Below are positions 1-64,000 of a stretch of 64,000 nucleotides of DNA, in pieces. The stretch covers positions 1 to 64,000 of the forward strand of contig BPIL01000011.1 of NCBI GenBank assembly GCA_026004095.1, written 5' to 3'. The notes beneath the pieces were generated by a model. The model saw only the letters and a program-made list of their open reading frames with translations, was not told where the DNA came from and did not search any database. The first letter of the stretch is position 1. The number at the start of each line of letters is the position of its first letter. A program made the translations under genes and the position numbers. The stretch comes from Meiothermus sp. (lineage in GTDB: Bacteria > Deinococcota > Deinococci > Deinococcales > Thermaceae).

Positions 1-679
1 AGGCTTTCATGCGAGGTCTTTCCTGCTTGAGACCCACGTCCTGCCTTAGCTGATCCCCCAGGACATAGGCCGGGAAGTCCGCGCTGGCCAGGGGAGGATA
101 GCTCTTATCTGCCAGGGCTGGCACACCCTGGAAGCGACCCGGTTCATCCCCCACTTCAGCGAGCACACGGCGCAATAAACCCTGCTCTTTTGGCGCTCCT
201 TGAGCTTCCACAAAAAGGAAGCCGTAGCTGCTGAGCGTCTTTAGCTTTCGATTCACCTCCCGGAGCAGCAAGGTCAAAAGAGCCTCACGCAGCCGTCGGC
301 CGCGCTCCCCCTTCTCCATCCCCTCTAGTTGGCCGTGAAGATCTGCTTTGTGCAGATAAACCGCCACCCAGCCCACCACCGCCTGGTGCGATATTTGGAG
401 CATCTCATCGAACCAGTCCAGCGCTTCCTGTACCTCAAGCCGGCGCAGAGGCCCCTTGCGTTGGTACAGATCCACCGCGTGCAGTGGGGCAGGCCCTTGA
501 AGTGCTAATTGTTGTGCCATCTGAGCGGCTACATGTCGGAACCGTGCCTCCATTTGAGCGTGGGCTGGCCCGGCCGGCACCAAGGCTGCTAGGTGAAGCT
601 GGATGGGCTGCTGAGGGTTGGCTAGGTCGCCCCCGGTTTCACCGTACTCATCTACGTAGATAGCGAAGACGGTCGTCAT
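1..679 (-). CDS. DUF3800-like protein, C-terminal part beyond the window
   Basis: The frame is open from the ATG at 679 down to base 1, so the C-terminus lies outside the window. The protein starts MTTVFAIYVDEYGETGGD. The early YVDE-x-G motif is typical of DUF3800 proteins, which have an RNase H-like fold and are common on plasmids and phages. More than 220 residues are visible, rich in Leu, Arg and Gln, with no membrane segment. The gene lies just downstream of and in line with the HTH-ParA-RHH operon, 20 bases after the RHH gene's stop, so it may be co-transcribed with it. Function is unknown; the family assignment rests mainly on the N-terminal motif. Confidence 0.6.
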   Translation of the reverse strand, partial: MTTVFAIYVDEYGETGGDLANPQQPIQLHLAALVPAGPAHAQMEARFRHVAAQMAQQLALQGPAPLHAVDLYQRKGPLRRLEVQEALDWFDEMLQISHQAVVGWVAVYLHKADLHGQLEGMEKGERGRRLREALLTLLLREVNRKLKTLSSYGFLFVEAQGAPKEQGLLRRVLAEVGDEPGRFQGVPALADKSYPPLASADFPAYVLGDQLRQDVGLKQERPRMKA

Positions 680-698
680 GGTTTTATTCGGGTGGCGT

Positions 699-1007
699 CT
701 ACCTCCCAAGCTGCCGGGCCCGGGCTGCTATGGCCTGGGCGACCTGGGGGTCTTCCTCCATCCACCCCACCACCGCCCGCAGCAGATCCGCCACGCTCAG
801 CTCCTCCTCCAGCGCCAGCCGCTTCAAAAACTTGTGCTGAGGGGCCTCGAGGTCCAGTGTGATCCGCACCATGCGTGGCTTCGGCGCGGATGCTTCGCTG
901 GCCGTCTCGGGCTCCACCTCCGGCACCACCACCGCCACCGGCTTGGGCTGCTCGGCGGTTTTGCGAAAACGCGCCAGCATATCGCTGGCCGGCCTGGCCT
1001 TGCTCAT
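699..1007 (-). CDS. Ribbon-helix-helix-like partner of ParA (partition protein B)
   Basis: This is a 102-residue basic protein whose start overlaps the parA stop by four bases (ATGA), which implies translational coupling. Its N-terminal half is a low-complexity, Ala/Pro/Glu-rich tail. From about residue 45 it reads [20 protein letters not shown], a beta strand followed by helices as in CopG/RHH DNA-binding proteins. Small RHH proteins encoded directly after parA are the centromere-binding partner in type Ib partition systems. The role is inferred from that layout. Its likely DNA targets are the TTTACTGATT-type repeats around 1890-1915 and 2447-2490. Confidence 0.65.
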
Positions 1008-1603
1008 GACACCACCGCCTCTCCCAGCAGCTCGTTCAGCACACCCTCGTACTCCCCCACCTCCAGCGGGCTCAGCCCAAAGGTGGTGGCGAAGCCTTCC
1101 CGCAGGGGCACCTCGGTATCCAGCACCGGCAGCTCCATCTCCTGCAGGATCTGCCGCGCCGCCGCCGCGCTGCGCGTACCCCGGCGCACCTTGGTCAGGA
1201 GCAGGGCGATGCGCAGGGGGTTCTGGGGCTCCACCTCGGCCAGCAGCTCCAGCGTGGGCCGCAGGCGATCCACGTCCATCAGGCTGGGGGGAATGGGGAT
1301 CAGGGCCAGCTCCACCGCCAGGGCTGCGCTGCGCACCACCCCCAGGTCGCCGGGCGGGGTGTCCACCACCACGTGGGCAAACCCCTGGCCCAGCTCCGGC
1401 AGTTGCCGGTGCAGCGTCTTGACCGGCAGGGCCGCCACCGTAAAGGGCAGCCGCTCGGCCTGGTCGCTCCAGGAAAGGGCCGAACCCTGGGGGTCGGCGT
1501 CCACCAGCAGGGTCTTCCCCCGCCGGGATAAGGCCGCCGCCAGGTAGACCGCGCTGGTGGTCTTGCCGGTGCCGCCCTTCAGGTTGATGACTGCCAGCCT
1601 CAC
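1004..1603 (-). CDS. parA: ParA-family partition ATPase (small type)
   Basis: The 199-residue protein has a deviant Walker A motif KGGTGKTT at residues 9-16 and an A' motif [10 protein letters not shown] at about residues 34-43, followed by the DTPPG Walker B segment. These are the hallmarks of ParA/MinD-type P-loop ATPases. The short length without an N-terminal HTH is typical of plasmid type Ib ParA proteins, which pair with a small RHH ParB. It overlaps the upstream HTH gene and the downstream RHH gene by four bases each. It should drive segregation of the replicon by ATP-dependent nucleoid binding. Confidence 0.9.
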
Positions 1604-1797
1604 GCCCGACCCCCGATCTGCTCCAGAGTCAGCACATCCCCCACCAGCTTCAGGGCCTCCGCGCGGGGTATGCGCCAGATGCGGCCCAGCTTGCGGGCCT
1701 CAATCTCCTTCGTGCGGCACTTGCGCCGGATGGTCTCCTCGCTCACCCGCAAGAGCCGGGCCAGCTCCTCCGGGGTGTAAAAGGCCGGTGCGTTCAT
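1600..1797 (-). CDS. Small excisionase/MerR-type HTH protein
   Basis: A 65-residue protein starting [20 protein letters not shown]. The frame extends to a start at 1866, but the ATG at 1797 begins just before the recognisable fold. The pattern [20 protein letters not shown]...[12 protein letters not shown] is a classic HTH_17 (excisionase/MerR-like winged helix) domain. Its stop overlaps the parA start by four bases, so it heads the partition operon and may regulate it. The second partition system in this window carries a similar HTH fused to the N-terminus of its ParA. Confidence 0.75.
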
Positions 1798-1889
1798 GGC
1801 TGCATCATGACACACGGGACGCACAGGGCGCAATCCGTGTTGCAGCAGAAGCAGAAGTCCGTACATCAGTAACTAAAGAAAACAAGGAA

Positions 1890-1923
1890 ACAGTATTGCA
1901 GTAAATCAGTAAACCCGTATATC
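1890..1923 (+). promoter_or_regulatory. Possible promoter with operator-like repeat upstream of the 2003 gene
   Basis: A -35-like TTGCAG (1896-1901) and a -10-like TATATC (1918-1923) are separated by 16 bases. The spacer contains AATCAGTAAA (1904-1913), the reverse complement of the TTTACTGATT units found again at 2451-2476. A partition or HTH protein could therefore bind here. The repeat is seen directly; promoter activity is inferred. Confidence 0.4.
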
Positions 1924-2002
1924 CTGACTTCATGGCACACCGCTTTGTTGGTCGCAAGGAGGTCGCGGGCTCTGGGCACGGCTTGCGGCAGGGGGTGGGG
2001 CC

Positions 2003-2434
2003 ATGAACCTGCCGCCTGAGCTGGCATCCCTGCTTCCCACGGCCCGGGGCTACGATATGCGTTACCACCACCCCACCGCCGCCCGCTACGTTTTCCTGCT
2101 CATGAAAGCAGAGGTCTTCCCGCGGCTCTACCGGGTGCGCGCCTCGCGGGTGGAGCGGCTCTGGTGGAACCTTGCCCCGGAAACGTGGGAGCGGCTCAAC
2201 ACCGGGCTGCGGGAACGGGGGGAGGTGGCGGTCTCGCGCGAGCAGGCCCTGCAGCTCCTGGAATTTCTGCGCTACTGCTACGACCTGGGTTTCCGGGTGG
2301 GGCCCTGGCTCTATCCGGTGGGTGAGCTGGTGCTCAGGGGGTCTGGGGACGGCTACCTGTACTGGCGGGGGCAGGCCCTGTCCTGGTCCAGTGTGAAGGT
2401 GGAAGGCGGGTCGGGCGGCCCGCCGGATTCCTGA
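2003..2434 (+). CDS. Hypothetical protein, 143 residues
   Basis: The ATG at 2003 follows a purine-rich GGGGTGGGG stretch and opens a 143-residue frame. The product is rich in Arg, Leu and Trp, with a compact middle section (LYRVRASRVERLWWNLAPET) and no membrane segment or signal peptide. I do not recognise the family. It lies between two sets of the same TTTACTGATT-type repeat and points away from the HTH-ParA-RHH operon, so it probably belongs to the same maintenance region. Codon use matches its neighbours, which supports a real gene. Confidence 0.6.
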   Translation: MNLPPELASLLPTARGYDMRYHHPTAARYVFLLMKAEVFPRLYRVRASRVERLWWNLAPETWERLNTGLRERGEVAVSREQALQLLEFLRYCYDLGFRVGPWLYPVGELVLRGSGDGYLYWRGQALSWSSVKVEGGSGGPPDS

Positions 2435-2446
2435 AACAGAGTAATG

Positions 2447-2490
2447 CTGTTTTACTGATTCACTGTTTTACTGATTTATTGATTTGCTGT
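2447..2490 (+). repeat. Direct repeats CTGTTTTACTGATT (operator or centromere-like)
   Basis: CTGTTTTACTGATT occurs at 2447-2460 and 2463-2476, 16 bases apart, followed by the degenerate copy TATTGATTTGCTGT to 2490. The reverse-complement core lies at 1904-1913. The AT-rich repeats stand out from the GC-rich surroundings and would suit an RHH or HTH binding array, such as a parC centromere. Confidence 0.55.
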
Positions 2491-2520
2491 CACGGCCTAT
2501 CCCGTGTTCCCGGCCCGCCT

Positions 2521-2613
2521 CTAGTCAAAGCGCCCCAGCGTCCAGGCCAGGGCTGCCGGGCCCAAGAGGCCCGCCGAAGGAATCGCCAAAAGGAGATAAC
2601 GCCAGGCGTACAT
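2521..2613 (-). CDS. Possible 30-residue single-pass membrane peptide
   Basis: The ATG at 2613 opens a 30-codon frame reading MYAWRYLLLAIPSAGLLGPA and then ALAWTLGRFD before a TAG. About 20 residues are hydrophobic, enough for one membrane segment. No clear ribosome binding site precedes it, and it sits directly outside the TnpB element hairpin. It may be a remnant or chance frame; low confidence. Confidence 0.25.
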   Translation of the reverse strand: MYAWRYLLLAIPSAGLLGPAALAWTLGRFD

Positions 2614-2631
2614 GTCACGATTGTGACGACT

Positions 2632-2657
2632 CCCCGCTCTGAAGAGCGGGGCTTCTC
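2632..2657 (-). ncRNA. IS200/IS605 right-end hairpin, probable 3' part of a TnpB guide (omega) RNA
   Basis: CCCCGCTC-TGAA-GAGCGGGG forms a perfect 8-bp stem just beyond the tnpB stop. This is the characteristic right-end hairpin of IS200/IS605 elements, from which the TnpB guide RNA derives. The guide would read the flanking bases below 2632. The stem is seen directly; the RNA role follows from family knowledge. Confidence 0.5.
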
Positions 2658-2663
2658 GGGTCA

Positions 2664-3895
2664 TCAGGCAGCGGCCACCCGCCCGCCCTCGCCGAAGGCC
2701 CCGTCCAGGCCCCGCGCCAGAATGACCTTCGCAGCGGCCACATCCCTGTCCAGCACGCACCCGCACACGCAGGCGTGGATGCGCTCGGACAGCTCTTTCT
2801 TCTCGATGCGGCCGCACGCGGGACAGATCTGGCTCGTACCGTGTGGCTGTACCACCACCACCCTCCGCCCGGCGCTCGCAGCCTTGGCGGAGAGGATCGT
2901 TATGAAGGACTTCCAGCCCGCATCCAGCACGCTCTTCGAGAGCCGGGTGCGGGCCAGGCCCGCTGCGTTCAGGTCTTCATGTACGATGGTGCCATATTGG
3001 TTGACCAACCTCCTTGCTATTTTGTGGTGAAAGTCCTTGCGCTGGTTGGCGATTTTGCGGTGCTGCCGGGCCAGCCGCTGCTTGAGCTTCCGGCGGCGGT
3101 GAGAACCCCGCCGTTTGCGGGGCAGCGCCCGTTGCGTGCGTTTCAGCCAGGCCTCGGCCTGGCGGTAGGCCCTGGGAGGGGCGATGGTCTCCCCATCCGA
3201 GGTCGCCACAAAGCTGGCCAGCCCCAGATCGATCCCCACCGCTCGTTCTGAAGGCGGCAGGGGCTGTGCTTCCATTTCGCAGGCGTAGATCGCGTACCAG
3301 CCCTCCGCACTGCGCTTGATGGTGAGGGTCTTGGGTATGCCTTGCAAAGGGCGGTGCAGCAGGATGCGCACGTGCCCCACCCCAGGCAGGACGATCTTCC
3401 CCGTCCGGCGAAGTTCTTTTTTCCGGCTCTTTGGAATCTCTTCCGGTTTCGGTTCTTTGATCAGCAACCGCCCGGGTTTCAGGCGTTTGCCCTTCTTCCA
3501 TAACTGGGGATAAGTAAATGAGTTCCACCAGCCCCGCCCGCGGAAGCGGGGGAAACCGGCTTTCTTGCCTTCCTTTACGCGGCTGAAAAAGCCCTGAAAG
3601 GCCCGGTCCAGGCGCTCCAGGGTCTCCTGTAGTATCTGGGCGTAGACCCCCTGGTACTCCGGGCGCACAATCTTGACCGCCGTCAGGTGCTTCTGTTGTT
3701 CGTATAGGCTGATCGACTTCCCGGCCTTGCGCCAGGCCTCGCGGCGCTCCTGCAGGGCGGCGTTGTACAGCTCCCGCGTGAGGTCGAGGATGCGTTCCAG
3801 GGCGGCTTCCTGGGCCCGGGTGGGGTAGATGCTGTACGCGAAGGCCTGGTAGGCATCAGCGGGTTCCTCTTTTTTCCTAGACCGAATGCGTTTAG
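2664..3895 (-). pseudogene. tnpB: IS200/IS605-family TnpB, start codon lost at an IS5 junction
   Basis: The frame encodes a TnpB (OrfB) RNA-guided nuclease. It has RuvC motifs GIDLGLASFVATSDG, VHEDLN and LDRDVAAAKV (the three acidic residues) and a CPAC...CVCG zinc ribbon. An ORF can be called from GTG 3668, but homologous sequence (YSIYPTRAQEAALERILDLT) continues in frame upstream to about 3840 without a start. The frame runs into the IS5-family end at 3896, where the expected Met-rich start of TnpB is missing. No TnpA gene is adjacent. It is probably a 5'-truncated, inactive or poorly expressed copy. Confidence 0.75.
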
Positions 3896-4758
3896 AATCT
3901 ACAAACCACCTTACCCAAATCAGGCCATGCGATTATGTTTAGATCATGAACCACCGTACCTACCCATCGGACGTGAGTGATGAGGAATGGGCCCTGGTGC
4001 TGCCCTATTTGACCCTCGCTCCGCTAGAGGCTCCCCAGCGCAAGTATGACCTGCGCGAAGTGTTCAACGCCCTGCGTTGGATGGTCCGAACCGGTGCTCA
4101 ATGGGACTACCTCCCCCACGACTTCCCACCCCCCCATATCGTTCAGGCGCAAGCCTACCGCTGGATGAACCGGGGGGTCTTCGAAGACCTGGTACATGAT
4201 CTGCGCATGACCCTGCGAATGCTCCAGGGCAAAGCCGCCCACCCCAGTGCTGCCATCTACGACGCTCGCACCCTGCAGTCCACCCCGCAAAGTGGGGGGC
4301 GGGCCGGGTATGACGGGCACAAGCGACGCAAGGGGAGCAAGGTTCACCTGGCGGTGGATACGTTGGGCCATCTGCTGGCTTTGGTGGTGACGGCGGCCAG
4401 CGAACAGGAACGGGCCCAGGTGGGGGCACTGAGCCAACGGCTACAGGAAGTTACTGGGGCGCAGGTGGCCGTGGCCTTTGTGGATCAGGGTTACACCGGA
4501 GAAGAGGCAGCACAAGCGGCGGAGGCGGAAGGAATCGCCCTGTGTGTGGTCAAGGTGGAGGGTGCTAGACGAGGATTCGTCCTGCTGCCGAAGCGTTGGG
4601 TGGTGGAACGTTCGTTTGCCTGGACATCCCGGTTTCGCAGGCTGGCGCGCGACTATGAGCGGCTGGCTGAGACCTTGCGAGGCTGGCACTGGTTGGCCTT
4701 CTCAGTTCTGATGACGGCAAAAACTGTGGAGCTTTTACGGACGGCTAGTTAGCAGTCT
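3896..4758 (+). mobile_element. IS5-family element, copy 1 (863 bp)
   Basis: The boundaries come from comparison with the second copy (28248-30249). The element begins AATCTACAAACCACC and ends ...GCAGTCT. TTAG lies on the left and CTAG on the right, where copy 2 has CTAG on both sides (a typical YTAR duplication). The mismatch and the unrelated partial genes on either side suggest a deletion or recombination at this copy. Confidence 0.8.
3946..4752 (+). CDS. IS5-family DDE transposase
   Basis: A 268-residue intact transposase starting [15 protein letters not shown], with the N-terminal DUF4096-type domain of IS5-like transposases. Its DDE core includes [36 protein letters not shown] and the C-terminal [20 protein letters not shown]. 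Length and motifs agree with active family members. It fills almost the whole element. A second copy at 28248-30249 is split by an IS630-type insertion, and a divergent, rearranged relative lies at about 56413-58310. Confidence 0.9.
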
Positions 4759-4762
4759 CTAG

Positions 4763-5443
4763 GAGCCTCTTAGGGATAGCAAAACCGGGGGCTTCATTCT
4801 GGGGATACAGGTGGTGCTGCTGGTGTGGACGAATGGCACCATCACCGTGTCGGTGGGTTTTCACCTCTACCGCGGAAAGGAAAAGCACAGCAAGCATGAG
4901 CTGGCCCTGCAACTGCTGCGGCTGGGCATCGAGCCGGCGTATGTGTTGTTGGATGCCTGGTATGCCAGTGCCCGCTTGTTGCACTACCTCCAGGAGCAAG
5001 GCTGGCCCTTCGTGACCCGACTGAGGAAGAACCGCAGCTTGAATGGTCGGCAGCTCCGCTATTTCCGCAGAGGACCTTACTGGTCAGCGCTGGGGTATCT
5101 CAGGGGCCATATTCCGGTGGTGGTGTACCGGCGGGGGAGCAAGTTCTATGCCAGCAGCGACCTGGAGCTGGACTGGCCTGCGGTGCGGGGGCTTTACAAA
5201 CGCCGCAATATCATCGAGGAGACCTTCAAGATTCTGAAGCAGGCGTGCGGCTGGGAGGGGGTACAGCAGAGGACGGTATCGTCGTACCGCCGTCACCTCA
5301 CGCTGGGGCTGATGGCCTTCCTCTTCCTGAATCAGCAGAAATCCCAGCGTCGTACCACCCCCTACAAGTTGCGACGTCAGCTCATCTCCGGCAAGCTCAA
5401 GGTCTCCCAGCTTGAACTACAACGATTCCTTGAGGCTGCGTAA
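4763..5443 (+). pseudogene. IS4-type transposase, N-terminus missing
   Basis: The frame opens right after the IS5 end (an in-frame TAG sits in the CTAG at 4760-4762) and encodes the C-terminal two thirds of a DDE transposase. LLDAWYASARLLHYLQ is the central Asp motif and RRNIIEETFKILKQACGW is the YREK-like Glu region. A GTG at 4811 would allow a 210-residue ORF, but the N-terminal domain and first catalytic Asp are absent. The missing half is not on the other side of the IS5 copy, so it was deleted rather than merely split. Confidence 0.75.
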
Positions 5444-5488
5444 CTTCAGTACTTAAAGGAGTTCCTGTCAGGGAGGCAAGAATGCTGC

Positions 5489-6151
5489 TCACGCTGCTAC
5501 CTGCATCCACACCAGGGGCCGGGGGTCATCAAAGGCCAGCATCGCCGGGATCGGGCCCCCCACATCCACCACCGCCACCGCCTGGGGTTGCTCCCCTTCC
5601 TTCTCCCAGCGGGCCATGTTGCGTTCCACCAGCAGCCGGGCCGTGCCCTCCAGGCCCCGACCCTGTGCTATTAACTGCAGCCTCGGAACCACTGCTGCTG
5701 CAATGGCTTCAGGGTCAGGGGGCAGGAGGACAGGTTCCTCGCGTGGAGTGAAGCCCTCCGCTTTCAGGATGCACTGCACCTGCCGTATGGCCTCCCCCAG
5801 GGTCAGCAAGGGGGGCGACCGAAAGTTCTCTTGCAGGGGCTTGTGGTGCACCCAGGGCAGCCGTTCCAGATCAGGCACCCCGCTGATGCCGCTGACCCAG
5901 ACCAGCGGTTCCTGCAGGCTCCACACCACCAGCGCGGCCTGCGCCCCTTCTCGCCCCAACACCACAAAACGACGGCGGTAGTAGTCCTGGTGGGCCTCTA
6001 CAAAGCCCTGGTGTGGTGGGGGCACAACCTCCAGCAGTGCCGCCAGCGAGCACCGGGTGATGGCCCCGTTCGCCGCCGCCTCCTCCAGGCCGTAGCGCCC
6101 GGCTATCATGCGCACACCGCCGCTCAACGCGCGGTCGAACAGATCAACCAT
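5489..6151 (-). CDS. Unknown protein co-transcribed with parA-parB
   Basis: The start overlaps the end of parB by eight bases, so this 220-residue protein is very likely the third member of the partition operon. It begins MVDLFDRALSGGVRMIAGRY. It has alternating hydrophobic and charged segments (FVVLGREGAQAALVVWSLQE, AVAVVDVGGPIPAMLAFDDP), with no membrane segment, signal or motif I can name. It may be a replicon-specific partition accessory or copy-control protein. The position supports a maintenance role; the function is not deducible. Confidence 0.7.
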   Translation of the reverse strand: MVDLFDRALSGGVRMIAGRYGLEEAAANGAITRCSLAALLEVVPPPHQGFVEAHQDYYRRRFVVLGREGAQAALVVWSLQEPLVWVSGISGVPDLERLPWVHHKPLQENFRSPPLLTLGEAIRQVQCILKAEGFTPREEPVLLPPDPEAIAAAVVPRLQLIAQGRGLEGTARLLVERNMARWEKEGEQPQAVAVVDVGGPIPAMLAFDDPRPLVWMQVAA

Positions 6152-7028
6152 ACCTGTTCAGAAGGGCCTCGAGGTGCTGCAAAACCTCCTGCTGGCGCTC
6201 CGGCGGCAGGGCCTTGAACCTCGGGAAAAGGGCCTTGAAGCGTTTCTGCAAATCCAATTGGGGCTGCTCTGTCTTTGCGCTGAGCGCGCGCACCCGCTGA
6301 CGGAGCTCGTGCACGGACAGGCCGGCCCTGGCCTCTTCCAGGAGGGCCTTTCGGGCTTTTTCAGCCTTTACTTTTCTGAGCTCGAGCGCCGCGCTGTAAG
6401 AAATGCTGCCCTCCTCCAGGGCCGCCCGGAGATCATCCGGCAGCCGCAGCAGGGGCAGGCGGTGCTGTACAAAACTCCGCCAGTCCATGCGGGCAGCCGT
6501 ACGAAACACGTCCTCAACGGCCTCCCGCTGTCCCACGACGTCGTGGGACAACCCGGTTCTTCGTTTCTCCATCTGAAGCAGGCTTTGCAAAAGCCTGGCG
6601 GCCTCTTCCCTGCTCACCCCCTGCCGGAGGGCCAGCAGATCTAAAAGGGCCACAGTTTCCTCATAGGGGTTGAGGTCTTCCCGCTTAAGGTTCTCGACCA
6701 GGACCAGCGCCCGGGCTTCCTCCGGGGAAACATTCAGCACCACCGCGGGCACCTCGGAAAGGCCGGCCGCCACCGCCGCCCGGTACCGGCGCTCCCCGGC
6801 GATGATCTCGTAGCGTCCCTCCCCCAGCGGGCGAACCAGGAGGGGCTGCAGAAGCCCCTTTTCCCTGATGGACTGGGCGAGGTCTTCGATGCCCTCGAGG
6901 CGCTTTCGGGGCTGCTGGGGGTTCGGGCGCAGGGCCGACAGGGGCAGGCGAGCGCCGGACTTCAGGCGCTTGTCGAGCTGGTCGGCCTTGGCCTCGATGT
7001 GGGCCAGAAGCTCGCTGAGCTGGCTCAT
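6144..7028 (-). CDS. parB: ParB-family centromere-binding protein
   Basis: The 294-residue protein has the ParB N-terminal CTPase/Noc domain: LPLSALRPNPQQPRKRLEGI (about 28-47), LLQPLLVRPLG, the GERRYRAA box (residues 77-84) and ENLKREDLNPYEE. A central HTH region follows, then a C-terminal dimerisation helix ending LEALLNRYG. Its start overlaps the parA stop (ATGA). In the middle, where the protein reads TGLSHDVVGQREA, the DNA is a perfect 22-bp palindrome (6529-6550) that may be a parS site inside the gene. With the upstream ParA it forms a type Ia partition pair. Confidence 0.92.
   Translation of the reverse strand: MSQLSELLAHIEAKADQLDKRLKSGARLPLSALRPNPQQPRKRLEGIEDLAQSIREKGLLQPLLVRPLGEGRYEIIAGERRYRAAVAAGLSEVPAVVLNVSPEEARALVLVENLKREDLNPYEETVALLDLLALRQGVSREEAARLLQSLLQMEKRRTGLSHDVVGQREAVEDVFRTAARMDWRSFVQHRLPLLRLPDDLRAALEEGSISYSAALELRKVKAEKARKALLEEARAGLSVHELRQRVRALSAKTEQPQLDLQKRFKALFPRFKALPPERQQEVLQHLEALLNRYG
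6529..6550. promoter_or_regulatory. Perfect 22-bp palindrome inside parB, candidate parS
   Basis: The left arm TGTCCCACGAC (6529-6539) is followed at once by its exact reverse complement (6540-6550). Chromosomal parS sites are 16-bp palindromes beginning TGTT and containing CACGTG-like cores; this one shares the TGT...ACA ends and CACG...CGTG steps. A ParB-binding role is inferred. Confidence 0.45.
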
Positions 7029-7942
7029 ACCACCACCTCCTGGGCCACCCGCAGCAAAGCATCGGCGATCTCCCGGATCTCCCTGACCGCCTCCTGGCCT
7101 CCTTCCACCATGTGAATCGGCATTCGCTCGGCGGCGCTGCGACGGAAGGGGCCGGGGCGCTCGTGAAGGGGCGGTGCCACCGAGAAGCGCCGGGCCAGGC
7201 GCTCCACACCCTCCAGCGCTTCCTGGGCCGTGCGGGAGCGGGGGTCGTAGCGGGTTGGCACCAGCAGGCGAATAAAGTTGGCCGTGCCCGCGGCGGTGGC
7301 GTACAGCTCCGAAACCTCCATTACCCCGTTGAGCCCTTGCAGTCCTTTGGCGGTGGTCTCCACCGGCACGATAAAGCCCTCACCGGCCAGACCAGCCAGG
7401 AACGAAAGGGGGCCCAGGGAGGGTGGGGAGTCCACCAGAATAAAGTCGTAGGCCGTGCGAATGGCGTGGAGCTTGCGTCGAAGCAGCAGCTCCCCGGCCG
7501 GTATGGACTTTAGCTTGACATCCAGCACCGCAATGCGCAGGCTGCTGGGAATCAGGTGCATCCCGTAGGCCTCCTTTGGCTCGGGCAGCACGCCGTTGGC
7601 GAGGGAGAGCAGGGTGTCCTTCTCCTCCACCGCATCCACCCCCAGCCACTGGGTCAGGTTGGCTTGTGGGTCCACGTCCACCAAAAGCACCCGGTGGCCC
7701 CTCGAGGCCAGCTCAAAGCCCAGATCCCGGGCCAGGGTGGTCTTCCCCACCCCACCTGCGTGGTTGAACAGGGTAAAGATGCGCCCCTGGCCGCTACCGT
7801 CCTCGGTCTCCTCCACCACGTACCAGTAGCGCCCCAGTTTGCGCGCGGGAATTTCCTTGTCCTCCGCCATCTTGCGCGCGGTGGATCCGGGGATGCCCCG
7901 CTGCTCAGCCCAGAGGGGCAGGGGTATCAGTTTTTCCTTCAT
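7025..7942 (-). CDS. parA: ParA-family partition ATPase with N-terminal HTH
   Basis: The 305-residue protein starts with an excisionase-like HTH (LPLWAEQRGIPGSTARKMAE...KLGRYWYVVEE, residues 8-45). The ParA ATPase follows: NHAGGVGKTTLARDLG (Walker A, about 59-74), LLVDVDPQANLTQWLG (A' motif) and FILVDSPPSLG (Walker B). An N-terminal DNA-binding domain is typical of type Ia plasmid ParA proteins that autorepress their operon. The start ATG at 7942 is followed downstream by parB and the 5489-6151 gene in overlapping order. The rep gene lies immediately upstream in the same orientation. Confidence 0.92.
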   Translation of the reverse strand: MKEKLIPLPLWAEQRGIPGSTARKMAEDKEIPARKLGRYWYVVEETEDGSGQGRIFTLFNHAGGVGKTTLARDLGFELASRGHRVLLVDVDPQANLTQWLGVDAVEEKDTLLSLANGVLPEPKEAYGMHLIPSSLRIAVLDVKLKSIPAGELLLRRKLHAIRTAYDFILVDSPPSLGPLSFLAGLAGEGFIVPVETTAKGLQGLNGVMEVSELYATAAGTANFIRLLVPTRYDPRSRTAQEALEGVERLARRFSVAPPLHERPGPFRRSAAERMPIHMVEGGQEAVREIREIADALLRVAQEVVV

Positions 7943-7989
7943 GCCTTCATGCTAAAAGACCCCGCTTCTCAAGTCAAGCGCTCGGGCAA

Positions 7990-8009
7990 TGCATTAGCGC
8001 TAGCGCCAA
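7990..8009. promoter_or_regulatory. Palindromic GCGCTAGCGC, possible operator upstream of parA
   Basis: GCGCTAGCGC at 7997-8006 is a perfect palindrome, extended imperfectly by flanking TTA and CAA, about 55 bases before the parA start. It lies between the rep stop and parA and could be the autorepression site for the ParA HTH domain. This is inference from position and symmetry. Confidence 0.35.
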
Positions 8010-8032
8010 AGAACCCGGGTGGCCGGGTGCGG

Positions 8033-9424
8033 CTAAACACCCAGCGTCCGCATGAGTTCTTCGATAAAGCCTGCCATCCGCCGCTCTATCTGGGCCTTTA
8101 TGGCTGCCTTGGTGACCTCGAGCGGATCCAGCGTACCCGCCATAAAAGCGTCCATCAGCGCGCCGTAGTAAGCGGTAGGAAAGCCTTTGCCCAGAATGAA
8201 ACTCAACACCTTCAGGGCCTTCTCGGCCCGCCCCCGCGCATCCAGACCTTCCCAGTCTGCGAATTCTGCCGGCTGTTCCGGCTCCTCCGATCGATGAACC
8301 ACCGCGGCCTTCCTCGATCCCACCGCTGGGCGCTTTGGAGGGTGCGCGTGTGAGGCAAAACCAGCCGGATCGGCGTACTTGCCCTCGTCGTCCCGAATGA
8401 CATCGACCAGGAACCCCGCCCGGTTGCGGGGGGTATACCCGGCCTGCAAAATGGCCTCGAAACGGCTCAATCGTTCATTTATGCGATCCAGCCCGTAGAT
8501 GTTGATCAGATCATGGGCCACCGATCGGGCCACACCGTACCGGGCCAGGAGCGCCACCACCTCGAGGGCCTCCTCCGAGAGGCTCGTATTTTTGGCAAAG
8601 ACATAGACAATCTCCTGCTTGGCCCCCCTTCCCTCGTAGCGCACCTCGCTGAGATAGCCCCGCTCAACCAGCTCCACGTGGGCCCCCTCGAGCGTGCGCC
8701 GAACCTTGGCCGGGGTCTGATCCACAATCTTGCAGGCCTTGGCCCACTCAACGATGTTGACGCGAAACTGCATCACCTCCCCCCCATCCGGCAAAACCCG
8801 CTGGGCATCGAGCAAGCGGTATAGCGCACGGGTCAGGGGGCGCTCGAGGCTGGTAAGCAGTTGCAAATCGAGCGGTTTCAGGTACTTATCCCGGATTGAG
8901 TCCACAATTTCGCGCGCCAGGCGAATCTTCAGGACACTCTGCCCCGAAAGGCCCAGCCGGTCGTCCTCGCTGGTGTACTCCAGGCGATCAATGTAGCGAA
9001 ACTTGACCGTGGTCCAGCGCTTGCCGCTGCGCCAGGCTTCGCTGGCGGTAAAAGTGGCGGTAGCCAGGCGCTCGAGGCTCTCCTTCAAGGCCTGGTAGTA
9101 GTGCCCGCTGGTATCCCAGCCAATGGCCGTCAGGATGCGATACGCTGTGGTCACAATGGTGCCATCCTCGGGGCAGCCTGCGTCCTGGTAGAGGGCAATT
9201 AGAGCCAGGCTCACGTCGTTATCCAGCCCATGTGGAACACCCCCGTGCTCAGCCACCGCTACGCAGGAAAGCCGGGCGGGCCGGCCGTCCAGGTTAAAGT
9301 CGACAATCCAGCTGGTAAAGCTGGGCGGTATCCGCTCCTGAATGCTGATCAGGCCGAGCCGTGCTACATTGGCCTCGTCAAAATGCACTATCTCGCTGCT
9401 GTTATCTGTCTTTTTTTGCTTCAT
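8033..9424 (-). CDS. repA: Plasmid replication initiator (Rep/RepA, iteron type)
   Basis: A 463-residue protein resembling the replication initiator A family of large Thermaceae plasmids. An N-terminal winged-helix region (LGLISIQERIPPSFTSWIVD...ALIALYQDAG...TAYRILTAIGWD) is followed by LERPLTRALYRLLDAQ and a second winged helix with FRVNIVEWAKACKI. Its C-terminal tail (ALKVLSFILGKGFPTAYYGA) is less conserved. The gene points away from an array of ten 19-bp iterons and an AT-rich segment, the classic arrangement of an iteron-controlled replicon. It should bind the iterons and open the AT-rich DNA. The start at 9424 has an AGGA and a TATAAT close upstream. Confidence 0.85.
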   Translation of the reverse strand: MKQKKTDNSSEIVHFDEANVARLGLISIQERIPPSFTSWIVDFNLDGRPARLSCVAVAEHGGVPHGLDNDVSLALIALYQDAGCPEDGTIVTTAYRILTAIGWDTSGHYYQALKESLERLATATFTASEAWRSGKRWTTVKFRYIDRLEYTSEDDRLGLSGQSVLKIRLAREIVDSIRDKYLKPLDLQLLTSLERPLTRALYRLLDAQRVLPDGGEVMQFRVNIVEWAKACKIVDQTPAKVRRTLEGAHVELVERGYLSEVRYEGRGAKQEIVYVFAKNTSLSEEALEVVALLARYGVARSVAHDLINIYGLDRINERLSRFEAILQAGYTPRNRAGFLVDVIRDDEGKYADPAGFASHAHPPKRPAVGSRKAAVVHRSEEPEQPAEFADWEGLDARGRAEKALKVLSFILGKGFPTAYYGALMDAFMAGTLDPLEVTKAAIKAQIERRMAGFIEELMRTLGV

Positions 9425-9435
9425 TCCTGCTTGAG

Positions 9436-9465
9436 ATTATACCGGCCCCCACCCGGCTCGTTCTC
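9436..9465 (-). promoter_or_regulatory. rep promoter, TATAAT -10
   Basis: On the minus strand a perfect TATAAT (9436-9441) lies 11 bases before the rep ATG, with only a weak GAGAAC at the -35 distance. The leader would be only a few bases long with AGGA before the ATG. The -10 is clear; the -35 is poor. Confidence 0.5.
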
Positions 9466-9474
9466 GCTGTCTGG

Positions 9475-9544
9475 GCATGATGATGATTTTTAAGAAACCT
9501 TAATAGAGAAAAGAATTTTAAGAATTGATTGATCATCATCATGC
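9475..9544. other. AT-rich origin segment between 13-bp inverted repeats
   Basis: GCATGATGATGAT (9475-9487) and its exact reverse complement (9532-9544) enclose a 44-bp AT-rich stretch (TTTTAAGAAACCTTAATAGA onwards) in otherwise GC-rich DNA. It lies between rep and the iterons, where iteron plasmids have their DNA unwinding element. Probable oriV melting region. Confidence 0.6.
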
Positions 9545-9587
9545 CGCTGGCCCGCGGTGCCTCCAGGACGCGTTTTTTTGAAAAAAC

Positions 9588-9965
9588 TGACCAAGTATTC
9601 CGATAATTTTTGCCCTCAATTGACCAAGTATTCCGATACCTGCCAGCGAGAATTGACCAAGTATTCCGATAGCTGGGTCATCCAATTGACCAAGTATTCC
9701 GATACTTAAAACCGCGCAATTGACCAAGTATTCCGATACCCCGGATCCGGGAATTGACCAAGTATTCCGATACCTGCCAGCGAGAAATGACCAAGTATTC
9801 CGATGGTTAATCCACGGCCGTGAGCGGCCAGCGAGGCCGTCTAAAAAAACCGCATCTGGACACAATTAGATGCACTTTTTGACCAAGTATTCCGATACTT
9901 AAAACCGCGCAATTGACCAAGTATTCCGATACCCCAGATCCGGGAATTGACCAAGTATTCCGATA
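9588..9965 (+). repeat. Ten 19-bp iterons (oriV)
   Basis: TTGACCAAGTATTCCGATA or a close variant occurs ten times. Units start near 9587, 9620, 9653, 9686, 9720, 9754, 9786, 9879, 9913 and 9947. The first (CTGACC...) and seventh (ATGACC..., ending GATG) are degenerate. Spacing is about 33-34 bp, near three helical turns, apart from a gap between the seventh and eighth. The block 9705-9772 recurs almost exactly at 9898-9965, showing internal duplication. The array is the Rep binding site and copy-control region. It is not a CRISPR array: the spacers are about 14 bp and partly repeated. Confidence 0.9.
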
Positions 9966-10151
9966 GTGCAATTCCAGGTGTTGTTTCGGTTGCTGGTGGG
10001 GGAGGGCCTGGCTGGCGAAACCCGCAACGGGCTTTCGGGAATGGCCAGGTTTCGTTGGTGGCTTCAGGGCCTATACTATTTGGAAAAAACAGCGAGGCTG
10101 GGTGCTGTTATTTTCCCTGATGTAAATCGCTGGCTGGATAAAGAACGCTGT

Positions 10152-13100
10152 ATGAGACCCTATGTAGCTCTGGATCTCGAGACCACATCCCCCGACCCCA
10201 AGGCGGCCCTCATTCTGGAAATCGCTGCACAGGACGTAGAGGGTAGAACTTTCCACCGGTATGTGGCGACCCCAGAAGCCCTCGAGGCCGATCACGAGGC
10301 CTTCCGCTTTACCGGCATTCCCTTTGAGGTATACGAACGCGAGAAGGTGCCCCTGAAGGAAGCGCTGGGGGACTTCCTTGCCTATCTTGGGAATCGCCCG
10401 TTGCTCGGCCACAACCTGTTGCGCTACGACCTGCCCGTGCTCGAGCGCGCCTTATCAACGGTTGGGCTGGAGCTTCCCCCGGCCGCAGGGCCCGCGCTGG
10501 ACACCCTCCGCCTGGCCCATCTGGTTTTCCCCACGCCACCGGAAGGGCTGGCTGGCTACCGCTTGGGAGATCTCTACGCCTACTTTACAAAGGAGGAACT
10601 GAAGGACGCCCACCGCGCCCTGGCCGATGTGGAGGCGACCTGGCGCGTGCTCTCGGGTTTGCTGCTTCAAAAGCTGCCGGATGGCGTGGCTCGAGCCTGG
10701 CGGGAACTTGGCCTGGTCGAAGGGGAGCTTTTTCCTGATACTCCGGGGCTGGTCAAGGATTTCCTCGCCACCCCAGCGCTGGTAGAGCTGATCGCCTACG
10801 GGGGCCCCACCCTGCCACCCCCTGCCAGCCTGGACGAAGATCTGCTTCCCAGGCGGAGGGAGGCGCAGATGCAGATGTTCGAGAAAGTGCAGGAGGCCCT
10901 GCAATCGGGGCGTCAAATTCTGCTTGAAGCGCCTACGGGTACGGGTAAGACCAAGGGCTACCTTTACCCGGCGCTCCATGTGGGGGAAAAAACCTGGGTG
11001 GCCACCCACACCAAAGTACTCCAGGCCCAGGCCCTGAAAGAGCTCGAGGACGTGGGGAGGAGGGGCTATGGGGTGCGCGCAGCGCTGGTTAAAAGTTCTC
11101 GCGACACCCTCTGTCCCGAGGCCCTCTTCGATCTCTTTTTGGACGCCAGGGAAGACGAAGAGGATTTCAGGGCTGCGGTGGGCCTCCTGCTGCACTACGC
11201 GGCCCTGGGTGAGCACGAGCTCGAGGCCCTGCCCGGCTACTGGTACTTCTCAAGGGGCTTCCGCGAAGCCAGGGATCGTGTGGGCACCAACCCCCGCCGC
11301 TGCCGGGAAGACTGCTCCTTCTTTCACACCTGCGCCTTTCAGCGCCAGCTCGCGCACCGCAAAGGAGCGCAGATATTGGTAACCAACCAGGCCTACCTGC
11401 TGGCCAACTTTCTGCGCCAGGATGAACCCGATGCGATCGAAGACCAGGCCCACCTGGTGCTCGACGAGGCCCATCACCTGGAGGATGTTGCCACCGAGGC
11501 CTTGACCAGGGTTCTGGGTTACGAGGACTTCATCCACCAGCTCAACCGTCTGGCCCATCCCCAGAAGGATCGGGGGCTGCTCAAGGATAGCCGGCGGCTG
11601 CAGGAACTTTCGGAGGAAGAGCGAGAAAGGGCTACTGAGGTTGTGCAAAAAATTCTTCCCGGCTTGCGTGCGGGGCTCAGAGACTACACCGCTCACCTCG
11701 AGGCCTTCATCAAGAACCGGGGCACCGGGGATCCGCGCTACGGCATCACCCTGGGGGTTGGCAGCCAGTGGAAGCGCCTCGAGGAGTGGCCCCGCATCAA
11801 TCGCGAGGAGGAAGCGCTGATACGGGCCCTGGCCGAGCTAAAAAAAGCACTGGAGGAGATCGGCCAGAATCCCGCAGGGTTCGTGGCCCGTGAGCTTGCG
11901 CCCATAAAACAGTTTCTGAAGGACGCCCTGGGGCTTTTATATGAGCGCCGCCGGGTGCTGGGCCTGGCTCCTGGGGAGCCGGATCAGAACCTTCTCCACC
12001 TTTCCGAATGGGACCCCACCACCGAGAGCTGGCGGCACCTGGCGCAGCCCATTGACGTTTCTCAGGAGCTTAAAGCCAGCCTGTGGCCTCGCTTCAAGGG
12101 TGTTGTACTGACCAGCGCCACCCTGAGCGTACCCACCGAGCGCGACCCCGAGGGCTTCGCCCTGCTCAAGCGCGTGCTGGGTCTGGATAACGCTTCATCC
12201 AAGCAGCTACCGCCCTCCCTTCCCTACGAGAAGGCCCACCTGCTGGTGCCGCGCCACCTCCCGGAGGCCCGCGAAAGCACGCTGCCGCGCTTTCAGCGTA
12301 TGTTGCACGAGGAACTGAAGGTGTTGCTGCCCCTCTCCCACCGCAGCCTTACCCTTTTTACCAGCCTCAAGCGCCTGGAAGATGCCCAGAACGCCCTGGG
12401 TGAGATGCCAAATCTCCTGGCCCCCCTGACCCGCAAAGAACGCGAGGATGTGGCCAGCCGCATCAAGCAGAACCCCGAGGCCCCGGTGGCCGCCCTGGGT
12501 TCCCGCAGCTACATGGAAGGGGTGGATTTCCCTGCTCTGAAACTGGTGAACCTGGAACGCATCCCCTTCCACCTGCCTTCCTTGCTGCTCACCAGGCGGA
12601 TGGAGCGGGCCTATGAGCAGGGGCTGGATAAATGGTGGGACTACTACCTTCCCAAGGCGGCGCTCTCCTTTGCCCAGGCCTTTGGCCGGCTGATCCGCGA
12701 TCAGCGCGAGCGAGCGGGGGATGGGGCCTTTGTCCTCTGGGACAAGAAGCTGCTCAACGCCGCCTACCAGGGTATCTTCTACCGCGCCCTGCCCCCAGGG
12801 GTGCACCGGCTCGTCCTCGAGGATCGGAAGGATTTCTACGACCAGATCGCAAGAATCCTGCAGGTGGATCGGGCCCGCTTCCCCCAGGACGAACTGGAAG
12901 AGGAGACGCTCTCCAGGCTCAGGGAAATTCTGCAGTCGGGCCTCGAGCCCACTGAAAAAGCACGCCGCATTGCCAGGGAGGTCTACGAACTCAAAGTAGA
13001 CGAGGAGCGCTGGGCCAAGCAGGCCGAAGCCATACAGGCCGCACTGAATGGGGAAGACCTGTTCGCTCTGTTGCCCACCGGCTTTGGTAAGAGCCTGGCT

Positions 13101-15152
13101 TTTCAACTCCCGGCCCTCATGCAGGGCGGGCTTACCCTGGTGGTTTCGCCGCTGGTCGCCCTGATGAAAGACCAGACCGACCGCTTGCTGGAGATGGGGT
13201 TGCCGGTGGGGGCGGTACATTCGCTGATGGGCTCCGGGGAGCAGCGCAGCATGCTGGATGAGGTGAGATCGGGTCGGGTACGGCTTCTCTATGTGAGCCC
13301 TGAGCGCCTTAACCGCAACGAGGCCCTCTGGAGGCTGCTCCAGGAGAAGCACGAGGCAGGGGAGCTGAAGCGGGTGGTCTTCGACGAGGCCCACTGCCTG
13401 GTGGAGTGGGGCTTCGACTTCCGGCCCGACTACCTCAAGGCCCTGGAAAAGCTGAAGGATTTGCAGGGGGTTCCCCGGAGCTTCTTCACCGCCACGCTCA
13501 CGCCGGAAGACCTCAAAAGACTGGTGAAGGTGGCAGGGCTGGCGGCCCACCGGTTGATCAAACCGCCGAGCTTCCACCGCCCCAACCTCCGCTTCGTGGT
13601 GAGGAAAGCGCAGGGGGAGGTGGGCAAGTTCCAGGTTCTGGCCAAGGCCCTGGCCTGGCTCACGGCGATGGGGGAGGGGGGCAGCGCCATCGTCTACACC
13701 GCCACCCGCGCCGAGGCTGAGCGCCTGGCCTGGGCCCTGGGCCGCCTTTTCCCCGACCTGGCGGTGGAGGCCTACCATGCGGGGCTGGGCCCGGTGCCCC
13801 GGCGCGAGGCCCAGGAACGCTTTATGGAGGGGAAGACCCGGGTCATGGTGGCCACCACCGCCTTCGGTATGGGCATCGACAAGCCGGACATCCGGCTGGT
13901 GGTTCACTGGCGGCCCCCGCGCAGCCTGGAGGAGTACATCCAGCAGTCGGGGCGCGCAGGTCGGGATGGAAAGGAGGCCTACTGCCTGCTGCTGCACACC
14001 AGATCAGACTGGTCTTTCCTTCGCTGGTCCATTGGGGTGGGGCGGGCGGCTGAGGCCCAGAGGGAATTTGTCGATCGGCTGATCGATGCTCTGAAGGAGG
14101 CCCCTACCCAGATTGATTACCGCAGGAATCTGTACGAAAAGATTTACCAAAGCGATTCTCAAGAAGATGACGAGGTATTGGAGGTTTTCGACGACGAAGA
14201 GGACGAGGAGGATGAAGAAGAAGCCGCGGCAACCCCCCGACGGGAGCTGGGCCTGGAGAACTTTGAGCGCGTTCTCGCCAGCCTGGAGCGGGCGGGAATG
14301 CTGGAGTACGAGTATCTAGTGGGCAAGGCTTTGCTACAGGAATCCGAGGAAGTCTTACGGGGATATATGGGTGAAGAGGGTATCGCCCTTCTGCGCAGGG
14401 CCGGTTTCAGGGGCAGCGAGCGGGGGGATGAGCTGGACTACTCCCGCATTCCCCCGGAGAAGGCGCGGGAGCTGGATCAAAGGCTTTATGCGCTGTTCAA
14501 AGAACGCAAGATCGGGCTGTACCATTACCGGGAGTCGTTGCTCCGTATTAGGGCCGGTGAGCATCTGGAGGTGGGCTACCGCGCCTGGGATAAGGAGATC
14601 CGGGAGCTTGAACGACAGGCCAAAGAACGGCTGAGCCAGGTGGAGCGCTACGCTGAAACCAGCCGCTGCCGGGTAAAGGCTATTCTCAGGTTTCTGGGTG
14701 AGACCCTGGAGAGCTGTGCCGCTTGCGATGCCTGTACACGGGACAGCGGCCCCTGGGAGGAGCAGGAATCGCTGGAGACGGAGGAGCTCGAGCGGGCCTA
14801 CCGCCCCCTGGACACCCTGCTGGCCTACTTCGCTTTAGCGGAGAAAAACGCCTGGTCGCAGGAGGCCCGCTACAGGTATCTGGGCAGGCGCAGCACCCTG
14901 ATGGCCCTGCGCGGCAAGGATCGGAGCCGGAGCGGGGCCCTGGGCCGCAAGTACACGGACAACCGCTTCTTTGGTCACCTCTCCTTCATTAGGCCCCGGG
15001 AGCTGGAGCGGGCCTTTGAGGAAGCGTTGGAAAAGGAGTACCTCGAGGTCAAGGACGCATACGAGGCCCATCAGCTATATGGCCTGACCGAGAAAGGCAG
15101 GAGACGCTACGAGCGCTGGCAAAGGCGGGAGGTGGGGGATGTCGGAGCTTGA
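10152..15152 (+). CDS. Exonuclease-DinG-RecQ triple-fusion helicase
   Basis: A 1666-residue protein if it starts at ATG 10152; the open frame reaches back to 9966, next to the last iteron. Domain 1 (1-170) is a DnaQ-like 3'-5' exonuclease, with ALDLETT giving D8/E10, then HNLLRYDLPVLE and DAHRALADVE. Domain 2 (about 240-920) is a DinG/XPD-type SF2 helicase, with Walker A APTGTGKT (K266), DEAHH (438-442) and four Cys between about 321 and 393 placed like the XPD iron-sulfur cluster. Domain 3 (about 960-1666) is RecQ-like, with LPTGFGKS (K980), DEAHC (D1078), QQSGRAGRDG (about 1264), an acidic run near 1340-1360 and a late Cys cluster. DnaQ-DinG fusions are known; adding a full RecQ is unusual. 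It heads a four-gene overlapping operon. Confidence 0.9.
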   Translation: MRPYVALDLETTSPDPKAALILEIAAQDVEGRTFHRYVATPEALEADHEAFRFTGIPFEVYEREKVPLKEALGDFLAYLGNRPLLGHNLLRYDLPVLERALSTVGLELPPAAGPALDTLRLAHLVFPTPPEGLAGYRLGDLYAYFTKEELKDAHRALADVEATWRVLSGLLLQKLPDGVARAWRELGLVEGELFPDTPGLVKDFLATPALVELIAYGGPTLPPPASLDEDLLPRRREAQMQMFEKVQEALQSGRQILLEAPTGTGKTKGYLYPALHVGEKTWVATHTKVLQAQALKELEDVGRRGYGVRAALVKSSRDTLCPEALFDLFLDAREDEEDFRAAVGLLLHYAALGEHELEALPGYWYFSRGFREARDRVGTNPRRCREDCSFFHTCAFQRQLAHRKGAQILVTNQAYLLANFLRQDEPDAIEDQAHLVLDEAHHLEDVATEALTRVLGYEDFIHQLNRLAHPQKDRGLLKDSRRLQELSEEERERATEVVQKILPGLRAGLRDYTAHLEAFIKNRGTGDPRYGITLGVGSQWKRLEEWPRINREEEALIRALAELKKALEEIGQNPAGFVARELAPIKQFLKDALGLLYERRRVLGLAPGEPDQNLLHLSEWDPTTESWRHLAQPIDVSQELKASLWPRFKGVVLTSATLSVPTERDPEGFALLKRVLGLDNASSKQLPPSLPYEKAHLLVPRHLPEARESTLPRFQRMLHEELKVLLPLSHRSLTLFTSLKRLEDAQNALGEMPNLLAPLTRKEREDVASRIKQNPEAPVAALGSRSYMEGVDFPALKLVNLERIPFHLPSLLLTRRMERAYEQGLDKWWDYYLPKAALSFAQAFGRLIRDQRERAGDGAFVLWDKKLLNAAYQGIFYRALPPGVHRLVLEDRKDFYDQIARILQVDRARFPQDELEEETLSRLREILQSGLEPTEKARRIAREVYELKVDEERWAKQAEAIQAALNGEDLFALLPTGFGKSLAFQLPALMQGGLTLVVSPLVALMKDQTDRLLEMGLPVGAVHSLMGSGEQRSMLDEVRSGRVRLLYVSPERLNRNEALWRLLQEKHEAGELKRVVFDEAHCLVEWGFDFRPDYLKALEKLKDLQGVPRSFFTATLTPEDLKRLVKVAGLAAHRLIKPPSFHRPNLRFVVRKAQGEVGKFQVLAKALAWLTAMGEGGSAIVYTATRAEAERLAWALGRLFPDLAVEAYHAGLGPVPRREAQERFMEGKTRVMVATTAFGMGIDKPDIRLVVHWRPPRSLEEYIQQSGRAGRDGKEAYCLLLHTRSDWSFLRWSIGVGRAAEAQREFVDRLIDALKEAPTQIDYRRNLYEKIYQSDSQEDDEVLEVFDDEEDEEDEEEAAATPRRELGLENFERVLASLERAGMLEYEYLVGKALLQESEEVLRGYMGEEGIALLRRAGFRGSERGDELDYSRIPPEKARELDQRLYALFKERKIGLYHYRESLLRIRAGEHLEVGYRAWDKEIRELERQAKERLSQVERYAETSRCRVKAILRFLGETLESCAACDACTRDSGPWEEQESLETEELERAYRPLDTLLAYFALAEKNAWSQEARYRYLGRRSTLMALRGKDRSRSGALGRKYTDNRFFGHLSFIRPRELERAFEEALEKEYLEVKDAYEAHQLYGLTEKGRRRYERWQRREVGDVGA

Positions 15153-15672
15153 AGAATTCCAGAAGGCGCTCGGTCGTCCAGCCGAGGCGGAGGCTTCGCT
15201 GGATTCTCTGAGGAAAGCCCTCTGGGCATTTTCTCCCAACGCCAAGGACTTGCTCAGAGCTTCCGTCGTCCTCGAGGGCCAGTCAGAAAAAGGCTCAGAA
15301 CCAAAAACCCCGGTTGTCCGTATCAAACCGGAACCGCCGGCCGGTCACGCCGTCCAGGAAGCGCCCAAGCCCAGCGCAGACGACCAGGAAGTTTTGCGCA
15401 GGCTGCGGGAGATCGAGAAGAAGTACCAGAAAAAGTCCGACGAGGCGGAAAAGCTCAGGGCCAGGCTGCAAAGGGAAGAGAAGGCCCGGCAGGAAGCGGA
15501 AAGGTTGAGGGGAAGGGCCGAGCAGGAAGCGGCCCACCTGCGCAGGGAGCTCCAGCAAGCCCACCAGAATGCGGAAGACCTGCGCGACGAGCTGGTGAAA
15601 GTGCAGGGCGAGCGCAGCCGCCTGCAGGAAGAAAACGAGCTGCTGAAAGGTCGGATAGAGGAGTTCCCCCTT

Positions 15673-17214
15673 TTATCCCCTTTTATTCCCCGGGGGAGGG
15701 GTTTGGAGCCCTGGGGGTAGGTAGACGCGGTAGGGGTTGCTCCCCCAGGGACCCCGGGCGGCACTCCATCCGCCCTTGGGCCTCTCCAAGCACTCCCGTA
15801 GAAGTGCCTGAAGGATTTGCCTTTTCGGGGTGTAGCGCCATCCGTCCGGGGAAGAACTTCTCCCCAGCAGGTTCCGCGCGGCGTTCACCTGTGCGTTTAT
15901 CTCACGACCGCAGGCCAGGCACCGGAAGGCCTGGGTGTCCTGGCGGTTCCCGGGGTCCACGTACCCGCAAGAAGAACAGGTCTGGGAAGTGTAAGCGGGG
16001 TTCACCTCCACCACCTGGATCCCGTAAAGGACCTCCAGCCGCTCCAGCTTCTCCTTGAAGTACCGCCTGCCGAAGTTGGAGAGGAGGCGGTTCATCCTGC
16101 GGGAGAGCCCGGGGGCGCGCAGGTCCAGGCGCTCCACCACCAGGACCCTGGGGGCGTGGAGGGCGACTAGGCGGTTGAGGAGCCGGTTCACCTCGTTCTT
16201 CAGGAAGGCCCTCAGCCGGGCGACCGCCTCCCGGTATTCCTGTACCTCCCGGAGGCGTCTCCCCTCACGCTGGGCCTTCCGGGCGATGGCCTGGATCTCC
16301 GCGTCGTAGGCCTGGAGGAGGCGCAGGAACCCCCGCCCCAGGAGATCCCCCCGGTCCGTGGCCATGAGGGGGGAGAGGCCCACGTCCAGGGCCAGCCGCT
16401 CCGTCCGGGGGGTGTAGGGTCTTCCCTCTAGGGCCTTGACCCGGCGGACGTAGACCCGTCCCCCTTCCTCCCCGATCTGGAAGAAGTTCCGCCACGCCCC
16501 CGGCACCCCCTCGGCGTAGGGGTTCCCCTCCAGGGGGACGGCGATGGGTTGCCTCGGGACCAGGCTGGACAGGTGGAGCCACAGGGGGAAGCGGGCGGCC
16601 CCCTCCCCCCGCCGGGCCCGCCAGCCCCTGTTTTTCCTTTTGGGCACCCAGTCTTTTCTGGCCTCCAGTCGGGCCACCTTCCCGTCCAGGTGCATGGCGA
16701 TCCGCCCCAGGCGGGGAAGGCGGTTCTCCTTCCGGGCCCGGCGGAAGAGGTGGCGGAGGAGGCGGAGGTCTTCGGGAAGCACGGGCATCTCCTGCCCCCC
16801 CACCTTGACCGTTTTCACGTCCCGCTGCTGCCACAGCCCCCGGGCGTTGAGACGCAGGAGGCGGCCCTTCTGCTCTTCGGGCAGGGTGCTCCCCAGGATG
16901 AGAGCCCTCACCCGCTCCTCCAGGACCCCGAGGTAGCCCGAGAGGATGTCCACCACCTGCTGGCTGCACACCCAGAGGTAGCGGTCGGAGAGGGGGGTGG
17001 TGAGGGGGGCCTTCGTGGGGTCCAGACGGCGGTCCAGATGACCCGTCTCGTAGAAGCGGCGGAGGTGGTAGGCCAAAAGTCCCCGGGCCGCCCGGCGGTA
17101 GGCCCGCAGGACCTCCCGCACTTCCCGCTGCTTGGCCCGGGTCATGGCGTGAGGAAAAAGGTAGGACCCGAAAGCCTGCTTAGACCCGGCTTGCGGCCCC
17201 TTCCGCTTGCTCAT
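15673..17214 (-). CDS. tnpB: IS607-associated TnpB with substituted third RuvC residue
   Basis: A 513-residue TnpB-family protein. RuvC motif I is LALDVGLSPLMATD (Asp present), motif II is VVERLDLRA (Glu present), and a CSSC...CLAC zinc ribbon follows. In the last motif, where TnpB normally reads ADVNAARN, the sequence is NAQVNAARNL: the catalytic Asp is replaced by Gln (codon CAG). That predicts a weakened or dead nuclease that may still bind guide RNA and DNA. A C-terminal extension of about 60 residues follows. The start overlaps the upstream recombinase gene by 35 bases. Confidence 0.8.
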   Translation of the reverse strand: MSKRKGPQAGSKQAFGSYLFPHAMTRAKQREVREVLRAYRRAARGLLAYHLRRFYETGHLDRRLDPTKAPLTTPLSDRYLWVCSQQVVDILSGYLGVLEERVRALILGSTLPEEQKGRLLRLNARGLWQQRDVKTVKVGGQEMPVLPEDLRLLRHLFRRARKENRLPRLGRIAMHLDGKVARLEARKDWVPKRKNRGWRARRGEGAARFPLWLHLSSLVPRQPIAVPLEGNPYAEGVPGAWRNFFQIGEEGGRVYVRRVKALEGRPYTPRTERLALDVGLSPLMATDRGDLLGRGFLRLLQAYDAEIQAIARKAQREGRRLREVQEYREAVARLRAFLKNEVNRLLNRLVALHAPRVLVVERLDLRAPGLSRRMNRLLSNFGRRYFKEKLERLEVLYGIQVVEVNPAYTSQTCSSCGYVDPGNRQDTQAFRCLACGREINAQVNAARNLLGRSSSPDGWRYTPKRQILQALLRECLERPKGGWSAARGPWGSNPYRVYLPPGLQTPPPGNKRG

Positions 17215-17818
17215 CCCCCATCACCTCGCCCACGAGAACCCTGACCGCCTCCTTGGCCTTCCGCCTTCCCCGCAGACCGTACAGGCGGGCGGCGAAGGAG
17301 TAGACCACCGCCACCAGGTCCTCCACCAGGTCCGCCTGGGGGGTTCCCGCCTCGTTCACCACCTCAATGCGCTTCCCCTGGGCCTCGGCCAGGAGTTCCA
17401 GGAAGTGGAAACCGAAGCGGGTCAGGCGGTCTCTGTGCTCCACCAGGAGGACGGCGTAGTCCCTCTCCCGGAGAAGCCGCTCCAGCTTGGGCCGACGGTC
17501 GTTGACCCCGCTCCCCACCTCCTTGACCACCCGCACCACCCGGTAGCCCCGCGCAGCGGCATAGGAGAGGAGGCGTTCCGCCTGGCGCTCCAGGTCGTCC
17601 CTGGCCTCGTGGACGGAGACCCGGGCGTAGATGGCCGCCGTGTTCCCAGCCTCCTCCCGGGGCTTAAGCCCGTCCTCCAGGACCAGGATGGTGCCCGTGG
17701 GGAGCTGGACCGCCTTGACGGGGAGGATGCCCTGCCTGAACCACTTCCAGGCGGTGCGGTAGGGAACCCCGTGCCGCCGGGCCCACTCGGAGAGCTTCAC
17801 GGGTACATCATAGCACAA
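17180..17818 (-). CDS. tnpA: IS607-family serine recombinase (TnpA)
   Basis: A 212-residue protein starting MCYDVPVKLSEWARRHGVPY; a start at the later Val (VKLSEWARR) is also possible. An N-terminal MerR-like HTH (residues 7-45) precedes the small serine-recombinase catalytic domain, with AAIYARVSVHEARDDLERQ (catalytic Ser), LLVEHRDRLTRFGFHFLE (conserved Arg residues) and IEVVNEAG. The HTH-first order is diagnostic of IS607 TnpA. It should catalyse insertion and excision through a circular intermediate. All catalytic residues I can identify are present. Confidence 0.9.
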   Translation of the reverse strand: MCYDVPVKLSEWARRHGVPYRTAWKWFRQGILPVKAVQLPTGTILVLEDGLKPREEAGNTAAIYARVSVHEARDDLERQAERLLSYAAARGYRVVRVVKEVGSGVNDRRPKLERLLRERDYAVLLVEHRDRLTRFGFHFLELLAEAQGKRIEVVNEAGTPQADLVEDLVAVVYSFAARLYGLRGRRKAKEAVRVLVGEVMGDEQAEGAASRV

Positions 17819-18313
17819 AAAGTCACTTTAAGCAATAAAAAGGGATAAACTAGGCACCGGTTACCAAGACTATGAAAAGCGGGTCAGGGAGCTCGAGGCC
17901 CGTATACGGGAACTCGAGGATGCAGCAGCGCAAAGGGAGCAGCTCGAGGCCCGGCTGGCCCAGCTCCAGCGCTTCAAGGAAGCCCTGCCCGAGCCTTTCC
18001 CAGAAGAGGCGCTGCTGCGGGTGCTGGTGCTGGATTATCCCAGCCTGGGAGGCAAGGCCGAGGAACGGGTGACGGCCCTTATCGAGGGGTATCGCGCCTT
18101 TCTGGCCGGGGAAAGCCACCCGGCGCTTCTCCACAGCAACCGGGATCTGCTGGAGTGCGAGGCAGAGGGGATTGTGCTGGTGGGGCTCGAGCGGCTGCTG
18201 CTTGACCTTTCGGGGCTTCCCCTGGCCCGCTGGCTGCGAACCCATGCCTTCCGCCTGGAGACCCTGCTTCAGCCTGGGCCGCGACCCTCTTCGCCCCGCT
18301 TTGTGGAGGAGCC

Positions 18314-18844
18314 ATGAGCCACGACGAGGTGAGGTGGTACGAACAGCGGTGGCTGGAAGATCGCCGCCGGTGGGAAGAGGAGCGGCGCAGTCTTGAGCAG
18401 CGACTGGAGGAGCAGGCGGCGGAGATCCTCAAGCTCAAGAGGGAACTCACGAAATGCACGGACGCGGAGGTTGAAAAGCTCCAGCGCCAGGTGGACGAGC
18501 TGCAACAGCGCCTGAAAGAGGAACAGGCCGCCCATAAGCAGTGTGCAAAGGCCCTGGAGCAGGCCAAACAGCAGCTCGCAACGCTCGCTCGACCGCCGCT
18601 GGGGGAGGGCTTTTTCCGCTACCTGGGGCAGAACATCGGGCTGTGGGATCAGGCGCTCGTGGAGGAGGCCCGCAAGCTGGAGGGGTGTGGGGTAGAACAG
18701 TGGTTGAGGGCCATCTGGGAGGAGCGGGAGGGGGCGCTTTCCCAGGTGTTCGCGGGTGAGATAACCGACTGGCAGCGGGTGCGAACCGGCCTGGTGCTGG
18801 AGTGGGCCCTCCTTACCTGGCTGGAGGGGGTGCGGGATGGCTGA
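18314..18844 (+). CDS. Coiled-coil protein of the helicase operon
   Basis: A 176-residue protein whose start overlaps the split coiled-coil gene by four bases (ATGA). Residues 1-90 form one long charged coiled coil (EEERRSLEQRLEEQAAEILK, VEKLQRQVDELQQRLKEEQA). The C-terminal half is compact and Trp-rich (FFRYLGQNIGLWDQALVEEA, LVLEWALLTWLEGVRDG). I recognise no family. The operon position after the exonuclease-DinG-RecQ fusion and another coiled-coil protein suggests a scaffold or regulatory subunit of the same complex. Confidence 0.8.
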   Translation: MSHDEVRWYEQRWLEDRRRWEEERRSLEQRLEEQAAEILKLKRELTKCTDAEVEKLQRQVDELQQRLKEEQAAHKQCAKALEQAKQQLATLARPPLGEGFFRYLGQNIGLWDQALVEEARKLEGCGVEQWLRAIWEEREGALSQVFAGEITDWQRVRTGLVLEWALLTWLEGVRDG

Positions 18845-20372
18845 ACCCTGGATGCATGCGCTGAACCTGGATCGGGCGGTGGAGCGGGATGGTGTGGCCC
18901 AGGCCCGCATAGCCCAGGAGGACTTCGTGGGGGTAAAACCCCTCATGCAGAAGGTCTGGCGGGGTGAGCGTTGGGCGGATCTGCTCCGGCCGGTGCGCTG
19001 GCAGGACGGAGCGTTGGTGCCTGCTCGAGTCCTTCTGGGCTATCTGCGAGGTTATTTTCTTTACCGGGAGGTACCGGAGAACGACAACGCGTTCTGGCCG
19101 CATTTCCTGCAAGACCTGGGAATTGCTGGTCAGACGCTGCCCCTTCCTTCACAGTATGAACGCCTGTGGGAGGCACTGGGCTGGCATCCCGAAACAGGGC
19201 CCTACCTGAGGTCGAGCAGGAGCGGTAAGCGGGACTTCATCGGTACCCTGGACGCCGTCTTTCACTTCAAGGCGCTCCGGCTCAACGCGCTCAAGGAATC
19301 TTTCCAGGCTTTCTATACCTCCGGGGAGCTTCCCGAGCCGGCCCGGCCCTATGAGCGGGTGTTTCACAGGCTCCGGGAGGTGATGGATCTCCTCATCGAG
19401 GAGGAAAGGCCCCCGGACTTGCATGACGAGGGGGCGGTGATGGGCTTTCTCGAGGCCGCCGGTCTTTATCTGGGGGAGCCCCACCCGGTGCGCCTCCTCT
19501 TCAACCGCTCGGATCAGGCCCTGAAGGATCTGTACTGGAAGCTCAAAGGAGAGCGGCCGGCCTCCGGCAAACCCGGCCGCCTGCGGCACAAGCAGGTAAA
19601 AGTGGAGCTCCTGAAGTCCCCCCCGGGCCTCGAGGCGATCCAGCCCACCCTCAGCCGCGAGCCCCTGGTCGAAGGCTGGAGGGTGTACGGGAAGGTGGTG
19701 CTGGAGGACGGACGCTTCAGGCGCTTTTCCTGGGTACCCCGTCTGACTCCGGATGGAGACCCCCTCCCCGAAGAGCTCGAGGTCTCGTTCGAGGAGGGCG
19801 AGACCGTGCGCTTCCGCCTGCATCACAAAGCTTTCGCGGTTCGCTTTTCCAGGCCGGTCTGGGATTTCGGGGAGCCCCTCGAGGTTCATCCCATCGGTTT
19901 CGATCCTTCAGAGCATCCTTTGCGCTTCCTTTTTGCCTCCGGTGGGGAGGCCCGGGAAAGCCTTGAAGGGTTGCTGGAGGAGATAGGGGAGGCCTCACCC
20001 CTGGAAGATGCGCTCATTGTTGAGGTCAGGATCGACGGCCGGGGGGATGAGTGGCGGAAGATCGCGCACCTGCCGTTTGTGATGCAGGTGCGCCTGGAGG
20101 GCTGGGTAGAGCCCCCGGGGGCTTTCGTCCGCACCCATCCCCCAGGTTTGGCCGTGTGGGCTCGAGTCCTGGCGGGGGAGCACCTGGTCGAGGAGAAGCC
20201 GGTGAGGGCTGAAGCCCAGGGCGCCCTGGTTGCGCGGGCAGGGCGGATGCCCCTGCGGGTGGAACTCTCGCTGCGCGATAAAGCCCTGTCGCTCTCGCTG
20301 CCCCCTCAAGGCTGGCCTCGAGACTGGTGGCGGCTTGGCCTGGGGCTGGGAAGAGCAGCCAGGGATGCCTAA
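18837..20372 (+). CDS. Unknown 511-residue protein, last gene of the helicase operon
   Basis: The start overlaps the preceding gene by eight bases. The protein begins MAEPWMHALNLDRAVERDGV. It has a mostly helical N-terminal half (WADLLRPVRWQDGALVPARV, VFHFKALRLNALKESFQAFY) and a beta-rich, acidic C-terminal half (GKVVLEDGRFRRFSWVPRLT, LVARAGRMPLRVELSLRDK). No signal peptide, membrane segment, nucleotide-binding loop or nuclease motif is evident. It does not look like a transposase or phage structural protein. Tight overlap implies stoichiometric expression with the helicase operon. I cannot assign a function. Confidence 0.8.
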   Translation: MAEPWMHALNLDRAVERDGVAQARIAQEDFVGVKPLMQKVWRGERWADLLRPVRWQDGALVPARVLLGYLRGYFLYREVPENDNAFWPHFLQDLGIAGQTLPLPSQYERLWEALGWHPETGPYLRSSRSGKRDFIGTLDAVFHFKALRLNALKESFQAFYTSGELPEPARPYERVFHRLREVMDLLIEEERPPDLHDEGAVMGFLEAAGLYLGEPHPVRLLFNRSDQALKDLYWKLKGERPASGKPGRLRHKQVKVELLKSPPGLEAIQPTLSREPLVEGWRVYGKVVLEDGRFRRFSWVPRLTPDGDPLPEELEVSFEEGETVRFRLHHKAFAVRFSRPVWDFGEPLEVHPIGFDPSEHPLRFLFASGGEARESLEGLLEEIGEASPLEDALIVEVRIDGRGDEWRKIAHLPFVMQVRLEGWVEPPGAFVRTHPPGLAVWARVLAGEHLVEEKPVRAEAQGALVARAGRMPLRVELSLRDKALSLSLPPQGWPRDWWRLGLGLGRAARDA

Positions 20373-20601
20373 ACAGAATGTCGCAACACGGTGTCCAGCA
20401 GACGCCCAGCCGGGCCTTCGCGGATGGGTGGGAAGTGCGCGGGTGTCCTGGGTTCCCAGGAAGAGCCAGGGGTGGTTGAGCGGCCCACGGGGCACCCGGG
20501 CGGCCAGTGGTCTGATCCGGGCGGGAAACAGCCCCACCAGCGGCGCAAAGTCCCCTTCTTCCAGCCGCTCCAGCAGGGCTTTGCGCTCGGCCAATATGTC
20601 A
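20373..20601. other. Unassigned 229-bp stretch, possible gene remnant
   Basis: Nothing certain is encoded here. The minus strand reads DILAERKALLERLEEGDFAP and LVGLFPARIRPLAARVPRG, which looks protein-like and could be the tail of a gene truncated by the IS630-type insertion at 20602. The frame runs on antisense into the 511-residue gene, so its end cannot be placed. Confidence 0.3.
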
Positions 20602-21737
20602 TAAGAAATCTTCAAGACTCTTTCCACTAAAATGGAGCCATGCAACTGGCCCAACATCAGCGCCGCCCCCGGTTGGAACTCCAACTGCGACACCATCCGG
20701 ATAACCTCCACGCCCTCTACCGGGAGTCCCAAGACCACACCGAACGCGCCCGCTGGCACGCTCTCTGGCTGCTGGCCAGGGGTCAGAGCATCCCCGAGGT
20801 AGCCAGGAATCTGGGCTATACCGATCGCTGGGTGCGTCAGGTAATCCACCGCTACAATCAGGGCCTGCCCATGAAGAATCTGCGGCACGAGAACAAAGGC
20901 CGGGCCCCCCTCGTACCGCCCGAACTCCAGGAGGGCTTCCGCCAGGCCCTCCTCCAGCCCCATCCCAGGGACGGGCTTTGGAGCATTCGCAACGCTGCGG
21001 AGTGGCTGGCTGAAAGGCTGGGACGTCCGGTGGATGGGCGGCGGGCCTGGTACTGGATGCGTCGCCTGGGCCTGGCCCCGCTGCGCCCCCGGCCGCGCCA
21101 CCGGGAGGCGGATGCGAAGCGGCAGGAGGCTTTCAAAAAAAGCTCTTTCTGATGGTTTTCCTGTTCAGGTTGCTCTTTCCTGAACTGGAGTTGGAGGTGT
21201 GGGGCTTTGATGAGCACCGAATAGGGCTGAAGCCCATCCGCCGACGGGTATGGGCCTTGCGAGGGAGGACGCCGCTAGCGCAGGAGCGGCCCCGCTATCG
21301 CTGGCTGTATGTGTACGCCTTCATAAGACCGGGTACGGGGGAAAGCGAGTACTGGCTGCTGCCCTCGGTCTCGGTGGAGGGGTTCCAGTTGGTGTTGGAG
21401 GCCTTTGCCCGGCTACGGGGGGCGGGGGCGGGCAAGCTGGTACTGGTGGTGCTGGATCAGGCTGGCTGGCACACCTCGGGGCGGGTGGAGCCAGCCAAGG
21501 GCCTGGGGCTGTGTTATCTGCCACCCTACTCGCCCGAGTTGCAGCCGGTAGAACGAACCTGGGGGCTCATTGACGCGGTCGTGGCCAATGGGCAGGTGCA
21601 GGATGAAGAGGAGCTGTGGGCCAAGGTGGAAGCCCGGTGCGCTTACCTACAAACCCAGCCCGCGCTTATCCAGAGCTACACCCTATTTCACTGGTGGCCG
21701 GGGGGATGTTAGGGGAATGAATCAAAAGGATTTCATA
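20602..21737 (+). mobile_element. IS630-type element, copy 1 (1136 bp)
   Basis: The inward-reading ends are TAAGAAATCTTCAAGACTC and TATGAAATCCTTTTGATTC, imperfect inverted repeats. TCA flanks both sides (20599-20601 and 21738-21740). Copies 2 (28339-29474) and 3 (56936-58071) have the same length, encode identical proteins and also show TCA/TGA flanks. Two of those targets can be reconstructed and show that exactly 3 bp were duplicated. Confidence 0.85.
20640..21712 (+). CDS. IS630-family transposase made by -1 frameshift (copy 1)
   Basis: Two frames overlap. 20640-21152 encodes the N-terminal HTH half ([20 protein letters not shown], LIPxVA-type HTH; 170 residues). 21152-21712 encodes the DDE half ([47 protein letters not shown]; 186 residues). 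A run of seven A at 21135-21141 would let ribosomes slip -1 and read [15 protein letters not shown] into the second frame, giving about 358 residues. Programmed -1 frameshifting is common in this family. The run is identical in all three copies, so this is not decay. Confidence 0.85.
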
Positions 21738-21740
21738 TCA

Positions 21741-22010
21741 GATGGGCCAGAACCCGAATCGGCTATGTTGCCCTTATTTATCAGCTTAACCGCCGTGTCA
21801 TTATGAAACGAGGTTCCTTGCCAATCTGACAATCCACCGTAGCGGGCGGCTGAGCAGATTTTCTTCGATGGAAATATAGACGATGCGGACGCCGAGCGGG
21901 TAGAAAGTTGTGCTCTCGGAACGGGCCCTAGGGTCGTGCTGTTCCAGTGTCGTTTTTGGGCGACACTAGGTGTCGCTATATGGGCTTAACTTCAAAAAAA
22001 AGGTGAAACT
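21741..22010. promoter_or_regulatory. Upstream region of the NYN/RNA-ligase pair with a stem-loop
   Basis: No gene is seen here. The stretch is less GC-rich than its surroundings. Near the end, AGTGTCG (21946-21952) pairs with CGACACT (21961-21967), and a further GGTGTCG follows at 21969-21975. This makes a hairpin or a set of operator half-sites 35-65 bases before the NYN gene start. AAAAAAAGGTG provides a ribosome site for the ATG at 22011. Confidence 0.4.
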
Positions 22011-22556
22011 ATGATGCACAAGCCTCCAGAATTTACATTGGTTGATAATCGAGTAGCGATTTTTATAGACGGTCAAAACTACTTCAATGCAATCCGGCAT
22101 CGCGGCCTAAAAATAGATCTGAACAAGCTTGTCCAGGCCCTGGCGGCACCTTATGGAAGGCCGGTTTACAAGCTCTACGTTACGGGTGTTCTTCCTGCGA
22201 CCGATGGCTTTGTTAAAGGACGTCGCTTTTTGGATGCTTTGCGTTACCAGGAGTGGATTGTCAAAGAGTACGTGCTCAGGGAGAGGGGCTGGGGCTGGAC
22301 GGAGAAGGGCGTCGACGTCTGTATCGCAACGAAATTAGTAAAAGGCGCCGTGGGCAATCTCTACGACGTGGCTATTTTGTTGAGTGGCGATCAGGACTTT
22401 GTTCCGGCTTTAGAGGAAGTTCGGCAGGAGGGGAAGCGGGTGGTTGTTGTTCAGTTTCAGGATTTTGTCTCGTGTGAGCTGGCCGCTGCGGCCGATGAAG
22501 TTGTGCTCCTTGACAGTCTAAATCTCGGCGCACTTGTCTATGAAAGCGCTGCTTGA
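22011..22556 (+). CDS. NYN-domain (LabA/DUF88-like) ribonuclease
   Basis: A 181-residue protein with the NYN/PIN-like fold. AIFIDGQNYFNAI (first Asp, about residue 21), RYQEWIVKEYVLRERGWG, KGVDVCIATKLVKGA (central Asp) and VAILLSGDQDFVPAL (C-terminal Asp pair) give the set of acidic residues used for Mg-dependent RNA cleavage. The length fits a stand-alone LabA-type NYN protein. It is followed after 13 bases by an RNA ligase gene, so the two likely act on the same RNA. Base composition is lower in GC than its neighbours, suggesting acquisition. Confidence 0.85.
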   Translation: MMHKPPEFTLVDNRVAIFIDGQNYFNAIRHRGLKIDLNKLVQALAAPYGRPVYKLYVTGVLPATDGFVKGRRFLDALRYQEWIVKEYVLRERGWGWTEKGVDVCIATKLVKGAVGNLYDVAILLSGDQDFVPALEEVRQEGKRVVVVQFQDFVSCELAAAADEVVLLDSLNLGALVYESAA

Positions 22557-22569
22557 ACGAGGTGTTGGC

Positions 22570-23727
22570 ATGCGAATGGCTCCACCAAATTTTGAGGAGG
22601 CTCTGGAAATAGCGACCAGACCTCCTTTCCGCATACGACGCGAGGATGGCCTGGTCTTGATAAGTTACCAGGAAAGAATGCGTGACTCCGAGGCTAGGGT
22701 AATCTGGAACCGGACGGCTCGAGAGCTTCGGGGCATCGTTTACGAGGAAGCCACGGGCAGGGTGGTTTCCCGTCCCTTCCACCGCTTTTTCAACCTGGGC
22801 GATCCCCGCAGCGGGGTGAACCCCGAGCGTCCATTGAAGCCGGGCGATCTCATAGCACCCAAGCAGGACGGCCGCCTTCTCCAGGCTTTTTTTGTGGGGG
22901 GAAAGCTTCACCTGGCTACCCGTGGCAGCCTCAAGACCGATGCGATAGCGCCCCTACTCCGCCGGAGCTGGACATCCGGGCATGAAAGGCTTGCCGAGCG
23001 GGCCAGCGCTGCCTTGGGGCCGGTGACCCTGTTGTTTGAGGTGGTTGACCCCGAGGCACCGGTTCTGGAGCGCCCTGAAAAGGCGGAGACGGTATTCCTT
23101 GCCCTCCGCCACATCTCGACGGGGGGGTACCACCTGCCTAGGGCCTCGGAGATACTGGACGAGTTGCTTCGGGAAACCCACGTGCCGGCGGTTCGCTGGC
23201 TGCCGGCGAATGGGGAGACTGTGGGAGTCCTGCACGATTCGGTGAAGAACCTGGAAGGGCGCGAGGGCTACGTGCTCTGGTTGGCCGAGGGGGATTTTCT
23301 CAAGCTCAAGACCAGCTGGGCTTTGGGGGTGGCCCAGGACGAGCGTAAATTGTGGAGCGAGCTGCCTCGAGGCTTTCTAAAAGCCTATGTGGAGGGAAGC
23401 CTGGACGACTTTGTGGCTGGGTTGAGTGCCTATCCACAGGCTCAAGCGAAGGTTCAGGTAGCAGAGCGGCTATTGCGCGAGGGGTTAGATGCGGCGGTAG
23501 CGGAGGGGGAGAAGTACCGGGGGCTTCCTCGCAAGGAAGTCTATCTGGCGCTTTCCGCACACTTCGGCAAGAAACCACTCTCCTGGGTGTGGCTCCAGGT
23601 GGGTCTGGCGGTGGCGCAGGGCCAGGATACAGAAGGCGCGATACGCCAGGCACTGCTGCAGGCGCGAACCGAGGAGGTGGCTCAAGGCCTCGGCCTGCAG
23701 GTCAGCCGCTTACTCGAGGGTCTGTAA
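22570..23727 (+). CDS. T4 Rnl1-like RNA ligase
   Basis: The frame reaches back to 22534, but GAGGT lies six bases before the ATG at 22570, just after the NYN gene stop, giving 385 residues. LRGIVYEEATGRVVSRPFHRFFN and the motif I K-Q-D-G (Lys at about residue 98, the AMP acceptor) match Rnl1-type ligases. TLLFEVVDPEAP (motif IIIa/III), EGYVLW (motif IV) and FLKLKT (motif V) follow in the right order. A helical C-terminal domain covers about 260-385. The protein should reseal 5'-phosphate/3'-OH RNA ends, as T4 Rnl1 does for cleaved tRNA. Pairing with an NYN nuclease is the notable context. Confidence 0.85.
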   Translation: MRMAPPNFEEALEIATRPPFRIRREDGLVLISYQERMRDSEARVIWNRTARELRGIVYEEATGRVVSRPFHRFFNLGDPRSGVNPERPLKPGDLIAPKQDGRLLQAFFVGGKLHLATRGSLKTDAIAPLLRRSWTSGHERLAERASAALGPVTLLFEVVDPEAPVLERPEKAETVFLALRHISTGGYHLPRASEILDELLRETHVPAVRWLPANGETVGVLHDSVKNLEGREGYVLWLAEGDFLKLKTSWALGVAQDERKLWSELPRGFLKAYVEGSLDDFVAGLSAYPQAQAKVQVAERLLREGLDAAVAEGEKYRGLPRKEVYLALSAHFGKKPLSWVWLQVGLAVAQGQDTEGAIRQALLQARTEEVAQGLGLQVSRLLEGL

Positions 23728-24183
23728 AGCCCGCAGGAGCTGTACCATCTCCACGGCGCTGTACAGCGCCTCCGCGCCCTTGTTGCCGGCCTTGCCCCCC
23801 GCCCGGGCCTCGGCCTGCTCGGAGGTGTCGGTGGTGAGCACGCCAAAGGCGATAGGCTTTTCGCTGGCGAGCATGGCCTGCATCAAACCGCTGGCGGCCT
23901 GGGCGCTGACATACTCGAAGTGCGGGGTTTCCCCACGGATGACCGCTCCCAGCGCCACGACCCCGTCCACCTCGGGGCGCTGGGCCAGCTTTTTGGCGGC
24001 CAGGGGAAGCTCGAAGGAGCCCGGCACCCACACCGTCCAGGCCTCCTCGGGGTGGCCCCCCAGGCGGGCGTAGGCCTCGAGCGCCCCCTCCAGCAGCGCC
24101 CGGGTGACGCGCTCGTTGAAACGGCTCACAGCGAAAGCCAGGCGGACATCGCGGGCCGAGAGCAGGGTTTGCACGCGCTTCAT
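23710..24183 (-). CDS. ribH: 6,7-dimethyl-8-ribityllumazine synthase
   Basis: A 157-residue protein starting MKRVQTLLSARDVRLAFAVS. It has FAVSRFNERVTRALLEGA, WVPGSFELPLAAKKLA, GAVIRGETPHFEYV and FGVLTTDTSEQAEAR (ligand-binding and catalytic His regions). These are standard lumazine synthase motifs, and the length is right. It condenses the ribitylamino-pyrimidine with the dihydroxybutanone phosphate made by RibBA. The ATG at 24183 was preferred over upstream in-frame codons because a TAGTAT -10 ends eight bases before it. It is divergent from ribD-ribE-ribBA and overlaps the RNA ligase gene tail by 18 bases, tail to tail. Confidence 0.95.
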   Translation of the reverse strand: MKRVQTLLSARDVRLAFAVSRFNERVTRALLEGALEAYARLGGHPEEAWTVWVPGSFELPLAAKKLAQRPEVDGVVALGAVIRGETPHFEYVSAQAASGLMQAMLASEKPIAFGVLTTDTSEQAEARAGGKAGNKGAEALYSAVEMVQLLRALQTLE

Positions 24184-24190
24184 GGACGCC

Positions 24191-24219
24191 ATACTAGACC
24201 AGCCGGCCCAAAACCACAA
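24191..24219 (-). promoter_or_regulatory. ribH promoter
   Basis: On the minus strand TTGTGG (24214-24219) and TAGTAT (24191-24196) are 17 bases apart and end eight bases before the ribH ATG. The transcript would have almost no leader, a pattern frequent in Thermaceae. The FMN riboswitch therefore controls only the opposite operon. Confidence 0.6.
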
Positions 24220-24270
24220 AGGGGCGTGCCTTACAGAACTGCTGGGGATGTGGAATAAGCTTAAACCATG

Positions 24271-24386
24271 CCCTCCTTCAGGGCAGGGTGCAATTCCCGA
24301 CCGGCGGTGAAAGCCCGCGAAGCCCCCAAGGGGCCCGACTCAGCGAAATCCTGAGGCCGACGGTAAAAGTCCGGATGGGAGAAGGA
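24271..24386 (+). ncRNA. FMN riboswitch (RFN element)
   Basis: The conserved RFN boxes are present in order: AGGGCAGGGTGCAATTCCC, ACCGGCGGTGAAAGCCCGC, GGCCCGACTC near the middle, GGCCGACGGTAAAAGTCC and GGATGGGAGAAGG. The element precedes ribD on the same strand and should shut down riboflavin synthesis when FMN is bound. Directly downstream, GCCGGG-gcaa-CCCGGC forms a stem next to the GGAGGTG ribosome site, suggesting control of translation. Confidence 0.95.
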
Positions 24387-24390
24387 GGTG

Positions 24391-24416
24391 AGCGCCGGGG
24401 CAACCCGGCGGAGGTG
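24391..24416 (+). promoter_or_regulatory. Stem-loop beside the ribD ribosome site
   Basis: CGCCGGG-gcaa-CCCGGCG forms a 7-bp stem with a GNRA-type loop immediately before GAGGTG. It lies between the FMN riboswitch and the ribD start and could present or hide the ribosome site depending on riboswitch state. No run of T follows, so an intrinsic terminator is unlikely. Confidence 0.5.
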
Positions 24417-25570
24417 TGCCTGAACTTTCTTTGCAGCAGGCGCTGGATGAGCGCTATCTACGAAGAGCCCTACAGCTAGCGGAAAGAGGCCGGGGCCACA
24501 CCCATACCAACCCCCTGGTGGGCGCGGTGCTGGTCAAGGACGGCCGCATCGTGGGGGAGGGGTACCACCCCCGGGCCGGGGAACCCCACGCCGAGGTCTT
24601 CGCCCTGCGCCAGGCGGGAGGGGAGGCCCGGGGCGCCACCCTCTACGTGAGCCTGGAGCCCTGCAACCACCACGGGCGCACGCCCCCGTGCTCCCTGGCC
24701 CTCCTCGAGGCCGGCGTCGGCCGGGTGGTGGCAGCGGCCCGCGACCCGAACCCGAAGGCCCAGGGGGGCCTGGAGCGGCTGCGCGCGGCCGGGGTGGCGG
24801 TGGAGGTGGGGTTGCTCGAGGCCGAGGCCCGGGCCCAGAACGAGGTGTTTTTCCACGCCCTGCGGCAGCGGCGGCCCTTCGTGCTCTGGAAGGCCGCGCT
24901 CAGCCTGGACGGGCAGGTGGCTACCCGGAGCGGCCACGCCGCCTGGGTATCCAACGCCCTCTCCCGCCGGGTGGCCCAGGGCTACCGCCAGTGGCTGCCG
25001 GCGGTGCTGGTGGGCGTGGGCACCGTGCTCGCGGACGACCCGCAGCTCACCGTGCGCGAGCCCGACTTCCGGGCCTTTCCCCACCTGCTCGAGCCGCCCC
25101 CCCTGCGCGACCCCCTTAAGGTGGTGCTGGATACCGAGGCCCGCACCCCGCCGGAAGCTCGGCTGTTCGCACCAGGGCCCCGGAATGAGCCCGCCCGGGT
25201 GGCGCTGCTGGTGGGTGAGGGTGCCCCCGCCGCCCGCATCCAGGTCCTCGAGCGGCGCGGGGCCACCGTGGTCGAGCTGCCCCGGGAGGGGGGCCGGGTG
25301 AGCCTGGAGGCCGCGCTGGCCTGGCTCTGGGAACAGGGCGTGGACGGGGTGCTGCTGGAAGGGGGCCCCACCCTGGCCGGGGCCCTGCTGCGGAAGGGCT
25401 GGGTGGACAAGGTGGCCCTGTTCCTGGCGCCCAAGCTGGTAGGGGAGGGGCGGGGGGCTTTGCTGGGCTTCGCCGCTGGGCGCATGCACGAGGCCCTGGC
25501 CCTCGAGACCCGGCGGCTGGAGCTTCTGGAAGGGGATATCTGGCTGGAGGCCTATCCGGTCTGGCGCTGA
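24416..25570 (+). CDS. ribD: Bifunctional riboflavin deaminase/reductase
   Basis: A 384-residue protein from GTG 24416; this start sits very close to GGAGG, so TTG 24431 is an alternative. The N-terminal zinc deaminase domain has TNPLVGAVLVKDGRIVGEGY, HAEVFAL (zinc His and catalytic Glu) and PCNHHGRTPPC (zinc Cys pair). The C-terminal reductase domain (about 150-384) has LKAALSLDGQ-like LWKAALSLDGQVATRSG, VGVGTVLADDPQLTVR and VLLEGGPTLAGALL. It performs the second and third steps of the pyrimidine branch. It leads the ribD-ribE-ribBA operon under the FMN riboswitch. Confidence 0.95.
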   Translation: MPELSLQQALDERYLRRALQLAERGRGHTHTNPLVGAVLVKDGRIVGEGYHPRAGEPHAEVFALRQAGGEARGATLYVSLEPCNHHGRTPPCSLALLEAGVGRVVAAARDPNPKAQGGLERLRAAGVAVEVGLLEAEARAQNEVFFHALRQRRPFVLWKAALSLDGQVATRSGHAAWVSNALSRRVAQGYRQWLPAVLVGVGTVLADDPQLTVREPDFRAFPHLLEPPPLRDPLKVVLDTEARTPPEARLFAPGPRNEPARVALLVGEGAPAARIQVLERRGATVVELPREGGRVSLEAALAWLWEQGVDGVLLEGGPTLAGALLRKGWVDKVALFLAPKLVGEGRGALLGFAAGRMHEALALETRRLELLEGDIWLEAYPVWR

Positions 25571-25601
25571 ACGGGCCGGGGCATTTTTCGCTGAGGTGAG
25601 G

Positions 25602-26216
25602 ATGTTTAGTGGAATTGTCGAGGAAACAGGGGTCATCCGCGAGGCCCGCGAGATGGGTGGGCTGCGGCGGCTTTTCATCGAGGCCCAGCGGGCGCTGGAG
25701 GGCACCAGGCCCGGGGATTCGGTGGCGGTTTCGGGTGTCTGCTTGACCGTGGTGGAGCTGGGCTCCGCGGGCTTTGCCGTGGAGCTGGCCCAGGAGACCC
25801 TCCGCCGGACAGCCCGGCGCTGGGAGGTGGGGCAGCGGGTCAACCTCGAGCGCGCTTTGGCGCTGGGCGACCGGCTGGGCGGGCACCTTGTCACGGGCCA
25901 CGTGGACGGGCGGGCCCGGGTGGTGCGGATCAACCGCGAGATGGGGGCCTGGGATGTCTGGCTCGAGGTGCCGCAGGAGCTTGCGCGCTACATCGCCCCC
26001 AAGGGCTCGGTGGCCCTGGACGGGGTTTCGCTGACGGTGGCCGGCGTCGAGGGCCGCCGCTTCTGGGTGACGCTGATCCCCCACACCCTGGAGGTCACCA
26101 CCCTGAAGGAGCTGGCGGAGGGGGATGAGGTGAACCTCGAGGTCGATCTGCTGGCCCGCTACCTGGAGCGTCTGGTGAGCACAACAGGAGGACGCGATGC
26201 TCAGCTCGATTCCTGA
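25602..26216 (+). CDS. ribE: Riboflavin synthase alpha subunit
   Basis: A 204-residue protein starting MFSGIVEETGVIREAREMGG at ATG 25602, preceded by GAGGTGAG; a GTG six bases earlier is also in frame. Two homologous barrel repeats are visible, each with a LxVSGVCLTV-type motif: VAVSGVCLTVVE near residue 42 and VALDGVSLTVAG near 139, plus GGHLVTGHVDGRARVV. The enzyme dismutates two lumazine molecules to riboflavin. Its end overlaps the ribBA start by 20 bases, so expression is coupled. Confidence 0.95.
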   Translation: MFSGIVEETGVIREAREMGGLRRLFIEAQRALEGTRPGDSVAVSGVCLTVVELGSAGFAVELAQETLRRTARRWEVGQRVNLERALALGDRLGGHLVTGHVDGRARVVRINREMGAWDVWLEVPQELARYIAPKGSVALDGVSLTVAGVEGRRFWVTLIPHTLEVTTLKELAEGDEVNLEVDLLARYLERLVSTTGGRDAQLDS

Positions 26217-27396
26217 ACTTTTGGAGGAGATCCGGGCCGGTCGCCCGGTCATCCTGGTGGACGACGAGGACCGGGAGAACGAAGGCGACCTGGTCATGCC
26301 CGCTGAACACATGACCACCGAGTGGATGGCCTTCATGATCCGCTACACCGGGGGGGTGGTCTGCCTGGCGATGACCGAGGCCTGGGCCGATCACCTCGAG
26401 CTGCCCCCCATGGTGCGGGACAACACCGCGCCCCGGGGTACGGCCTTCACGGTCTCCATCGAGGCCCGCGAGGGGGTGACCACCGGCATCAGCGCCGCCG
26501 ACCGGGCCACCACGGTGCGCCTGGCCGCCAAAGACGGCGTGACGGCCGCGGACTTCGTGCGCCCGGGTCACGTCTTCCCGCTGCGGGCCCGGGAGGGCGG
26601 GGTGCTGCGCCGCGCCGGCCACACCGAGGCCAGCGTGGATCTGTGCCGCCTGGCCGGGCTCAAGCCGGTGGCGGCCATCAGCGAGCTCATGCACGACGAC
26701 GGCACCATGATGCGCCTGCCCGCCATCCTTGAGTTCGCCGCTCAACACGGCCTGCGGGTGGGCACCATTGCCGAGCTGATTCGCTATAGGTTGAGCCTGG
26801 GCGAAGGCTACGTGGCGCGCGAGGCTGAAGCCGCCCTGCCCACCCAGTACGGGGAGTTCAGGATCATCGCCTACCGCGACACCCTCACCGGCGAGGAGCA
26901 CGCCGCGCTGGTCATGGGGGAGGTGGCGGGGGGCGGGCCGCTGCTGGTGCGCATGCATTCGGAGTGCCTGACCGGGGATGTGCTGCACAGCCTGCGCTGC
27001 GACTGCGGTTTCCAGCGCGACCTGGCCCTGAAGATGATCGCCCAGGAGGGACGGGGGGTGCTGGTCTACCTGCGCCAGGAGGGGCGGGGCATCGGCCTGG
27101 TCAACAAAATTCGGGCCTACGCCCTGCAGGATAGGGGCCTGGACACCGTGGAGGCCAACCTGGCCCTGGGCTTCCCCCCAGATCTGCGCGATTACGGGGT
27201 GGGCGCGCAAATCCTCTACGACCTGGGCGTTCGCCGCATACGCCTGCTGACCAACAACCCCCGCAAGGTGCGGGCCCTCTCCGGCTACGGCCTCGAGATT
27301 CTCGAGCGGATCCCCCTGCGCAGCGGGGATAACCCACACAACAGGGGGTACCTGGCGGCCAAGCGGGATCGGCTGGGCCACTGGATGGACGGCTAA
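26197..27396 (+). CDS. ribBA: Bifunctional DHBP synthase / GTP cyclohydrolase II
   Basis: A 399-residue fusion. Residues 1-205 are 3,4-dihydroxy-2-butanone 4-phosphate synthase, with [20 protein letters not shown], the [10 protein letters not shown] motif and GHTEASVDL. Residues 206-399 are GTP cyclohydrolase II, with [20 protein letters not shown] (three zinc Cys), [32 protein letters not shown] and LTNNPRK. It makes both starting compounds of the pathway. GGAGGACGCG precedes the ATG inside the ribE end. It is the last gene of the riboswitch-controlled operon. Confidence 0.96.
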
Positions 27397-27427
27397 CCGG
27401 GGCCTAGCACTGCGGCGCAGGCTGCTG

Positions 27428-27452
27428 CCCCAAAGGGGCTCGTCCTTTGGGG
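27428..27452 (+). terminator. Stem-loop after ribBA
   Basis: CCCCAAAGG and CCTTTGGGG pair perfectly over 9 bp with a 7-base loop, 31 bases after the ribBA stop. There is no T-run, so it is either a weak terminator or an mRNA-stabilising hairpin. Confidence 0.5.
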
Positions 27453-27555
27453 TCGGCCTGGTGCGCTGGGTCTGTCCGACCTGACCACCGCCCAACTTGC
27501 ATGGTTCGGGGTGGGGTGTGTTCACGCACCGGCCCTGGGATGAGGCCCGATGTAA

Positions 27556-27584
27556 TAGACAGACCAGACCAGACCATATATAAT
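27556..27584 (+). promoter_or_regulatory. Promoter of the Phd/PIN toxin-antitoxin pair
   Basis: TAGACA (27556-27561) and a perfect TATAAT (27579-27584) are 17 bases apart, 17 bases before the antitoxin ATG. The spacer is made of tandem AGACC units, a likely site for antitoxin autorepression. A region without genes (27397-27601) lies between ribBA and this promoter. Confidence 0.65.
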
Positions 27585-27601
27585 GCGCCCGGGGGTAGGT
27601 T

Positions 27602-27856
27602 ATGCCTGTGGTCACCAACATTGCCGAAGCCAAGGCCCAGCTCTCCAAGCTCGTCGAGCGTGCAGAGCGCGGAGAGACCATTATCATTGGGCGCAACGAT
27701 CGCCCGGTGGCCATGCTGGTGCCCTACCAGGAGGTAAAGCTGCCGCGCCCATTGGGAGGGCTTAAGGGCCAAATCTGGATTGCACCGGACTTTAACGAGT
27801 GCGATGGGGAAATCCAGCGTATGTTTGAGGAGAGCGGCGTTGAATCTGCTCCTTGA
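27602..27856 (+). CDS. Phd/YefM-type antitoxin
   Basis: An 84-residue protein starting MPVVTNIAEAKAQLSKLVER. The pattern TNIAEAKAQLSKLVERAERGETIIIGRNDRPVAMLVP is the Phd/YefM DNA-binding fold (residues 1-50). It is followed by a disordered, acidic C-terminal tail that would wrap the toxin. The toxin gene starts inside its last codons. It should neutralise the PIN toxin and repress the shared promoter. It probably stabilises the replicon. Confidence 0.9.
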   Translation: MPVVTNIAEAKAQLSKLVERAERGETIIIGRNDRPVAMLVPYQEVKLPRPLGGLKGQIWIAPDFNECDGEIQRMFEESGVESAP

Positions 27857-28217
27857 CACCCACGTGCTGTTATGGGCCTTTGCCGACGATCCCCGACTTT
27901 CGGCAGAGGCCCGTGAACTCATCACCAACGGTGAAAACCTGGTGTTTGTCAGTGCGGTCAGCGCGTGGGAAATCGCTATCAAAAAAGCCTTGGGTAAGCT
28001 CAGCTTGCCGGGTGACTTTGAAGCCCACCTGCGCTACCACCGATACACCCCCCTTCCCGTCACCGTTGCTCACGCCTTGGCCGTGGAGACTTTACCCTGG
28101 CACCACAACGATCCTTTTGATCGACTTTTAGTAGCCCAGGCCCACCAAGAGCGGCTGGTGCTTCTCACAGCAGATCAGCGACTCTCCCGCTATGGGGAAT
28201 GGGTACGGCTGGTCTAG
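27840..28217 (+). CDS. vapC: PIN-domain toxin (VapC type)
   Basis: A 125-residue protein from TTG 27840, overlapping the antitoxin end; the open frame extends back to 27780. It starts LNLLLDTHVLLWAFADDPRL, the type II toxin PIN N-terminus with the first Asp. SAWEIAIKKALGKL carries the conserved Glu, HNDPFDRLLVAQA the third acid and LLTADQRLSRY the fourth. VapC toxins cut tRNA or rRNA. The PIN/Phd pairing is common. All catalytic residues are present. Confidence 0.9.
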   Translation: MNLLLDTHVLLWAFADDPRLSAEARELITNGENLVFVSAVSAWEIAIKKALGKLSLPGDFEAHLRYHRYTPLPVTVAHALAVETLPWHHNDPFDRLLVAQAHQERLVLLTADQRLSRYGEWVRLV

Positions 28218-28338
28218 CAAGGTTGCTGACCGCGTGATGCCCCCTAGAGACCGCTAACTAGCCGTCCGTAAAAGCTCCACAGTTTTTGCCGTCATCAGAA
28301 CTGAGAAGGCCAACCAGTGCCAGCCTCGCAAGGTCTCA

Positions 28339-29474
28339 TATGAAATCCTTTTGATTCATTCCCCTAACATCCCCCCGGCCACCAGTGAAATAGGGTGTAG
28401 CTCTGGATAAGCGCGGGCTGGGTTTGTAGGTAAGCGCACCGGGCTTCCACCTTGGCCCACAGCTCCTCTTCATCCTGCACCTGCCCATTGGCCACGACCG
28501 CGTCAATGAGCCCCCAGGTTCGTTCTACCGGCTGCAACTCGGGCGAGTAGGGTGGCAGATAACACAGCCCCAGGCCCTTGGCTGGCTCCACCCGCCCCGA
28601 GGTGTGCCAGCCAGCCTGATCCAGCACCACCAGTACCAGCTTGCCCGCCCCCGCCCCCCGTAGCCGGGCAAAGGCCTCCAACACCAACTGGAACCCCTCC
28701 ACCGAGACCGAGGGCAGCAGCCAGTACTCGCTTTCCCCCGTACCCGGTCTTATGAAGGCGTACACATACAGCCAGCGATAGCGGGGCCGCTCCTGCGCTA
28801 GCGGCGTCCTCCCTCGCAAGGCCCATACCCGTCGGCGGATGGGCTTCAGCCCTATTCGGTGCTCATCAAAGCCCCACACCTCCAACTCCAGTTCAGGAAA
28901 GAGCAACCTGAACAGGAAAACCATCAGAAAGAGCTTTTTTTGAAAGCCTCCTGCCGCTTCGCATCCGCCTCCCGGTGGCGCGGCCGGGGGCGCAGCGGGG
29001 CCAGGCCCAGGCGACGCATCCAGTACCAGGCCCGCCGCCCATCCACCGGACGTCCCAGCCTTTCAGCCAGCCACTCCGCAGCGTTGCGAATGCTCCAAAG
29101 CCCGTCCCTGGGATGGGGCTGGAGGAGGGCCTGGCGGAAGCCCTCCTGGAGTTCGGGCGGTACGAGGGGGGCCCGGCCTTTGTTCTCGTGCCGCAGATTC
29201 TTCATGGGCAGGCCCTGATTGTAGCGGTGGATTACCTGACGCACCCAGCGATCGGTATAGCCCAGATTCCTGGCTACCTCGGGGATGCTCTGACCCCTGG
29301 CCAGCAGCCAGAGAGCGTGCCAGCGGGCGCGTTCGGTGTGGTCTTGGGACTCCCGGTAGAGGGCGTGGAGGTTATCCGGATGGTGTCGCAGTTGGAGTTC
29401 CAACCGGGGGCGGCGCTGATGTTGGGCCAGTTGCATGGCTCCATTTTAGTGGAAAGAGTCTTGAAGATTTCTTA
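28339..29474 (-). mobile_element. IS630-type element, copy 2
   Basis: Same length (1136 bp) and encoded proteins as copies 1 and 3, in reverse orientation. It lies inside the IS5 copy 2 transposase. Compared with the uninterrupted IS5 copy at 4660-4680, removing the element and one TGA restores the sequence exactly, which proves a 3-bp target duplication. Confidence 0.9.
28364..29436 (-). CDS. IS630-family transposase by -1 frameshift (copy 2)
   Basis: Two overlapping frames, 28924-29436 (HTH half) and 28364-28924 (DDE half), encode proteins identical to copy 1. The seven-base slippery run lies at 28935-28941 (T on the plus strand). Identity among three copies points to recent spread and an active transposase. 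Confidence 0.85.
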
Positions 29475-30294
29475 TCAGCCAGCCGCTCATAGTCGCGCGC
29501 CAGCCTGCGAAACCGGGATGTCCAGGCAAACGAACGTTCCACCACCCAACGCTTCGGCAGCAGGACGAATCCTCGTCTAGCACCCTCCACCTTGACCACA
29601 CACAGGGCGATTCCTTCCGCCTCCGCCGCTTGTGCTGCCTCTTCTCCGGTGTAACCCTGATCCACAAAGGCCACGGCCACCTGCGCCCCAGTAACTTCCT
29701 GTAGCCGTTGGCTCAGTGCCCCCACCTGGGCCCGTTCCTGTTCGCTGGCCGCCGTCACCACCAAAGCCAGCAGATGGCCCAACGTATCCACCGCCAGGTG
29801 AACCTTGCTCCCCTTGCGTCGCTTGTGCCCGTCATACCCGGCCCGCCCCCCACTTTGCGGGGTGGACTGCAGGGTGCGAGCGTCGTAGATGGCAGCACTG
29901 GGGTGGGCGGCTTTGCCCTGGAGCATTCGCAGGGTCATGCGCAGATCATGTACCAGGTCTTCGAAGACCCCCCGGTTCATCCAGCGGTAGGCTTGCGCCT
30001 GAACGATATGGGGGGGTGGGAAGTCGTGGGGGAGGTAGTCCCATTGAGCACCGGTTCGGACCATCCAACGCAGGGCGTTGAACACTTCGCGCAGGTCATA
30101 CTTGCGCTGGGGAGCCTCTAGCGGAGCGAGGGTCAAATAGGGCAGCACCAGGGCCCATTCCTCATCACTCACGTCCGATGGGTAGGTACGACGGTTCATG
30201 ATCTAAACATAATCGCATGGCCTGATTTGGGTAAGGTGGTTTGTAGATTCTAGCGCCAAAAGTTCGCTGTAGGGGTGTTCCCCGAACTGAGAGG

Positions 30295-31308
30295 TCAGGG
30301 GGAGGTGAGGATGGTGCCGTCCGCCCCCACCGCCACGAACCGGCCGCCACCGTAGGCGACGCTCCAAAGCGTGTTCGAGGTGCCCGAGGTCTGACTTGTC
30401 CAGGTGACGCCGTCGGGGGAGGTGAGGATGGTGCCGTCCGCCCCCACCGCCACGAACCGGCCGCCACCGTAGGCGACGCCCCGAAGCGAGTTCGAGGTGC
30501 CCGAGGTGCGGGGCGTCCAGGTGACCCCGTCGGGGGAGGTAAGGACGGTGCCGTCATCCCCCACCGCCACGAACTGGCTGATCCCGTAGGCGACGCTCCA
30601 AAGCGTGTTCGGGGTGCCCGAGGTGCGGGGCGTCCAGGTGACCCCGTCGGGGGAGGTGAGGATGGTGCCAGCGAATCCCACCGCCACGAACCGGCCGCCC
30701 CCGTAGGCGATGCCGTGAAGCCAGGTTCCGGCATCCGAGGTCTGACTTGTCCAGGCGACCCCGTCGGGGGAGGTGAGGACGGTGCCGTCATCCCCCACCG
30801 CCACGAACTGGCTGATCCCGTAGGCGACGCTCCAAAGCGTGTTCGGGGTGCCCGAGGTGCGGGGCGTCCAGGTGACCCCGTCGGGGGAGGTGAGGACGGT
30901 GCTGTCATCCCCTACCGCCACGAACTGGTCGCCCCCGTAAGCGACACCCCCAAGCCAGCTTCCGGTGCCCGAGATGGGGGGTGTCCAGGCGACCCCGTCG
31001 GGGGAAGTGAGGACGGCGCCGCCATCCCCCACCGCCACGAACTGGCCGCCCCCATGGGCGATGCCGTAAAGCTCGCTCGGGGTGCCCGAGGTGCGGGGCG
31101 TCCAGGTGACTCCTTCGGGGGAGGTTAGAACGGCGCTTCCATCCCCCACCGCCATGAACTGGCTGGCCCCGTAGGCGACACCGTAAAACGATCCAGCACG
31201 CCAGAACCAGCTGGCCCCAACATCGGGGGATTTTCGACAGCCTGCCAGCATTACCAGCACTAACAGAACCAACAGCCAGAGGTAGCGAAAGGGGATCATC
31301 TGTGACAT
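30295..31308 (-). CDS. Lipoprotein with tandem 40-residue propeller-like repeats, cut short
   Basis: A 340-residue frame from 31317; ATG 31305 (MSQMIPFRYLWLLVLLVLVM) is a likely start. The hydrophobic stretch ends in the lipobox LAGC, so the protein should be a membrane-anchored lipoprotein. About eight repeats follow, with the pattern VAYGGGRFVAVGDDGTILTS then PDGVTWTPRTSGT. These resemble sorting-associated or photosystem II stability/BNR-like beta-propeller repeats. The frame stops in mid-repeat (...TILTSP) next to the IS5 copy, so the C-terminus appears lost. Function is unknown. Confidence 0.7.
   Translation of the reverse strand: MSQMIPFRYLWLLVLLVLVMLAGCRKSPDVGASWFWRAGSFYGVAYGASQFMAVGDGSAVLTSPEGVTWTPRTSGTPSELYGIAHGGGQFVAVGDGGAVLTSPDGVAWTPPISGTGSWLGGVAYGGDQFVAVGDDSTVLTSPDGVTWTPRTSGTPNTLWSVAYGISQFVAVGDDGTVLTSPDGVAWTSQTSDAGTWLHGIAYGGGRFVAVGFAGTILTSPDGVTWTPRTSGTPNTLWSVAYGISQFVAVGDDGTVLTSPDGVTWTPRTSGTSNSLRGVAYGGGRFVAVGADGTILTSPDGVTWTSQTSGTSNTLWSVAYGGGRFVAVGADGTILTSP
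30297..31150 (-). repeat. Tandem 120-bp coding repeats
   Basis: Units of 120 bp encode the 40-residue repeats of the lipoprotein. Several are nearly identical at the DNA level; for example the stretches around 30480-30620 and 30780-30890 share long exact runs. This suggests recent duplication or gene conversion. Confidence 0.7.
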
Positions 31309-31357
31309 GATCCTCACTTATAGCAAACCTCGGCCCAGAACTCAAAGGGGTTGCATC

Positions 31358-32425
31358 TCAGAGTTTCCGTACCGGGAAAGCCTCCCAGCGCGGGGTATCG
31401 AACGCCACAAGCGGCCTGGAACTACAGAGCTGGGCTCGGTGGGCAGCGGTGCGTGAGGCCCCTGGACGGCTCCACTGCATCCCCGAACGCTTCATGCGGG
31501 CACCAATCACATGCTTGTTCATGCCCTCCACCTGCCCTGACCCAATCGGCCAGCCCCTGGCCCGGTAGGCGGGATAGTGCATCCGCTCCGGCGCGGTCGG
31601 GGGAGGACGGTAGGTTCGCAGCCACAAGGCCCGCTCCTGCCTGCGCTCCACTTCCGACCAGCCCAGTTGCTGCATGACCAGACCGCCCCGTCCGATACCC
31701 CTATCAGCACATCCCCCCGCGCGCACCCCGGCTGCCCGGAGCAGCCCTGCCACCCGCGGCAGCAGTTCCTCTGGGGTCATCACCCCCGCCAGGCGGCTAC
31801 GGGCCCTGGGGTGGTGGGCCGGATAGACCAGGGCACACTTGATCTCGATCCCCTCGCAGGTGTGGGTCTGGGGCTGGGGTTGTCCCCCTACCCGCACCCC
31901 ATCCACCTCCAGTACCATCAACCGTCCCCCTCCCTCGGCTAAGGCAGTCCAGGCCTGCTGCGCCAGGTGGGTGTGCACTGCTTCGGCCCACCGCTCGCTG
32001 TAGGCTGCGTGTAGCCGGGCCAGCTCCGCCGCCTCCTCATACGGCAGCCGGCCGGCCAGCTCCATCAGGCGTTCCAGCGCCCCGGGGGTGTACCCGCTAC
32101 TGTCCAGGCTTGCATCCAGCCGGCGGCTATGTTCCCGTCCGGTCTCGTCCCGCAGCCGCTGTACACCGGTCTGGATCCTTCCCCACGGACTCTGCACCTC
32201 GACCCACCGAACCCCCACCTTCCGCCACCCAGGCGGTATCTCCAGGGGGGAAAGCGCCTGGGTCTCTTCGGCCAGGCCTTGCATCACTGCCCTGAGCAGC
32301 TCCGGATTATACCGCAGCATGGCCGCTTCGATTCCGGCCAGGCCGACGCCAGGTGCCAGGCTCTGTTCCAGGTCTTCCAGGTAGCGTTCAAAGGCTTGTT
32401 GGGCTTTGGCTTTCCAGTTTTTCAT
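31358..32425 (-). pseudogene. ISKra4-like transposase, probably missing its catalytic middle
   Basis: A 355-residue frame. The N-terminal half (MKNWKAKAQQAFERYLEDLE, then VRWVEVQSPWGRIQTGVQRL) and the C-terminal part (YPAYRARGWPIGSGQVEGMN, GARMKRSGMQWS) match UPF0236/ISKra4-type transposases. These usually have 450-500 residues. The expected GDGAxWIW...DxxH segment between the central MVLEVDGVRVGG and the C-terminal motif is absent; the sequence jumps from AAGVRAGGCADRGIG to ALWLRTYRPPP. It is an internally deleted copy unlikely to transpose alone. Confidence 0.6.
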
Positions 32426-32446
32426 GCCCTATTCTGGCATACGGAT

Positions 32447-33521
32447 TAGGAGTTACGCAGTTGGGTGAAGGATGTGGATGGGATTGGCCAGGTAACTTCG
32501 TATCGCCTCGCGAATGATGCTTGTCTTGGACTCGTACCAGCTCACCCCCGTCCGCAAGCGGTGTGCCTCCAGCCTGAGGAAAGCCCGCAGGGCCAGCAGC
32601 AGGTGGCCTAAGACCGAAACCTTCTTCCTCACCTGGGCCCGCTCCACCCCGCAACACCCCTTGAGGCCCCGGTGGTAGACCTCTATACCCCATCCCGCCC
32701 GCTCCAGCTCCCCCCGTTGCTCCTCGCGCATCCCCAGGTCGTTGGTCGCCCAGTACTCCGCGTCCCCGTCTTTTGAAACCGTCCGGAACACCCTGACCAA
32801 ACCAAAACCCTTCAGGTGCACCACCCGTCCCGCCGGGGGTATCTCTACCTCGCTCACCGGCCGCAGCCCCGCCCCCTCAGGGTTCACCAGGCGGTTCCCC
32901 TTCAGCCGGGTGAGGAAGCGCCAGCCCAGGCCAACAATCCCCTTCAGGTTCTCCAGCGAAGCGTACCAGCTATCCATCAGCACGTACGCCGGGGCAAAGC
33001 CCCGTCCCTTGGCCACCCGCAGCATCTCCAGAAAGTGCGCGTTCTTGCTCGGGCCCCCCGAAGGCTTGTCGTAGACCCGGAAGTCACAGGGGATGAGAGC
33101 CTGGCCCTCCGTCCACAGCAGGGTCATGAGGGCGATCCCCTTGACCACCCGCTGGTGCTTGCCGCTCCAGTGGTAGGTCACCAACTCCATCCGCCGGGCG
33201 TAGGGTTTATCCAGGGTGGTATCATCCAGCACCAAAAGCCCTCGGGTGGGCTCCACCAAGGCCCTGGCCTCCTGCCACAGCGCCTCCGTGTCGGGAGGCT
33301 GTCGCTGGAGCAGACGGGTGAAGGCATCGTGGGCTGGGGCCTCTGGTTGGCAGCGGGCGGCTTCGCTGCAGGTAAAGACCCTCTGGGCAGCGATGAGGAA
33401 GTGGATGTAGTCCAGGTCGTTGCACTTTGGTGGGTTCATAGCAGCTAATCCCTCTTAGTCTGTGTGCTTTGCAGAAAAGGGTAGCCGAGTAGAGGGGAGG
33501 AAGGCAACTGCGTAACTCCTA
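32447..33521 (-). mobile_element. IS4/IS701-type element (1075 bp), complete
   Basis: The ends TAGGAGTTACGCAGTTG (32447 on) and CAACTGCGTAACTCCTA (to 33521) are perfect inverted repeats. ACGGAT is duplicated on both sides (32441-32446 and 33522-33527). It encodes one intact transposase and interrupts the leader of the ISKra4-like element. Confidence 0.9.
32453..33439 (-). CDS. IS4/IS701-type DDE transposase
   Basis: A 328-residue intact protein starting MNPPKCNDLDYIHFLIAAQR. LLVLDDTTLDKPYA gives the first catalytic Asp, YVLMDSWYASLENLKGI the second, and GIEVYHRGLKGCCGVERAQ the Glu of the YREK-like region. Length, complete terminal repeats and a clean 6-bp target duplication indicate a functional element. 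The family is IS4-like; I place it nearest the IS701 group from the motif spacing, with moderate certainty. Confidence 0.88.
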   Translation of the reverse strand: MNPPKCNDLDYIHFLIAAQRVFTCSEAARCQPEAPAHDAFTRLLQRQPPDTEALWQEARALVEPTRGLLVLDDTTLDKPYARRMELVTYHWSGKHQRVVKGIALMTLLWTEGQALIPCDFRVYDKPSGGPSKNAHFLEMLRVAKGRGFAPAYVLMDSWYASLENLKGIVGLGWRFLTRLKGNRLVNPEGAGLRPVSEVEIPPAGRVVHLKGFGLVRVFRTVSKDGDAEYWATNDLGMREEQRGELERAGWGIEVYHRGLKGCCGVERAQVRKKVSVLGHLLLALRAFLRLEAHRLRTGVSWYESKTSIIREAIRSYLANPIHILHPTA

Positions 33522-33689
33522 ACGGATTTTTGGAGATGCACCCCAAGGAGAAAATATGGCAGCGCAGGCTCTTGTGCGTGCCTGAGGTGAGCACTGGGGG
33601 GCCGCTAATGTCCAGCGAAGGTACACAGGCTAACCCAGGTTGTGCAAAATACCCTAGGGCGGTTTGACAAGCTGCTAATCTTTAGCAAT

Positions 33690-35357
33690 ATGAGAAAGCG
33701 TTACATGGGGCTTGTATTGCCGCTGCTGCTGGCGGTGGCCTGGGCTGCTTGCATCCCCGCGCAACAGCCCCAGGGCGCGCCCCCACCCATCGAGCGGTAC
33801 CGCTTTGTGTTCCTGGTGGATACCTCCGGCTCCATGATGGGCCTGGGGGACGGGAAGGCAGTTATTTTCCCCAAGGTGCAGGCCGAGCTGGTGCGTTTTT
33901 TGAGAACCCTGCCTGCGTCGGAGGTGGTGTTTGTGCCCTTCCACCAGGGCCCCCAAGGGGAGCGCCGCTTCCGCCTGCCCGAGGAGCGGGGCCCGGCAGT
34001 GGCCTATGTGCAGAATCTGAAGGCCGACGGACAGAACACCTGGATCTACCGCACACTGATGTCCACCCTGAAGTCCACCCCACCGAGGGAAGGGGTGGCG
34101 ACCATTTACTACATCTTCACCGACGGGACTGATAACGACCGCCAGGGGCCCTACCGCATGTCCGACGTGGTGCAGACCCTCCGGCTCCAGCAGGGGCCTT
34201 ACGACTGGGTGTACTACGTTGCCCTGGGGGCCTCGGTGCCCGAGGAGGTGCGCCGGGGGCTGGGCAGCCTGCCGCGCACGCGGGTGCAGCAGGCCGGGGT
34301 AGGGGAAGTGCCCACCCTGGGGGCCTATACCTTCAAGCCTGCGGCGCTTCAGCTCGGCAACCTGATGCAATCCCCCGAGGCCCGGGTGGAGGTGGCCCTC
34401 GAGGCCCAGGGGCGGCCCCGGCCTCTGCGCCTCTCTCTGGACGATGCGAACCTGCAGAAGCAGGGGGCCTTCCTGGAAGTGTCCCCCAACCGCCTGGAGC
34501 CGGGCAACCGCACCCTCAGCTTCCGCCTGCGGGGCCAGGGCCTCAGGGAAGGGGAGTACACGGCCTGGCTCTGCCTCGAGGCCGCCGAGGGCACCCTGGT
34601 GCGCCCGGAGGCCATCCCGCTGCGCTTCGCCTACCACCCCCCCGCGGCCTACACCCTGACCCCCGAGAACCCCCCCGAGCGGCTGGAGCTGCGCCCCGGG
34701 GAGAGCACCACCCTCCAGTACCGGCTGGAGGGCAATGCCTGGGCCCGGGAGCCCCTCTCCCTGAACATCGAGACTCCAAGGGGCCTCGAGGCCACCCTGA
34801 ACGGGCAGAAAGGACCCGTGGTGCTGAAGCCGGGGGAGGGGCTCGAGGTGCGCCTCACCAACCAGGGCCTGGCTCCCGGGCAGAGCGTGCAGCCCAGCTT
34901 CCAGGCCCAGGCCCCCTCCGGCAGCCAGCTTAGCCCCCTGCCCCCCCTGCCCTCCGTAACCCAGCCCAAGACCCTCTGGGAAAGGCTGCTGGACTACTGG
35001 TGGCTGCTCCTGCCCCTGCTGCTTTTTTCCGCCTTCCTCCTGGCGCGCTGGCTGGCGGCCCAGCGGCCCTGGGGGCAGGGCCGGTACTTTGGGCCCCCCC
35101 CGGAATGTGCGGAAAAACCCCTGAACCTCAAGGGCCGGGCCGACCTGGGGCAGGTGGATCCAAACCTCAAGGGCGTGAAGGTGTACCCGCGCGGCGAGGA
35201 GGTGGTTCTGGAACTCCCCTCCAGCCTGGAGGCTAAATACGAGAACAACAGACAGCGGAAAATGCCCCTGGAAAGCGGCGAAACATTTTCTCGAGGCACC
35301 CGGATTTACTTCTACGACGGCCAGCGGGAGATTGCGAGTTTCGTAGTTGAACCCTGA
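33690..35357 (+). CDS. Membrane-anchored VWA-domain protein
   Basis: ATG 33690 gives 555 residues; the frame reaches back to 33642. The N-terminus (MRKRYMGLVLPLLLAVAWAA then Cys21) looks like a lipoprotein signal. A von Willebrand A domain follows with an intact metal site, DTSGS (D44, S46, S48), and IYYIFTDGTDND further on. The middle is beta-rich, with Ig-like sandwiches (LEVSPNRLEPGNRTLSFRLR). A second hydrophobic segment WWLLLPLLLFSAFLLARWLA lies at about 437-456, and a small C-terminal domain follows. It is 12 bases ahead of the tubulin-like gene. VWA proteins partner with AAA+ ATPases in many systems, and a BrxL-like AAA+ lies downstream. Confidence 0.85.
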   Translation: MRKRYMGLVLPLLLAVAWAACIPAQQPQGAPPPIERYRFVFLVDTSGSMMGLGDGKAVIFPKVQAELVRFLRTLPASEVVFVPFHQGPQGERRFRLPEERGPAVAYVQNLKADGQNTWIYRTLMSTLKSTPPREGVATIYYIFTDGTDNDRQGPYRMSDVVQTLRLQQGPYDWVYYVALGASVPEEVRRGLGSLPRTRVQQAGVGEVPTLGAYTFKPAALQLGNLMQSPEARVEVALEAQGRPRPLRLSLDDANLQKQGAFLEVSPNRLEPGNRTLSFRLRGQGLREGEYTAWLCLEAAEGTLVRPEAIPLRFAYHPPAAYTLTPENPPERLELRPGESTTLQYRLEGNAWAREPLSLNIETPRGLEATLNGQKGPVVLKPGEGLEVRLTNQGLAPGQSVQPSFQAQAPSGSQLSPLPPLPSVTQPKTLWERLLDYWWLLLPLLLFSAFLLARWLAAQRPWGQGRYFGPPPECAEKPLNLKGRADLGQVDPNLKGVKVYPRGEEVVLELPSSLEAKYENNRQRKMPLESGETFSRGTRIYFYDGQREIASFVVEP

Positions 35358-35369
35358 GGAACGAGTTTT

Positions 35370-38099
35370 ATGGAAACAAAAAGGCTTAAGCGCACGGTTC
35401 TCATCGGCCTGGGTGGGACGGGCAAGTGGGCCCTTCTCTACGCCAAGAAGAAGCTGCTCGAGGCGTTTGGCGAGGAGCCCCCTCTGGTCAAGTTTCTGCT
35501 CATCGACACCACCGCCGCCAACAACGATCACCTGCTCACTTCCGACGGCAAGAAGGCCCGCCTGCAGGCCAGCGAAATCCTCCACATCGAGGCCCGGGGC
35601 GCGAGCCTGCTGCCCAAGGTGCACGACGAGATCCGCGAGTGGTTCCCGCCCAAGGCCGACCTCAAGGCCAACATCCTGGCCGGGGCCGGGCAGATCCGGG
35701 CCCTGGGCCGCCTGGCCCTCTTCGCCAACGCCAGCCTGGTCTACGAGAACCTGCGCGACCTGCTGGCCCTGGCCCGCGACTACAAGGATGAGCGCCCCAG
35801 CAGGGAGCGCCGCTACATCTACGAGCCCTACACCCCCCACCTCACGGTGGCGGTGGTGGGCTCCCTGGCGGGGGGCACGGGTTCCGGCACCTTCCTGGAC
35901 GTGGCCTTCCTCCTGCGCCAGCTCATGAAGGACGAGGATCAGCTCTTCGGCTACTTCCTCCTGCCCGATATCTACACCAACCGCCCGGGCACCCAGAACG
36001 TGGAGGCCAACGCCTACGGGGCCCTGAAGGAGCTGGATCACTTCATGAACTTCAAGGAGAACCTGAGCTACACCCTGGGCGGGCGGCGCATCCAGGTGGA
36101 GAAAAAGCCCTTCGACATGGTTTTTCTGGTCAACCGGCAGAACCGCGCCGGGAAAACCTTCAACAAGGTAGACGACCTGACCGAGCTGCTGGGTCTGGGG
36201 CTTTTCCTCCAGGCGGGCCCCATGGGCAAGGAGCAGGCCGATATGTTCGACAACATCGCCCACCAGCTCAACGAGCAGAAGGGGCGCTACTACGGCAAGA
36301 CCGCCCACTACGCCAGCTTTGGGGCGGCGGAGCTGCGCTTTGAGCTCGAGAAGGTGCTGGGAGAGGCGCGGAAGCAGGCCACGGCCAGGGCCATCCAGGA
36401 GCTCCTGGCCGAGAACCCCCCCTGGGAGCCCGCCGGACTCCGACAGGCCATCGAGGAGGCCCTGGGGCAGAGCTCCCCGGAGCCGGAGGGCCTTTCCAAT
36501 GTACAGGCTGCCTCGAGCCCCGAGGATGATGAACGGGTTCTAGGGAACCTCAAAGGGGCTTTAGGCCCCTACCAGAACCGAGCCAGGGAAGCTGCTAAGA
36601 AGGCCTGGGAAGGACAACTGCCCGACTTTTGGCCACGCCTGGAGGAAGCTTTCCGCGACTATCCTCTAGGCAGCCTTGTTCGGGGTCTGAGCGAGGTGAA
36701 GGATGCCCTGGATCAACGCGTTAGGACTCTCAGAGAGGAGCTAAAGAAAAGTGAGGATGCGTTTTGGGAAAGCCTGGAGCGCCTCGACCGAGATGTTCGA
36801 AAGCCAAAACAGCAGGGCCTCCTCCGCTGGCCAAGATCCTCTTCACGTGCTTCAACGCCCTTTCTAACGCGGAAGAAGATTGACGCCATTGCCGAGCAGG
36901 CCTCAGAGGTTGGGGTGGCCCAGGCCCGCGCGGAGCTGGCCCAGGAACTCCTGAGGCAGTTGGAAGCAACCCTCGAGCGCATCAAAACGCTGCGCCTGCG
37001 CCTGAGCAACCACGCGCAGGCCGCTCCTTCCGCCGCCCCCGCCCCGAACCGGGATCGCTGGGATCGCGACCCCTTCACCCTCACCCTGCCCCCGCCCTAC
37101 CTGGCCCAGGAGGCCCAGGCCGTCCAGGAGGGGCGGGTGGAGCTGCAGTCCCTGAAGCAGAAAGGCCTCCAGGCCCTGCTGGAAAACACCGAGCAGGTTT
37201 TGCAGGCGCTGAGCCTGGGGGAGGTCGGCCTGTCGGACTGGCTGCGCGGGGCGCTGCAAAACGGGGACGAGACCCTGAAGGAGGCGATCAAGCGGGCTTT
37301 CCACGAGCTGGATCACCTGGCCGCCCCCGCCTGGGACTACCAGGACGCCTGGGTTTCCAACCCTAACCTGGGCCACCGGGAGATGGTCTCCATCCTGGGG
37401 GTGGGGGAGAAGGACGGCTCCCACGATCCCCTCGAGGTCTCCGAGGATTTGCTCAACATCCTGGCGGGCAACATCCACGAGCGGAGCAAGCTCCAGAAGG
37501 TGTCCACCGGGGACCACCGGCGGGTGCTCCTCTACCGCATCGAGGCCTCCATCCCAGCCTTTGCCCTGCGGGGCATCGAGGCCTACCGGGAGAAGTACCA
37601 GGCCCTTTCAAAGGATCGCAGCTTCCACCTGCACCGCGCCTGGGAGGAGGACCTCGAGGATCTCTTCCCCCTGCCCGACCCGGAGGAGGCCGCCCGGATA
37701 TGGACCCAGGCCCGCCTGCTGGGCATCATCCGCGAGGACAAGGGGGAGTACAGCTACGAGGACACCCGCGAGGTGGGCGGGCGGCGCGTGGTTCTGGGCG
37801 GCACGCCCGGAGAAGCCTTTGAGGCCTTTGCCCGGGACTTCTTCGCCTTCAAAGAGGTGGAGGGCCAGGTGGTGAAAAAGGATCGGGCCTTGCGGCAGGA
37901 GCGGGAGCGCCTGCAGGTGTACCTGAGCAAGGTGCAGGAAGCCCTGGAAAGCCGCGAGAGCCTGCTCCAGAGCCGCGACTCCTGGACGGAGAAAGACCTG
38001 GCGATGTTCGAGCGAGAAAAAGCGGTTCTGCAAGCGCTTCAGGAGGAACTCCAGAGCTACAACCCCGATAGCGGCAAGGACACCTTCCCCTCCCTCTAG
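35370..38099 (+). CDS. Tubulin/FtsZ-like GTPase (Tubulin_2 type)
   Basis: A 909-residue protein. The N-terminal LIGLGGTGKWALLYAKKKLL (about 12-31) and VAVVGSLAGGTGSGTFLDVA (about 157-176) contain the glycine-rich GGTGSG loop that defines tubulin/FtsZ superfamily GTPases. Both sites and the length fit the large Tubulin_2 group found in bacterial multi-gene conflict clusters. The C-terminal two thirds is helical with coiled-coil stretches (DALDQRVRTLREELKKSEDA, EQVLQALSLGEVGLSDWLRG). It may polymerise in a GTP-dependent manner. It is followed after two bases by the 678-residue gene. The FtsZ of cell division is about 350 residues and is not this gene. Confidence 0.85.
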   Translation: METKRLKRTVLIGLGGTGKWALLYAKKKLLEAFGEEPPLVKFLLIDTTAANNDHLLTSDGKKARLQASEILHIEARGASLLPKVHDEIREWFPPKADLKANILAGAGQIRALGRLALFANASLVYENLRDLLALARDYKDERPSRERRYIYEPYTPHLTVAVVGSLAGGTGSGTFLDVAFLLRQLMKDEDQLFGYFLLPDIYTNRPGTQNVEANAYGALKELDHFMNFKENLSYTLGGRRIQVEKKPFDMVFLVNRQNRAGKTFNKVDDLTELLGLGLFLQAGPMGKEQADMFDNIAHQLNEQKGRYYGKTAHYASFGAAELRFELEKVLGEARKQATARAIQELLAENPPWEPAGLRQAIEEALGQSSPEPEGLSNVQAASSPEDDERVLGNLKGALGPYQNRAREAAKKAWEGQLPDFWPRLEEAFRDYPLGSLVRGLSEVKDALDQRVRTLREELKKSEDAFWESLERLDRDVRKPKQQGLLRWPRSSSRASTPFLTRKKIDAIAEQASEVGVAQARAELAQELLRQLEATLERIKTLRLRLSNHAQAAPSAAPAPNRDRWDRDPFTLTLPPPYLAQEAQAVQEGRVELQSLKQKGLQALLENTEQVLQALSLGEVGLSDWLRGALQNGDETLKEAIKRAFHELDHLAAPAWDYQDAWVSNPNLGHREMVSILGVGEKDGSHDPLEVSEDLLNILAGNIHERSKLQKVSTGDHRRVLLYRIEASIPAFALRGIEAYREKYQALSKDRSFHLHRAWEEDLEDLFPLPDPEEAARIWTQARLLGIIREDKGEYSYEDTREVGGRRVVLGGTPGEAFEAFARDFFAFKEVEGQVVKKDRALRQERERLQVYLSKVQEALESRESLLQSRDSWTEKDLAMFEREKAVLQALQEELQSYNPDSGKDTFPSL

Positions 38100-38101
38100 C
38101 C

Positions 38102-40138
38102 ATGGTGCACCCCACCCTGCTGATCGCCTTTCCCAGCGCCCGCCCCCTGGTGGAGCCCCTCTATTCGGTATGGGAGAAGCGGCTGGGCCCCAGCGGCCTG
38201 GCCCTGGAGAAAGCCCAGCCCCCAGCCTGGCGGGAGGGGCTCGGGCGGCTGCTGAACCAGAGCCGCCTCCTGGCCCTGCGCGCCCGGGGCCTTTCCCCCG
38301 ACCCCGCCCCCACCCTGGTGGTGCTGGGCAGTCCCCTGGAGGGGGCGCTCGAGGAGACCCTGGCGGATCTGGAGGCGTTTTTCCTGGGCGCGGGAAGCCA
38401 GGGCCTCGAGGCCCGGCTGCACCTGGTGCTCCTCCTGCGCGACCCCTTGGAGTTCCAGGCGGCGGGCCGCTTCCCCCCGAATCCCCGCCACCCCCTGCCC
38501 AGCCGGGTCTGGCCCCTGGCCCTCTGGAACCGGCGGGGGGGCCGGCTGGCCCGGGAGGAGTACCTCCAGGTATGGGTGCAGCACTTTGTGGAGGCCCTGC
38601 TCCACACCCGGGCCCCCCTTCAGCCCGACCGGGGCCGGGACTGGATGGGGCTGGGCATCGCCCGCATGGAGCGCACCCAGCCCCAGGCCCCGGATCTGGC
38701 CCCGGGGCTCTGGGAGGCCATCAAGGAGGCCGGTGAAGGGTATTCAGCGCCTTTTCCGCTCCCCCAGCCCCCGAGGGCTTCCGCCGAGGCCAGGTATCCC
38801 CCCAGGCCGGAGCGCCAGGACTGCCACCGCTACCCCGAGTGGCAGGGCCCCCTCTGGGAGCAGGCCCATCAGGCGCTGGCCCGGGAGGATGAGACCGCTT
38901 TGGAGGAGGCCCTGCTTCCCCTGGAGAACCCCATCCGGTTTGCTGGTGTAAACGAGGCCCTCTTCAAAGGCCCCAGGGCCCTGCAGGCCACGCTAACCGC
39001 CCTGCAGGGGGCCCGGGCCGAACTCCAGAACCGGCTGCACGCCGCGCTGGCGGAGCTGGACGAGGGCCTGGGGTTCCGGGGCCAGCGGGCCCGTTACCGG
39101 CGCCTGAAGGCCCGCAAAGACCGGGGGCGGCCCGTTGACGAGGAGGAGTTTGGCCGCCTCGAGGCCCTTTTCCAGGAGCTCGACGGGGCTTTGGCGGATG
39201 GGCGGCTGGAGGTTCTGCTGGAAAGGGACGGGGAGGCCCGGGCGCTTCAGCAGAAACTGGAGCACCTGAAAGCCGAGCTGGAGGAAGGGCGGCAGGCCTG
39301 GAACAAGCAGGAGGCCCCCCCGCCACCCCCGCCGCAGCCTCGAGGGCCCTGGGGGTTTTTTTCCAGGCGCCCGACCACCCCCGAGACCCCTTCCGCCCGC
39401 AAGCGGCTGTGCGATGCGGCCTGGAGCATCCTGGGGGAGGCCCACGAGCTGCACGCGGCCTACGCGGCCAGGCTGGCAAAATACCGGCGCATTTACCTGG
39501 AGATTGGCTACCTGAACGCGCTGCTGCCCGCCCTGGCCGAGGAGGAGCGCCAGCTCCAGGAAACCCTAAAGCGCATCCAGGCCTTCGACCCCGAGCCCCC
39601 CTCGAGAAGCCACAACCCCCTGGTGGTTCGGCTCACCGGGCCCCGGCCCCCCCGCTCGGCCTACCGCCAGGAGGCTGCGCGGCTTCTGCGGGAGGGGATT
39701 CTGGAGCACCTGTGGTACGGCGACGACCGGGAAGCCCTGGAAGAGGAGCTGCTGGAGGGGGCCGAGCGCCTCCTGGCCCACACCCCTCCCCCCGAGCCCC
39801 TGAACCCCTCCCCCCAGGCCTGGGCCCTCCTGGTGGAGGCGGCCACCCCCCAGGTGCCGGTGCGCACCTGGCCCGAACACCGGGCCTATGCCTATGTGCT
39901 GGGCAGCGCCCCGGGGCGCTGGGGGGAGGCCTACGCGGAAGAACCGGGGCGGGAGGGGGAGGTGGTGCTTTTCCGGCTCCTGTACCCCCTGGCGCCCGAG
40001 GATCTCTGGCGGGAAGGGGCCGAACCCTTTTCCGAGGAGGGGGAACTATCCCCGCAAGGGGCCCCGGCCCCGGCGGGACAGCCCAGGGACAGCCTGCGCC
40101 CCAACACGCTTCTGGACGAGCTGCAGGGGCTTCTGTGA
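38102..40138 (+). CDS. Unknown protein between tubulin-like and BrxL-like genes
   Basis: A 678-residue protein beginning MVHPTLLIAFPSARPLVEPL two bases after the tubulin-like stop. Parts suggest an alpha/beta N-terminal domain (TLVVLGSPLEGALEETLADL, RLHLVLLLRDPLEF). Coiled coil follows (LEHLKAELEEGRQAWNKQE), then a Pro-rich linker and a helical segment (YRRIYLEIGYLNALLPALAE). No catalytic motif is visible. The short hydrophobic strand ending in LLRDP resembles the second strand of Rossmann-like folds, but I would not assign it. Its fixed place suggests it is an adaptor of the cluster. Confidence 0.8.
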   Translation: MVHPTLLIAFPSARPLVEPLYSVWEKRLGPSGLALEKAQPPAWREGLGRLLNQSRLLALRARGLSPDPAPTLVVLGSPLEGALEETLADLEAFFLGAGSQGLEARLHLVLLLRDPLEFQAAGRFPPNPRHPLPSRVWPLALWNRRGGRLAREEYLQVWVQHFVEALLHTRAPLQPDRGRDWMGLGIARMERTQPQAPDLAPGLWEAIKEAGEGYSAPFPLPQPPRASAEARYPPRPERQDCHRYPEWQGPLWEQAHQALAREDETALEEALLPLENPIRFAGVNEALFKGPRALQATLTALQGARAELQNRLHAALAELDEGLGFRGQRARYRRLKARKDRGRPVDEEEFGRLEALFQELDGALADGRLEVLLERDGEARALQQKLEHLKAELEEGRQAWNKQEAPPPPPPQPRGPWGFFSRRPTTPETPSARKRLCDAAWSILGEAHELHAAYAARLAKYRRIYLEIGYLNALLPALAEEERQLQETLKRIQAFDPEPPSRSHNPLVVRLTGPRPPRSAYRQEAARLLREGILEHLWYGDDREALEEELLEGAERLLAHTPPPEPLNPSPQAWALLVEAATPQVPVRTWPEHRAYAYVLGSAPGRWGEAYAEEPGREGEVVLFRLLYPLAPEDLWREGAEPFSEEGELSPQGAPAPAGQPRDSLRPNTLLDELQGLL

Positions 40139-40153
40139 TGAGGAAGGTGGGAA

Positions 40154-41749
40154 GTGGTGGTTCTGGAAAAAGCTGAGCACGCGTTCCCTGGGCATATTCT
40201 GGATAAAGGCCTGATTCGGGAAGAGGTTTTTTACCGCATCCCCCGCTACGTGGTGGAGTACCTGCTGGCCCGCATGGGGGGCCACCGCGAGGCCGTGGAA
40301 AAGGTGCGCAAGCTCCTGGAGGAGCGCTACCTGGGCCCCGGCCACGAGCAGTGGATCAAGGATCAGCTCCTGCGCGCGGGCCGGTTTGTCCTCATCGACC
40401 GCCTCGAGGTGCAGGTGGATCTGCAGACAGGCTCCTACCATGGCCGGATTCCCAGCCTGGGAGAGCACCGCCTGGAGGTGCGGCCCCGCCTGGCCGAGGA
40501 GCACCCGGGGGTGCTGTACGGGATGTGGGGCACCCTGGAGCTGCTGTACGACCCGGCCACCCGCAGGGTGCGCCTGGGGCAGTTTGTGCCCTTCGAGGCC
40601 CACCTGAAAGACCTCGAGCCCTTCCAGCGGGGCCGGCAGGCCTTCACCGAGGAGGAGTGGACGGACTTCCTCCTGGGAAGCGTGGGCATCAACCCCGAGG
40701 GTCTGAGCGAGCGGCAAAAGCTCCTCTACCTGGCCCGGCTGGCCCCCCTGGTGGAGCCCAACCTGCACTACCTCGAGCTGGGCCCCCGCCAGACCGGGAA
40801 GACCTACCTCCTGCGGAACACCTCGGCCGAGGCCCATGTGGTCTCCGGGGGCAAGGTGAGCCCGGCGGTGCTCTTCTACAACCAGCTCACCCGCCGCCCG
40901 GGCCTGGTGCCCACCTACGAGGTGGTGATCTTCGACGAGATCGCCCACACCGCCTGGGACGATCCCTCCGTAATCTCCATCCTGAAGGACTACATGGAGT
41001 CGGGCCAGTTCAGCCGGGGTGGAAAAACCCTGGCCGCGCAGGCCTCGCTGGTCTTCCTGGGCAACGCCGACGACCCCACCCCGCCCGTAACCCGCGTTCT
41101 GCCCAACGGGCTGCGGGGGGATACGGCCTTCCTGGATCGCATCCACGGCCTGCTCCCCGGCCACGAGTTCCCCAAGATCACCCCCGATCTTCTTTACCAG
41201 GGCCCGGCCCTAGTGGTGGACTACCTGGCCGCGGCCTTGCGCCGGCTGCGCCCTCTGGCCTTCCCCGCGGAGGTGAGCCTGTCCTCGGGCTACACCCAGC
41301 GGGACATCCGCGCGGTGCGCAAGTGGCTCTCCGCCCTGCTCAAGCTCCTCTACCCCCACCGGGTCTGGCCGGAGGAGCGGGTGAAAGGCCTCCTGGAGTT
41401 CGCCCTCGAGCTGCGGGAACGGGTTTACCAGGAGCTCCACCGCCTGAACCCGGGCGAGTTCCCCCCGCGCAAGCCCCAGGCCCCGCCACCCCGGCTTGAA
41501 TGGGCAGAGCTCCAGGCCCTGCTGCCCGCAGCGTACGCCGGTCTTTTTCAAGCCCTGCAGGAGGCGGGCCTGCCCCCGCCGGAGGAAGGCCCCGAAGACC
41601 TGATGGAAGAGGGACGGGTTATTGGGCAGAGCCTGGCCCGCTGGGGAAAAAAGCGCCTGGTGCCTCCGGGGCTGGGAGCGCACGGCCTCGAGGTTTACCC
41701 GGAGACCCCCGTGGAGGCCATCCGGGCGTACCTGAAGGAGGAGCTGTGA
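40154..41749 (+). CDS. BrxL-like AAA+ ATPase without the usual Lon-type tail
   Basis: 531 residues from GTG 40154 (40157 is also possible), after GGAAGGTGGGAAG. The core matches BREX BrxL: YLELGPRQTGKTYLLRNTS (Walker A, K216), HVVSGGKVSPAVLFYNQL, VVIFDEIAHTAWDDPSVISI (Walker B, D261/E262), ILKDYMESGQFSRGGKTL and SLVFLGNADDP. BREX BrxL proteins are usually longer and end in a Lon-like protease domain with a Ser-Lys dyad. Here the C-terminus is a different helical segment (WAELQALLPAAYAGLFQALQ). No PglZ, BrxC or methylase is nearby, so this is not a standard BREX locus. Its stop overlaps the next start. Confidence 0.85.
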   Translation: MVVLEKAEHAFPGHILDKGLIREEVFYRIPRYVVEYLLARMGGHREAVEKVRKLLEERYLGPGHEQWIKDQLLRAGRFVLIDRLEVQVDLQTGSYHGRIPSLGEHRLEVRPRLAEEHPGVLYGMWGTLELLYDPATRRVRLGQFVPFEAHLKDLEPFQRGRQAFTEEEWTDFLLGSVGINPEGLSERQKLLYLARLAPLVEPNLHYLELGPRQTGKTYLLRNTSAEAHVVSGGKVSPAVLFYNQLTRRPGLVPTYEVVIFDEIAHTAWDDPSVISILKDYMESGQFSRGGKTLAAQASLVFLGNADDPTPPVTRVLPNGLRGDTAFLDRIHGLLPGHEFPKITPDLLYQGPALVVDYLAAALRRLRPLAFPAEVSLSSGYTQRDIRAVRKWLSALLKLLYPHRVWPEERVKGLLEFALELRERVYQELHRLNPGEFPPRKPQAPPPRLEWAELQALLPAAYAGLFQALQEAGLPPPEEGPEDLMEEGRVIGQSLARWGKKRLVPPGLGAHGLEVYPETPVEAIRAYLKEEL

Positions 41750-43731
41750 CAGAAGTAACGCCTTTATCCCTTGCAGAAACCTTTTTAAAGGCTAGGGGAC
41801 GCCTCACCCCCGCCGAGCAGGTTGCGGTGATGGACGCCTTCTTTTCCTTTGCCCAGAATCCCCGCCATCCTGGTCTCCGATTGGAAAAACTCCACAGCGG
41901 GTTCTGGTCCATTCGCGTCAACCAGGACTTGCGCGGAATCCTCTACCCCCAAGGTAAGGCCTGGATAGCGGCCTATTGCGGCCACCACGACGAGGCCTAC
42001 GACTGGGCGAACCGGCACCGGGTGGAGGTTCACCGCATAATCGGCGAGCTCCAGATTATCCGCACGGTGGAGGTGGAGGTTCCGGTGCCCGTGGAGGTGG
42101 AAGCCCCCCTGGCCCGCTACGACGAGGAGTACCTTCTCAGCCTGGGGGTGCCCCCGGACTATGTAAAGCCCCTACGCTACGCCACAGAGGACGGGATTTT
42201 GGAGCTCATGAAAGGCCTGCCTGAAACGGTTCGGGAGCGAATCTGGAGCCTCCTAGATGGGAAACCAGTGCCCCCGCCCCCCAGGATCCAGGTTCAAAGC
42301 GCGGAGGAACTCCTTTCCCATCCCCTGATCCAGCGGCAGTTCGTCCTGCTTCAGAGCCTCCAGGAGGTGCGCCAGGCCCTGCAAGGCTCCTGGGAGGCCT
42401 GGCACTTCTTCCTGCACCCCTTGCAGCGGGAGGTGGTGGGGGCCCGCTTCGGGGGTCCGGCCCGGGTGACGGGTGGGGCGGGCACGGGCAAGACCGTGGT
42501 GGCGATTCACCGCACCCGCACCCTGGCCCAGCGCTACCCCGAGGCCCGCATCCTCCTCACCACCTTCAACAAAGGCTTGGCCCAGCGGCTCAAAATCGCC
42601 CTCAAGGGGCTGGCCGGGGAGGAACTCCCCAACGTTTGGGTGGATCACCTGCACAACCTCGCTTTGCGCCTCTACGAGGAGGTTTTTGGGCAGCCGCAGA
42701 TTTGGACGGAGGAGAAATACCGCCCCGTTCTGGAAAAGCTTAGCCAGGGGCTGGCCTTCCGTCCGGACTTCGTTCTCTCCGAGTGGGAGATGGCCGATGC
42801 CTGGGGCCTGTACACCTGGGAGGACTACCGGGGCTTTTCCCGCGAGGGCCGGGGTACCCCTCTGAGCGCCCGGGAGCGCCAGGCCCTTTTCGAGGTTTTC
42901 CAGAAGGTTTGGGAGACCCTGCGTGCCCAGGGGGCCACCACCTTTAACGGGCTCTGCCACCGGGTGCGCGCCGCCCTGGAGGAAGGGCGCCTGCCCCGCT
43001 TGCGCGCGGTGGTGGCCGACGAGACCCAGGACTTCGGCCCCGCCGAGCTCATGCTCCTGCGGGCCCTGGCCGAGGAGGGGGAGGACGACCTCTTCCTCAC
43101 CCTGGACCCCGCCCAGCGGATCTACCGGGGCCCCACCTCCTGGCGGGCGCTGGGCCTCGAGGTGCAGGGGCGCTCCCGCAGGCTTCGGGTCAACTACCGC
43201 ACCACCCGGGAGATCGGGGAGCTGGCGGAGCGAACGCTTCCCTCCCAGGTGGAGGGGGAGGTGCGGGGGAGCCTGGCCCTTCTGCGGGGTTCCAGGCCGG
43301 AAATCCGCAGTTTTTCCAGAGAGGAGGCGGCCCTGGAGGAGCTTTTGCGCTGGATCCGCTGGCTTTTGGGCCAGGGCCTGGAGCCCCGTCAGATCGCCGT
43401 TCTGGCCCGGGTGCATAAGCTGGCCGAGCGGGTGGGGGAGCGCCTGCAGAAAGAAGGCCTCTCCACTCAAAGGCTGGATGAAGATGGGGCCGGGGTCTGG
43501 TACGGAACGGTGCACGGGGCCAAGGGCCTGGAGTTCCGGGCGGTGGCCCTGTTCGGGGCCAACGACGGCCTGTTCCCCTTAAGAGCCCTGCTGAACAACG
43601 CCGCCGACCCCCAGGAAAGGGCCCTGGTGGAGGAGAAGGAGCGCAGCCTGCTGTACGTGGCCCTCTCCCGGCCCCGGGAGTACCTCTGGGTGGGTTACTG
43701 GGGCGGGCCCAGCCCCTACCTGCCTTCCTAA
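41746..43731 (+). CDS. UvrD-like SF1 helicase with N-terminal RelE/ParE-like domain
   Basis: The start is GTG 41746, overlapping the BrxL-like stop (GTGA), giving 661 residues; the open frame upstream is antisense-like filler. Residues 1-95 look like a RelE/ParE toxin fold (LEKLHSGFWSIRVNQDLRGI, AWIAAYCGHHDEAYDWANRH). A long linker leads to an SF1 helicase: VTGGAGTGKTVVAIHRTRTL (K249), VVADETQDFGPAELMLLRAL, LTLDPAQRIY, LRVNYRTTREIGELAERTLP, VHGAKGLEFRAVALFGAND and YVALSRPREYLWVGY. Such fusions occur sporadically in bacteria. It should translocate 3'-5' on single strands. It ends the plus-strand cluster. Confidence 0.88.
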   Translation: MTEVTPLSLAETFLKARGRLTPAEQVAVMDAFFSFAQNPRHPGLRLEKLHSGFWSIRVNQDLRGILYPQGKAWIAAYCGHHDEAYDWANRHRVEVHRIIGELQIIRTVEVEVPVPVEVEAPLARYDEEYLLSLGVPPDYVKPLRYATEDGILELMKGLPETVRERIWSLLDGKPVPPPPRIQVQSAEELLSHPLIQRQFVLLQSLQEVRQALQGSWEAWHFFLHPLQREVVGARFGGPARVTGGAGTGKTVVAIHRTRTLAQRYPEARILLTTFNKGLAQRLKIALKGLAGEELPNVWVDHLHNLALRLYEEVFGQPQIWTEEKYRPVLEKLSQGLAFRPDFVLSEWEMADAWGLYTWEDYRGFSREGRGTPLSARERQALFEVFQKVWETLRAQGATTFNGLCHRVRAALEEGRLPRLRAVVADETQDFGPAELMLLRALAEEGEDDLFLTLDPAQRIYRGPTSWRALGLEVQGRSRRLRVNYRTTREIGELAERTLPSQVEGEVRGSLALLRGSRPEIRSFSREEAALEELLRWIRWLLGQGLEPRQIAVLARVHKLAERVGERLQKEGLSTQRLDEDGAGVWYGTVHGAKGLEFRAVALFGANDGLFPLRALLNNAADPQERALVEEKERSLLYVALSRPREYLWVGYWGGPSPYLPS

Positions 43732-46220
43732 GATATTGAGCTGGGGAAGTCCACGGGCTTCTCGGGGTAGTCGGTGGGGGAGGCTTCCTGCTCTTCCACC
43801 TGGGCCAGGCCCCTCACCCGCTCCCAGCACCCCCCGAGCAACTCCCCGAAGGAGGGGGGGCGGGGAAACTCCTCTTCGGCGGTGGTCTTCCAGAGGTGGC
43901 CCGCACCGAACCCCGGGGAAAGCACCAGCAGATCCCGGGCTCGAGTGAGGGCCACGTAGAGGAGGCGTGCCTCCTCTTCGACCTGGCCGCGCAGGTTTTC
44001 CTTTAGCAGCTCGGCGTAAAGCCCACCTGGTTTTTTGTCCAGGCGAATTCCGAGGCCCCTCGCGGGGTGGAGCAGGAGGGAGGGGCTGGGGGCTGCGGGC
44101 CTTCTCTCCAGGCCCACCAGGAAGACCACCCGCCACTCCAGGCCCTTGGCCGCGTGAACGCTGAGGAGCTGGACGGCCTCGAGGCCCCCCAGGGGCGGCC
44201 TGGGTAGCTCCAGCCGGCGGCGCACCAGGGCCCTGAGGCGATCCACCACCCCCCACAGCCCCTCGCCGCGGGCCTCCAGGCCCCTGACCAGCTCCAGGAA
44301 AGCCCTGTAATCCGCCAGGCGCCGCGCCGGCCCCGGAAGGTGGGCCAGGACGGCGGTGTACCCGGTGACAAGGTCGGCCTCCTGCAGGAGGAAGCTGGGA
44401 AGCAGGCCCCGCTTCTGGCGCAGCTCCTCCAGCACCTGCCGGGGTTCCTCCGGGCCATGTGCCTGGAGGGCCTCCCACCAGGTGGCGGCCTCCCGATCCT
44501 CGGCCAGCCGGTGCAGAACAGCGTCGGGCACGGCGAAGTAGGGGCTTCGCAGAAGGGTCAGCAGGGCCAGGTCGTCCTGGGCATCGGCCAGGAAGGCCAG
44601 GAGGGCCATCCCGTCGCGGGCCTCGGGGGTCTCCAGGAGGCTGCCCCCACCGGCCGAGACGGCCGGGATGCCCTCGGCTTCCAGGGCCCGGGTGAAGGGC
44701 TCGAGGGTGTTCCAGGTGCGGGCCAGGATGGCGATCTCGCTGGGGCGCACCGGGCCGTCGGGGAGCCCTTTTTCCAGAAGGGTGCGCACCTCCTGGGCCA
44801 CCCGGCGGGCTTCGACCTCCCGCAACTCGTCTACGTTGGACGGGGGGCTGCTAAAGAACAGGTGCCGCAGGCAGGCTTCGGGGCTGTTCCAGGCGGGGCG
44901 GGTGGGCTGTAGGGGCTGGTGCAGGGGGCCGAGGAAGCCCTCGGCCAGGCGATCCACAGCCTCCAGGAGGGGGGCCTGGGTGCGGTAGTTGGCCTCCAGC
45001 CGGACGGCCCGCCCCCCGGGCCGGGTTTTCACCTCCTCCACGAACCCCGTGAAGACCCGGTGATCCGCGTAGCGGAAGCCGTAGATGGCCTGCTTGCGAT
45101 CCCCCACCACCGCCACCGGGGCCTCCCCGAAGAGCCGCTCGAGGAGCTCCCCCTGGACGGGGTTGGTGTCCTGGTGCTCGTCCACCAGAAAGGCCCGCCA
45201 GCGTGCCCGGTAGGCCTCCAGCACCGGGGGGTGCTCCAGGGCCCGCAGGGCGTGCACCTCGAGGTCGGCGAAGTTCAGGACGCCGTCCTCCCGCTTGCGC
45301 CTCTGGAGAAAATTCCGCACCCCCTGAAAAGCCTCCGCCAGGAGGTGGCGGTGCTTCAACAGGAATAGATCCCCCGAGCCCGTTTCGGGCAGGAAAAGGG
45401 CTGCCTGCCGGGCCTTATCCTTCAGCTCGCGAAGGAACTCCCTGGCCTCGAGGGCCTGGGGCTGCCTGATGAAGCGGATTTTTTCCAGAGATTCACGGGC
45501 CGCCTGGGGGTCGTGCTCGGCCACCGCGGCCGCCTCCAGGAGTTTGGATACCGCATTGTAGAGGTTGGCCAGATCGCGGGGGTGGTGGCGGGACGTCATC
45601 TCTCGCAGCGCCCCCTCCATCTCCTCGGCCAGGCGGCCCACCCGACGGGCCCACTCGGCCCGGCCCTGGCGGAACGCCTGCTCCAGGGCCTCCTGTCCCC
45701 CGGCCAGGCGGTGCTCCAGGGTGCGGAAAGCCTGTTCGGCCTCCAGGGGCTGGCGCAGGAGGGCCAGGAGGGCCTCCTCCAGAAGGTCGTAGGGAAGAAG
45801 TCGCTGGAGCTCCGGGGGCACCCCCTCCAGGGCCTCGTCCAGGTGCTCGGAGAGCCAGAGGGCGCTCTCCACCTCGTCCAGAATGCGGAAGGCCGGATGA
45901 ACCCCGGCTTCCTCGGGGTACTCCTGGCAGATGCGGGCTGCCAGGCTGTGCAGGGTGCCGATGGGGGCGGCCTCCACCTCGTACACCCGCTCGGGCGCTA
46001 CCTGGCCCTGGAGCACCCGGCGCACCCGGGCCCGGAGTTCCCGGGCGGCCTTCTCGGTAAAGGTCACGGCCACGATCTCCAGGGGGGAGAAGCCCTTGCG
46101 CTCCACCAGCCAGAGGTAGCGGTGGGCCATGAGGTGGGTTTTGCCCGTTCCGGCCCCGGCCTCCACCGCCACGGGGCCGTCGTGCTCCACCGCTGCTCGC
46201 TGTTCCGGGTTCAGGCTCAT
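43728..46220 (-). CDS. AddA/UvrD-like SF1 helicase
   Basis: The start is ATG 46220 (MSLNPEQRAAVEHDGPVAVE) behind GAGGTG, giving 830 residues; the frame extends to 46328. Motifs are VEAGAGTGKTHLMAHR (K27), VAVTFTEKAARELRARVRRV, FLVDEHQDTNPVQGELLERL, VVGDRKQAIYGFR, LEANYRTQAPLLEAVDRLAE, LLSVHAAKGLEWRVVFLVGL and LLYVALTRARDLLVLS. The architecture is like the helicase part of AddA/RecB without the C-terminal RecB-type nuclease. It converges on the plus-strand helicase with a 4-bp overlap of the stop ends. It may serve DNA processing for the same locus or be an independent repair gene. Confidence 0.9.
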   Translation of the reverse strand: MSLNPEQRAAVEHDGPVAVEAGAGTGKTHLMAHRYLWLVERKGFSPLEIVAVTFTEKAARELRARVRRVLQGQVAPERVYEVEAAPIGTLHSLAARICQEYPEEAGVHPAFRILDEVESALWLSEHLDEALEGVPPELQRLLPYDLLEEALLALLRQPLEAEQAFRTLEHRLAGGQEALEQAFRQGRAEWARRVGRLAEEMEGALREMTSRHHPRDLANLYNAVSKLLEAAAVAEHDPQAARESLEKIRFIRQPQALEAREFLRELKDKARQAALFLPETGSGDLFLLKHRHLLAEAFQGVRNFLQRRKREDGVLNFADLEVHALRALEHPPVLEAYRARWRAFLVDEHQDTNPVQGELLERLFGEAPVAVVGDRKQAIYGFRYADHRVFTGFVEEVKTRPGGRAVRLEANYRTQAPLLEAVDRLAEGFLGPLHQPLQPTRPAWNSPEACLRHLFFSSPPSNVDELREVEARRVAQEVRTLLEKGLPDGPVRPSEIAILARTWNTLEPFTRALEAEGIPAVSAGGGSLLETPEARDGMALLAFLADAQDDLALLTLLRSPYFAVPDAVLHRLAEDREAATWWEALQAHGPEEPRQVLEELRQKRGLLPSFLLQEADLVTGYTAVLAHLPGPARRLADYRAFLELVRGLEARGEGLWGVVDRLRALVRRRLELPRPPLGGLEAVQLLSVHAAKGLEWRVVFLVGLERRPAAPSPSLLLHPARGLGIRLDKKPGGLYAELLKENLRGQVEEEARLLYVALTRARDLLVLSPGFGAGHLWKTTAEEEFPRPPSFGELLGGCWERVRGLAQVEEQEASPTDYPEKPVDFPSSIS

Positions 46221-46497
46221 ACCTGGCGACCGCACCTCGAATTGAACGTTGAGACTGCCAGGCAGGCGGCCCGGTTCTTGCGCTGCGCCGCTCGCGCGGT
46301 GTTCTCCTTGTGGCGGCGGTACCGGCAACCGGCAGCGACAGGGAGCAAGGACGTCTGGCGTGCCCGGAGCCAGGGGGCGTGGGGAAGGGGGCCGTCAATG
46401 CGTAGAAAAAGAAAGGGCTTCACCTTGTAGCCCCAGGGTAGGCCAAGGCGGGCGACAGGTCAACACATCCGGGATGCCGTGGGGCCCTGCGCCCGGG
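46221..46497. other. Intergenic stretch without recognisable gene
   Basis: No frame here has gene-like composition or homology that I can see, and no clear promoter stands out. GCGCTGCGCCGCTCGCGCGG (about 46277) can fold into GC-rich stems. It separates the AddA-like helicase gene start from the end of the MhqD-like gene. Confidence 0.4.
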
Positions 46498-47121
46498 TCA
46501 GCCATCCAGGTGCCGGGCCAGCCACTCCCTGGCCGCCTCGAGCTCCTCTGAATGCAGCTCGTGACCGGCCTCCTGCCAGCGCAGCTCGACCTCGGCGCCG
46601 GCGCGCTCGAGCCAGCCTGCCAGGGCCTCGACCCGCTCAACAGGAGCCCAGGGGTCGCGACGGCCCGCGGCCAGGAAGGCAGCCTTGCCAGAGAGGTTGG
46701 GCGGGGCGGGGGGCTCGAGGGGCAGCACCGGGCGCAGCAGCACCCCCCCGGCCAGCAGATGGGGGTGCAGGAGCATCAGCGCGGCGGCCATATTGGCCCC
46801 GTTGGAGTAGCCCAGGGCATACACCCGGCCTGCATCAAAGCCGTGGTGCGCGGCGGCTTCCTCCACGAAGCGGGCCAGGTCGGCGGCCTGGGCCCGAAGG
46901 TCGGCCTCGTCGAACACCCCCATCGCCAGTCGCCGGAAGAAGCGCGGGGCGCCGTTCTCGAGCACCTTCCCACGCGGCGAGAGCAGGTTGGCAGCCGGGG
47001 CCAGCCGGCGGGCCAGCCCGATCAGGCTGTGCTCGTCGCCCCCGGTGCCGTGCAGCAAGAGCAGGGTGGTCTTTGCGCGGCCGGGCTCGTAGCGGTGAAT
47101 GAAGCCCAGCTCGGCGCTCAT
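46498..47121 (-). CDS. Alpha/beta-hydrolase, MhqD-like carboxylesterase
   Basis: A 207-residue protein starting MSAELGFIHRYEPGRAKTTL. LLLLHGTGGDEHSLIGLARR is the oxyanion/HG motif, VYALGYSNGANMAAALM the nucleophile elbow (G-Y-S-N-G), FLAAGRRDPWAPVERVEAL the Asp loop, and EAGHELHSEE the catalytic His. These match the phospholipase/carboxylesterase family that includes MhqD, which accompanies MhqO in quinone-stress operons. Its start overlaps the dioxygenase stop by four bases (ATGA). It probably cleaves ring-opened or ester products. Confidence 0.88.
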   Translation of the reverse strand: MSAELGFIHRYEPGRAKTTLLLLHGTGGDEHSLIGLARRLAPAANLLSPRGKVLENGAPRFFRRLAMGVFDEADLRAQAADLARFVEEAAAHHGFDAGRVYALGYSNGANMAAALMLLHPHLLAGGVLLRPVLPLEPPAPPNLSGKAAFLAAGRRDPWAPVERVEALAGWLERAGAEVELRWQEAGHELHSEELEAAREWLARHLDG

Positions 47122-48071
47122 GACCACACCTCGGGCGTGGGCGGGCGTAGCTCGGGTAGGGCGGCCTCGATGCGGGGGCGCGCCGGCTCGAGCCATGGCG
47201 GGAGCACCAGCCGCTCGCCCAGATGGGCGGGGTCTTCGTCCACCGCGAAACCGGGGCCGTCGGTAGCCAGCTCGAAGAGCGCGCCACCCGGCTCGTTGAA
47301 GTAAACCGACTTGAACCAGAAGCGGTCGATCTGCGGCGTGGCCCGCATACCGGCGGCCTCGATGCGCGCCCGTACCGCCATCTCGTGGGGGGTGTCCTCC
47401 ACCCGCCAGGCCAGGTGGTGGATGCTGCCCCGACCCCAGCGGCCCTGGGGCAGGTTGGGCAGCTCCTTGATGTCGAGGAAGTTGCCCGAGCCGCCCCCGT
47501 TCACCACGAAGCGGTTCCAGCCTTTCTCGTGGCCTGCGCTCACAAAGCCCAGGGCCTGGCTCAGGAACTGCGCGGTGGGGTAGAGTTCACGCTCCCACAG
47601 CCGTGCACCGTGCAGGCCCATGATCTGTTTGTCCTCGGGGACACTGCTCCCCTCCCAGGGGGTGAAGGGGCGGGGGCCGGTTTCTACCAGGGCGACCTCG
47701 AGGCCGTCGGGATCCTGAAAAGGCAGGGCCCGCTCTCCAAAGCGCACCTCTATTTCCCCCAACCTGACCCCGTAGTGTTGCAGCCGCCTGGCCCAGTATT
47801 CCAGGCTGCCTTGCGGCACCGCAAGCTGCACCTCAACGGCCATGCCTGTCCCTTTGCGCGGGGCGGCCAGGTTCTCCCAGGGGAAGAAGGTGAGGTCGGT
47901 GCCGGGGCGGCCTTCGGCGTCGGCATAAAAGAGGTGATAGGTGCTGGGGTCGTCCTGATTAACGCTCCTCTTCACCAGCCGCATTCCCAGAATTCCGGCG
48001 TAAAAGTCCAGGTTGCGCTGGGCTTGAGTAGCCATGGCGGTAACATGGTGAAGACCGTTCACCCCGCTCAT
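47118..48071 (-). CDS. Ring-cleaving dioxygenase, MhqO-like (VOC family)
   Basis: A 317-residue protein made of two vicinal-oxygen-chelate modules. LHHVTAMATQAQRNLDFYAG (residues 7-26) carries the first metal His, and SIHHLAWRVEDTPHEMAVRA carries another. YFNEPGGALFELATDGPGFA ends in the metal Glu. This is the glyoxalase/bleomycin-resistance-like dioxygenase of the MhqO/MhqA type, which detoxifies hydroquinones. It lies between a 30-residue leader gene and the MhqD-like hydrolase, with overlapping stop and start codons. Regulation by a palindrome-binding repressor is suggested at 48185-48198. Confidence 0.9.
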   Translation of the reverse strand: MSGVNGLHHVTAMATQAQRNLDFYAGILGMRLVKRSVNQDDPSTYHLFYADAEGRPGTDLTFFPWENLAAPRKGTGMAVEVQLAVPQGSLEYWARRLQHYGVRLGEIEVRFGERALPFQDPDGLEVALVETGPRPFTPWEGSSVPEDKQIMGLHGARLWERELYPTAQFLSQALGFVSAGHEKGWNRFVVNGGGSGNFLDIKELPNLPQGRWGRGSIHHLAWRVEDTPHEMAVRARIEAAGMRATPQIDRFWFKSVYFNEPGGALFELATDGPGFAVDEDPAHLGERLVLPPWLEPARPRIEAALPELRPPTPEVWS

Positions 48072-48160
48072 GCCCCTACCCCCATTTGCGGTTGGGAGGT
48101 TTTAGAAAGGATTGATTGGGTGCGACCAATCTCGTGGTGAGTTGCGTTGATGTTTTTCAT
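48068..48160 (-). CDS. 30-residue leader peptide translationally coupled to the dioxygenase
   Basis: TTAGGAG lies eight bases before an ATG at 48160, opening a 30-codon frame: MKNINATHHEIGRTQSILSK then TSQPQMGVGA. Its TGA overlaps the dioxygenase ATG (ATGA). The good ribosome site and exact overlap argue that it is translated and couples expression of the downstream gene, which has no separate ribosome site of its own. It is hydrophilic, with adjacent His residues and no membrane segment. Confidence 0.6.
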   Translation of the reverse strand: MKNINATHHEIGRTQSILSKTSQPQMGVGA

Positions 48161-48184
48161 GCAGCATCTCCTAATAAGCAATTT

Positions 48185-48230
48185 TGCTAATATTAGCATA
48201 GTACTATATAAAATCAAGTGTACCAGTCAA
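48185..48230 (-). promoter_or_regulatory. Promoter and palindromic operator of the dioxygenase operon
   Basis: On the minus strand TTGACT (48225-48230) and TATAGT (48203-48208) are 16 bases apart. Just downstream, TGCTAATATTAGCA (48185-48198) is a perfect 14-bp palindrome positioned at the transcription start. MhqO-type operons are controlled by MarR-family repressors binding such palindromes. No regulator gene is adjacent, so it would act from elsewhere. Confidence 0.6.
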
Positions 48231-48361
48231 CAGAACGAAACGGGGGCATGAGGGCGTAGAGTAGACATTTTTTTCACGTAGATAGTATTGTGAAAAATAA
48301 CACAAATGTCATCAGCAGGTGGGGGAAAGGAAGACCGGTCAGCCGCGGGGATCAGACACCG

Positions 48362-48600
48362 ACCCCCCGTGCTGAAGCTCTGGCAGGGCGGACCACCGGA
48401 AAGTAGGTCTACGTCGCCCACGCGTAGGGGCGGCCCAAGAGGTCTCGACTCGAGACGGATTGGACATCACAGGGGCGGGCGAAGAAGGAAAGTTCCGGGC
48501 GGTTCTGCACCACCGTCCTGGCAGCCACCGGGACGAGCTCGACAAAGGCGGCCGTCGTGAACCCTGCCCACTCTTCCCTTAAGCCTTGTTGTCCTACCAA
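48362..48600 (-). pseudogene. Relic of a C5 cytosine DNA methyltransferase
   Basis: The minus strand reads WAGFTTAAFVELVPVAARTV then VQNRPELSFFARPCDVQ in one frame (48409-48600). It continues in another frame as GDVDLLSGGPPCQSFSTGG (48421 down to 48362). The second block is motif IV of C5 methylases (PCQ with the catalytic Cys), and the first resembles motifs II-III. A frameshift near 48415 and loss of everything beyond motif IV show that this is a dead fragment, perhaps left from a restriction-modification system. Confidence 0.7.
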
Positions 48601-48647
48601 AAACCGCTACGCAGTTCCCGGCCTTCACTTTTAGGCTATGAAGGGGT

Positions 48648-50448
48648 ATGTCAAACTCAACCGCTGCGCTGGTCATCTACCGCCAAAAACCTGCCCTGGC
48701 CTGGGAGAAGGAAGGGCGGCTGGAACTCCTCCTCTCCACCGGGGAGCGGGTGAAGGTGCGCCCCAAAGACGTCCTCCTCCTCCACCCGGGGCCCGCAAGC
48801 CTGGACCTGAGGGTCCCTGAGGGGGAGGAGGAGGCGGCCTGGGAGCTCTTAAAGGGGGAGCGGGTCTCCCTAAAGGAGCTCGCCGAGCTCGTCTACGGGG
48901 CCTACACCCCCGAGGCGGCCTACGGGGCCTACCTCCTCGCCCAGAAGGGGGAGCGCTTCGTGCTGGAAGGGGAGGGAGTTAGGGCCCGCACGGAGGAGGA
49001 GCTTTTGGCCCTCCTCCGGGCGCGGGAGGAAAGGGAGGCCCGGGAGCGGGCCTTCCGGGAAGGGGTGGCGCGGCTTAAGGAGGGCACCCCTGCCCCCGAG
49101 GACCGTCCCCTCCTCCAGGAGGTGGAGGCCTTGGCCTTAGGGGAAAGGAAGGAAAGCCTCGTCCTCCGTGCCCTGGGCCTTTCCGAGACCCCTGAGGCCG
49201 CCCACGGCCTCCTCCTCCGCCTCGGGGTCTGGCGGCGGGAAAACCCCCACCCGAGGCGGCTTGGCCTCCCCCTAAGCCCCCCGGGCCTCCCGGTTCCCCC
49301 CCCTGCCCGAGGAGGAGCGGGCCGACCTCACCCACCTCCCCGCCTTCGCCATCGACGACGAGGGGAGCCAGGACCCGGACGACGCGGTGTGGGCGGAAAG
49401 GGTGGGGGAGGGGTTCCGGCTTTACGTGCACGTGGCGGACGTGGCCGCCCTGGTGGCCCCGGGTAGCTCCCTGGACGAGGAGGCCCGCCGCCGGGGGGCG
49501 AACCTGTACCTCCCCGAGGGCACGGTACCCATGCTCCCCGAGGGGGTGACCCAGGCCCTGGGCTTGGGGTTGCAGGACCTCTCGCCCGCCCTCACCTTTG
49601 AGCTCTTGGTTTCCGAGGAGGGGGAGCTTCTGGAGGAAAGGGTCTACCCGAGCTGGGTGCGCGTTGCCCGCCTCGCCTACCGGGAGGCCCTGGAAGTGGA
49701 GGGCTTGGAGGCCCTGAAGGCCCTTTCGGAGGCCTTCCGGCGGCGGCGCCTGGCGCAGGGGGCCGTGGACCTCGCCCTGCCCGAGGTGAAGGTGCGGGTG
49801 GAAGGGGAAGCCATCCGGATCATCCCTCTCCCCCCCTACGAGAGCCGAATATGGGTGCGGGAGGCCATGCTCCTCGCGGGCTACGCCGCGGCCCACCTAG
49901 CCCTCCGGGAAGGGCTTCCCTTCCCCTTCGCCACCCAGGAGGCCCCCATCAGGCGGGTGGAGGGGGAGGGCCTGAGCGCCCTTTGGGAGCAGCGGAAGGC
50001 CCTGAAACGGGCCCAGCTCAAGGCGGTGCCCGCCCCCCACAGGGGCCTAGGCCTCCCCCTCTACGCCCAGGTGACGAGCCCCTTGAGGCGCTACCTGGAC
50101 CTGGTGGCCCACCAGCAGCTTCGGGCCTGGCTCAAGGGGGAAAGGTCCCTTGCCCAAGGGGAGATCCTGGAGCGGGTGGGGGCGGCGGAGGCGGTGGCCG
50201 ACCTGGTGCGGGAGGCCGAGAGGAAGAGCAAGCTCCACTGGACCCTCCTCTACCTCCAGGAGAGGGGCTACGAGGGCCCCGGGGTCCTGGTGGAGCGCAA
50301 GGGCGGGCAGGGGGTCTTCCTCCTCCCCGAGCTCGGCCTCACCGCCCAGGTGGCCCTGCCCGCCCCCCTTCCCCTGGACGCGGAGGCCCGCCTCCGCTTC
50401 CTGGAGGCGAACCTTACGGCCCTCGAGGTCCGCTTCGCCCTCCTTTAG
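48648..50448 (+). pseudogene. RNase II/R-family exoribonuclease, frameshifted at a C run
   Basis: Frame 1 (48648 to about 49295) encodes the N-terminal region (LVIYRQKPALAWEKEGRLEL, RVKVRPKDVLLLHPG). Frame 2 (about 49297-50448) continues with LPEEERADLTHLPAFAIDDE and DPDDAVWAE (the Asp cluster of the RNB active site), then FRLYVHVADVAALVAPGS, ANLYLPEGTVPML and YAQVTSPLRRYLDLVAHQQL. The switch falls in eight C at 49296-49303; seven C would restore one frame of about 600 codons. No S1 domain is evident at the end. It could be a true mutation, a sequencing artefact or a slippage site. Codon use is Thermus-like. Confidence 0.75.
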
Positions 50449-50502
50449 TCAGGGCCCCTTGATGTCGGGGTGACCAGATGCTCGAGCCAGCCCAGCCGCC
50501 CA

Positions 50503-51099
50503 TCAAGGCTGCTGGCGCAGATTCTGGCCGGCCTGCCAGCGCCCCACCCACCAAAATGCGGTGGCCATCGCCCGGCTCAGGGTCGCCGGATCGGGCGGGT
50601 TGGCCAGCAAGCGCTCCAGCTCGGCCTCGCTGATGTTTTCCAGCGGCCTGGCCCGGGGCCGGTCGCCGGCAAAGCGCAGGGCCATCCCCTCGGCCTTCCA
50701 GCGGGGCCAGCCCGCGGGCTGGGCCAGGTGAAACAGCTCGTGGCGCAGGGTGCGCTCCAGCGCGCCCCGCTCCAGTAGAAGCCGCAAGCGCTGGCTGTCA
50801 ATCCGGTTTCTGTTCCGGTTGGCCGCGGCCAGGATGAACCAGGGCAGCCGGGTTGCGGCGGTGTAGGACTTCAGGTGGGGGTGCACCACCACCTGCACCG
50901 CGGGGGGCGGCGGGTAGCCGGCGGCGATTAGATCCCGCCGCGCTTTTTGCAGCACCCTGAACACCTCGGGCAGGTGCCGGGCGTCCTCCGGCGAGGCTGT
51001 TTGCACCACGAAGCCGGGCGCTCGGGCGGTCTGCCAGGTCTGGGCCAGGGCAGGGGGGGAAAAGACCCCAAAAGCAAGCAGCACCCAGCACCAGCGCAC
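50503..51099 (-). CDS. Secreted gluzincin-like metallopeptidase domain protein
   Basis: A 198-residue protein with signal peptide MRWCWVLLAFGVFSPPALAQ, likely cleaved after ALA. The body contains LERTLRHELFHLAQPAGWPR, an HExxH zinc motif with a downstream KAEGMALRFAG helix as in peptidase-MA-like proteins. It is short, so substrate range is unclear. It lies 9 bases downstream of the alpha-2-macroglobulin gene and is probably in one operon with it, acting outside the cytoplasmic membrane. Confidence 0.7.
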   Translation of the reverse strand: MRWCWVLLAFGVFSPPALAQTWQTARAPGFVVQTASPEDARHLPEVFRVLQKARRDLIAAGYPPPPAVQVVVHPHLKSYTAATRLPWFILAAANRNRNRIDSQRLRLLLERGALERTLRHELFHLAQPAGWPRWKAEGMALRFAGDRPRARPLENISEAELERLLANPPDPATLSRAMATAFWWVGRWQAGQNLRQQP

Positions 51100-51108
51100 C
51101 GGCTCACC

Positions 51109-54100
51109 TCACTCGCTTACCTGCAGCGTCTGTACCGTTCCCACCCCGCGCACCTCCGGCTCGTACATCATCCAGGCCCGGGTGGGCAGCGCGGTGAAGC
51201 GGCCAGGGGTCTCGGCCCTAAGCACGTAGGTGAAGGTGACGGGGCTGCTCAGGTAGCTGAAGAAGAACTCCACCTGCCGGTCGCGGATCTCCCGCCCGTC
51301 GAACCAGTAGTTCCAGCCGTAGTAGTCGTCGCCGAAACGCGAGCGCACCCCGGCAATGCGGAAGGAGTCGTCGTTATCCACCACCACCAGGCCCGCCGGG
51401 GTGGGTTCCTCCACCACCACATACCTCAGCGCGCCCTGCTCGGGGCGCACGGTGAGGGTTACCAGCACCAGCTCCCCGGCCTTGACCGGGCCGGTCAGGG
51501 GGCTTGGCTCGTAGACAAAACGTTCGGCTCTGGCGTCGTAGCGGGGGGTGAGCCTCTGGTAGGTACGGGCCACCCGCAGGCCGCGGGACTCTGGACGCAG
51601 ATACGCCTTCTCCTCGAAATAGCTCACGCTGCCGCTGGTATACAGGCGGTTGTTGCTGATGACCTGTACTTCGTTCTCGCCCACCTTCAGGCCTTCCAGG
51701 GCGAGCTCGGCCCCTCGGGCCGGAACCTTCAGGGTTTGCGCCTGTCCGTTGACCCGAACCTGCACCTCCTGTTCGCTGGGCTGTTCGCCGGTCGCCTTCG
51801 CGAGGGCCAGCGCAGCGATCACCACTGCGGCGGTGTCCTTGGTGGAGACCCAGCGGGCCCCCCGGCGCTCCTGCATCAGCCAGTTCACAACCTTGGGGAC
51901 GGCGGGGTGGTTGGGGCGCAACTTGGCCAGGGCTTCCAGACCTCGAGCGGTGGCCTCGATGCGGTCGTCGTTCCAGGCCCAGCGCGGGGCCCGCACCTCC
52001 CAGTAGGCGGTGCGTTCGCGTTCGGTTATTTTAGCCAGGAGACCCTCGAGGGCCTGCTCGGCCAGGGTTCGGTTGCCGTTGTGGTGGTAGGCCAGCACGA
52101 TGAGCGCATGGCCGTAGGGGGTGAGGTCGGGCCTTTTCAGGTAGTCTTGCAGGTAGCTAAAGTCCAGCGGCGGGGTTTGTTGATAGGCGGTTCGGGTCAG
52201 TTGCGGCTGATTGGAGCGCTGCAAGCCACCAGGCGCACGAACGAAGTCTGTACCGATGGAGGAACGTTCCCTGGGCATATACGCGGGCCCGGCCAAGGCG
52301 AAGGCATAGGCGGCGTAGGCCACGGCGTCGGCGGCATAGGTGGGGGCGTCGGGGCGGTTCAGGGTTTTGAGCAGGTAGGCGACGCCCCGCTCGAGCACCT
52401 CCGGCCGCACCCGGTAACCGGCCTCCTGGGCTTGCAACAACCCGGTCAGCACGTAGGAGGAGATATAGACCGAAGAGGCATCGTTTTGCCAGAAGCCCCA
52501 GCCGCCGTCGTCGTGCTGGAAGTCGTAGAGCCGCTTGAGGCCCACCGCCACAAAGTCGTCCAGATTTTGCACGAGCTCCTCGGGGAGCTGGGCCAGGGGG
52601 CCGGCTTGCCGGGCCAGCACACTGGGCAAAAAGCGGCTCATGGTCTGCTCGGAACAGCCGTAGGGGTAGCCGGCCAGGTAGGCCAGCGCCGGGGTCACGG
52701 CGGCGGCCAGCGAGGGGGTGAGGTAGAGCCGGCCCCGCGTCTGGCCGGGGTCGGTGGCGGGGGGCAGACTAAACGCCCAGCGATCCCCCGACTGCCCGGC
52801 CCAGCCCAGCTCCTGCTTGAGGCCCTTTGGGAAGATGGGCAGCCGGGTGCGCAGGGCATCGGAGGCGGCCGGGGTGAGGGCCGCAGCTTCCAGGGTAGCG
52901 GTGCCGCTTTGCGGGGCTCGCACCAGGTAGCCGGCGGCGGCCCGGCCCCCTGCGGGTAGCTGGGCCGGTGTGGTAGGGGGGGTGAACAGGCTGAGCCCGG
53001 TGGCCTCGAGCCGTAGCTGGCCGGTCTGGCTCTGGCCCAGGTTGTTCTGCCCGATCACCCGCAAGGTAGCCTCGTCCCCCCGAACCAAGAAGCGCGGGGT
53101 GCTCAGCCGGGCGATTACCGGCAGGGTGGTGGTTACGGTCTGGGTGGCCTGCCCAACGGTATCTGCAAGCGAGATGGCCCGGGCGGTCAGGCGCCACTGG
53201 GTCAGGTTGTCGGGGAAGCGGGCCTCTACCGTGGCCTCGCCCTGTTCGTCGGTCTCCACCGCGGGCAGCCAGAGGATGGTATCGCGGAAGTCCTCCCGCA
53301 CTTTGGGCGCCGCCAGCGATTCCTTGGATTGCCCAAAGACGGCCTTGTCCATCGGGGCCCGGCCTGCTACAGCAGGTGCTGGGGCCACGTTGCCAAAGTA
53401 GAAGCCTCCGGCGGTCTGGGTGCCCACCACGTTGGACTTCAGGCCCCAGAAGAAGGCCCGGATGTCCGGGGCTTTCTCGGGCCGTACCAGGTAGATGGCC
53501 TCGTCCACCAGGCCCAGCGTGACCTGGCTTTTCACCGGATGCCCGCTGGCGTCGGTCACTTTGAGCCGGTAGATGGCGGTCTCGCCCGGCTTGTAGGTGG
53601 TTTTGTTGGAGGCCACCGCCACGTTCAGGAATTTCTCCGCTGGTGGCAGCAAAAAGCCCGCTACCTCGCTGTAGTACTCGCCACCCCCCAGCACCGTGAC
53701 CGCGAGGTAGCCGTTGGGGGCCATCTCCGGGGTGAGCTTTAGCTCGTAGGTGAAGGTGGAGCCCCGGAAGCGCACTATTTCGGGCTTGCGGAGGCCCGGG
53801 CCTTCCAGGTTCACCAGGGCCCAGCCGTCGGCCACCGGCGACTGCACCACGAAGCGGGCGGTCTCGCCCACCCTGTACTGGGGCTTGTCGGGGGTAATCT
53901 TCAGGCTTTTATAGTCCCAGAACCAGTACGAACCGTCCGAGACCCAGACCCCCTCCTGGGCCTGGGTGGCCCGCCCGGCGCTGTCGCGGGCCTCCACCAC
54001 CAGGGCATACGAGCCCTGCCTGGGCAGCCTGAGCTGTAGCGTGGCCTGGCCCCTGGCGTCGGTGCGCCCCTGGAGGCGGGCGGTGCGTTCCTGCTGTTCG

Positions 54101-55584
54101 CCCCGGCCCCGCGCCCAGTAGGCGCGGTTGGCGCTCAGGGTGAAGGGCAGCGCGACCGGGTTGCCCTCGAGGTCCTCGGCCTGCACGGTGACGGTCAGGA
54201 TGTCCTGGGTCTGGTAGGCGTAGCGGTCGGTGCGGACGTTGAGCACCACGCCGGCCCGGTAGGCGGTGAGAAACCCGGTTCCGCTGATCTCCCGCCCGGC
54301 CTCGTCGGTGACACCGGCCTCGAGGGTCAGCCGGTAGTCTTCCCCCAGGGGCTTCAAGGGCACCTCCACTACCAGCTCCCCCTGGGCATTGAGCCGCCCT
54401 TCGCCCCGCTCGATGATCCGGCCCTCGTAGGTGTCTTCGTAGTCGAAATTCTCGTAGAAACCGAAGCTCGAGACGTAGGCAAAGCGGTAGTAGGGCCGCT
54501 GGATGAGGGCGTAGCTGACCTTGCCGCCCGCCACCGGCCCGCCAAACAGGTACTCGCCTTTCACCACAAAGCGGGCCTTCTCCCCCTGCACCGCTACGGG
54601 TTTCTCGGGGGCCACCTCCACGCGGTACTCGGGCTTGACGAACTCCTGCACCTCGAACTCGCCGGTGTGCTCCTCGCCCTGTAGACGGGCCACCACCGTA
54701 TACCCGCCCAGCCGCACGTCCAGCCCCAGGCGAAACTGCCCGGAAAAGCTGCCGTAGGCGTCGGTGCTGAAGCGGCCCGAGAACACCTCGTTGTCGTCGA
54801 AGTCGCGCACCACCACCTCCACCGGCTGATTGGTGATGGGGCGCAGGCCGCTGGCGCTGCGGGCGGTACCCTTGAAAAACACCGTGTGGCCGGGGCGGTA
54901 GACCGGGCGGTCGGTGACCAGATAAAGCCGGTTCTTTTCCAGGTTCCAGCGCTGCCAGTAGGCGCTGCTAAAGGCCCAGGAGCTGCCCGAGCGGGCCGCC
55001 ACAAACAGATTTTCGGTATCCGGTAGGTTGCTCTGGAGCAGGGCCAGCCCGCCCTCGGCCCGCCCCTGCTGCACGATGCGCCGGTCCTTGGAGACAAAAA
55101 TCTGGGCGGTGCGCGGCTGTCCGCTATCCAGGCTGGCGGTATAGGCCAGGATTCGTTGCGGCTCCGACTTGACCACCAGCCCCAGGTTGGTCACCAGGAT
55201 CAGCGTGGCCGAGGTAGGGCGGGGGGCGCCAATCTGGGCCAGGTACAGGCCCTCGGGTAGCCGCCCCAGGCTCACCTCGCCGTAGGGCCTATTCTGGGTG
55301 CGAAAGACCGGCACGGTACGCACCGGCGACAGATCCAGCTCGCCGGTGCGCTGAAAGTCGCGCGGGCCGCCCAGTTCCACCACTTTCTCGGGGTTGCGAA
55401 TCCGCAGGATACGGATCTGGCTGTGGCCACCCCCCGGCAGATAGTACTCCAGCCGCACCGGCTGGGTGGGGCTGTAGGTTCCGCCGCCGTACAACTGGGG
55501 TTCCGGGCGCTGGGCCGACCCTGGTATCAGACTCAACAAAAACAACCCAAATATGCCGAACCCTGCTCGCCCAAAACGCTTCAT
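51109..55584 (-). CDS. Bacterial alpha-2-macroglobulin (YfaS/MG2-type protease trap)
   Basis: About 1491 residues from ATG 55584, which sits eight bases after AGGAGG; ATG 55590 is too close to it. Signal peptide MKRFGRAGFGIFGLFLLSLI. Several MG beta-sandwich domains follow (LYLVTDRPVYRPGHTVFFKG is the MG1/MG2 signature, about 220), then VRPEKAPDIRAFF, DTILWLPAVETDEQGEATVE (A2M domain) and YPYGCSEQTMSRFLP. The last has the C-x-E-Q thioester (Cys977), followed by the helical complement-like domain. It should be a periplasmic trap for foreign proteases. It is flanked by a DUF1175 gene and a metallopeptidase gene, as in yfa-like loci. Confidence 0.93.
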   Translation of the reverse strand: MKRFGRAGFGIFGLFLLSLIPGSAQRPEPQLYGGGTYSPTQPVRLEYYLPGGGHSQIRILRIRNPEKVVELGGPRDFQRTGELDLSPVRTVPVFRTQNRPYGEVSLGRLPEGLYLAQIGAPRPTSATLILVTNLGLVVKSEPQRILAYTASLDSGQPRTAQIFVSKDRRIVQQGRAEGGLALLQSNLPDTENLFVAARSGSSWAFSSAYWQRWNLEKNRLYLVTDRPVYRPGHTVFFKGTARSASGLRPITNQPVEVVVRDFDDNEVFSGRFSTDAYGSFSGQFRLGLDVRLGGYTVVARLQGEEHTGEFEVQEFVKPEYRVEVAPEKPVAVQGEKARFVVKGEYLFGGPVAGGKVSYALIQRPYYRFAYVSSFGFYENFDYEDTYEGRIIERGEGRLNAQGELVVEVPLKPLGEDYRLTLEAGVTDEAGREISGTGFLTAYRAGVVLNVRTDRYAYQTQDILTVTVQAEDLEGNPVALPFTLSANRAYWARGRGEQQERTARLQGRTDARGQATLQLRLPRQGSYALVVEARDSAGRATQAQEGVWVSDGSYWFWDYKSLKITPDKPQYRVGETARFVVQSPVADGWALVNLEGPGLRKPEIVRFRGSTFTYELKLTPEMAPNGYLAVTVLGGGEYYSEVAGFLLPPAEKFLNVAVASNKTTYKPGETAIYRLKVTDASGHPVKSQVTLGLVDEAIYLVRPEKAPDIRAFFWGLKSNVVGTQTAGGFYFGNVAPAPAVAGRAPMDKAVFGQSKESLAAPKVREDFRDTILWLPAVETDEQGEATVEARFPDNLTQWRLTARAISLADTVGQATQTVTTTLPVIARLSTPRFLVRGDEATLRVIGQNNLGQSQTGQLRLEATGLSLFTPPTTPAQLPAGGRAAAGYLVRAPQSGTATLEAAALTPAASDALRTRLPIFPKGLKQELGWAGQSGDRWAFSLPPATDPGQTRGRLYLTPSLAAAVTPALAYLAGYPYGCSEQTMSRFLPSVLARQAGPLAQLPEELVQNLDDFVAVGLKRLYDFQHDDGGWGFWQNDASSVYISSYVLTGLLQAQEAGYRVRPEVLERGVAYLLKTLNRPDAPTYAADAVAYAAYAFALAGPAYMPRERSSIGTDFVRAPGGLQRSNQPQLTRTAYQQTPPLDFSYLQDYLKRPDLTPYGHALIVLAYHHNGNRTLAEQALEGLLAKITERERTAYWEVRAPRWAWNDDRIEATARGLEALAKLRPNHPAVPKVVNWLMQERRGARWVSTKDTAAVVIAALALAKATGEQPSEQEVQVRVNGQAQTLKVPARGAELALEGLKVGENEVQVISNNRLYTSGSVSYFEEKAYLRPESRGLRVARTYQRLTPRYDARAERFVYEPSPLTGPVKAGELVLVTLTVRPEQGALRYVVVEEPTPAGLVVVDNDDSFRIAGVRSRFGDDYYGWNYWFDGREIRDRQVEFFFSYLSSPVTFTYVLRAETPGRFTALPTRAWMMYEPEVRGVGTVQTLQVSE

Positions 55585-55596
55585 CTCCATAGCCTC

Positions 55597-56337
55597 CTAA
55601 TAACTCACAATTTTCCAGCGGTAAAAGCCCAAAAAGTGGGGGTTGTCGGGCCGGGGGTGCCAGTATTTCTGGGGGTGCTTGTTCAGGGTTTCCAGGCTCA
55701 CCATGCGCACCTCGCCCCCTTCGGAGGGGGCGTAGCCGGTGTGGTAGACCACCAGGTTATTTCCCAGGTACACCATGCTGTGATAGGCCGAGCCCCGGGC
55801 CAAAGGGCGCACGAAAAACAAGAGGTCGCCGCGCCGGGCTTTCTCGGGGGTGCGGCCCAGGAAGACGCTCGAGTACCGCATCAGATACATGGCGCTGGTG
55901 CGCCCTACCAGACGGCCCGCCTGCACATCGTCCGGGCGGTAGACCCCCGGTTCAACGCGGAAAACCGAACGGCCAATCAGGGGCAGGGGATAGGCGCTCA
56001 GCAGCGGGGCTGCTACCCTGGGCAGGTAGGGAAATTTCTGAAACCAGGCCGCCGTTTTGGGCTTTAGGGCTTCAAAAAAGGCAAAGCGCAGCAGGCCGGC
56101 GCAGTCCTGCTCCTGGGGGGGCCAGGCGGGCGAGAGAGCGGTGAACTGGGCCTCGGCAACGGCCGCGAACCACTCCAAAAACGCCTCGCGCTGGGTGGTG
56201 CTGTGAAACTCGGCAACGTCGGGGTAGCCGTCCTGGTCGAGGTCGGCAAGGTTAGATGACGGTGCGGCCAAGGCCAGGCCTGCTGCCAGAATCAGCCCCA
56301 GCAGCCTCCGCCACCGTCGGCTGGCCCGGTTTTTCAT
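55597..56337 (-). CDS. DUF1175 (YfaT-like) secreted protein
   Basis: A 246-residue protein starting MKNRASRRWRRLLGLILAAG, with a signal-anchor or signal peptide ending near ALAAPSS; GTG 56358 is an alternative start. QDCAGLLRFAFFEALKPKTA and ARRGDLLFFVRPLARGSAYH with HSMVYLG carry a Cys and a His spaced as in NlpC/P60-like DUF1175 proteins. In Enterobacteria this family (YfaT) is encoded next to the alpha-2-macroglobulin YfaS. The same order occurs here, 13 bases apart. A role with the protease trap in the periplasm is inferred from that linkage. Confidence 0.85.
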   Translation of the reverse strand: MKNRASRRWRRLLGLILAAGLALAAPSSNLADLDQDGYPDVAEFHSTTQREAFLEWFAAVAEAQFTALSPAWPPQEQDCAGLLRFAFFEALKPKTAAWFQKFPYLPRVAAPLLSAYPLPLIGRSVFRVEPGVYRPDDVQAGRLVGRTSAMYLMRYSSVFLGRTPEKARRGDLLFFVRPLARGSAYHSMVYLGNNLVVYHTGYAPSEGGEVRMVSLETLNKHPQKYWHPRPDNPHFLGFYRWKIVSY

Positions 56338-56935
56338 CACTCTTTTTGATTTTAGCACGGCTCTGGAGAAAAGAGGGGGCGTGGTAGGCTCTCATCAAAA
56401 TCCCTTCGCGTGCTACCTGAAGCCTACCCCTCCACCCCCGCCATCCTGAGCAGAAGACAGCCGCGGATGGAGGTTGTGCACCAGCAGAATCAGGTTTACC
56501 CGCGCCAAGAACCTCTCAAAGGATCGGCTGGCAATCCGGTGAAGACCCAACGAACGCACCATCATGCTGAACCGCGTCTCTATCCAGTTCCGCACCCTGC
56601 TCATCCATCCCTTCCACCCCGTCTCTACCTTCTTGCCCCCTCGCAAACGATAGGGAGGGGTTTTCACCCCGGGTACCCAACGGAACCCCCGATCTCCCAA
56701 CAGGGCCGGCAGCCCCTCCAAAAGCTCAGCCCCCAGGTCTCCCGCGCATTCCCAGGAAGGAGGCCCCAGCGTATCCACGGCCATGTGCACCTTGCTGCCT
56801 TTGCGCTTCTTGGCTCCATCATAGCCCGCTCGCCCACCGCTCTCAGGACTTGATTGCAACGTTCGACCATCATAGATGGCTGCGCTGGGCTGAGCCACTC
56901 GGCCCTGCAGCAGCCGCAGCGTTTCCCGTAGGTCA

Positions 56936-58071
56936 TAAGAAATCTTCAAGACTCTTTCCACTAAAATGGAGCCATGCAACTGGCCCAACATCAGCGCCGC
57001 CCCCGGTTGGAACTCCAACTGCGACACCATCCGGATAACCTCCACGCCCTCTACCGGGAGTCCCAAGACCACACCGAACGCGCCCGCTGGCACGCTCTCT
57101 GGCTGCTGGCCAGGGGTCAGAGCATCCCCGAGGTAGCCAGGAATCTGGGCTATACCGATCGCTGGGTGCGTCAGGTAATCCACCGCTACAATCAGGGCCT
57201 GCCCATGAAGAATCTGCGGCACGAGAACAAAGGCCGGGCCCCCCTCGTACCGCCCGAACTCCAGGAGGGCTTCCGCCAGGCCCTCCTCCAGCCCCATCCC
57301 AGGGACGGGCTTTGGAGCATTCGCAACGCTGCGGAGTGGCTGGCTGAAAGGCTGGGACGTCCGGTGGATGGGCGGCGGGCCTGGTACTGGATGCGTCGCC
57401 TGGGCCTGGCCCCGCTGCGCCCCCGGCCGCGCCACCGGGAGGCGGATGCGAAGCGGCAGGAGGCTTTCAAAAAAAGCTCTTTCTGATGGTTTTCCTGTTC
57501 AGGTTGCTCTTTCCTGAACTGGAGTTGGAGGTGTGGGGCTTTGATGAGCACCGAATAGGGCTGAAGCCCATCCGCCGACGGGTATGGGCCTTGCGAGGGA
57601 GGACGCCGCTAGCGCAGGAGCGGCCCCGCTATCGCTGGCTGTATGTGTACGCCTTCATAAGACCGGGTACGGGGGAAAGCGAGTACTGGCTGCTGCCCTC
57701 GGTCTCGGTGGAGGGGTTCCAGTTGGTGTTGGAGGCCTTTGCCCGGCTACGGGGGGCGGGGGCGGGCAAGCTGGTACTGGTGGTGCTGGATCAGGCTGGC
57801 TGGCACACCTCGGGGCGGGTGGAGCCAGCCAAGGGCCTGGGGCTGTGTTATCTGCCACCCTACTCGCCCGAGTTGCAGCCGGTAGAACGAACCTGGGGGC
57901 TCATTGACGCGGTCGTGGCCAATGGGCAGGTGCAGGATGAAGAGGAGCTGTGGGCCAAGGTGGAAGCCCGGTGCGCTTACCTACAAACCCAGCCCGCGCT
58001 TATCCAGAGCTACACCCTATTTCACTGGTGGCCGGGGGGATGTTAGGGGAATGAATCAAAAGGATTTCATA
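56936..58071 (+). mobile_element. IS630-type element, copy 3
   Basis: 1136 bp, same ends and proteins as copies 1 and 2. TCA flanks both sides (56933-56935 and 58072-58074). Removing the element and one TCA rejoins the IS5-like frame as LVHDLRETLR, again supporting a 3-bp duplication. Confidence 0.9.
56974..58046 (+). CDS. IS630-family transposase by -1 frameshift (copy 3)
   Basis: Frames 56974-57486 and 57486-58046 encode the HTH and DDE halves, identical to the other two copies, with the slippery run of seven A at 57469-57475. The reading is the same: slippage -1 would give one protein of about 358 residues. Confidence 0.85.
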
Positions 58072-58365
58072 TCATGCACCAAATCCTCCAATACGCCCCT
58101 GTTCATCCAGCGCCGGTTCTTACGAGCCAACGCAGGGCGTTGAACACTTCCCGCAAGTCGTATTTGCGCTGCTGTGCATCCAGAGGCAACAGGGTCAGGT
58201 AGGGCATCACAAAGGCCCACTCCTCATCGCTCACGTCGGATGGGTATGGTTTGCGGGTTGTCGGCTGCATGTCCTAAACATAATCTGCCTGCCGCGTTTG
58301 GGATAGGTTCCTAGGAGCCTCTAGGTAACAGATTTGTGTGAACCTGCTTGCATAGAAGGGGGAGC

Positions 58366-59709
58366 TTAACAAGGTTTTTCAGCGCCCCTGCGGGCATAGT
58401 AATACCAGTTGAGTAGCACGTTGATGGCATAGAAAACCGCAGTTCCGTAGAAAAAGCCGACAGCGGAGCCGGTACTACCAATGACGGCCCCAATCAGGGA
58501 GGAGAACACGAAGGGGCCATAGGCGGCGATGGCGGCGGTCCAGCCGATCACCCCGCCGGCCTTGCGCGGCTCGAAGATCATGGGCGTCTGCTTGAAGGTG
58601 CTGGCGTTGCCGATGCCAGAAAACAAGAAGACTAGCAGCATAAAGAGTACGAACCAAGGGAACTGCTCGAGGGAAACGGGTCGCAGGAAGAAGGTGACGC
58701 CAATGGCCGAGATAAGCAAGCCAATGCCGCTTACCTGTGTCCAGATGGCCCCGCCGTAGCGGTCGGTGAGGGGGCCCATCAGTACCCGGATAAGCGAGCC
58801 CACCAGCGGCCCCAGGAAAGCAAAGGCCAGGGGGTCGGGGGCTCCTTCAAACTTGCCGTACACGGTGCGTATAAGCAGGGGGAAGGTGGCCGAGAAACCC
58901 GAGAAGGAGCCAAAGGTCATGATGTAGAGGCTGGTCATGATCCAGGTGTGCTTGTCGCCAAAGATATCAAACTGCTCGCGGAAGTTGGCCCGCACCGGCA
59001 CGCTTTTTAGCCAGAACCAGGCCAATGCTGCTCCCAACAACACCAGCGGCACGTACACCAGGGTGGCGTTTTGCAGCCAGATGGGTTTGCTGACCTCGCC
59101 CTTGGTGAAGGTTTGCGGGTCGCCCAGCAACGAGCCCAGCAGGGCAAAGCCGATAATCCAAGGGGTCACAAACTGCACCACCGAAACCCCAAAATTGCCC
59201 ACCCCGGCCTGAATCCCCAGGGCTGTGCCCTGTAGCTTTTTGGGGAAGAAGTAGCTGGTGCTGGGCATAAAGCCCGAGAAGTTACCCCCGCCAATCCCGG
59301 CCAGAAAAGCCAGCACCATCAAAACCCAGAACGGGGTGGCGGTGTTTTGTACGGCCCAGGCCCAGCCCAGCAAGGGCACCAGCAGTAGCAGCGTGGAGTA
59401 GGTGACCAGATGGCGGGTTCCCAGGATGGGCGGCAAAAAGGTCCAGATGATGCGCAGGGTGCCCCCGGCCAGCCCCGGCATGGCGGCCAGCCAGAAAAGC
59501 TGCGATGTGCTCAGCTGAAAACCCACGTTGGGTAGGCGCACGACCAGGGCGCTCACCACAAACCAGGTGATAAAGGCCAGGGTTAGGTTGAAGGTGGTAA
59601 TCCAGAGGGTACGCCAGGCCAGGGCTTTACCCTGGGTTTCCCAAAACTGGGGGTCTTCGGGCTCCCATAGGGTTAGCCAGGTGGTGGGAAGGGGTTTGGA
59701 AGGGTTCAT
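58366..59709 (-). CDS. narK: NarK-type nitrate/nitrite transporter (second of two)
   Basis: ATG 59709 (MNPSKPLPTTWLTLWEPEDP) gives 447 residues with about 12 membrane segments, a major facilitator. The nitrate signature GGNFSGFMPSTSYFFPKKLQ (about residue 140) and the second glycine-rich signature near VFLFSGIGNASTFKQTPMIF identify the NarK/NNP family. The start overlaps the carbonic anhydrase stop (ATGA). It ends the nar cluster. Two NarK paralogues in nitrate-respiring Thermaceae are thought to divide nitrate uptake and nitrite export. Confidence 0.92.
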   Translation of the reverse strand: MNPSKPLPTTWLTLWEPEDPQFWETQGKALAWRTLWITTFNLTLAFITWFVVSALVVRLPNVGFQLSTSQLFWLAAMPGLAGGTLRIIWTFLPPILGTRHLVTYSTLLLLVPLLGWAWAVQNTATPFWVLMVLAFLAGIGGGNFSGFMPSTSYFFPKKLQGTALGIQAGVGNFGVSVVQFVTPWIIGFALLGSLLGDPQTFTKGEVSKPIWLQNATLVYVPLVLLGAALAWFWLKSVPVRANFREQFDIFGDKHTWIMTSLYIMTFGSFSGFSATFPLLIRTVYGKFEGAPDPLAFAFLGPLVGSLIRVLMGPLTDRYGGAIWTQVSGIGLLISAIGVTFFLRPVSLEQFPWFVLFMLLVFLFSGIGNASTFKQTPMIFEPRKAGGVIGWTAAIAAYGPFVFSSLIGAVIGSTGSAVGFFYGTAVFYAINVLLNWYYYARRGAEKPC

Positions 59710-60218
59710 GGGTTCCTCTCGAGGCCCACCCAAGCAGGCTCATGTGCTGGGGTATGGGCATCCAAAACGATCAGGCGGTGGTCTTCCACGCGGTACAGAA
59801 GCGGTACGACCGGAAGCCCCAGCCGCGTTGTCAGTTTGCGGGCTTGGCGCCGGGTGAAAGGTTCTACCTCGCCAATAGCCAGCGCGGCAATCTGGGCGCG
59901 GTAGCGCTGGATATGTTGCTCGTTGGTAGGTAGGTGGTTGAGCACATAGGGGTCGGGGTACTGCATTGCGCAGTCGGTGTGCCCAATCAGGGCGATGGCC
60001 CCAATGCCCATGCGGGCTACCGAGAAGGCCAGGTAGGGCTCTACAGGTGCGGGGTTGGCCCCCCCAGTGCGCAACACGAAAGCGAAGTTTTCAGGCATGT
60101 GTAGGCGGATGCGAAAGTCCATACAGGTCACCACAGCCAGGACGGGGCGGTCGAAGGGCAGGAAAAACTGGCCTTGGTTGTGGCTGTGCAGCAGGATTTG
60201 GATGGGTTCAGGCAACAT
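59706..60218 (-). CDS. Beta-carbonic anhydrase-like protein inside the nar cluster
   Basis: A 170-residue protein. VVTCMDFRIRLHM (C32, D34) and ALIGHTDCAM (H80, C83) supply the Cys-His-Cys zinc site and the Asp-Arg dyad of beta-carbonic anhydrases. VLRTGGANPAP matches the conserved R-N-A-G-A-like loop. The protein is shorter than typical enzymes (about 200 residues) and lacks a long C-terminal helix, as in small class beta enzymes. It lies between two narK genes and overlaps the second, so it is part of the operon. A link to proton or bicarbonate balance during nitrate respiration is speculative. Confidence 0.85.
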   Translation of the reverse strand: MLPEPIQILLHSHNQGQFFLPFDRPVLAVVTCMDFRIRLHMPENFAFVLRTGGANPAPVEPYLAFSVARMGIGAIALIGHTDCAMQYPDPYVLNHLPTNEQHIQRYRAQIAALAIGEVEPFTRRQARKLTTRLGLPVVPLLYRVEDHRLIVLDAHTPAHEPAWVGLERNP

Positions 60219-60271
60219 GGGCCACCTCCATACGCCTTGTAGAGACCTTATGCATTTGCTAACCCGCTCCG

Positions 60272-61618
60272 TCAGTGCCCCTCGGGGTGGTGCTCGATTT
60301 TGCCCCGGAGGTGCGGTGCAGCCTGGTTGAGCATGGCGATAACCGTAAGGTGCATCCAGATGGCGCTGATGGCGGTGAGGATAAACAGCACCACAAAGGT
60401 CATCTGGGGCAGCCCTGTCCAGGCCTGGGCGTAGGCGAAGAGCGGGGGCAGGAAGAACCCACCCAGCGCACCCAGCATGCCCACCAGACCGCCGACCGCC
60501 CCCACATCTTTGGGGAAGTACTCGGGGATGTGCTTGTACACCGCGGCCTTGCCAATGCCCATAGCTATCCCGACCAGGAAGACCAGAAGGGTAAAGGGCC
60601 AGACCGTCATGGTGTAGTGCATGACCTCGCGCATGCCGTCGGGCTCGATCCGGCTGGGCAGATACAGCACGATGTGCCCGTCGGGCATGGACAGGAGCCA
60701 GGTGGCAAAAAGCATGGTGCCAAAGGTCCAGTACATCACCCGCCGGGCCCCGTAGCGGTCGGAGAAGTAGCCCCCCACCGGGCGCAGCAGACTGGCCGGG
60801 AAGATAAACAGGGCGGTGAGCAGGGCGGCCTGGTAGAGGGGTAGCCCGAAAACATCTACGTAATACTTGGGGAGCCAGGCCGAGAGCGCCACATAGGCCC
60901 CAAAGACCACCACGTAGTAAAGGCTAAAGCGCCAGACCCGGATGTTCTTCAGGGGGCGCAGCATTTCCAGGAGGGGCCGACCCTGACCGGGCTTGCGATC
61001 TGTGCGGGGTGTAAAAACCCACATGGCCAGGGCCATCAAGACCAGCAACACCGCATATAGAAAGGGCACAAAACGCCAGCCGCCCGGTACCAGCCCGCCC
61101 AGGTAGCCCGCTGCCGGTACTGAAGCGATGATGGCCGGGCCGATGAACTTGGTGACGCTGGCCCCCACATTACCGGCCCCGAACACCCCCAGGGCAAACC
61201 CCTGCTGCTCCCGTGGGAACCAGGCTGCATTCCAGGCGATGCCCACACTAAAGGCGTTACCGGCAAAGCCGACCAGGAAGGCATAGAGCAGAAGTGCTTC
61301 GTAGCTGCTGGCCTGGGAGACCAGATAGGCCGGGATGGCGGTGAAGAGCAGCATGGCGGTAAAGACCACCTTGCCCCCGTAGCGGTCGGTGAGGATGCCG
61401 GCCAGAAGCCGCCAGATGGAGCCGTTCAGAATGGCTACCGCCGAGAGCCAGCTAAGCTGTACGTCGGTCAGGCCGAACTCCTTGCGGATGGGGATGCCCA
61501 GCACCCCGAACATCAGCCAGACGGCAAACATCAGGGTGAAACCCAACGTAGAGAGGGTGAGCACTTCCAGGCGCTGTTTGCGCTCGGAAGAATTGGCATG
61601 GGGGCTAGTCTGTACCAT
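60272..61618 (-). CDS. narK: NarK-type nitrate/nitrite transporter (first of two)
   Basis: ATG 61618 (MVQTSPHANSSERKQRLEVL) follows AAGGAGGTG with good spacing; the GTG at 61624 lies inside that ribosome site. The 448 residues have 12 predicted membrane segments. GFAGNAFSVGIAWNAAWFPR is the first nitrate signature and GIAMGIGKAAVYKHIPEYFP the second. Residue pattern and length fit NarK1-type NNP transporters. The start overlaps the narI end by 14 bases. A gap of 53 bases separates it from the carbonic anhydrase gene. Confidence 0.93.
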   Translation of the reverse strand: MVQTSPHANSSERKQRLEVLTLSTLGFTLMFAVWLMFGVLGIPIRKEFGLTDVQLSWLSAVAILNGSIWRLLAGILTDRYGGKVVFTAMLLFTAIPAYLVSQASSYEALLLYAFLVGFAGNAFSVGIAWNAAWFPREQQGFALGVFGAGNVGASVTKFIGPAIIASVPAAGYLGGLVPGGWRFVPFLYAVLLVLMALAMWVFTPRTDRKPGQGRPLLEMLRPLKNIRVWRFSLYYVVVFGAYVALSAWLPKYYVDVFGLPLYQAALLTALFIFPASLLRPVGGYFSDRYGARRVMYWTFGTMLFATWLLSMPDGHIVLYLPSRIEPDGMREVMHYTMTVWPFTLLVFLVGIAMGIGKAAVYKHIPEYFPKDVGAVGGLVGMLGALGGFFLPPLFAYAQAWTGLPQMTFVVLFILTAISAIWMHLTVIAMLNQAAPHLRGKIEHHPEGH

Positions 61619-62357
61619 AAGCACCTCCTTTTTCGGCAGTTTGAGGCTGGGCAGATGGGCGGGCAGCGGCGGGTACAGCGGAGCGGCGGTGTTTGCGTAC
61701 CCAGATCACCAACTGCCAGGGCCGCCACAAGTAGCCCAGCGGTACGGTGATGATGTGAATCAGTCGAGTAAAGGGGAACAGCGCCAGCAAGACCCAGAAG
61801 TTGAAGACGTGGAGCTGGATCCAGAAGGGCAGGTCGGCTACCAGCTCGGGGCGGGGGCGCAGGGTGAGGATGGACCACAGGTAAGGGGTGAAGACCGAGG
61901 GGAACCAGTAGGAGCCGTAGCGGTACAGCACGGCGGTGAGAACACCCGTAACCACCGAGACCAGTAGCAGCAGCAGCACGATTACATCGGAGGGGCGGGT
62001 TACGGCCAGGATGCGCCGGTTGGAGAGCCGGCGGTAGAGCAGCACCAGCAGCCCCCCCAGCGTCCACAAGGCCAGGGCCAGGCCGGTGATCTCGAGCAGG
62101 AAGAGTCGGATGGGCACGGCGTTCCACCACAGGAGGCCCTGTGGTACCAGAACGGCCAGCAAGTGCCCTAGCAGAATAATCAGAATGCCCCAGTGAAAGG
62201 GGATAGAGCCGAAAAAGAGCAGCTTGCGTTCGAGCAACTGGCTCGAGAGACTGCTGACGCTGAAAGGCTTACCGCGCATCCGCTGGAAGCTGACGATAAC
62301 GAGGAGCGCCAGCGCCACATAGGGAAAGACTTGAAACAGCAGCACGTTCCAGTTCAT
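61605..62357 (-). CDS. narI: Respiratory nitrate reductase gamma subunit (cytochrome b)
   Basis: A 250-residue membrane protein starting MNWNVLLFQVFPYVALALLV behind AAAGGAGGG. Five hydrophobic segments carry the haem-ligating His residues in SIPFHWGILIILLGHLLAVL and in WIQLHVFNFWVLLALFPFTR with RLIHII. It takes electrons from quinol and anchors NarGH to the membrane. The start overlaps the narJ stop by four bases. Length and motifs fit NarI. Confidence 0.93.
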   Translation of the reverse strand: MNWNVLLFQVFPYVALALLVIVSFQRMRGKPFSVSSLSSQLLERKLLFFGSIPFHWGILIILLGHLLAVLVPQGLLWWNAVPIRLFLLEITGLALALWTLGGLLVLLYRRLSNRRILAVTRPSDVIVLLLLLVSVVTGVLTAVLYRYGSYWFPSVFTPYLWSILTLRPRPELVADLPFWIQLHVFNFWVLLALFPFTRLIHIITVPLGYLWRPWQLVIWVRKHRRSAVPAAARPSAQPQTAEKGGAYGTD

Positions 62358-62923
62358 TCGCGCCCTCCTTTGGATAGGCTGCCGAAGAGCGAACCCACCA
62401 CCACAGGCAGTTGCAAGTCGGGGGCTTTGGCGTAGGGTTTAACGGCCTCGAGCGTCGCTTCCAACAGCATCAAATAAGGATTGCTGGGCTCGAGGGTCTT
62501 GAGGGTCTGGATCATCTGGTGCAGGGCCGGCTCCAGCAGCTGGCGTAGCTCGGGTAGGGGTGTTGGGGCTTTGGCCAGATAGCGCAGGATGGGGATCAGG
62601 TGATCGGGAATCTCACCCGCGGTGTCTATCCCCAGGGCCTGGTAGGCCGCGTTGAGTTCGGCCATCAGGCGGCCCCGCCGGTAGTCCTCGCCGTAGACGG
62701 CATAGCCGATATAAGGCGCGGTGAGCGGGGTGAGCTCGAGGGTGCGGGTGAAAAGCTCCTCGCGCTCGGCCAGCTTGAGCTCGGAGAGGGCCTTGAGGAA
62801 GCGCTCGAGCAGGTCTTTGGCCCTCGATTTTGGTAGATCCTGTAGCCTCTCCCACAGGGCCTTGGTGGAGCCCGGTTGGGGGTAGTGGTAGGCGAGTGCT
62901 AGGGTTGTGAGTAGGTCGTCCAT
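62354..62923 (-). CDS. narJ: Nitrate reductase assembly chaperone
   Basis: A 189-residue, all-helical protein starting MDDLLTTLALAYHYPQPGST. LALAYHYPQPG near the N-terminus and TPLTAPYIGYAVYGEDYRRG in the middle are characteristic of NarJ/TorD-family chaperones, which insert the molybdenum cofactor into NarG. It lies between narH and narI as in other nar operons. The gap to narH (116 bp) contains an imperfect inverted repeat. Confidence 0.9.
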   Translation of the reverse strand: MDDLLTTLALAYHYPQPGSTKALWERLQDLPKSRAKDLLERFLKALSELKLAEREELFTRTLELTPLTAPYIGYAVYGEDYRRGRLMAELNAAYQALGIDTAGEIPDHLIPILRYLAKAPTPLPELRQLLEPALHQMIQTLKTLEPSNPYLMLLEATLEAVKPYAKAPDLQLPVVVGSLFGSLSKGGRE

Positions 62924-62939
62924 AGGTACCTCTGAAGGG

Positions 62940-63035
62940 GATGAAAGGCGAGGAAAGAGAAAAGGGGAAGGAGGAAAGCAAAGGCCTTTGACTTCACTTT
63001 TCTCTTTCTTCTTTCCTCCTTTCTCGCCTTGTCGC
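62940..63035 (-). repeat. Purine/pyrimidine-rich inverted repeat between narH and narJ
   Basis: Plus-strand GGCGAGGAAAGAGAAAAGG (about 62947 onwards) faces its near reverse complement CTTTTCTCTTTC and CCTTTCTCGCC (to about 63027). The transcript could form a long imperfect stem. No T-run follows that would make it a simple terminator. It may set different mRNA levels for narH and narJ. Confidence 0.5.
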
Positions 63036-63039
63036 CGTT

Positions 63040-64000
63040 CTAGTCGCCCCTGACTGGCAACTCGATAAACCCAACGCCGGTCTCGCCCTTGTGGGCCAGG
63101 GGGTCGTTCCAGACCTCTACCGCCATCTCGCGGTGGTAGGGCGGCACCACGAAGCGCTCTGCAAGGGTGGGCTTGGCGGTGAGCTGGTAGATGGCCTCGA
63201 TCTCCTCGGGGGTGGTTCCGGCCGCTTCCACCAGCCGCAGGGTGGCCTCGTCCATGTGGCCCTCCACGCTTTGCCGGCGCTTGTAAATGCGTACGGCCAG
63301 CAGCTTGCGCAGGATGGGCTTGACCACCTCTACGTTGCCTGCAGCGAACAGGTTGGCCAGGTACTCCAGCGGCAGACGGGCTTTTTCCAGGTGATTGAAC
63401 AGCTCGAAATCTATTTTTTCGGGGGGGAGCTCGAGCCTGACCAGGCCCTCCTCAATGCTACTCACGATGGGGGAGAGCGGCGGGATGTAGAAGAGCATGG
63501 CCATGGTGCGGTACTCGGGGTGCAGCGGCAGGGCCAGCTTCCAGACCTTCACGAACTTGTATACCGGCGAAGCCTGCGCGGCCTGAATCCAGTCGTCGCC
63601 CAGGCCGTTCTCCTTGGCGGCTGCAATCACGGTGGGGTCGAAGGGGTCGAGGATGGCATTGAGCTGGGCCTGTACCAGGTCTTTGGTATCGGCGTGGGCG
63701 GCGGTGGCAATCTGGTCGGCGTCGTAGAGGATTACCCCCAGGTAGCGGATGCGCCCCACGCAGGAGTGGAAGCAGGCCGGGGCCTGGCCGGTCTCGAGGC
63801 GGGGGAAGCACAGGATGCACTTCTCGCTCTTGCCGGTGGCCCAGTTGTAGTAGACCTTTTTGTAGGGGCAGGCCGCCACGCACATGCGCCAGCCCTTGCA
63901 CTTGTTCTCGTTGACCAGCACCACCCCGTCCTCGGCGCGTTTATAAATTGCGCCGCTGGGGCAGGCTGCTACGCAGGCCGGGTTCAGGCAGTGGTTGCAG
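63040..64000 (-). CDS. narH: Nitrate reductase beta subunit, N-terminus beyond the window
   Basis: The frame runs from the right edge to 63040. The visible 319 residues carry the iron-sulfur ligands CNHCLNPACVAACP, CKGWRMCVAACPYKKVYYNW and CILCFPRLETGQAPACFHSC, exactly the NarH pattern including the Trp that marks the [3Fe-4S] site. VGRIRYLGVILYDADQI and YHREMAVEVWNDPLAHKGET follow. NarH passes electrons from NarI haem to NarG. The missing first part, with the first cluster motif, and narG are expected to the right. Confidence 0.95.
   Translation of the reverse strand, partial: CNHCLNPACVAACPSGAIYKRAEDGVVLVNENKCKGWRMCVAACPYKKVYYNWATGKSEKCILCFPRLETGQAPACFHSCVGRIRYLGVILYDADQIATAAHADTKDLVQAQLNAILDPFDPTVIAAAKENGLGDDWIQAAQASPVYKFVKVWKLALPLHPEYRTMAMLFYIPPLSPIVSSIEEGLVRLELPPEKIDFELFNHLEKARLPLEYLANLFAAGNVEVVKPILRKLLAVRIYKRRQSVEGHMDEATLRLVEAAGTTPEEIEAIYQLTAKPTLAERFVVPPYHREMAVEVWNDPLAHKGETGVGFIELPVRGD

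Follow-up and report, generated by a model that had tools for sequence, protein, structure and literature searches.

Operons that join FtsZl1 tubulins to VWA proteins have been predicted to act in membrane remodelling, and a P-loop GTPase, an OmpA protein and a kinase are described as their frequent, though not universal, partners (Makarova and Koonin, 2010; PMC2875224). Systems centred on a GAP1-N2 GTPase, with tubulins and an outward-facing VWA protein, have been proposed as conflict systems, and their Firmicutes form has two tubulin genes (Kaur et al., 2020; PMC7159879). The AAA+ protein BrxL is known from BREX, all types of which conserve PglZ (PMC11974810); it is called specific to BREX types 1 and 4 in a 2026 survey, in whose main text tubulin, FtsZ and UvrD do not occur (PMC12839542). 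Within BREX, BrxL serves to restrict phage and forms a ring around DNA: two hexamers pair up, in a step that ATP promotes, and DNA is bound inside their pore; how it restricts phage was nevertheless termed unknown in the structure paper (PMC10164562). VWA-FtsZl1 operons and BrxL are each known; among the papers listed in searches of open-licence PubMed Central there was no report of their union and no demonstration of a function for the FtsZl1 tubulins.

The window analysed here, a stretch of 64,000 nucleotides from Meiothermus sp., contains this union. Six genes lie side by side (Table 1), encoding a VWA protein, a Tubulin_2/FtsZl1-type GTPase (TUB), a protein of no recognised family (UNK), a BrxL-like ATPase, a UvrD-like helicase and an AddA-like helicase, and all were confirmed at the positions where the first-pass annotation had placed them. 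The tight packing it described for the five plus-strand genes also holds. The first four are spaced 12, 2 and 15 bases apart, and the helicase starts at a GTG (41746) that overlaps the BrxL stop (GTGA), because of which the raw open reading frame of 743 aa is too long for the protein. The AddA-like gene converges on the helicase by a 4-bp overlap (43728-43731), again as described. What did not survive is the grouping into a set of five or six: only VWA, TUB, UNK and BrxL make up the conserved unit, and the helicase is moved, inverted or unseen at several loci. The four-gene arrangement is not due to chance, since the gene order recurs at other loci.

Table 1. Features of the locus and of the plasmid origin region in the window (positions in the window; residues in brackets).
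Feature	Position	Strand	Basis or remark
VWA protein, 555 aa	33690..35357	+	Pfam VWA 4.4e-5; hydropathy
VWA signal peptide	(residues 6-24)	+	hydropathy
VWA membrane helix, one, C-terminal	~34986-35060 (residues ~433-457)	+	hydropathy
VWA cytoplasmic tail, ~100 aa	after membrane helix	+	predicted topology
TUB, Tubulin_2/FtsZl1-type GTPase, 909 aa, helical middle	35370..38099	+	Pfam Tubulin_2 5e-61
TUB glycine loop GGTGSG	35871-35888 (residues 168-173)	+	
UNK, 678 aa	38102..40138	+	possible tubulin-fold pseudo-GTPase
BrxL-like AAA+ ATPase, 531 aa	40154..41749	+	Pfam BrxL_ATPase 9e-95, BrxL_N 4.7e-20
BrxL N-terminal and ATPase domains	(residues 10-439)		followed by short C-terminal region
BrxL Walker A GPRQTGKT; FDE	(residue 210; residue 260)		
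BrxL small C-terminal domain	41501..41737 (residues 450-528)	+	
UvrD-like helicase, 661 aa	41746..43731	+	Pfam UvrD domains; optional partner
Helicase RelE/HigB-like N-terminal domain	~41746-42051	+	weak match
PcrA/AddA-like helicase, standalone	43728..46328	-	probably not part of unit
Replication/partition region	5489-9966		
ParB	6144-7028	-	
ParA	7025-7942	-	
RepA-like	8033-9424	-	

The first-pass annotation had proposed asking whether the gene order recurs elsewhere, especially in defence islands, and both parts have a positive answer. The four-gene unit was found at 14 loci, 13 in the taxonomic order of the window's host and one in bacterium HR30, which is unclassified in NCBI taxonomy; a fragment comes in addition. 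Searching 61 genomes with TUB gave 11 matches, and ten genomes were counted as TUB-positive; the eleventh, G045, a distant Tubulin_2 relative, was dropped, its match covering residues 4-280 at 29% and being accompanied by no UNK or BrxL match. UNK occurred in 10/10 TUB-positive genomes vs 0/51 others, and the same split held for unit-type BrxL at a threshold of at least 500 bits, with six other genomes giving only weaker BrxL or C-terminal-domain matches. One scan of genome contigs yielded 52 stretches and 6 loci, HR30 being the only locus outside Thermaceae, and plasmid records contributed T. oshimai pTHEOS01 and T. thermophilus pTthSNM3-3b, next to the copies on A. silvanus pMESIL01 and M. 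taiwanensis pMtWR-220. A search of the phylum added locus G075 and fragments of VWA, TUB and UNK in G076 (Thermus sp. JCM 17653), which is kept outside the 14; UNK was present in 12/111 genomes searched of this phylum, all 12 in the window's order. Phage-borne copies were also considered and set aside, as the viral contigs gave 56 pattern stretches and no relative of the unit.

The four genes are contiguous at 10/14 loci, namely the window, T. oshimai, HR30, G007, G016, G018, G019, G020, G041 and M. taiwanensis (species names of numbered genomes are inferred: G007 M. luteus, G010 M. rufus, G011 M. taiwanensis, G018 C. roseus, G023 A. silvanus). At the other four, an insertion sequence separates UNK from BrxL (A. 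silvanus), a contig edge falls within TUB with the gene order kept (M. rufus), or only the end of TUB is present, adjoining a transposase (T. thermophilus SNM3-3) or near a contig end (G075). HR30 keeps the order at 27-50% identity. Furthermore, the four core proteins co-vary in pairwise identity across loci (r 0.91-0.97; 10 loci, 45 pairs).

The VWA protein, whose likely start codon is the ATG at 33690, has a metal site (D60, S62, S64, T133 and D161 in 571-aa numbering) that is invariant in 10/10 aligned sequences including the window's. Because hydropathy indicates a signal peptide and a single membrane helix near the C-terminus, the VWA domain should face the outside of the inner membrane, with the tail in the cytoplasm. 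This agrees with the earlier description of a membrane-anchored VWA protein with an intact metal site, as the Pfam match of TUB does with that of a Tubulin_2-type GTPase. The third protein had been called unknown, and it indeed has no match in Pfam, NCBIfam or PADLOC at E ≤ 0.1; its predicted model nevertheless allows a suggestion. UNK comprises an alpha/beta N-domain (residues 1-209), long helices (249-494) and a small C-domain. A bacterial tubulin ranked first for the model, in which the GTP-binding loops are absent. Foldseek gave no match at E ≤ 0.001, the UNK profile gave none in the PDB up to E 1, and sequence profiles do not support tubulin kinship. UNK may be a further protein of tubulin fold, degenerate and no longer able to bind nucleotide. 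GAP1 models exist in Pfam, and the idea that UNK is a GAP1 protein was dropped: neither GAP1 nor its GTPase was among the Pfam matches of UNK and its homologues (E ≤ 10) or of the other locus genes. Matches of UNK to ABC_tran_CTD (2/10 sequences, best 2.4e-4) are probably due to the helices.

The fourth protein is confirmed as BrxL-like. It exceeds the TIGR02688 cut-off, its PADLOC matches are BrxL models only, and the only PDB sequences matching at 0.001 are the BrxL entries 8emc and 8emh. In a tree with long branches, of which the program warned, all 14 unit BrxLs group in a single clade (support 100/99), separate from the BREX BrxLs included, and T. oshimai BrxL nests in the window's group. 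The small C-terminal domain is 57% identical over 79 aa to the C-terminus of a 1835-aa DruE-like helicase; proteins of this kind (~1835 aa) ending in the BrxL-type domain were seen at L021 12200-17704 and in G020, G023, G036 and G043. On BrxL, the domain occurs where the RelE/UvrD helicase is found, and the BrxLs of G018, HR30 and G041 are without it. In G043 the DruE-like protein carrying the domain adjoins a homologue of the RelE/UvrD helicase; G036 is a counter-case, where a DruE-like protein carries the domain, yet no helicase match was found at 1e-30. The domain may be a docking module for the helicase, possibly one common to two unrelated defence NTPases (BrxL and the DruE-like proteins).

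The helicase lies at or near 9/14 loci, its presence having been judged at 12, since the stretch read ended too early at the other two. Its gene comes right after that of BrxL in four cases (T. oshimai, G016, G020 and the window). M. taiwanensis has it displaced, G007 and G019 have it in the opposite orientation, and in A. silvanus and M. rufus a methylase module stands between it and the unit. It was unseen at G018 and HR30, and G041 gave a distant match only (30% over 250 residues). At 300 bits or more it is present in 8/10 TUB-positive genomes vs 2/51 others (14 genomes match at 1e-30), and its pairwise identities correlate with those of the core proteins at 0.34-0.70 (15 pairs), below the core values. 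Across the loci compared, it often but not always accompanies the unit, and its presence follows that of the BrxL C-terminal domain. The first-pass annotation had called it a RelE-headed UvrD-like helicase, and the UvrD domains are matched in Pfam; the RelE-like head is more doubtful, with matches to HigB-like_toxin below the Pfam cut-off (6.2e-4 and 1.6e-3) in 2/4 helicases scanned, the window copy not among them, and matches of the head to HigB chains in the PDB at E 0.48-1. The AddA-like protein, which gave no nuclease-domain match in Pfam, has a homologue near the unit at one other locus only (G016, ~90% identical) and looks like an incidental neighbour.

The unit is not BREX, in accordance with the earlier statement that this is no normal BREX locus. 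BrxC, PglX and PglZ were not found in the window (Pfam, six locus genes and 29 flanking ORFs). PglZ (PF08665) was absent in 10/12 host genomes searched, T. oshimai and T. thermophilus SNM3-3 lying outside the 12. The two exceptions, G020 and HR30, each have a single PF08665 match, on a contig other than the unit's; in HR30 it lies beside a second, BREX-type BrxL. By contrast, PglZ adjoins or lies near the four annotated plasmid BrxLs of Rhodococcus, Haloarcula, Nostoc and Deinococcus NW-56 and the BrxL of Deinococcus QL22; the annotation of an Abditibacteriota BrxL match is uninformative on PglZ.

Recognised defence genes lie near 9/14 loci. A DrmD-like SNF2 helicase and a DrmMI-like methylase of 1338 aa adjoin the unit in G016, G020, G075, A. 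silvanus, M. rufus and T. thermophilus SNM3-3, and a DruE-like helicase is also near in all of these except G075 (PADLOC named one copy of each, in A. silvanus and M. rufus, and tblastn located the rest). HmaA-HmaB-HmaC lie just upstream of the unit in M. taiwanensis, type I-C cas genes are also near in T. thermophilus SNM3-3, and a gene for a Csm6 protein is downstream in G018. In G041 an Mrr-type nuclease adjoins BrxL, and a BrxC/D ATPase lies farther out, past a divergent repeat protein; in HR30 two flanking proteins scanned had no Pfam match. Four loci (A. silvanus, G019, T. oshimai and the window) have a RecQ-like cassette close to the unit, and M. rufus has part of one. The cassette is associated with TUB (7/10 TUB-positive genomes vs 7/51 others, p 6.5e-4), but because equally many genomes carry it without TUB it was treated as context and rejected as a part of the system. 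DUF1998/MZB (PF09369) was uninformative, matching all 11 genomes searched. In the window (9966-20372) the cassette consists of a 1728-aa exonuclease/DinG/RecQ-like fusion, whose RecQ part is DpdF-like in PADLOC, two small coiled-coil proteins, the gene for the first of which is split by a TnpB/IS605-type gene (15673-17214, minus strand), and a 511-aa protein with relatives in 14/61 genomes. RNA ligase or TROVE (Ro-like) genes also recur near the unit (window 22534-23727; L017 15623-16693; L031 10727-12202; L036 9635-11098).

Comparison of copies indicates that the unit moves between genera, often on megaplasmids. The four proteins of M. rufus and A. silvanus, which belong to different genera, are 88-98% identical, whereas those of M. 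rufus and the window, from the same genus, are 41-68% identical. The window itself is a plasmid origin region, with RepA-, ParA- and ParB-like genes and ten 17-base iterons spaced ~33 bases apart (9590-9966; 0.06 expected). The iteron was found with at most one mismatch in 7/10 genomes searched and in clusters of 6-10 in four (G011, G018, G020 and G023), which suggests one Thermaceae replicon family. A promoter scan found none, where shuffles expect 0.5. The window also contains three copies of an insertion sequence that are 99.9-100% identical (20595-21740, 28334-29475 and 56929-58074), two of a second element (3893-4670 and 29475-30252), and 7.5 copies of a 117-base tandem repeat adjoining an IS transposase gene (30298-31179). 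The one minus-strand frame of the repeat examined contains internal stops, and the repeat is perhaps a decayed repeat-protein gene. RNase II-like domains fall on two overlapping ORFs in different frames (48648-50448), a possible frameshift.

Starting from the gene set, its recurrence and transfer between genera, the motifs and the defence-island context, together with the predicted topology, the best explanation is that the four proteins VWA, TUB, UNK and BrxL work as one system, anchored in the membrane, to keep invading DNA out; we give this a probability of about one half. Sensing, assembly, recruitment, docking and restriction would proceed as follows. The outward VWA domain would sense a metal-dependent ligand or a disturbance of the envelope, such as phage adsorption or DNA entry, and its cytoplasmic tail would nucleate assembly of TUB with its partner UNK. 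The TUB-UNK assembly would bring BrxL to the site of DNA entry, where the BrxL ring would close on incoming double-stranded DNA and block or remodel it. The RelE/UvrD helicase, if present, would dock through the small BrxL C-terminal domain and process DNA or RNA. The defence role is inferred from context and known BrxL biology. The first-pass annotation had envisaged one NTP-driven defence or anti-plasmid machine; the recurrence and mobility of the set, its richness in NTPases and its place in defence islands speak for the first half, while the anti-plasmid half gains nothing specific, because the unit itself rides on megaplasmids. A bolder form of the proposal, tentative and rather doubtful, is a cytoskeletal immune machine in which an outward-facing VWA receptor sets off assembly, at the membrane, of a tubulin heteropolymer of active TUB and the pseudo-GTPase UNK, which places BrxL rings on entering DNA; BrxL would here be used in a tubulin-powered, PglZ-free way, in a cassette that passes between megaplasmids and is combined with various methylase or helicase modules.

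Other readings were weighed as well. The four genes might not act on their own but carry out restriction within a larger composite system, with recognition left to the neighbouring SNF2 helicase/DrmMI-like methylase/DruE-like helicase module, much as BrxL is one part of BREX. The 1338-aa methylase is indeed present in 8/10 TUB-positive genomes (G007 partial) vs 9/51 others (Fisher p 2.7e-4, uncorrected for kinship), its module adjoins the unit at 6/14 loci with Hma at one more, and DruE-like proteins also carry the BrxL C-terminal domain. Yet the methylase gave no match in the window's assembly (84% complete) or in G041, and lies on a contig other than the unit's in 4/8 genomes (G007, G011, G018 and G019), and in M. 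taiwanensis an unrelated methylase system (Hma) stands beside the unit; this composite arrangement seems somewhat unlikely. The remodelling role predicted for FtsZl1-VWA operons (PMC2875224) would instead make the unit a membrane-remodelling or envelope-stress apparatus to which BrxL was recruited for a non-defence task. We consider this unlikely, given the patchy spread (10/61 genomes), the transfer between genera, the insertion sequences, the defence genes near 9/14 loci and the description of BrxL as otherwise specific to BREX types 1 and 4 (PMC12839542).

A machine for megaplasmid segregation or stability, with a TubZ-like GTPase and BrxL binding plasmid DNA, would account for the replication and partition region in the window and for the four other copies on named megaplasmids, but is improbable: the window's replicon already has RepA-, ParA- and ParB-like genes, the unit is missing from most related genomes searched (51/61), and the G016 copy is probably chromosomal, because its 3.1 Mb contig is the only one of the assembly. 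That the genes are unrelated and neighbours by chance has next to no probability. The helicase and the AddA-like gene do vary between loci, and for the latter this reading may hold; for the four core genes it is refuted by their conserved order, which persists even in HR30 at 27-50% identity.

A membrane-anchored exclusion system of this kind may protect heat-loving bacteria from invading DNA by a new route. If the proposal is true, tubulin-like proteins would join the tools of bacterial immunity, and other FtsZl1-VWA operons would be suggested as defence systems. A compact four-gene locus without PglZ, at three loci apparently also without the helicase, makes the function of BrxL and of FtsZl1 testable.

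In Zorya, events at the envelope could be sensed by a membrane complex and relayed to cytoplasmic enzymes acting on DNA. The likeness is an analogy of working only. The unit contains no ZorA/ZorB-like protein; VWA, TUB and UNK gave no PADLOC match. MotA- and OmpA-like genes do accompany FtsZl1 in two Deinococcus plasmids, where Tubulin_2 lies beside MotA/TolQ-like and OmpA-like genes (L074 7537-12652 of Deinococcus sp. QL22; L034 9995-15065 of D. deserti). These partners weakly match ZorA (1e-8 and 1.6e-7) and ZorB (~9e-6), so that the Deinococcus operons may be Zorya-like FtsZl1 systems; the matches fit an envelope role rather than prove it. With BREX types 1 and 4 the unit shares the N-terminal and AAA+ domains of BrxL, the matched structures (8emc and 8emh) being BREX BrxLs, but PglZ, BrxC and PglX were not found in the window, the unit BrxLs form a separate clade, and their C-terminal region is short compared with the long one of the annotated BREX BrxLs of 672-692 aa. 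GAP1-N2 systems resemble the unit in their coiled-coil tubulin-domain proteins and their outward-facing membrane VWA protein (PMC7159879); the unit differs in having the AAA+ BrxL in the place of the NTPase and in belonging to Thermales, not to the lineages listed there. Like the FtsZl1-VWA operons (PMC2875224), the locus has a Tubulin_2 GTPase with a glycine loop, helical middle and C-terminus, and an adjacent VWA protein with an intact metal site and membrane segments. By Pfam, none of the six locus genes encodes a P-loop GTPase, an OmpA protein or a protein kinase; BrxL and UNK are there instead, in surroundings that are mostly defence islands.
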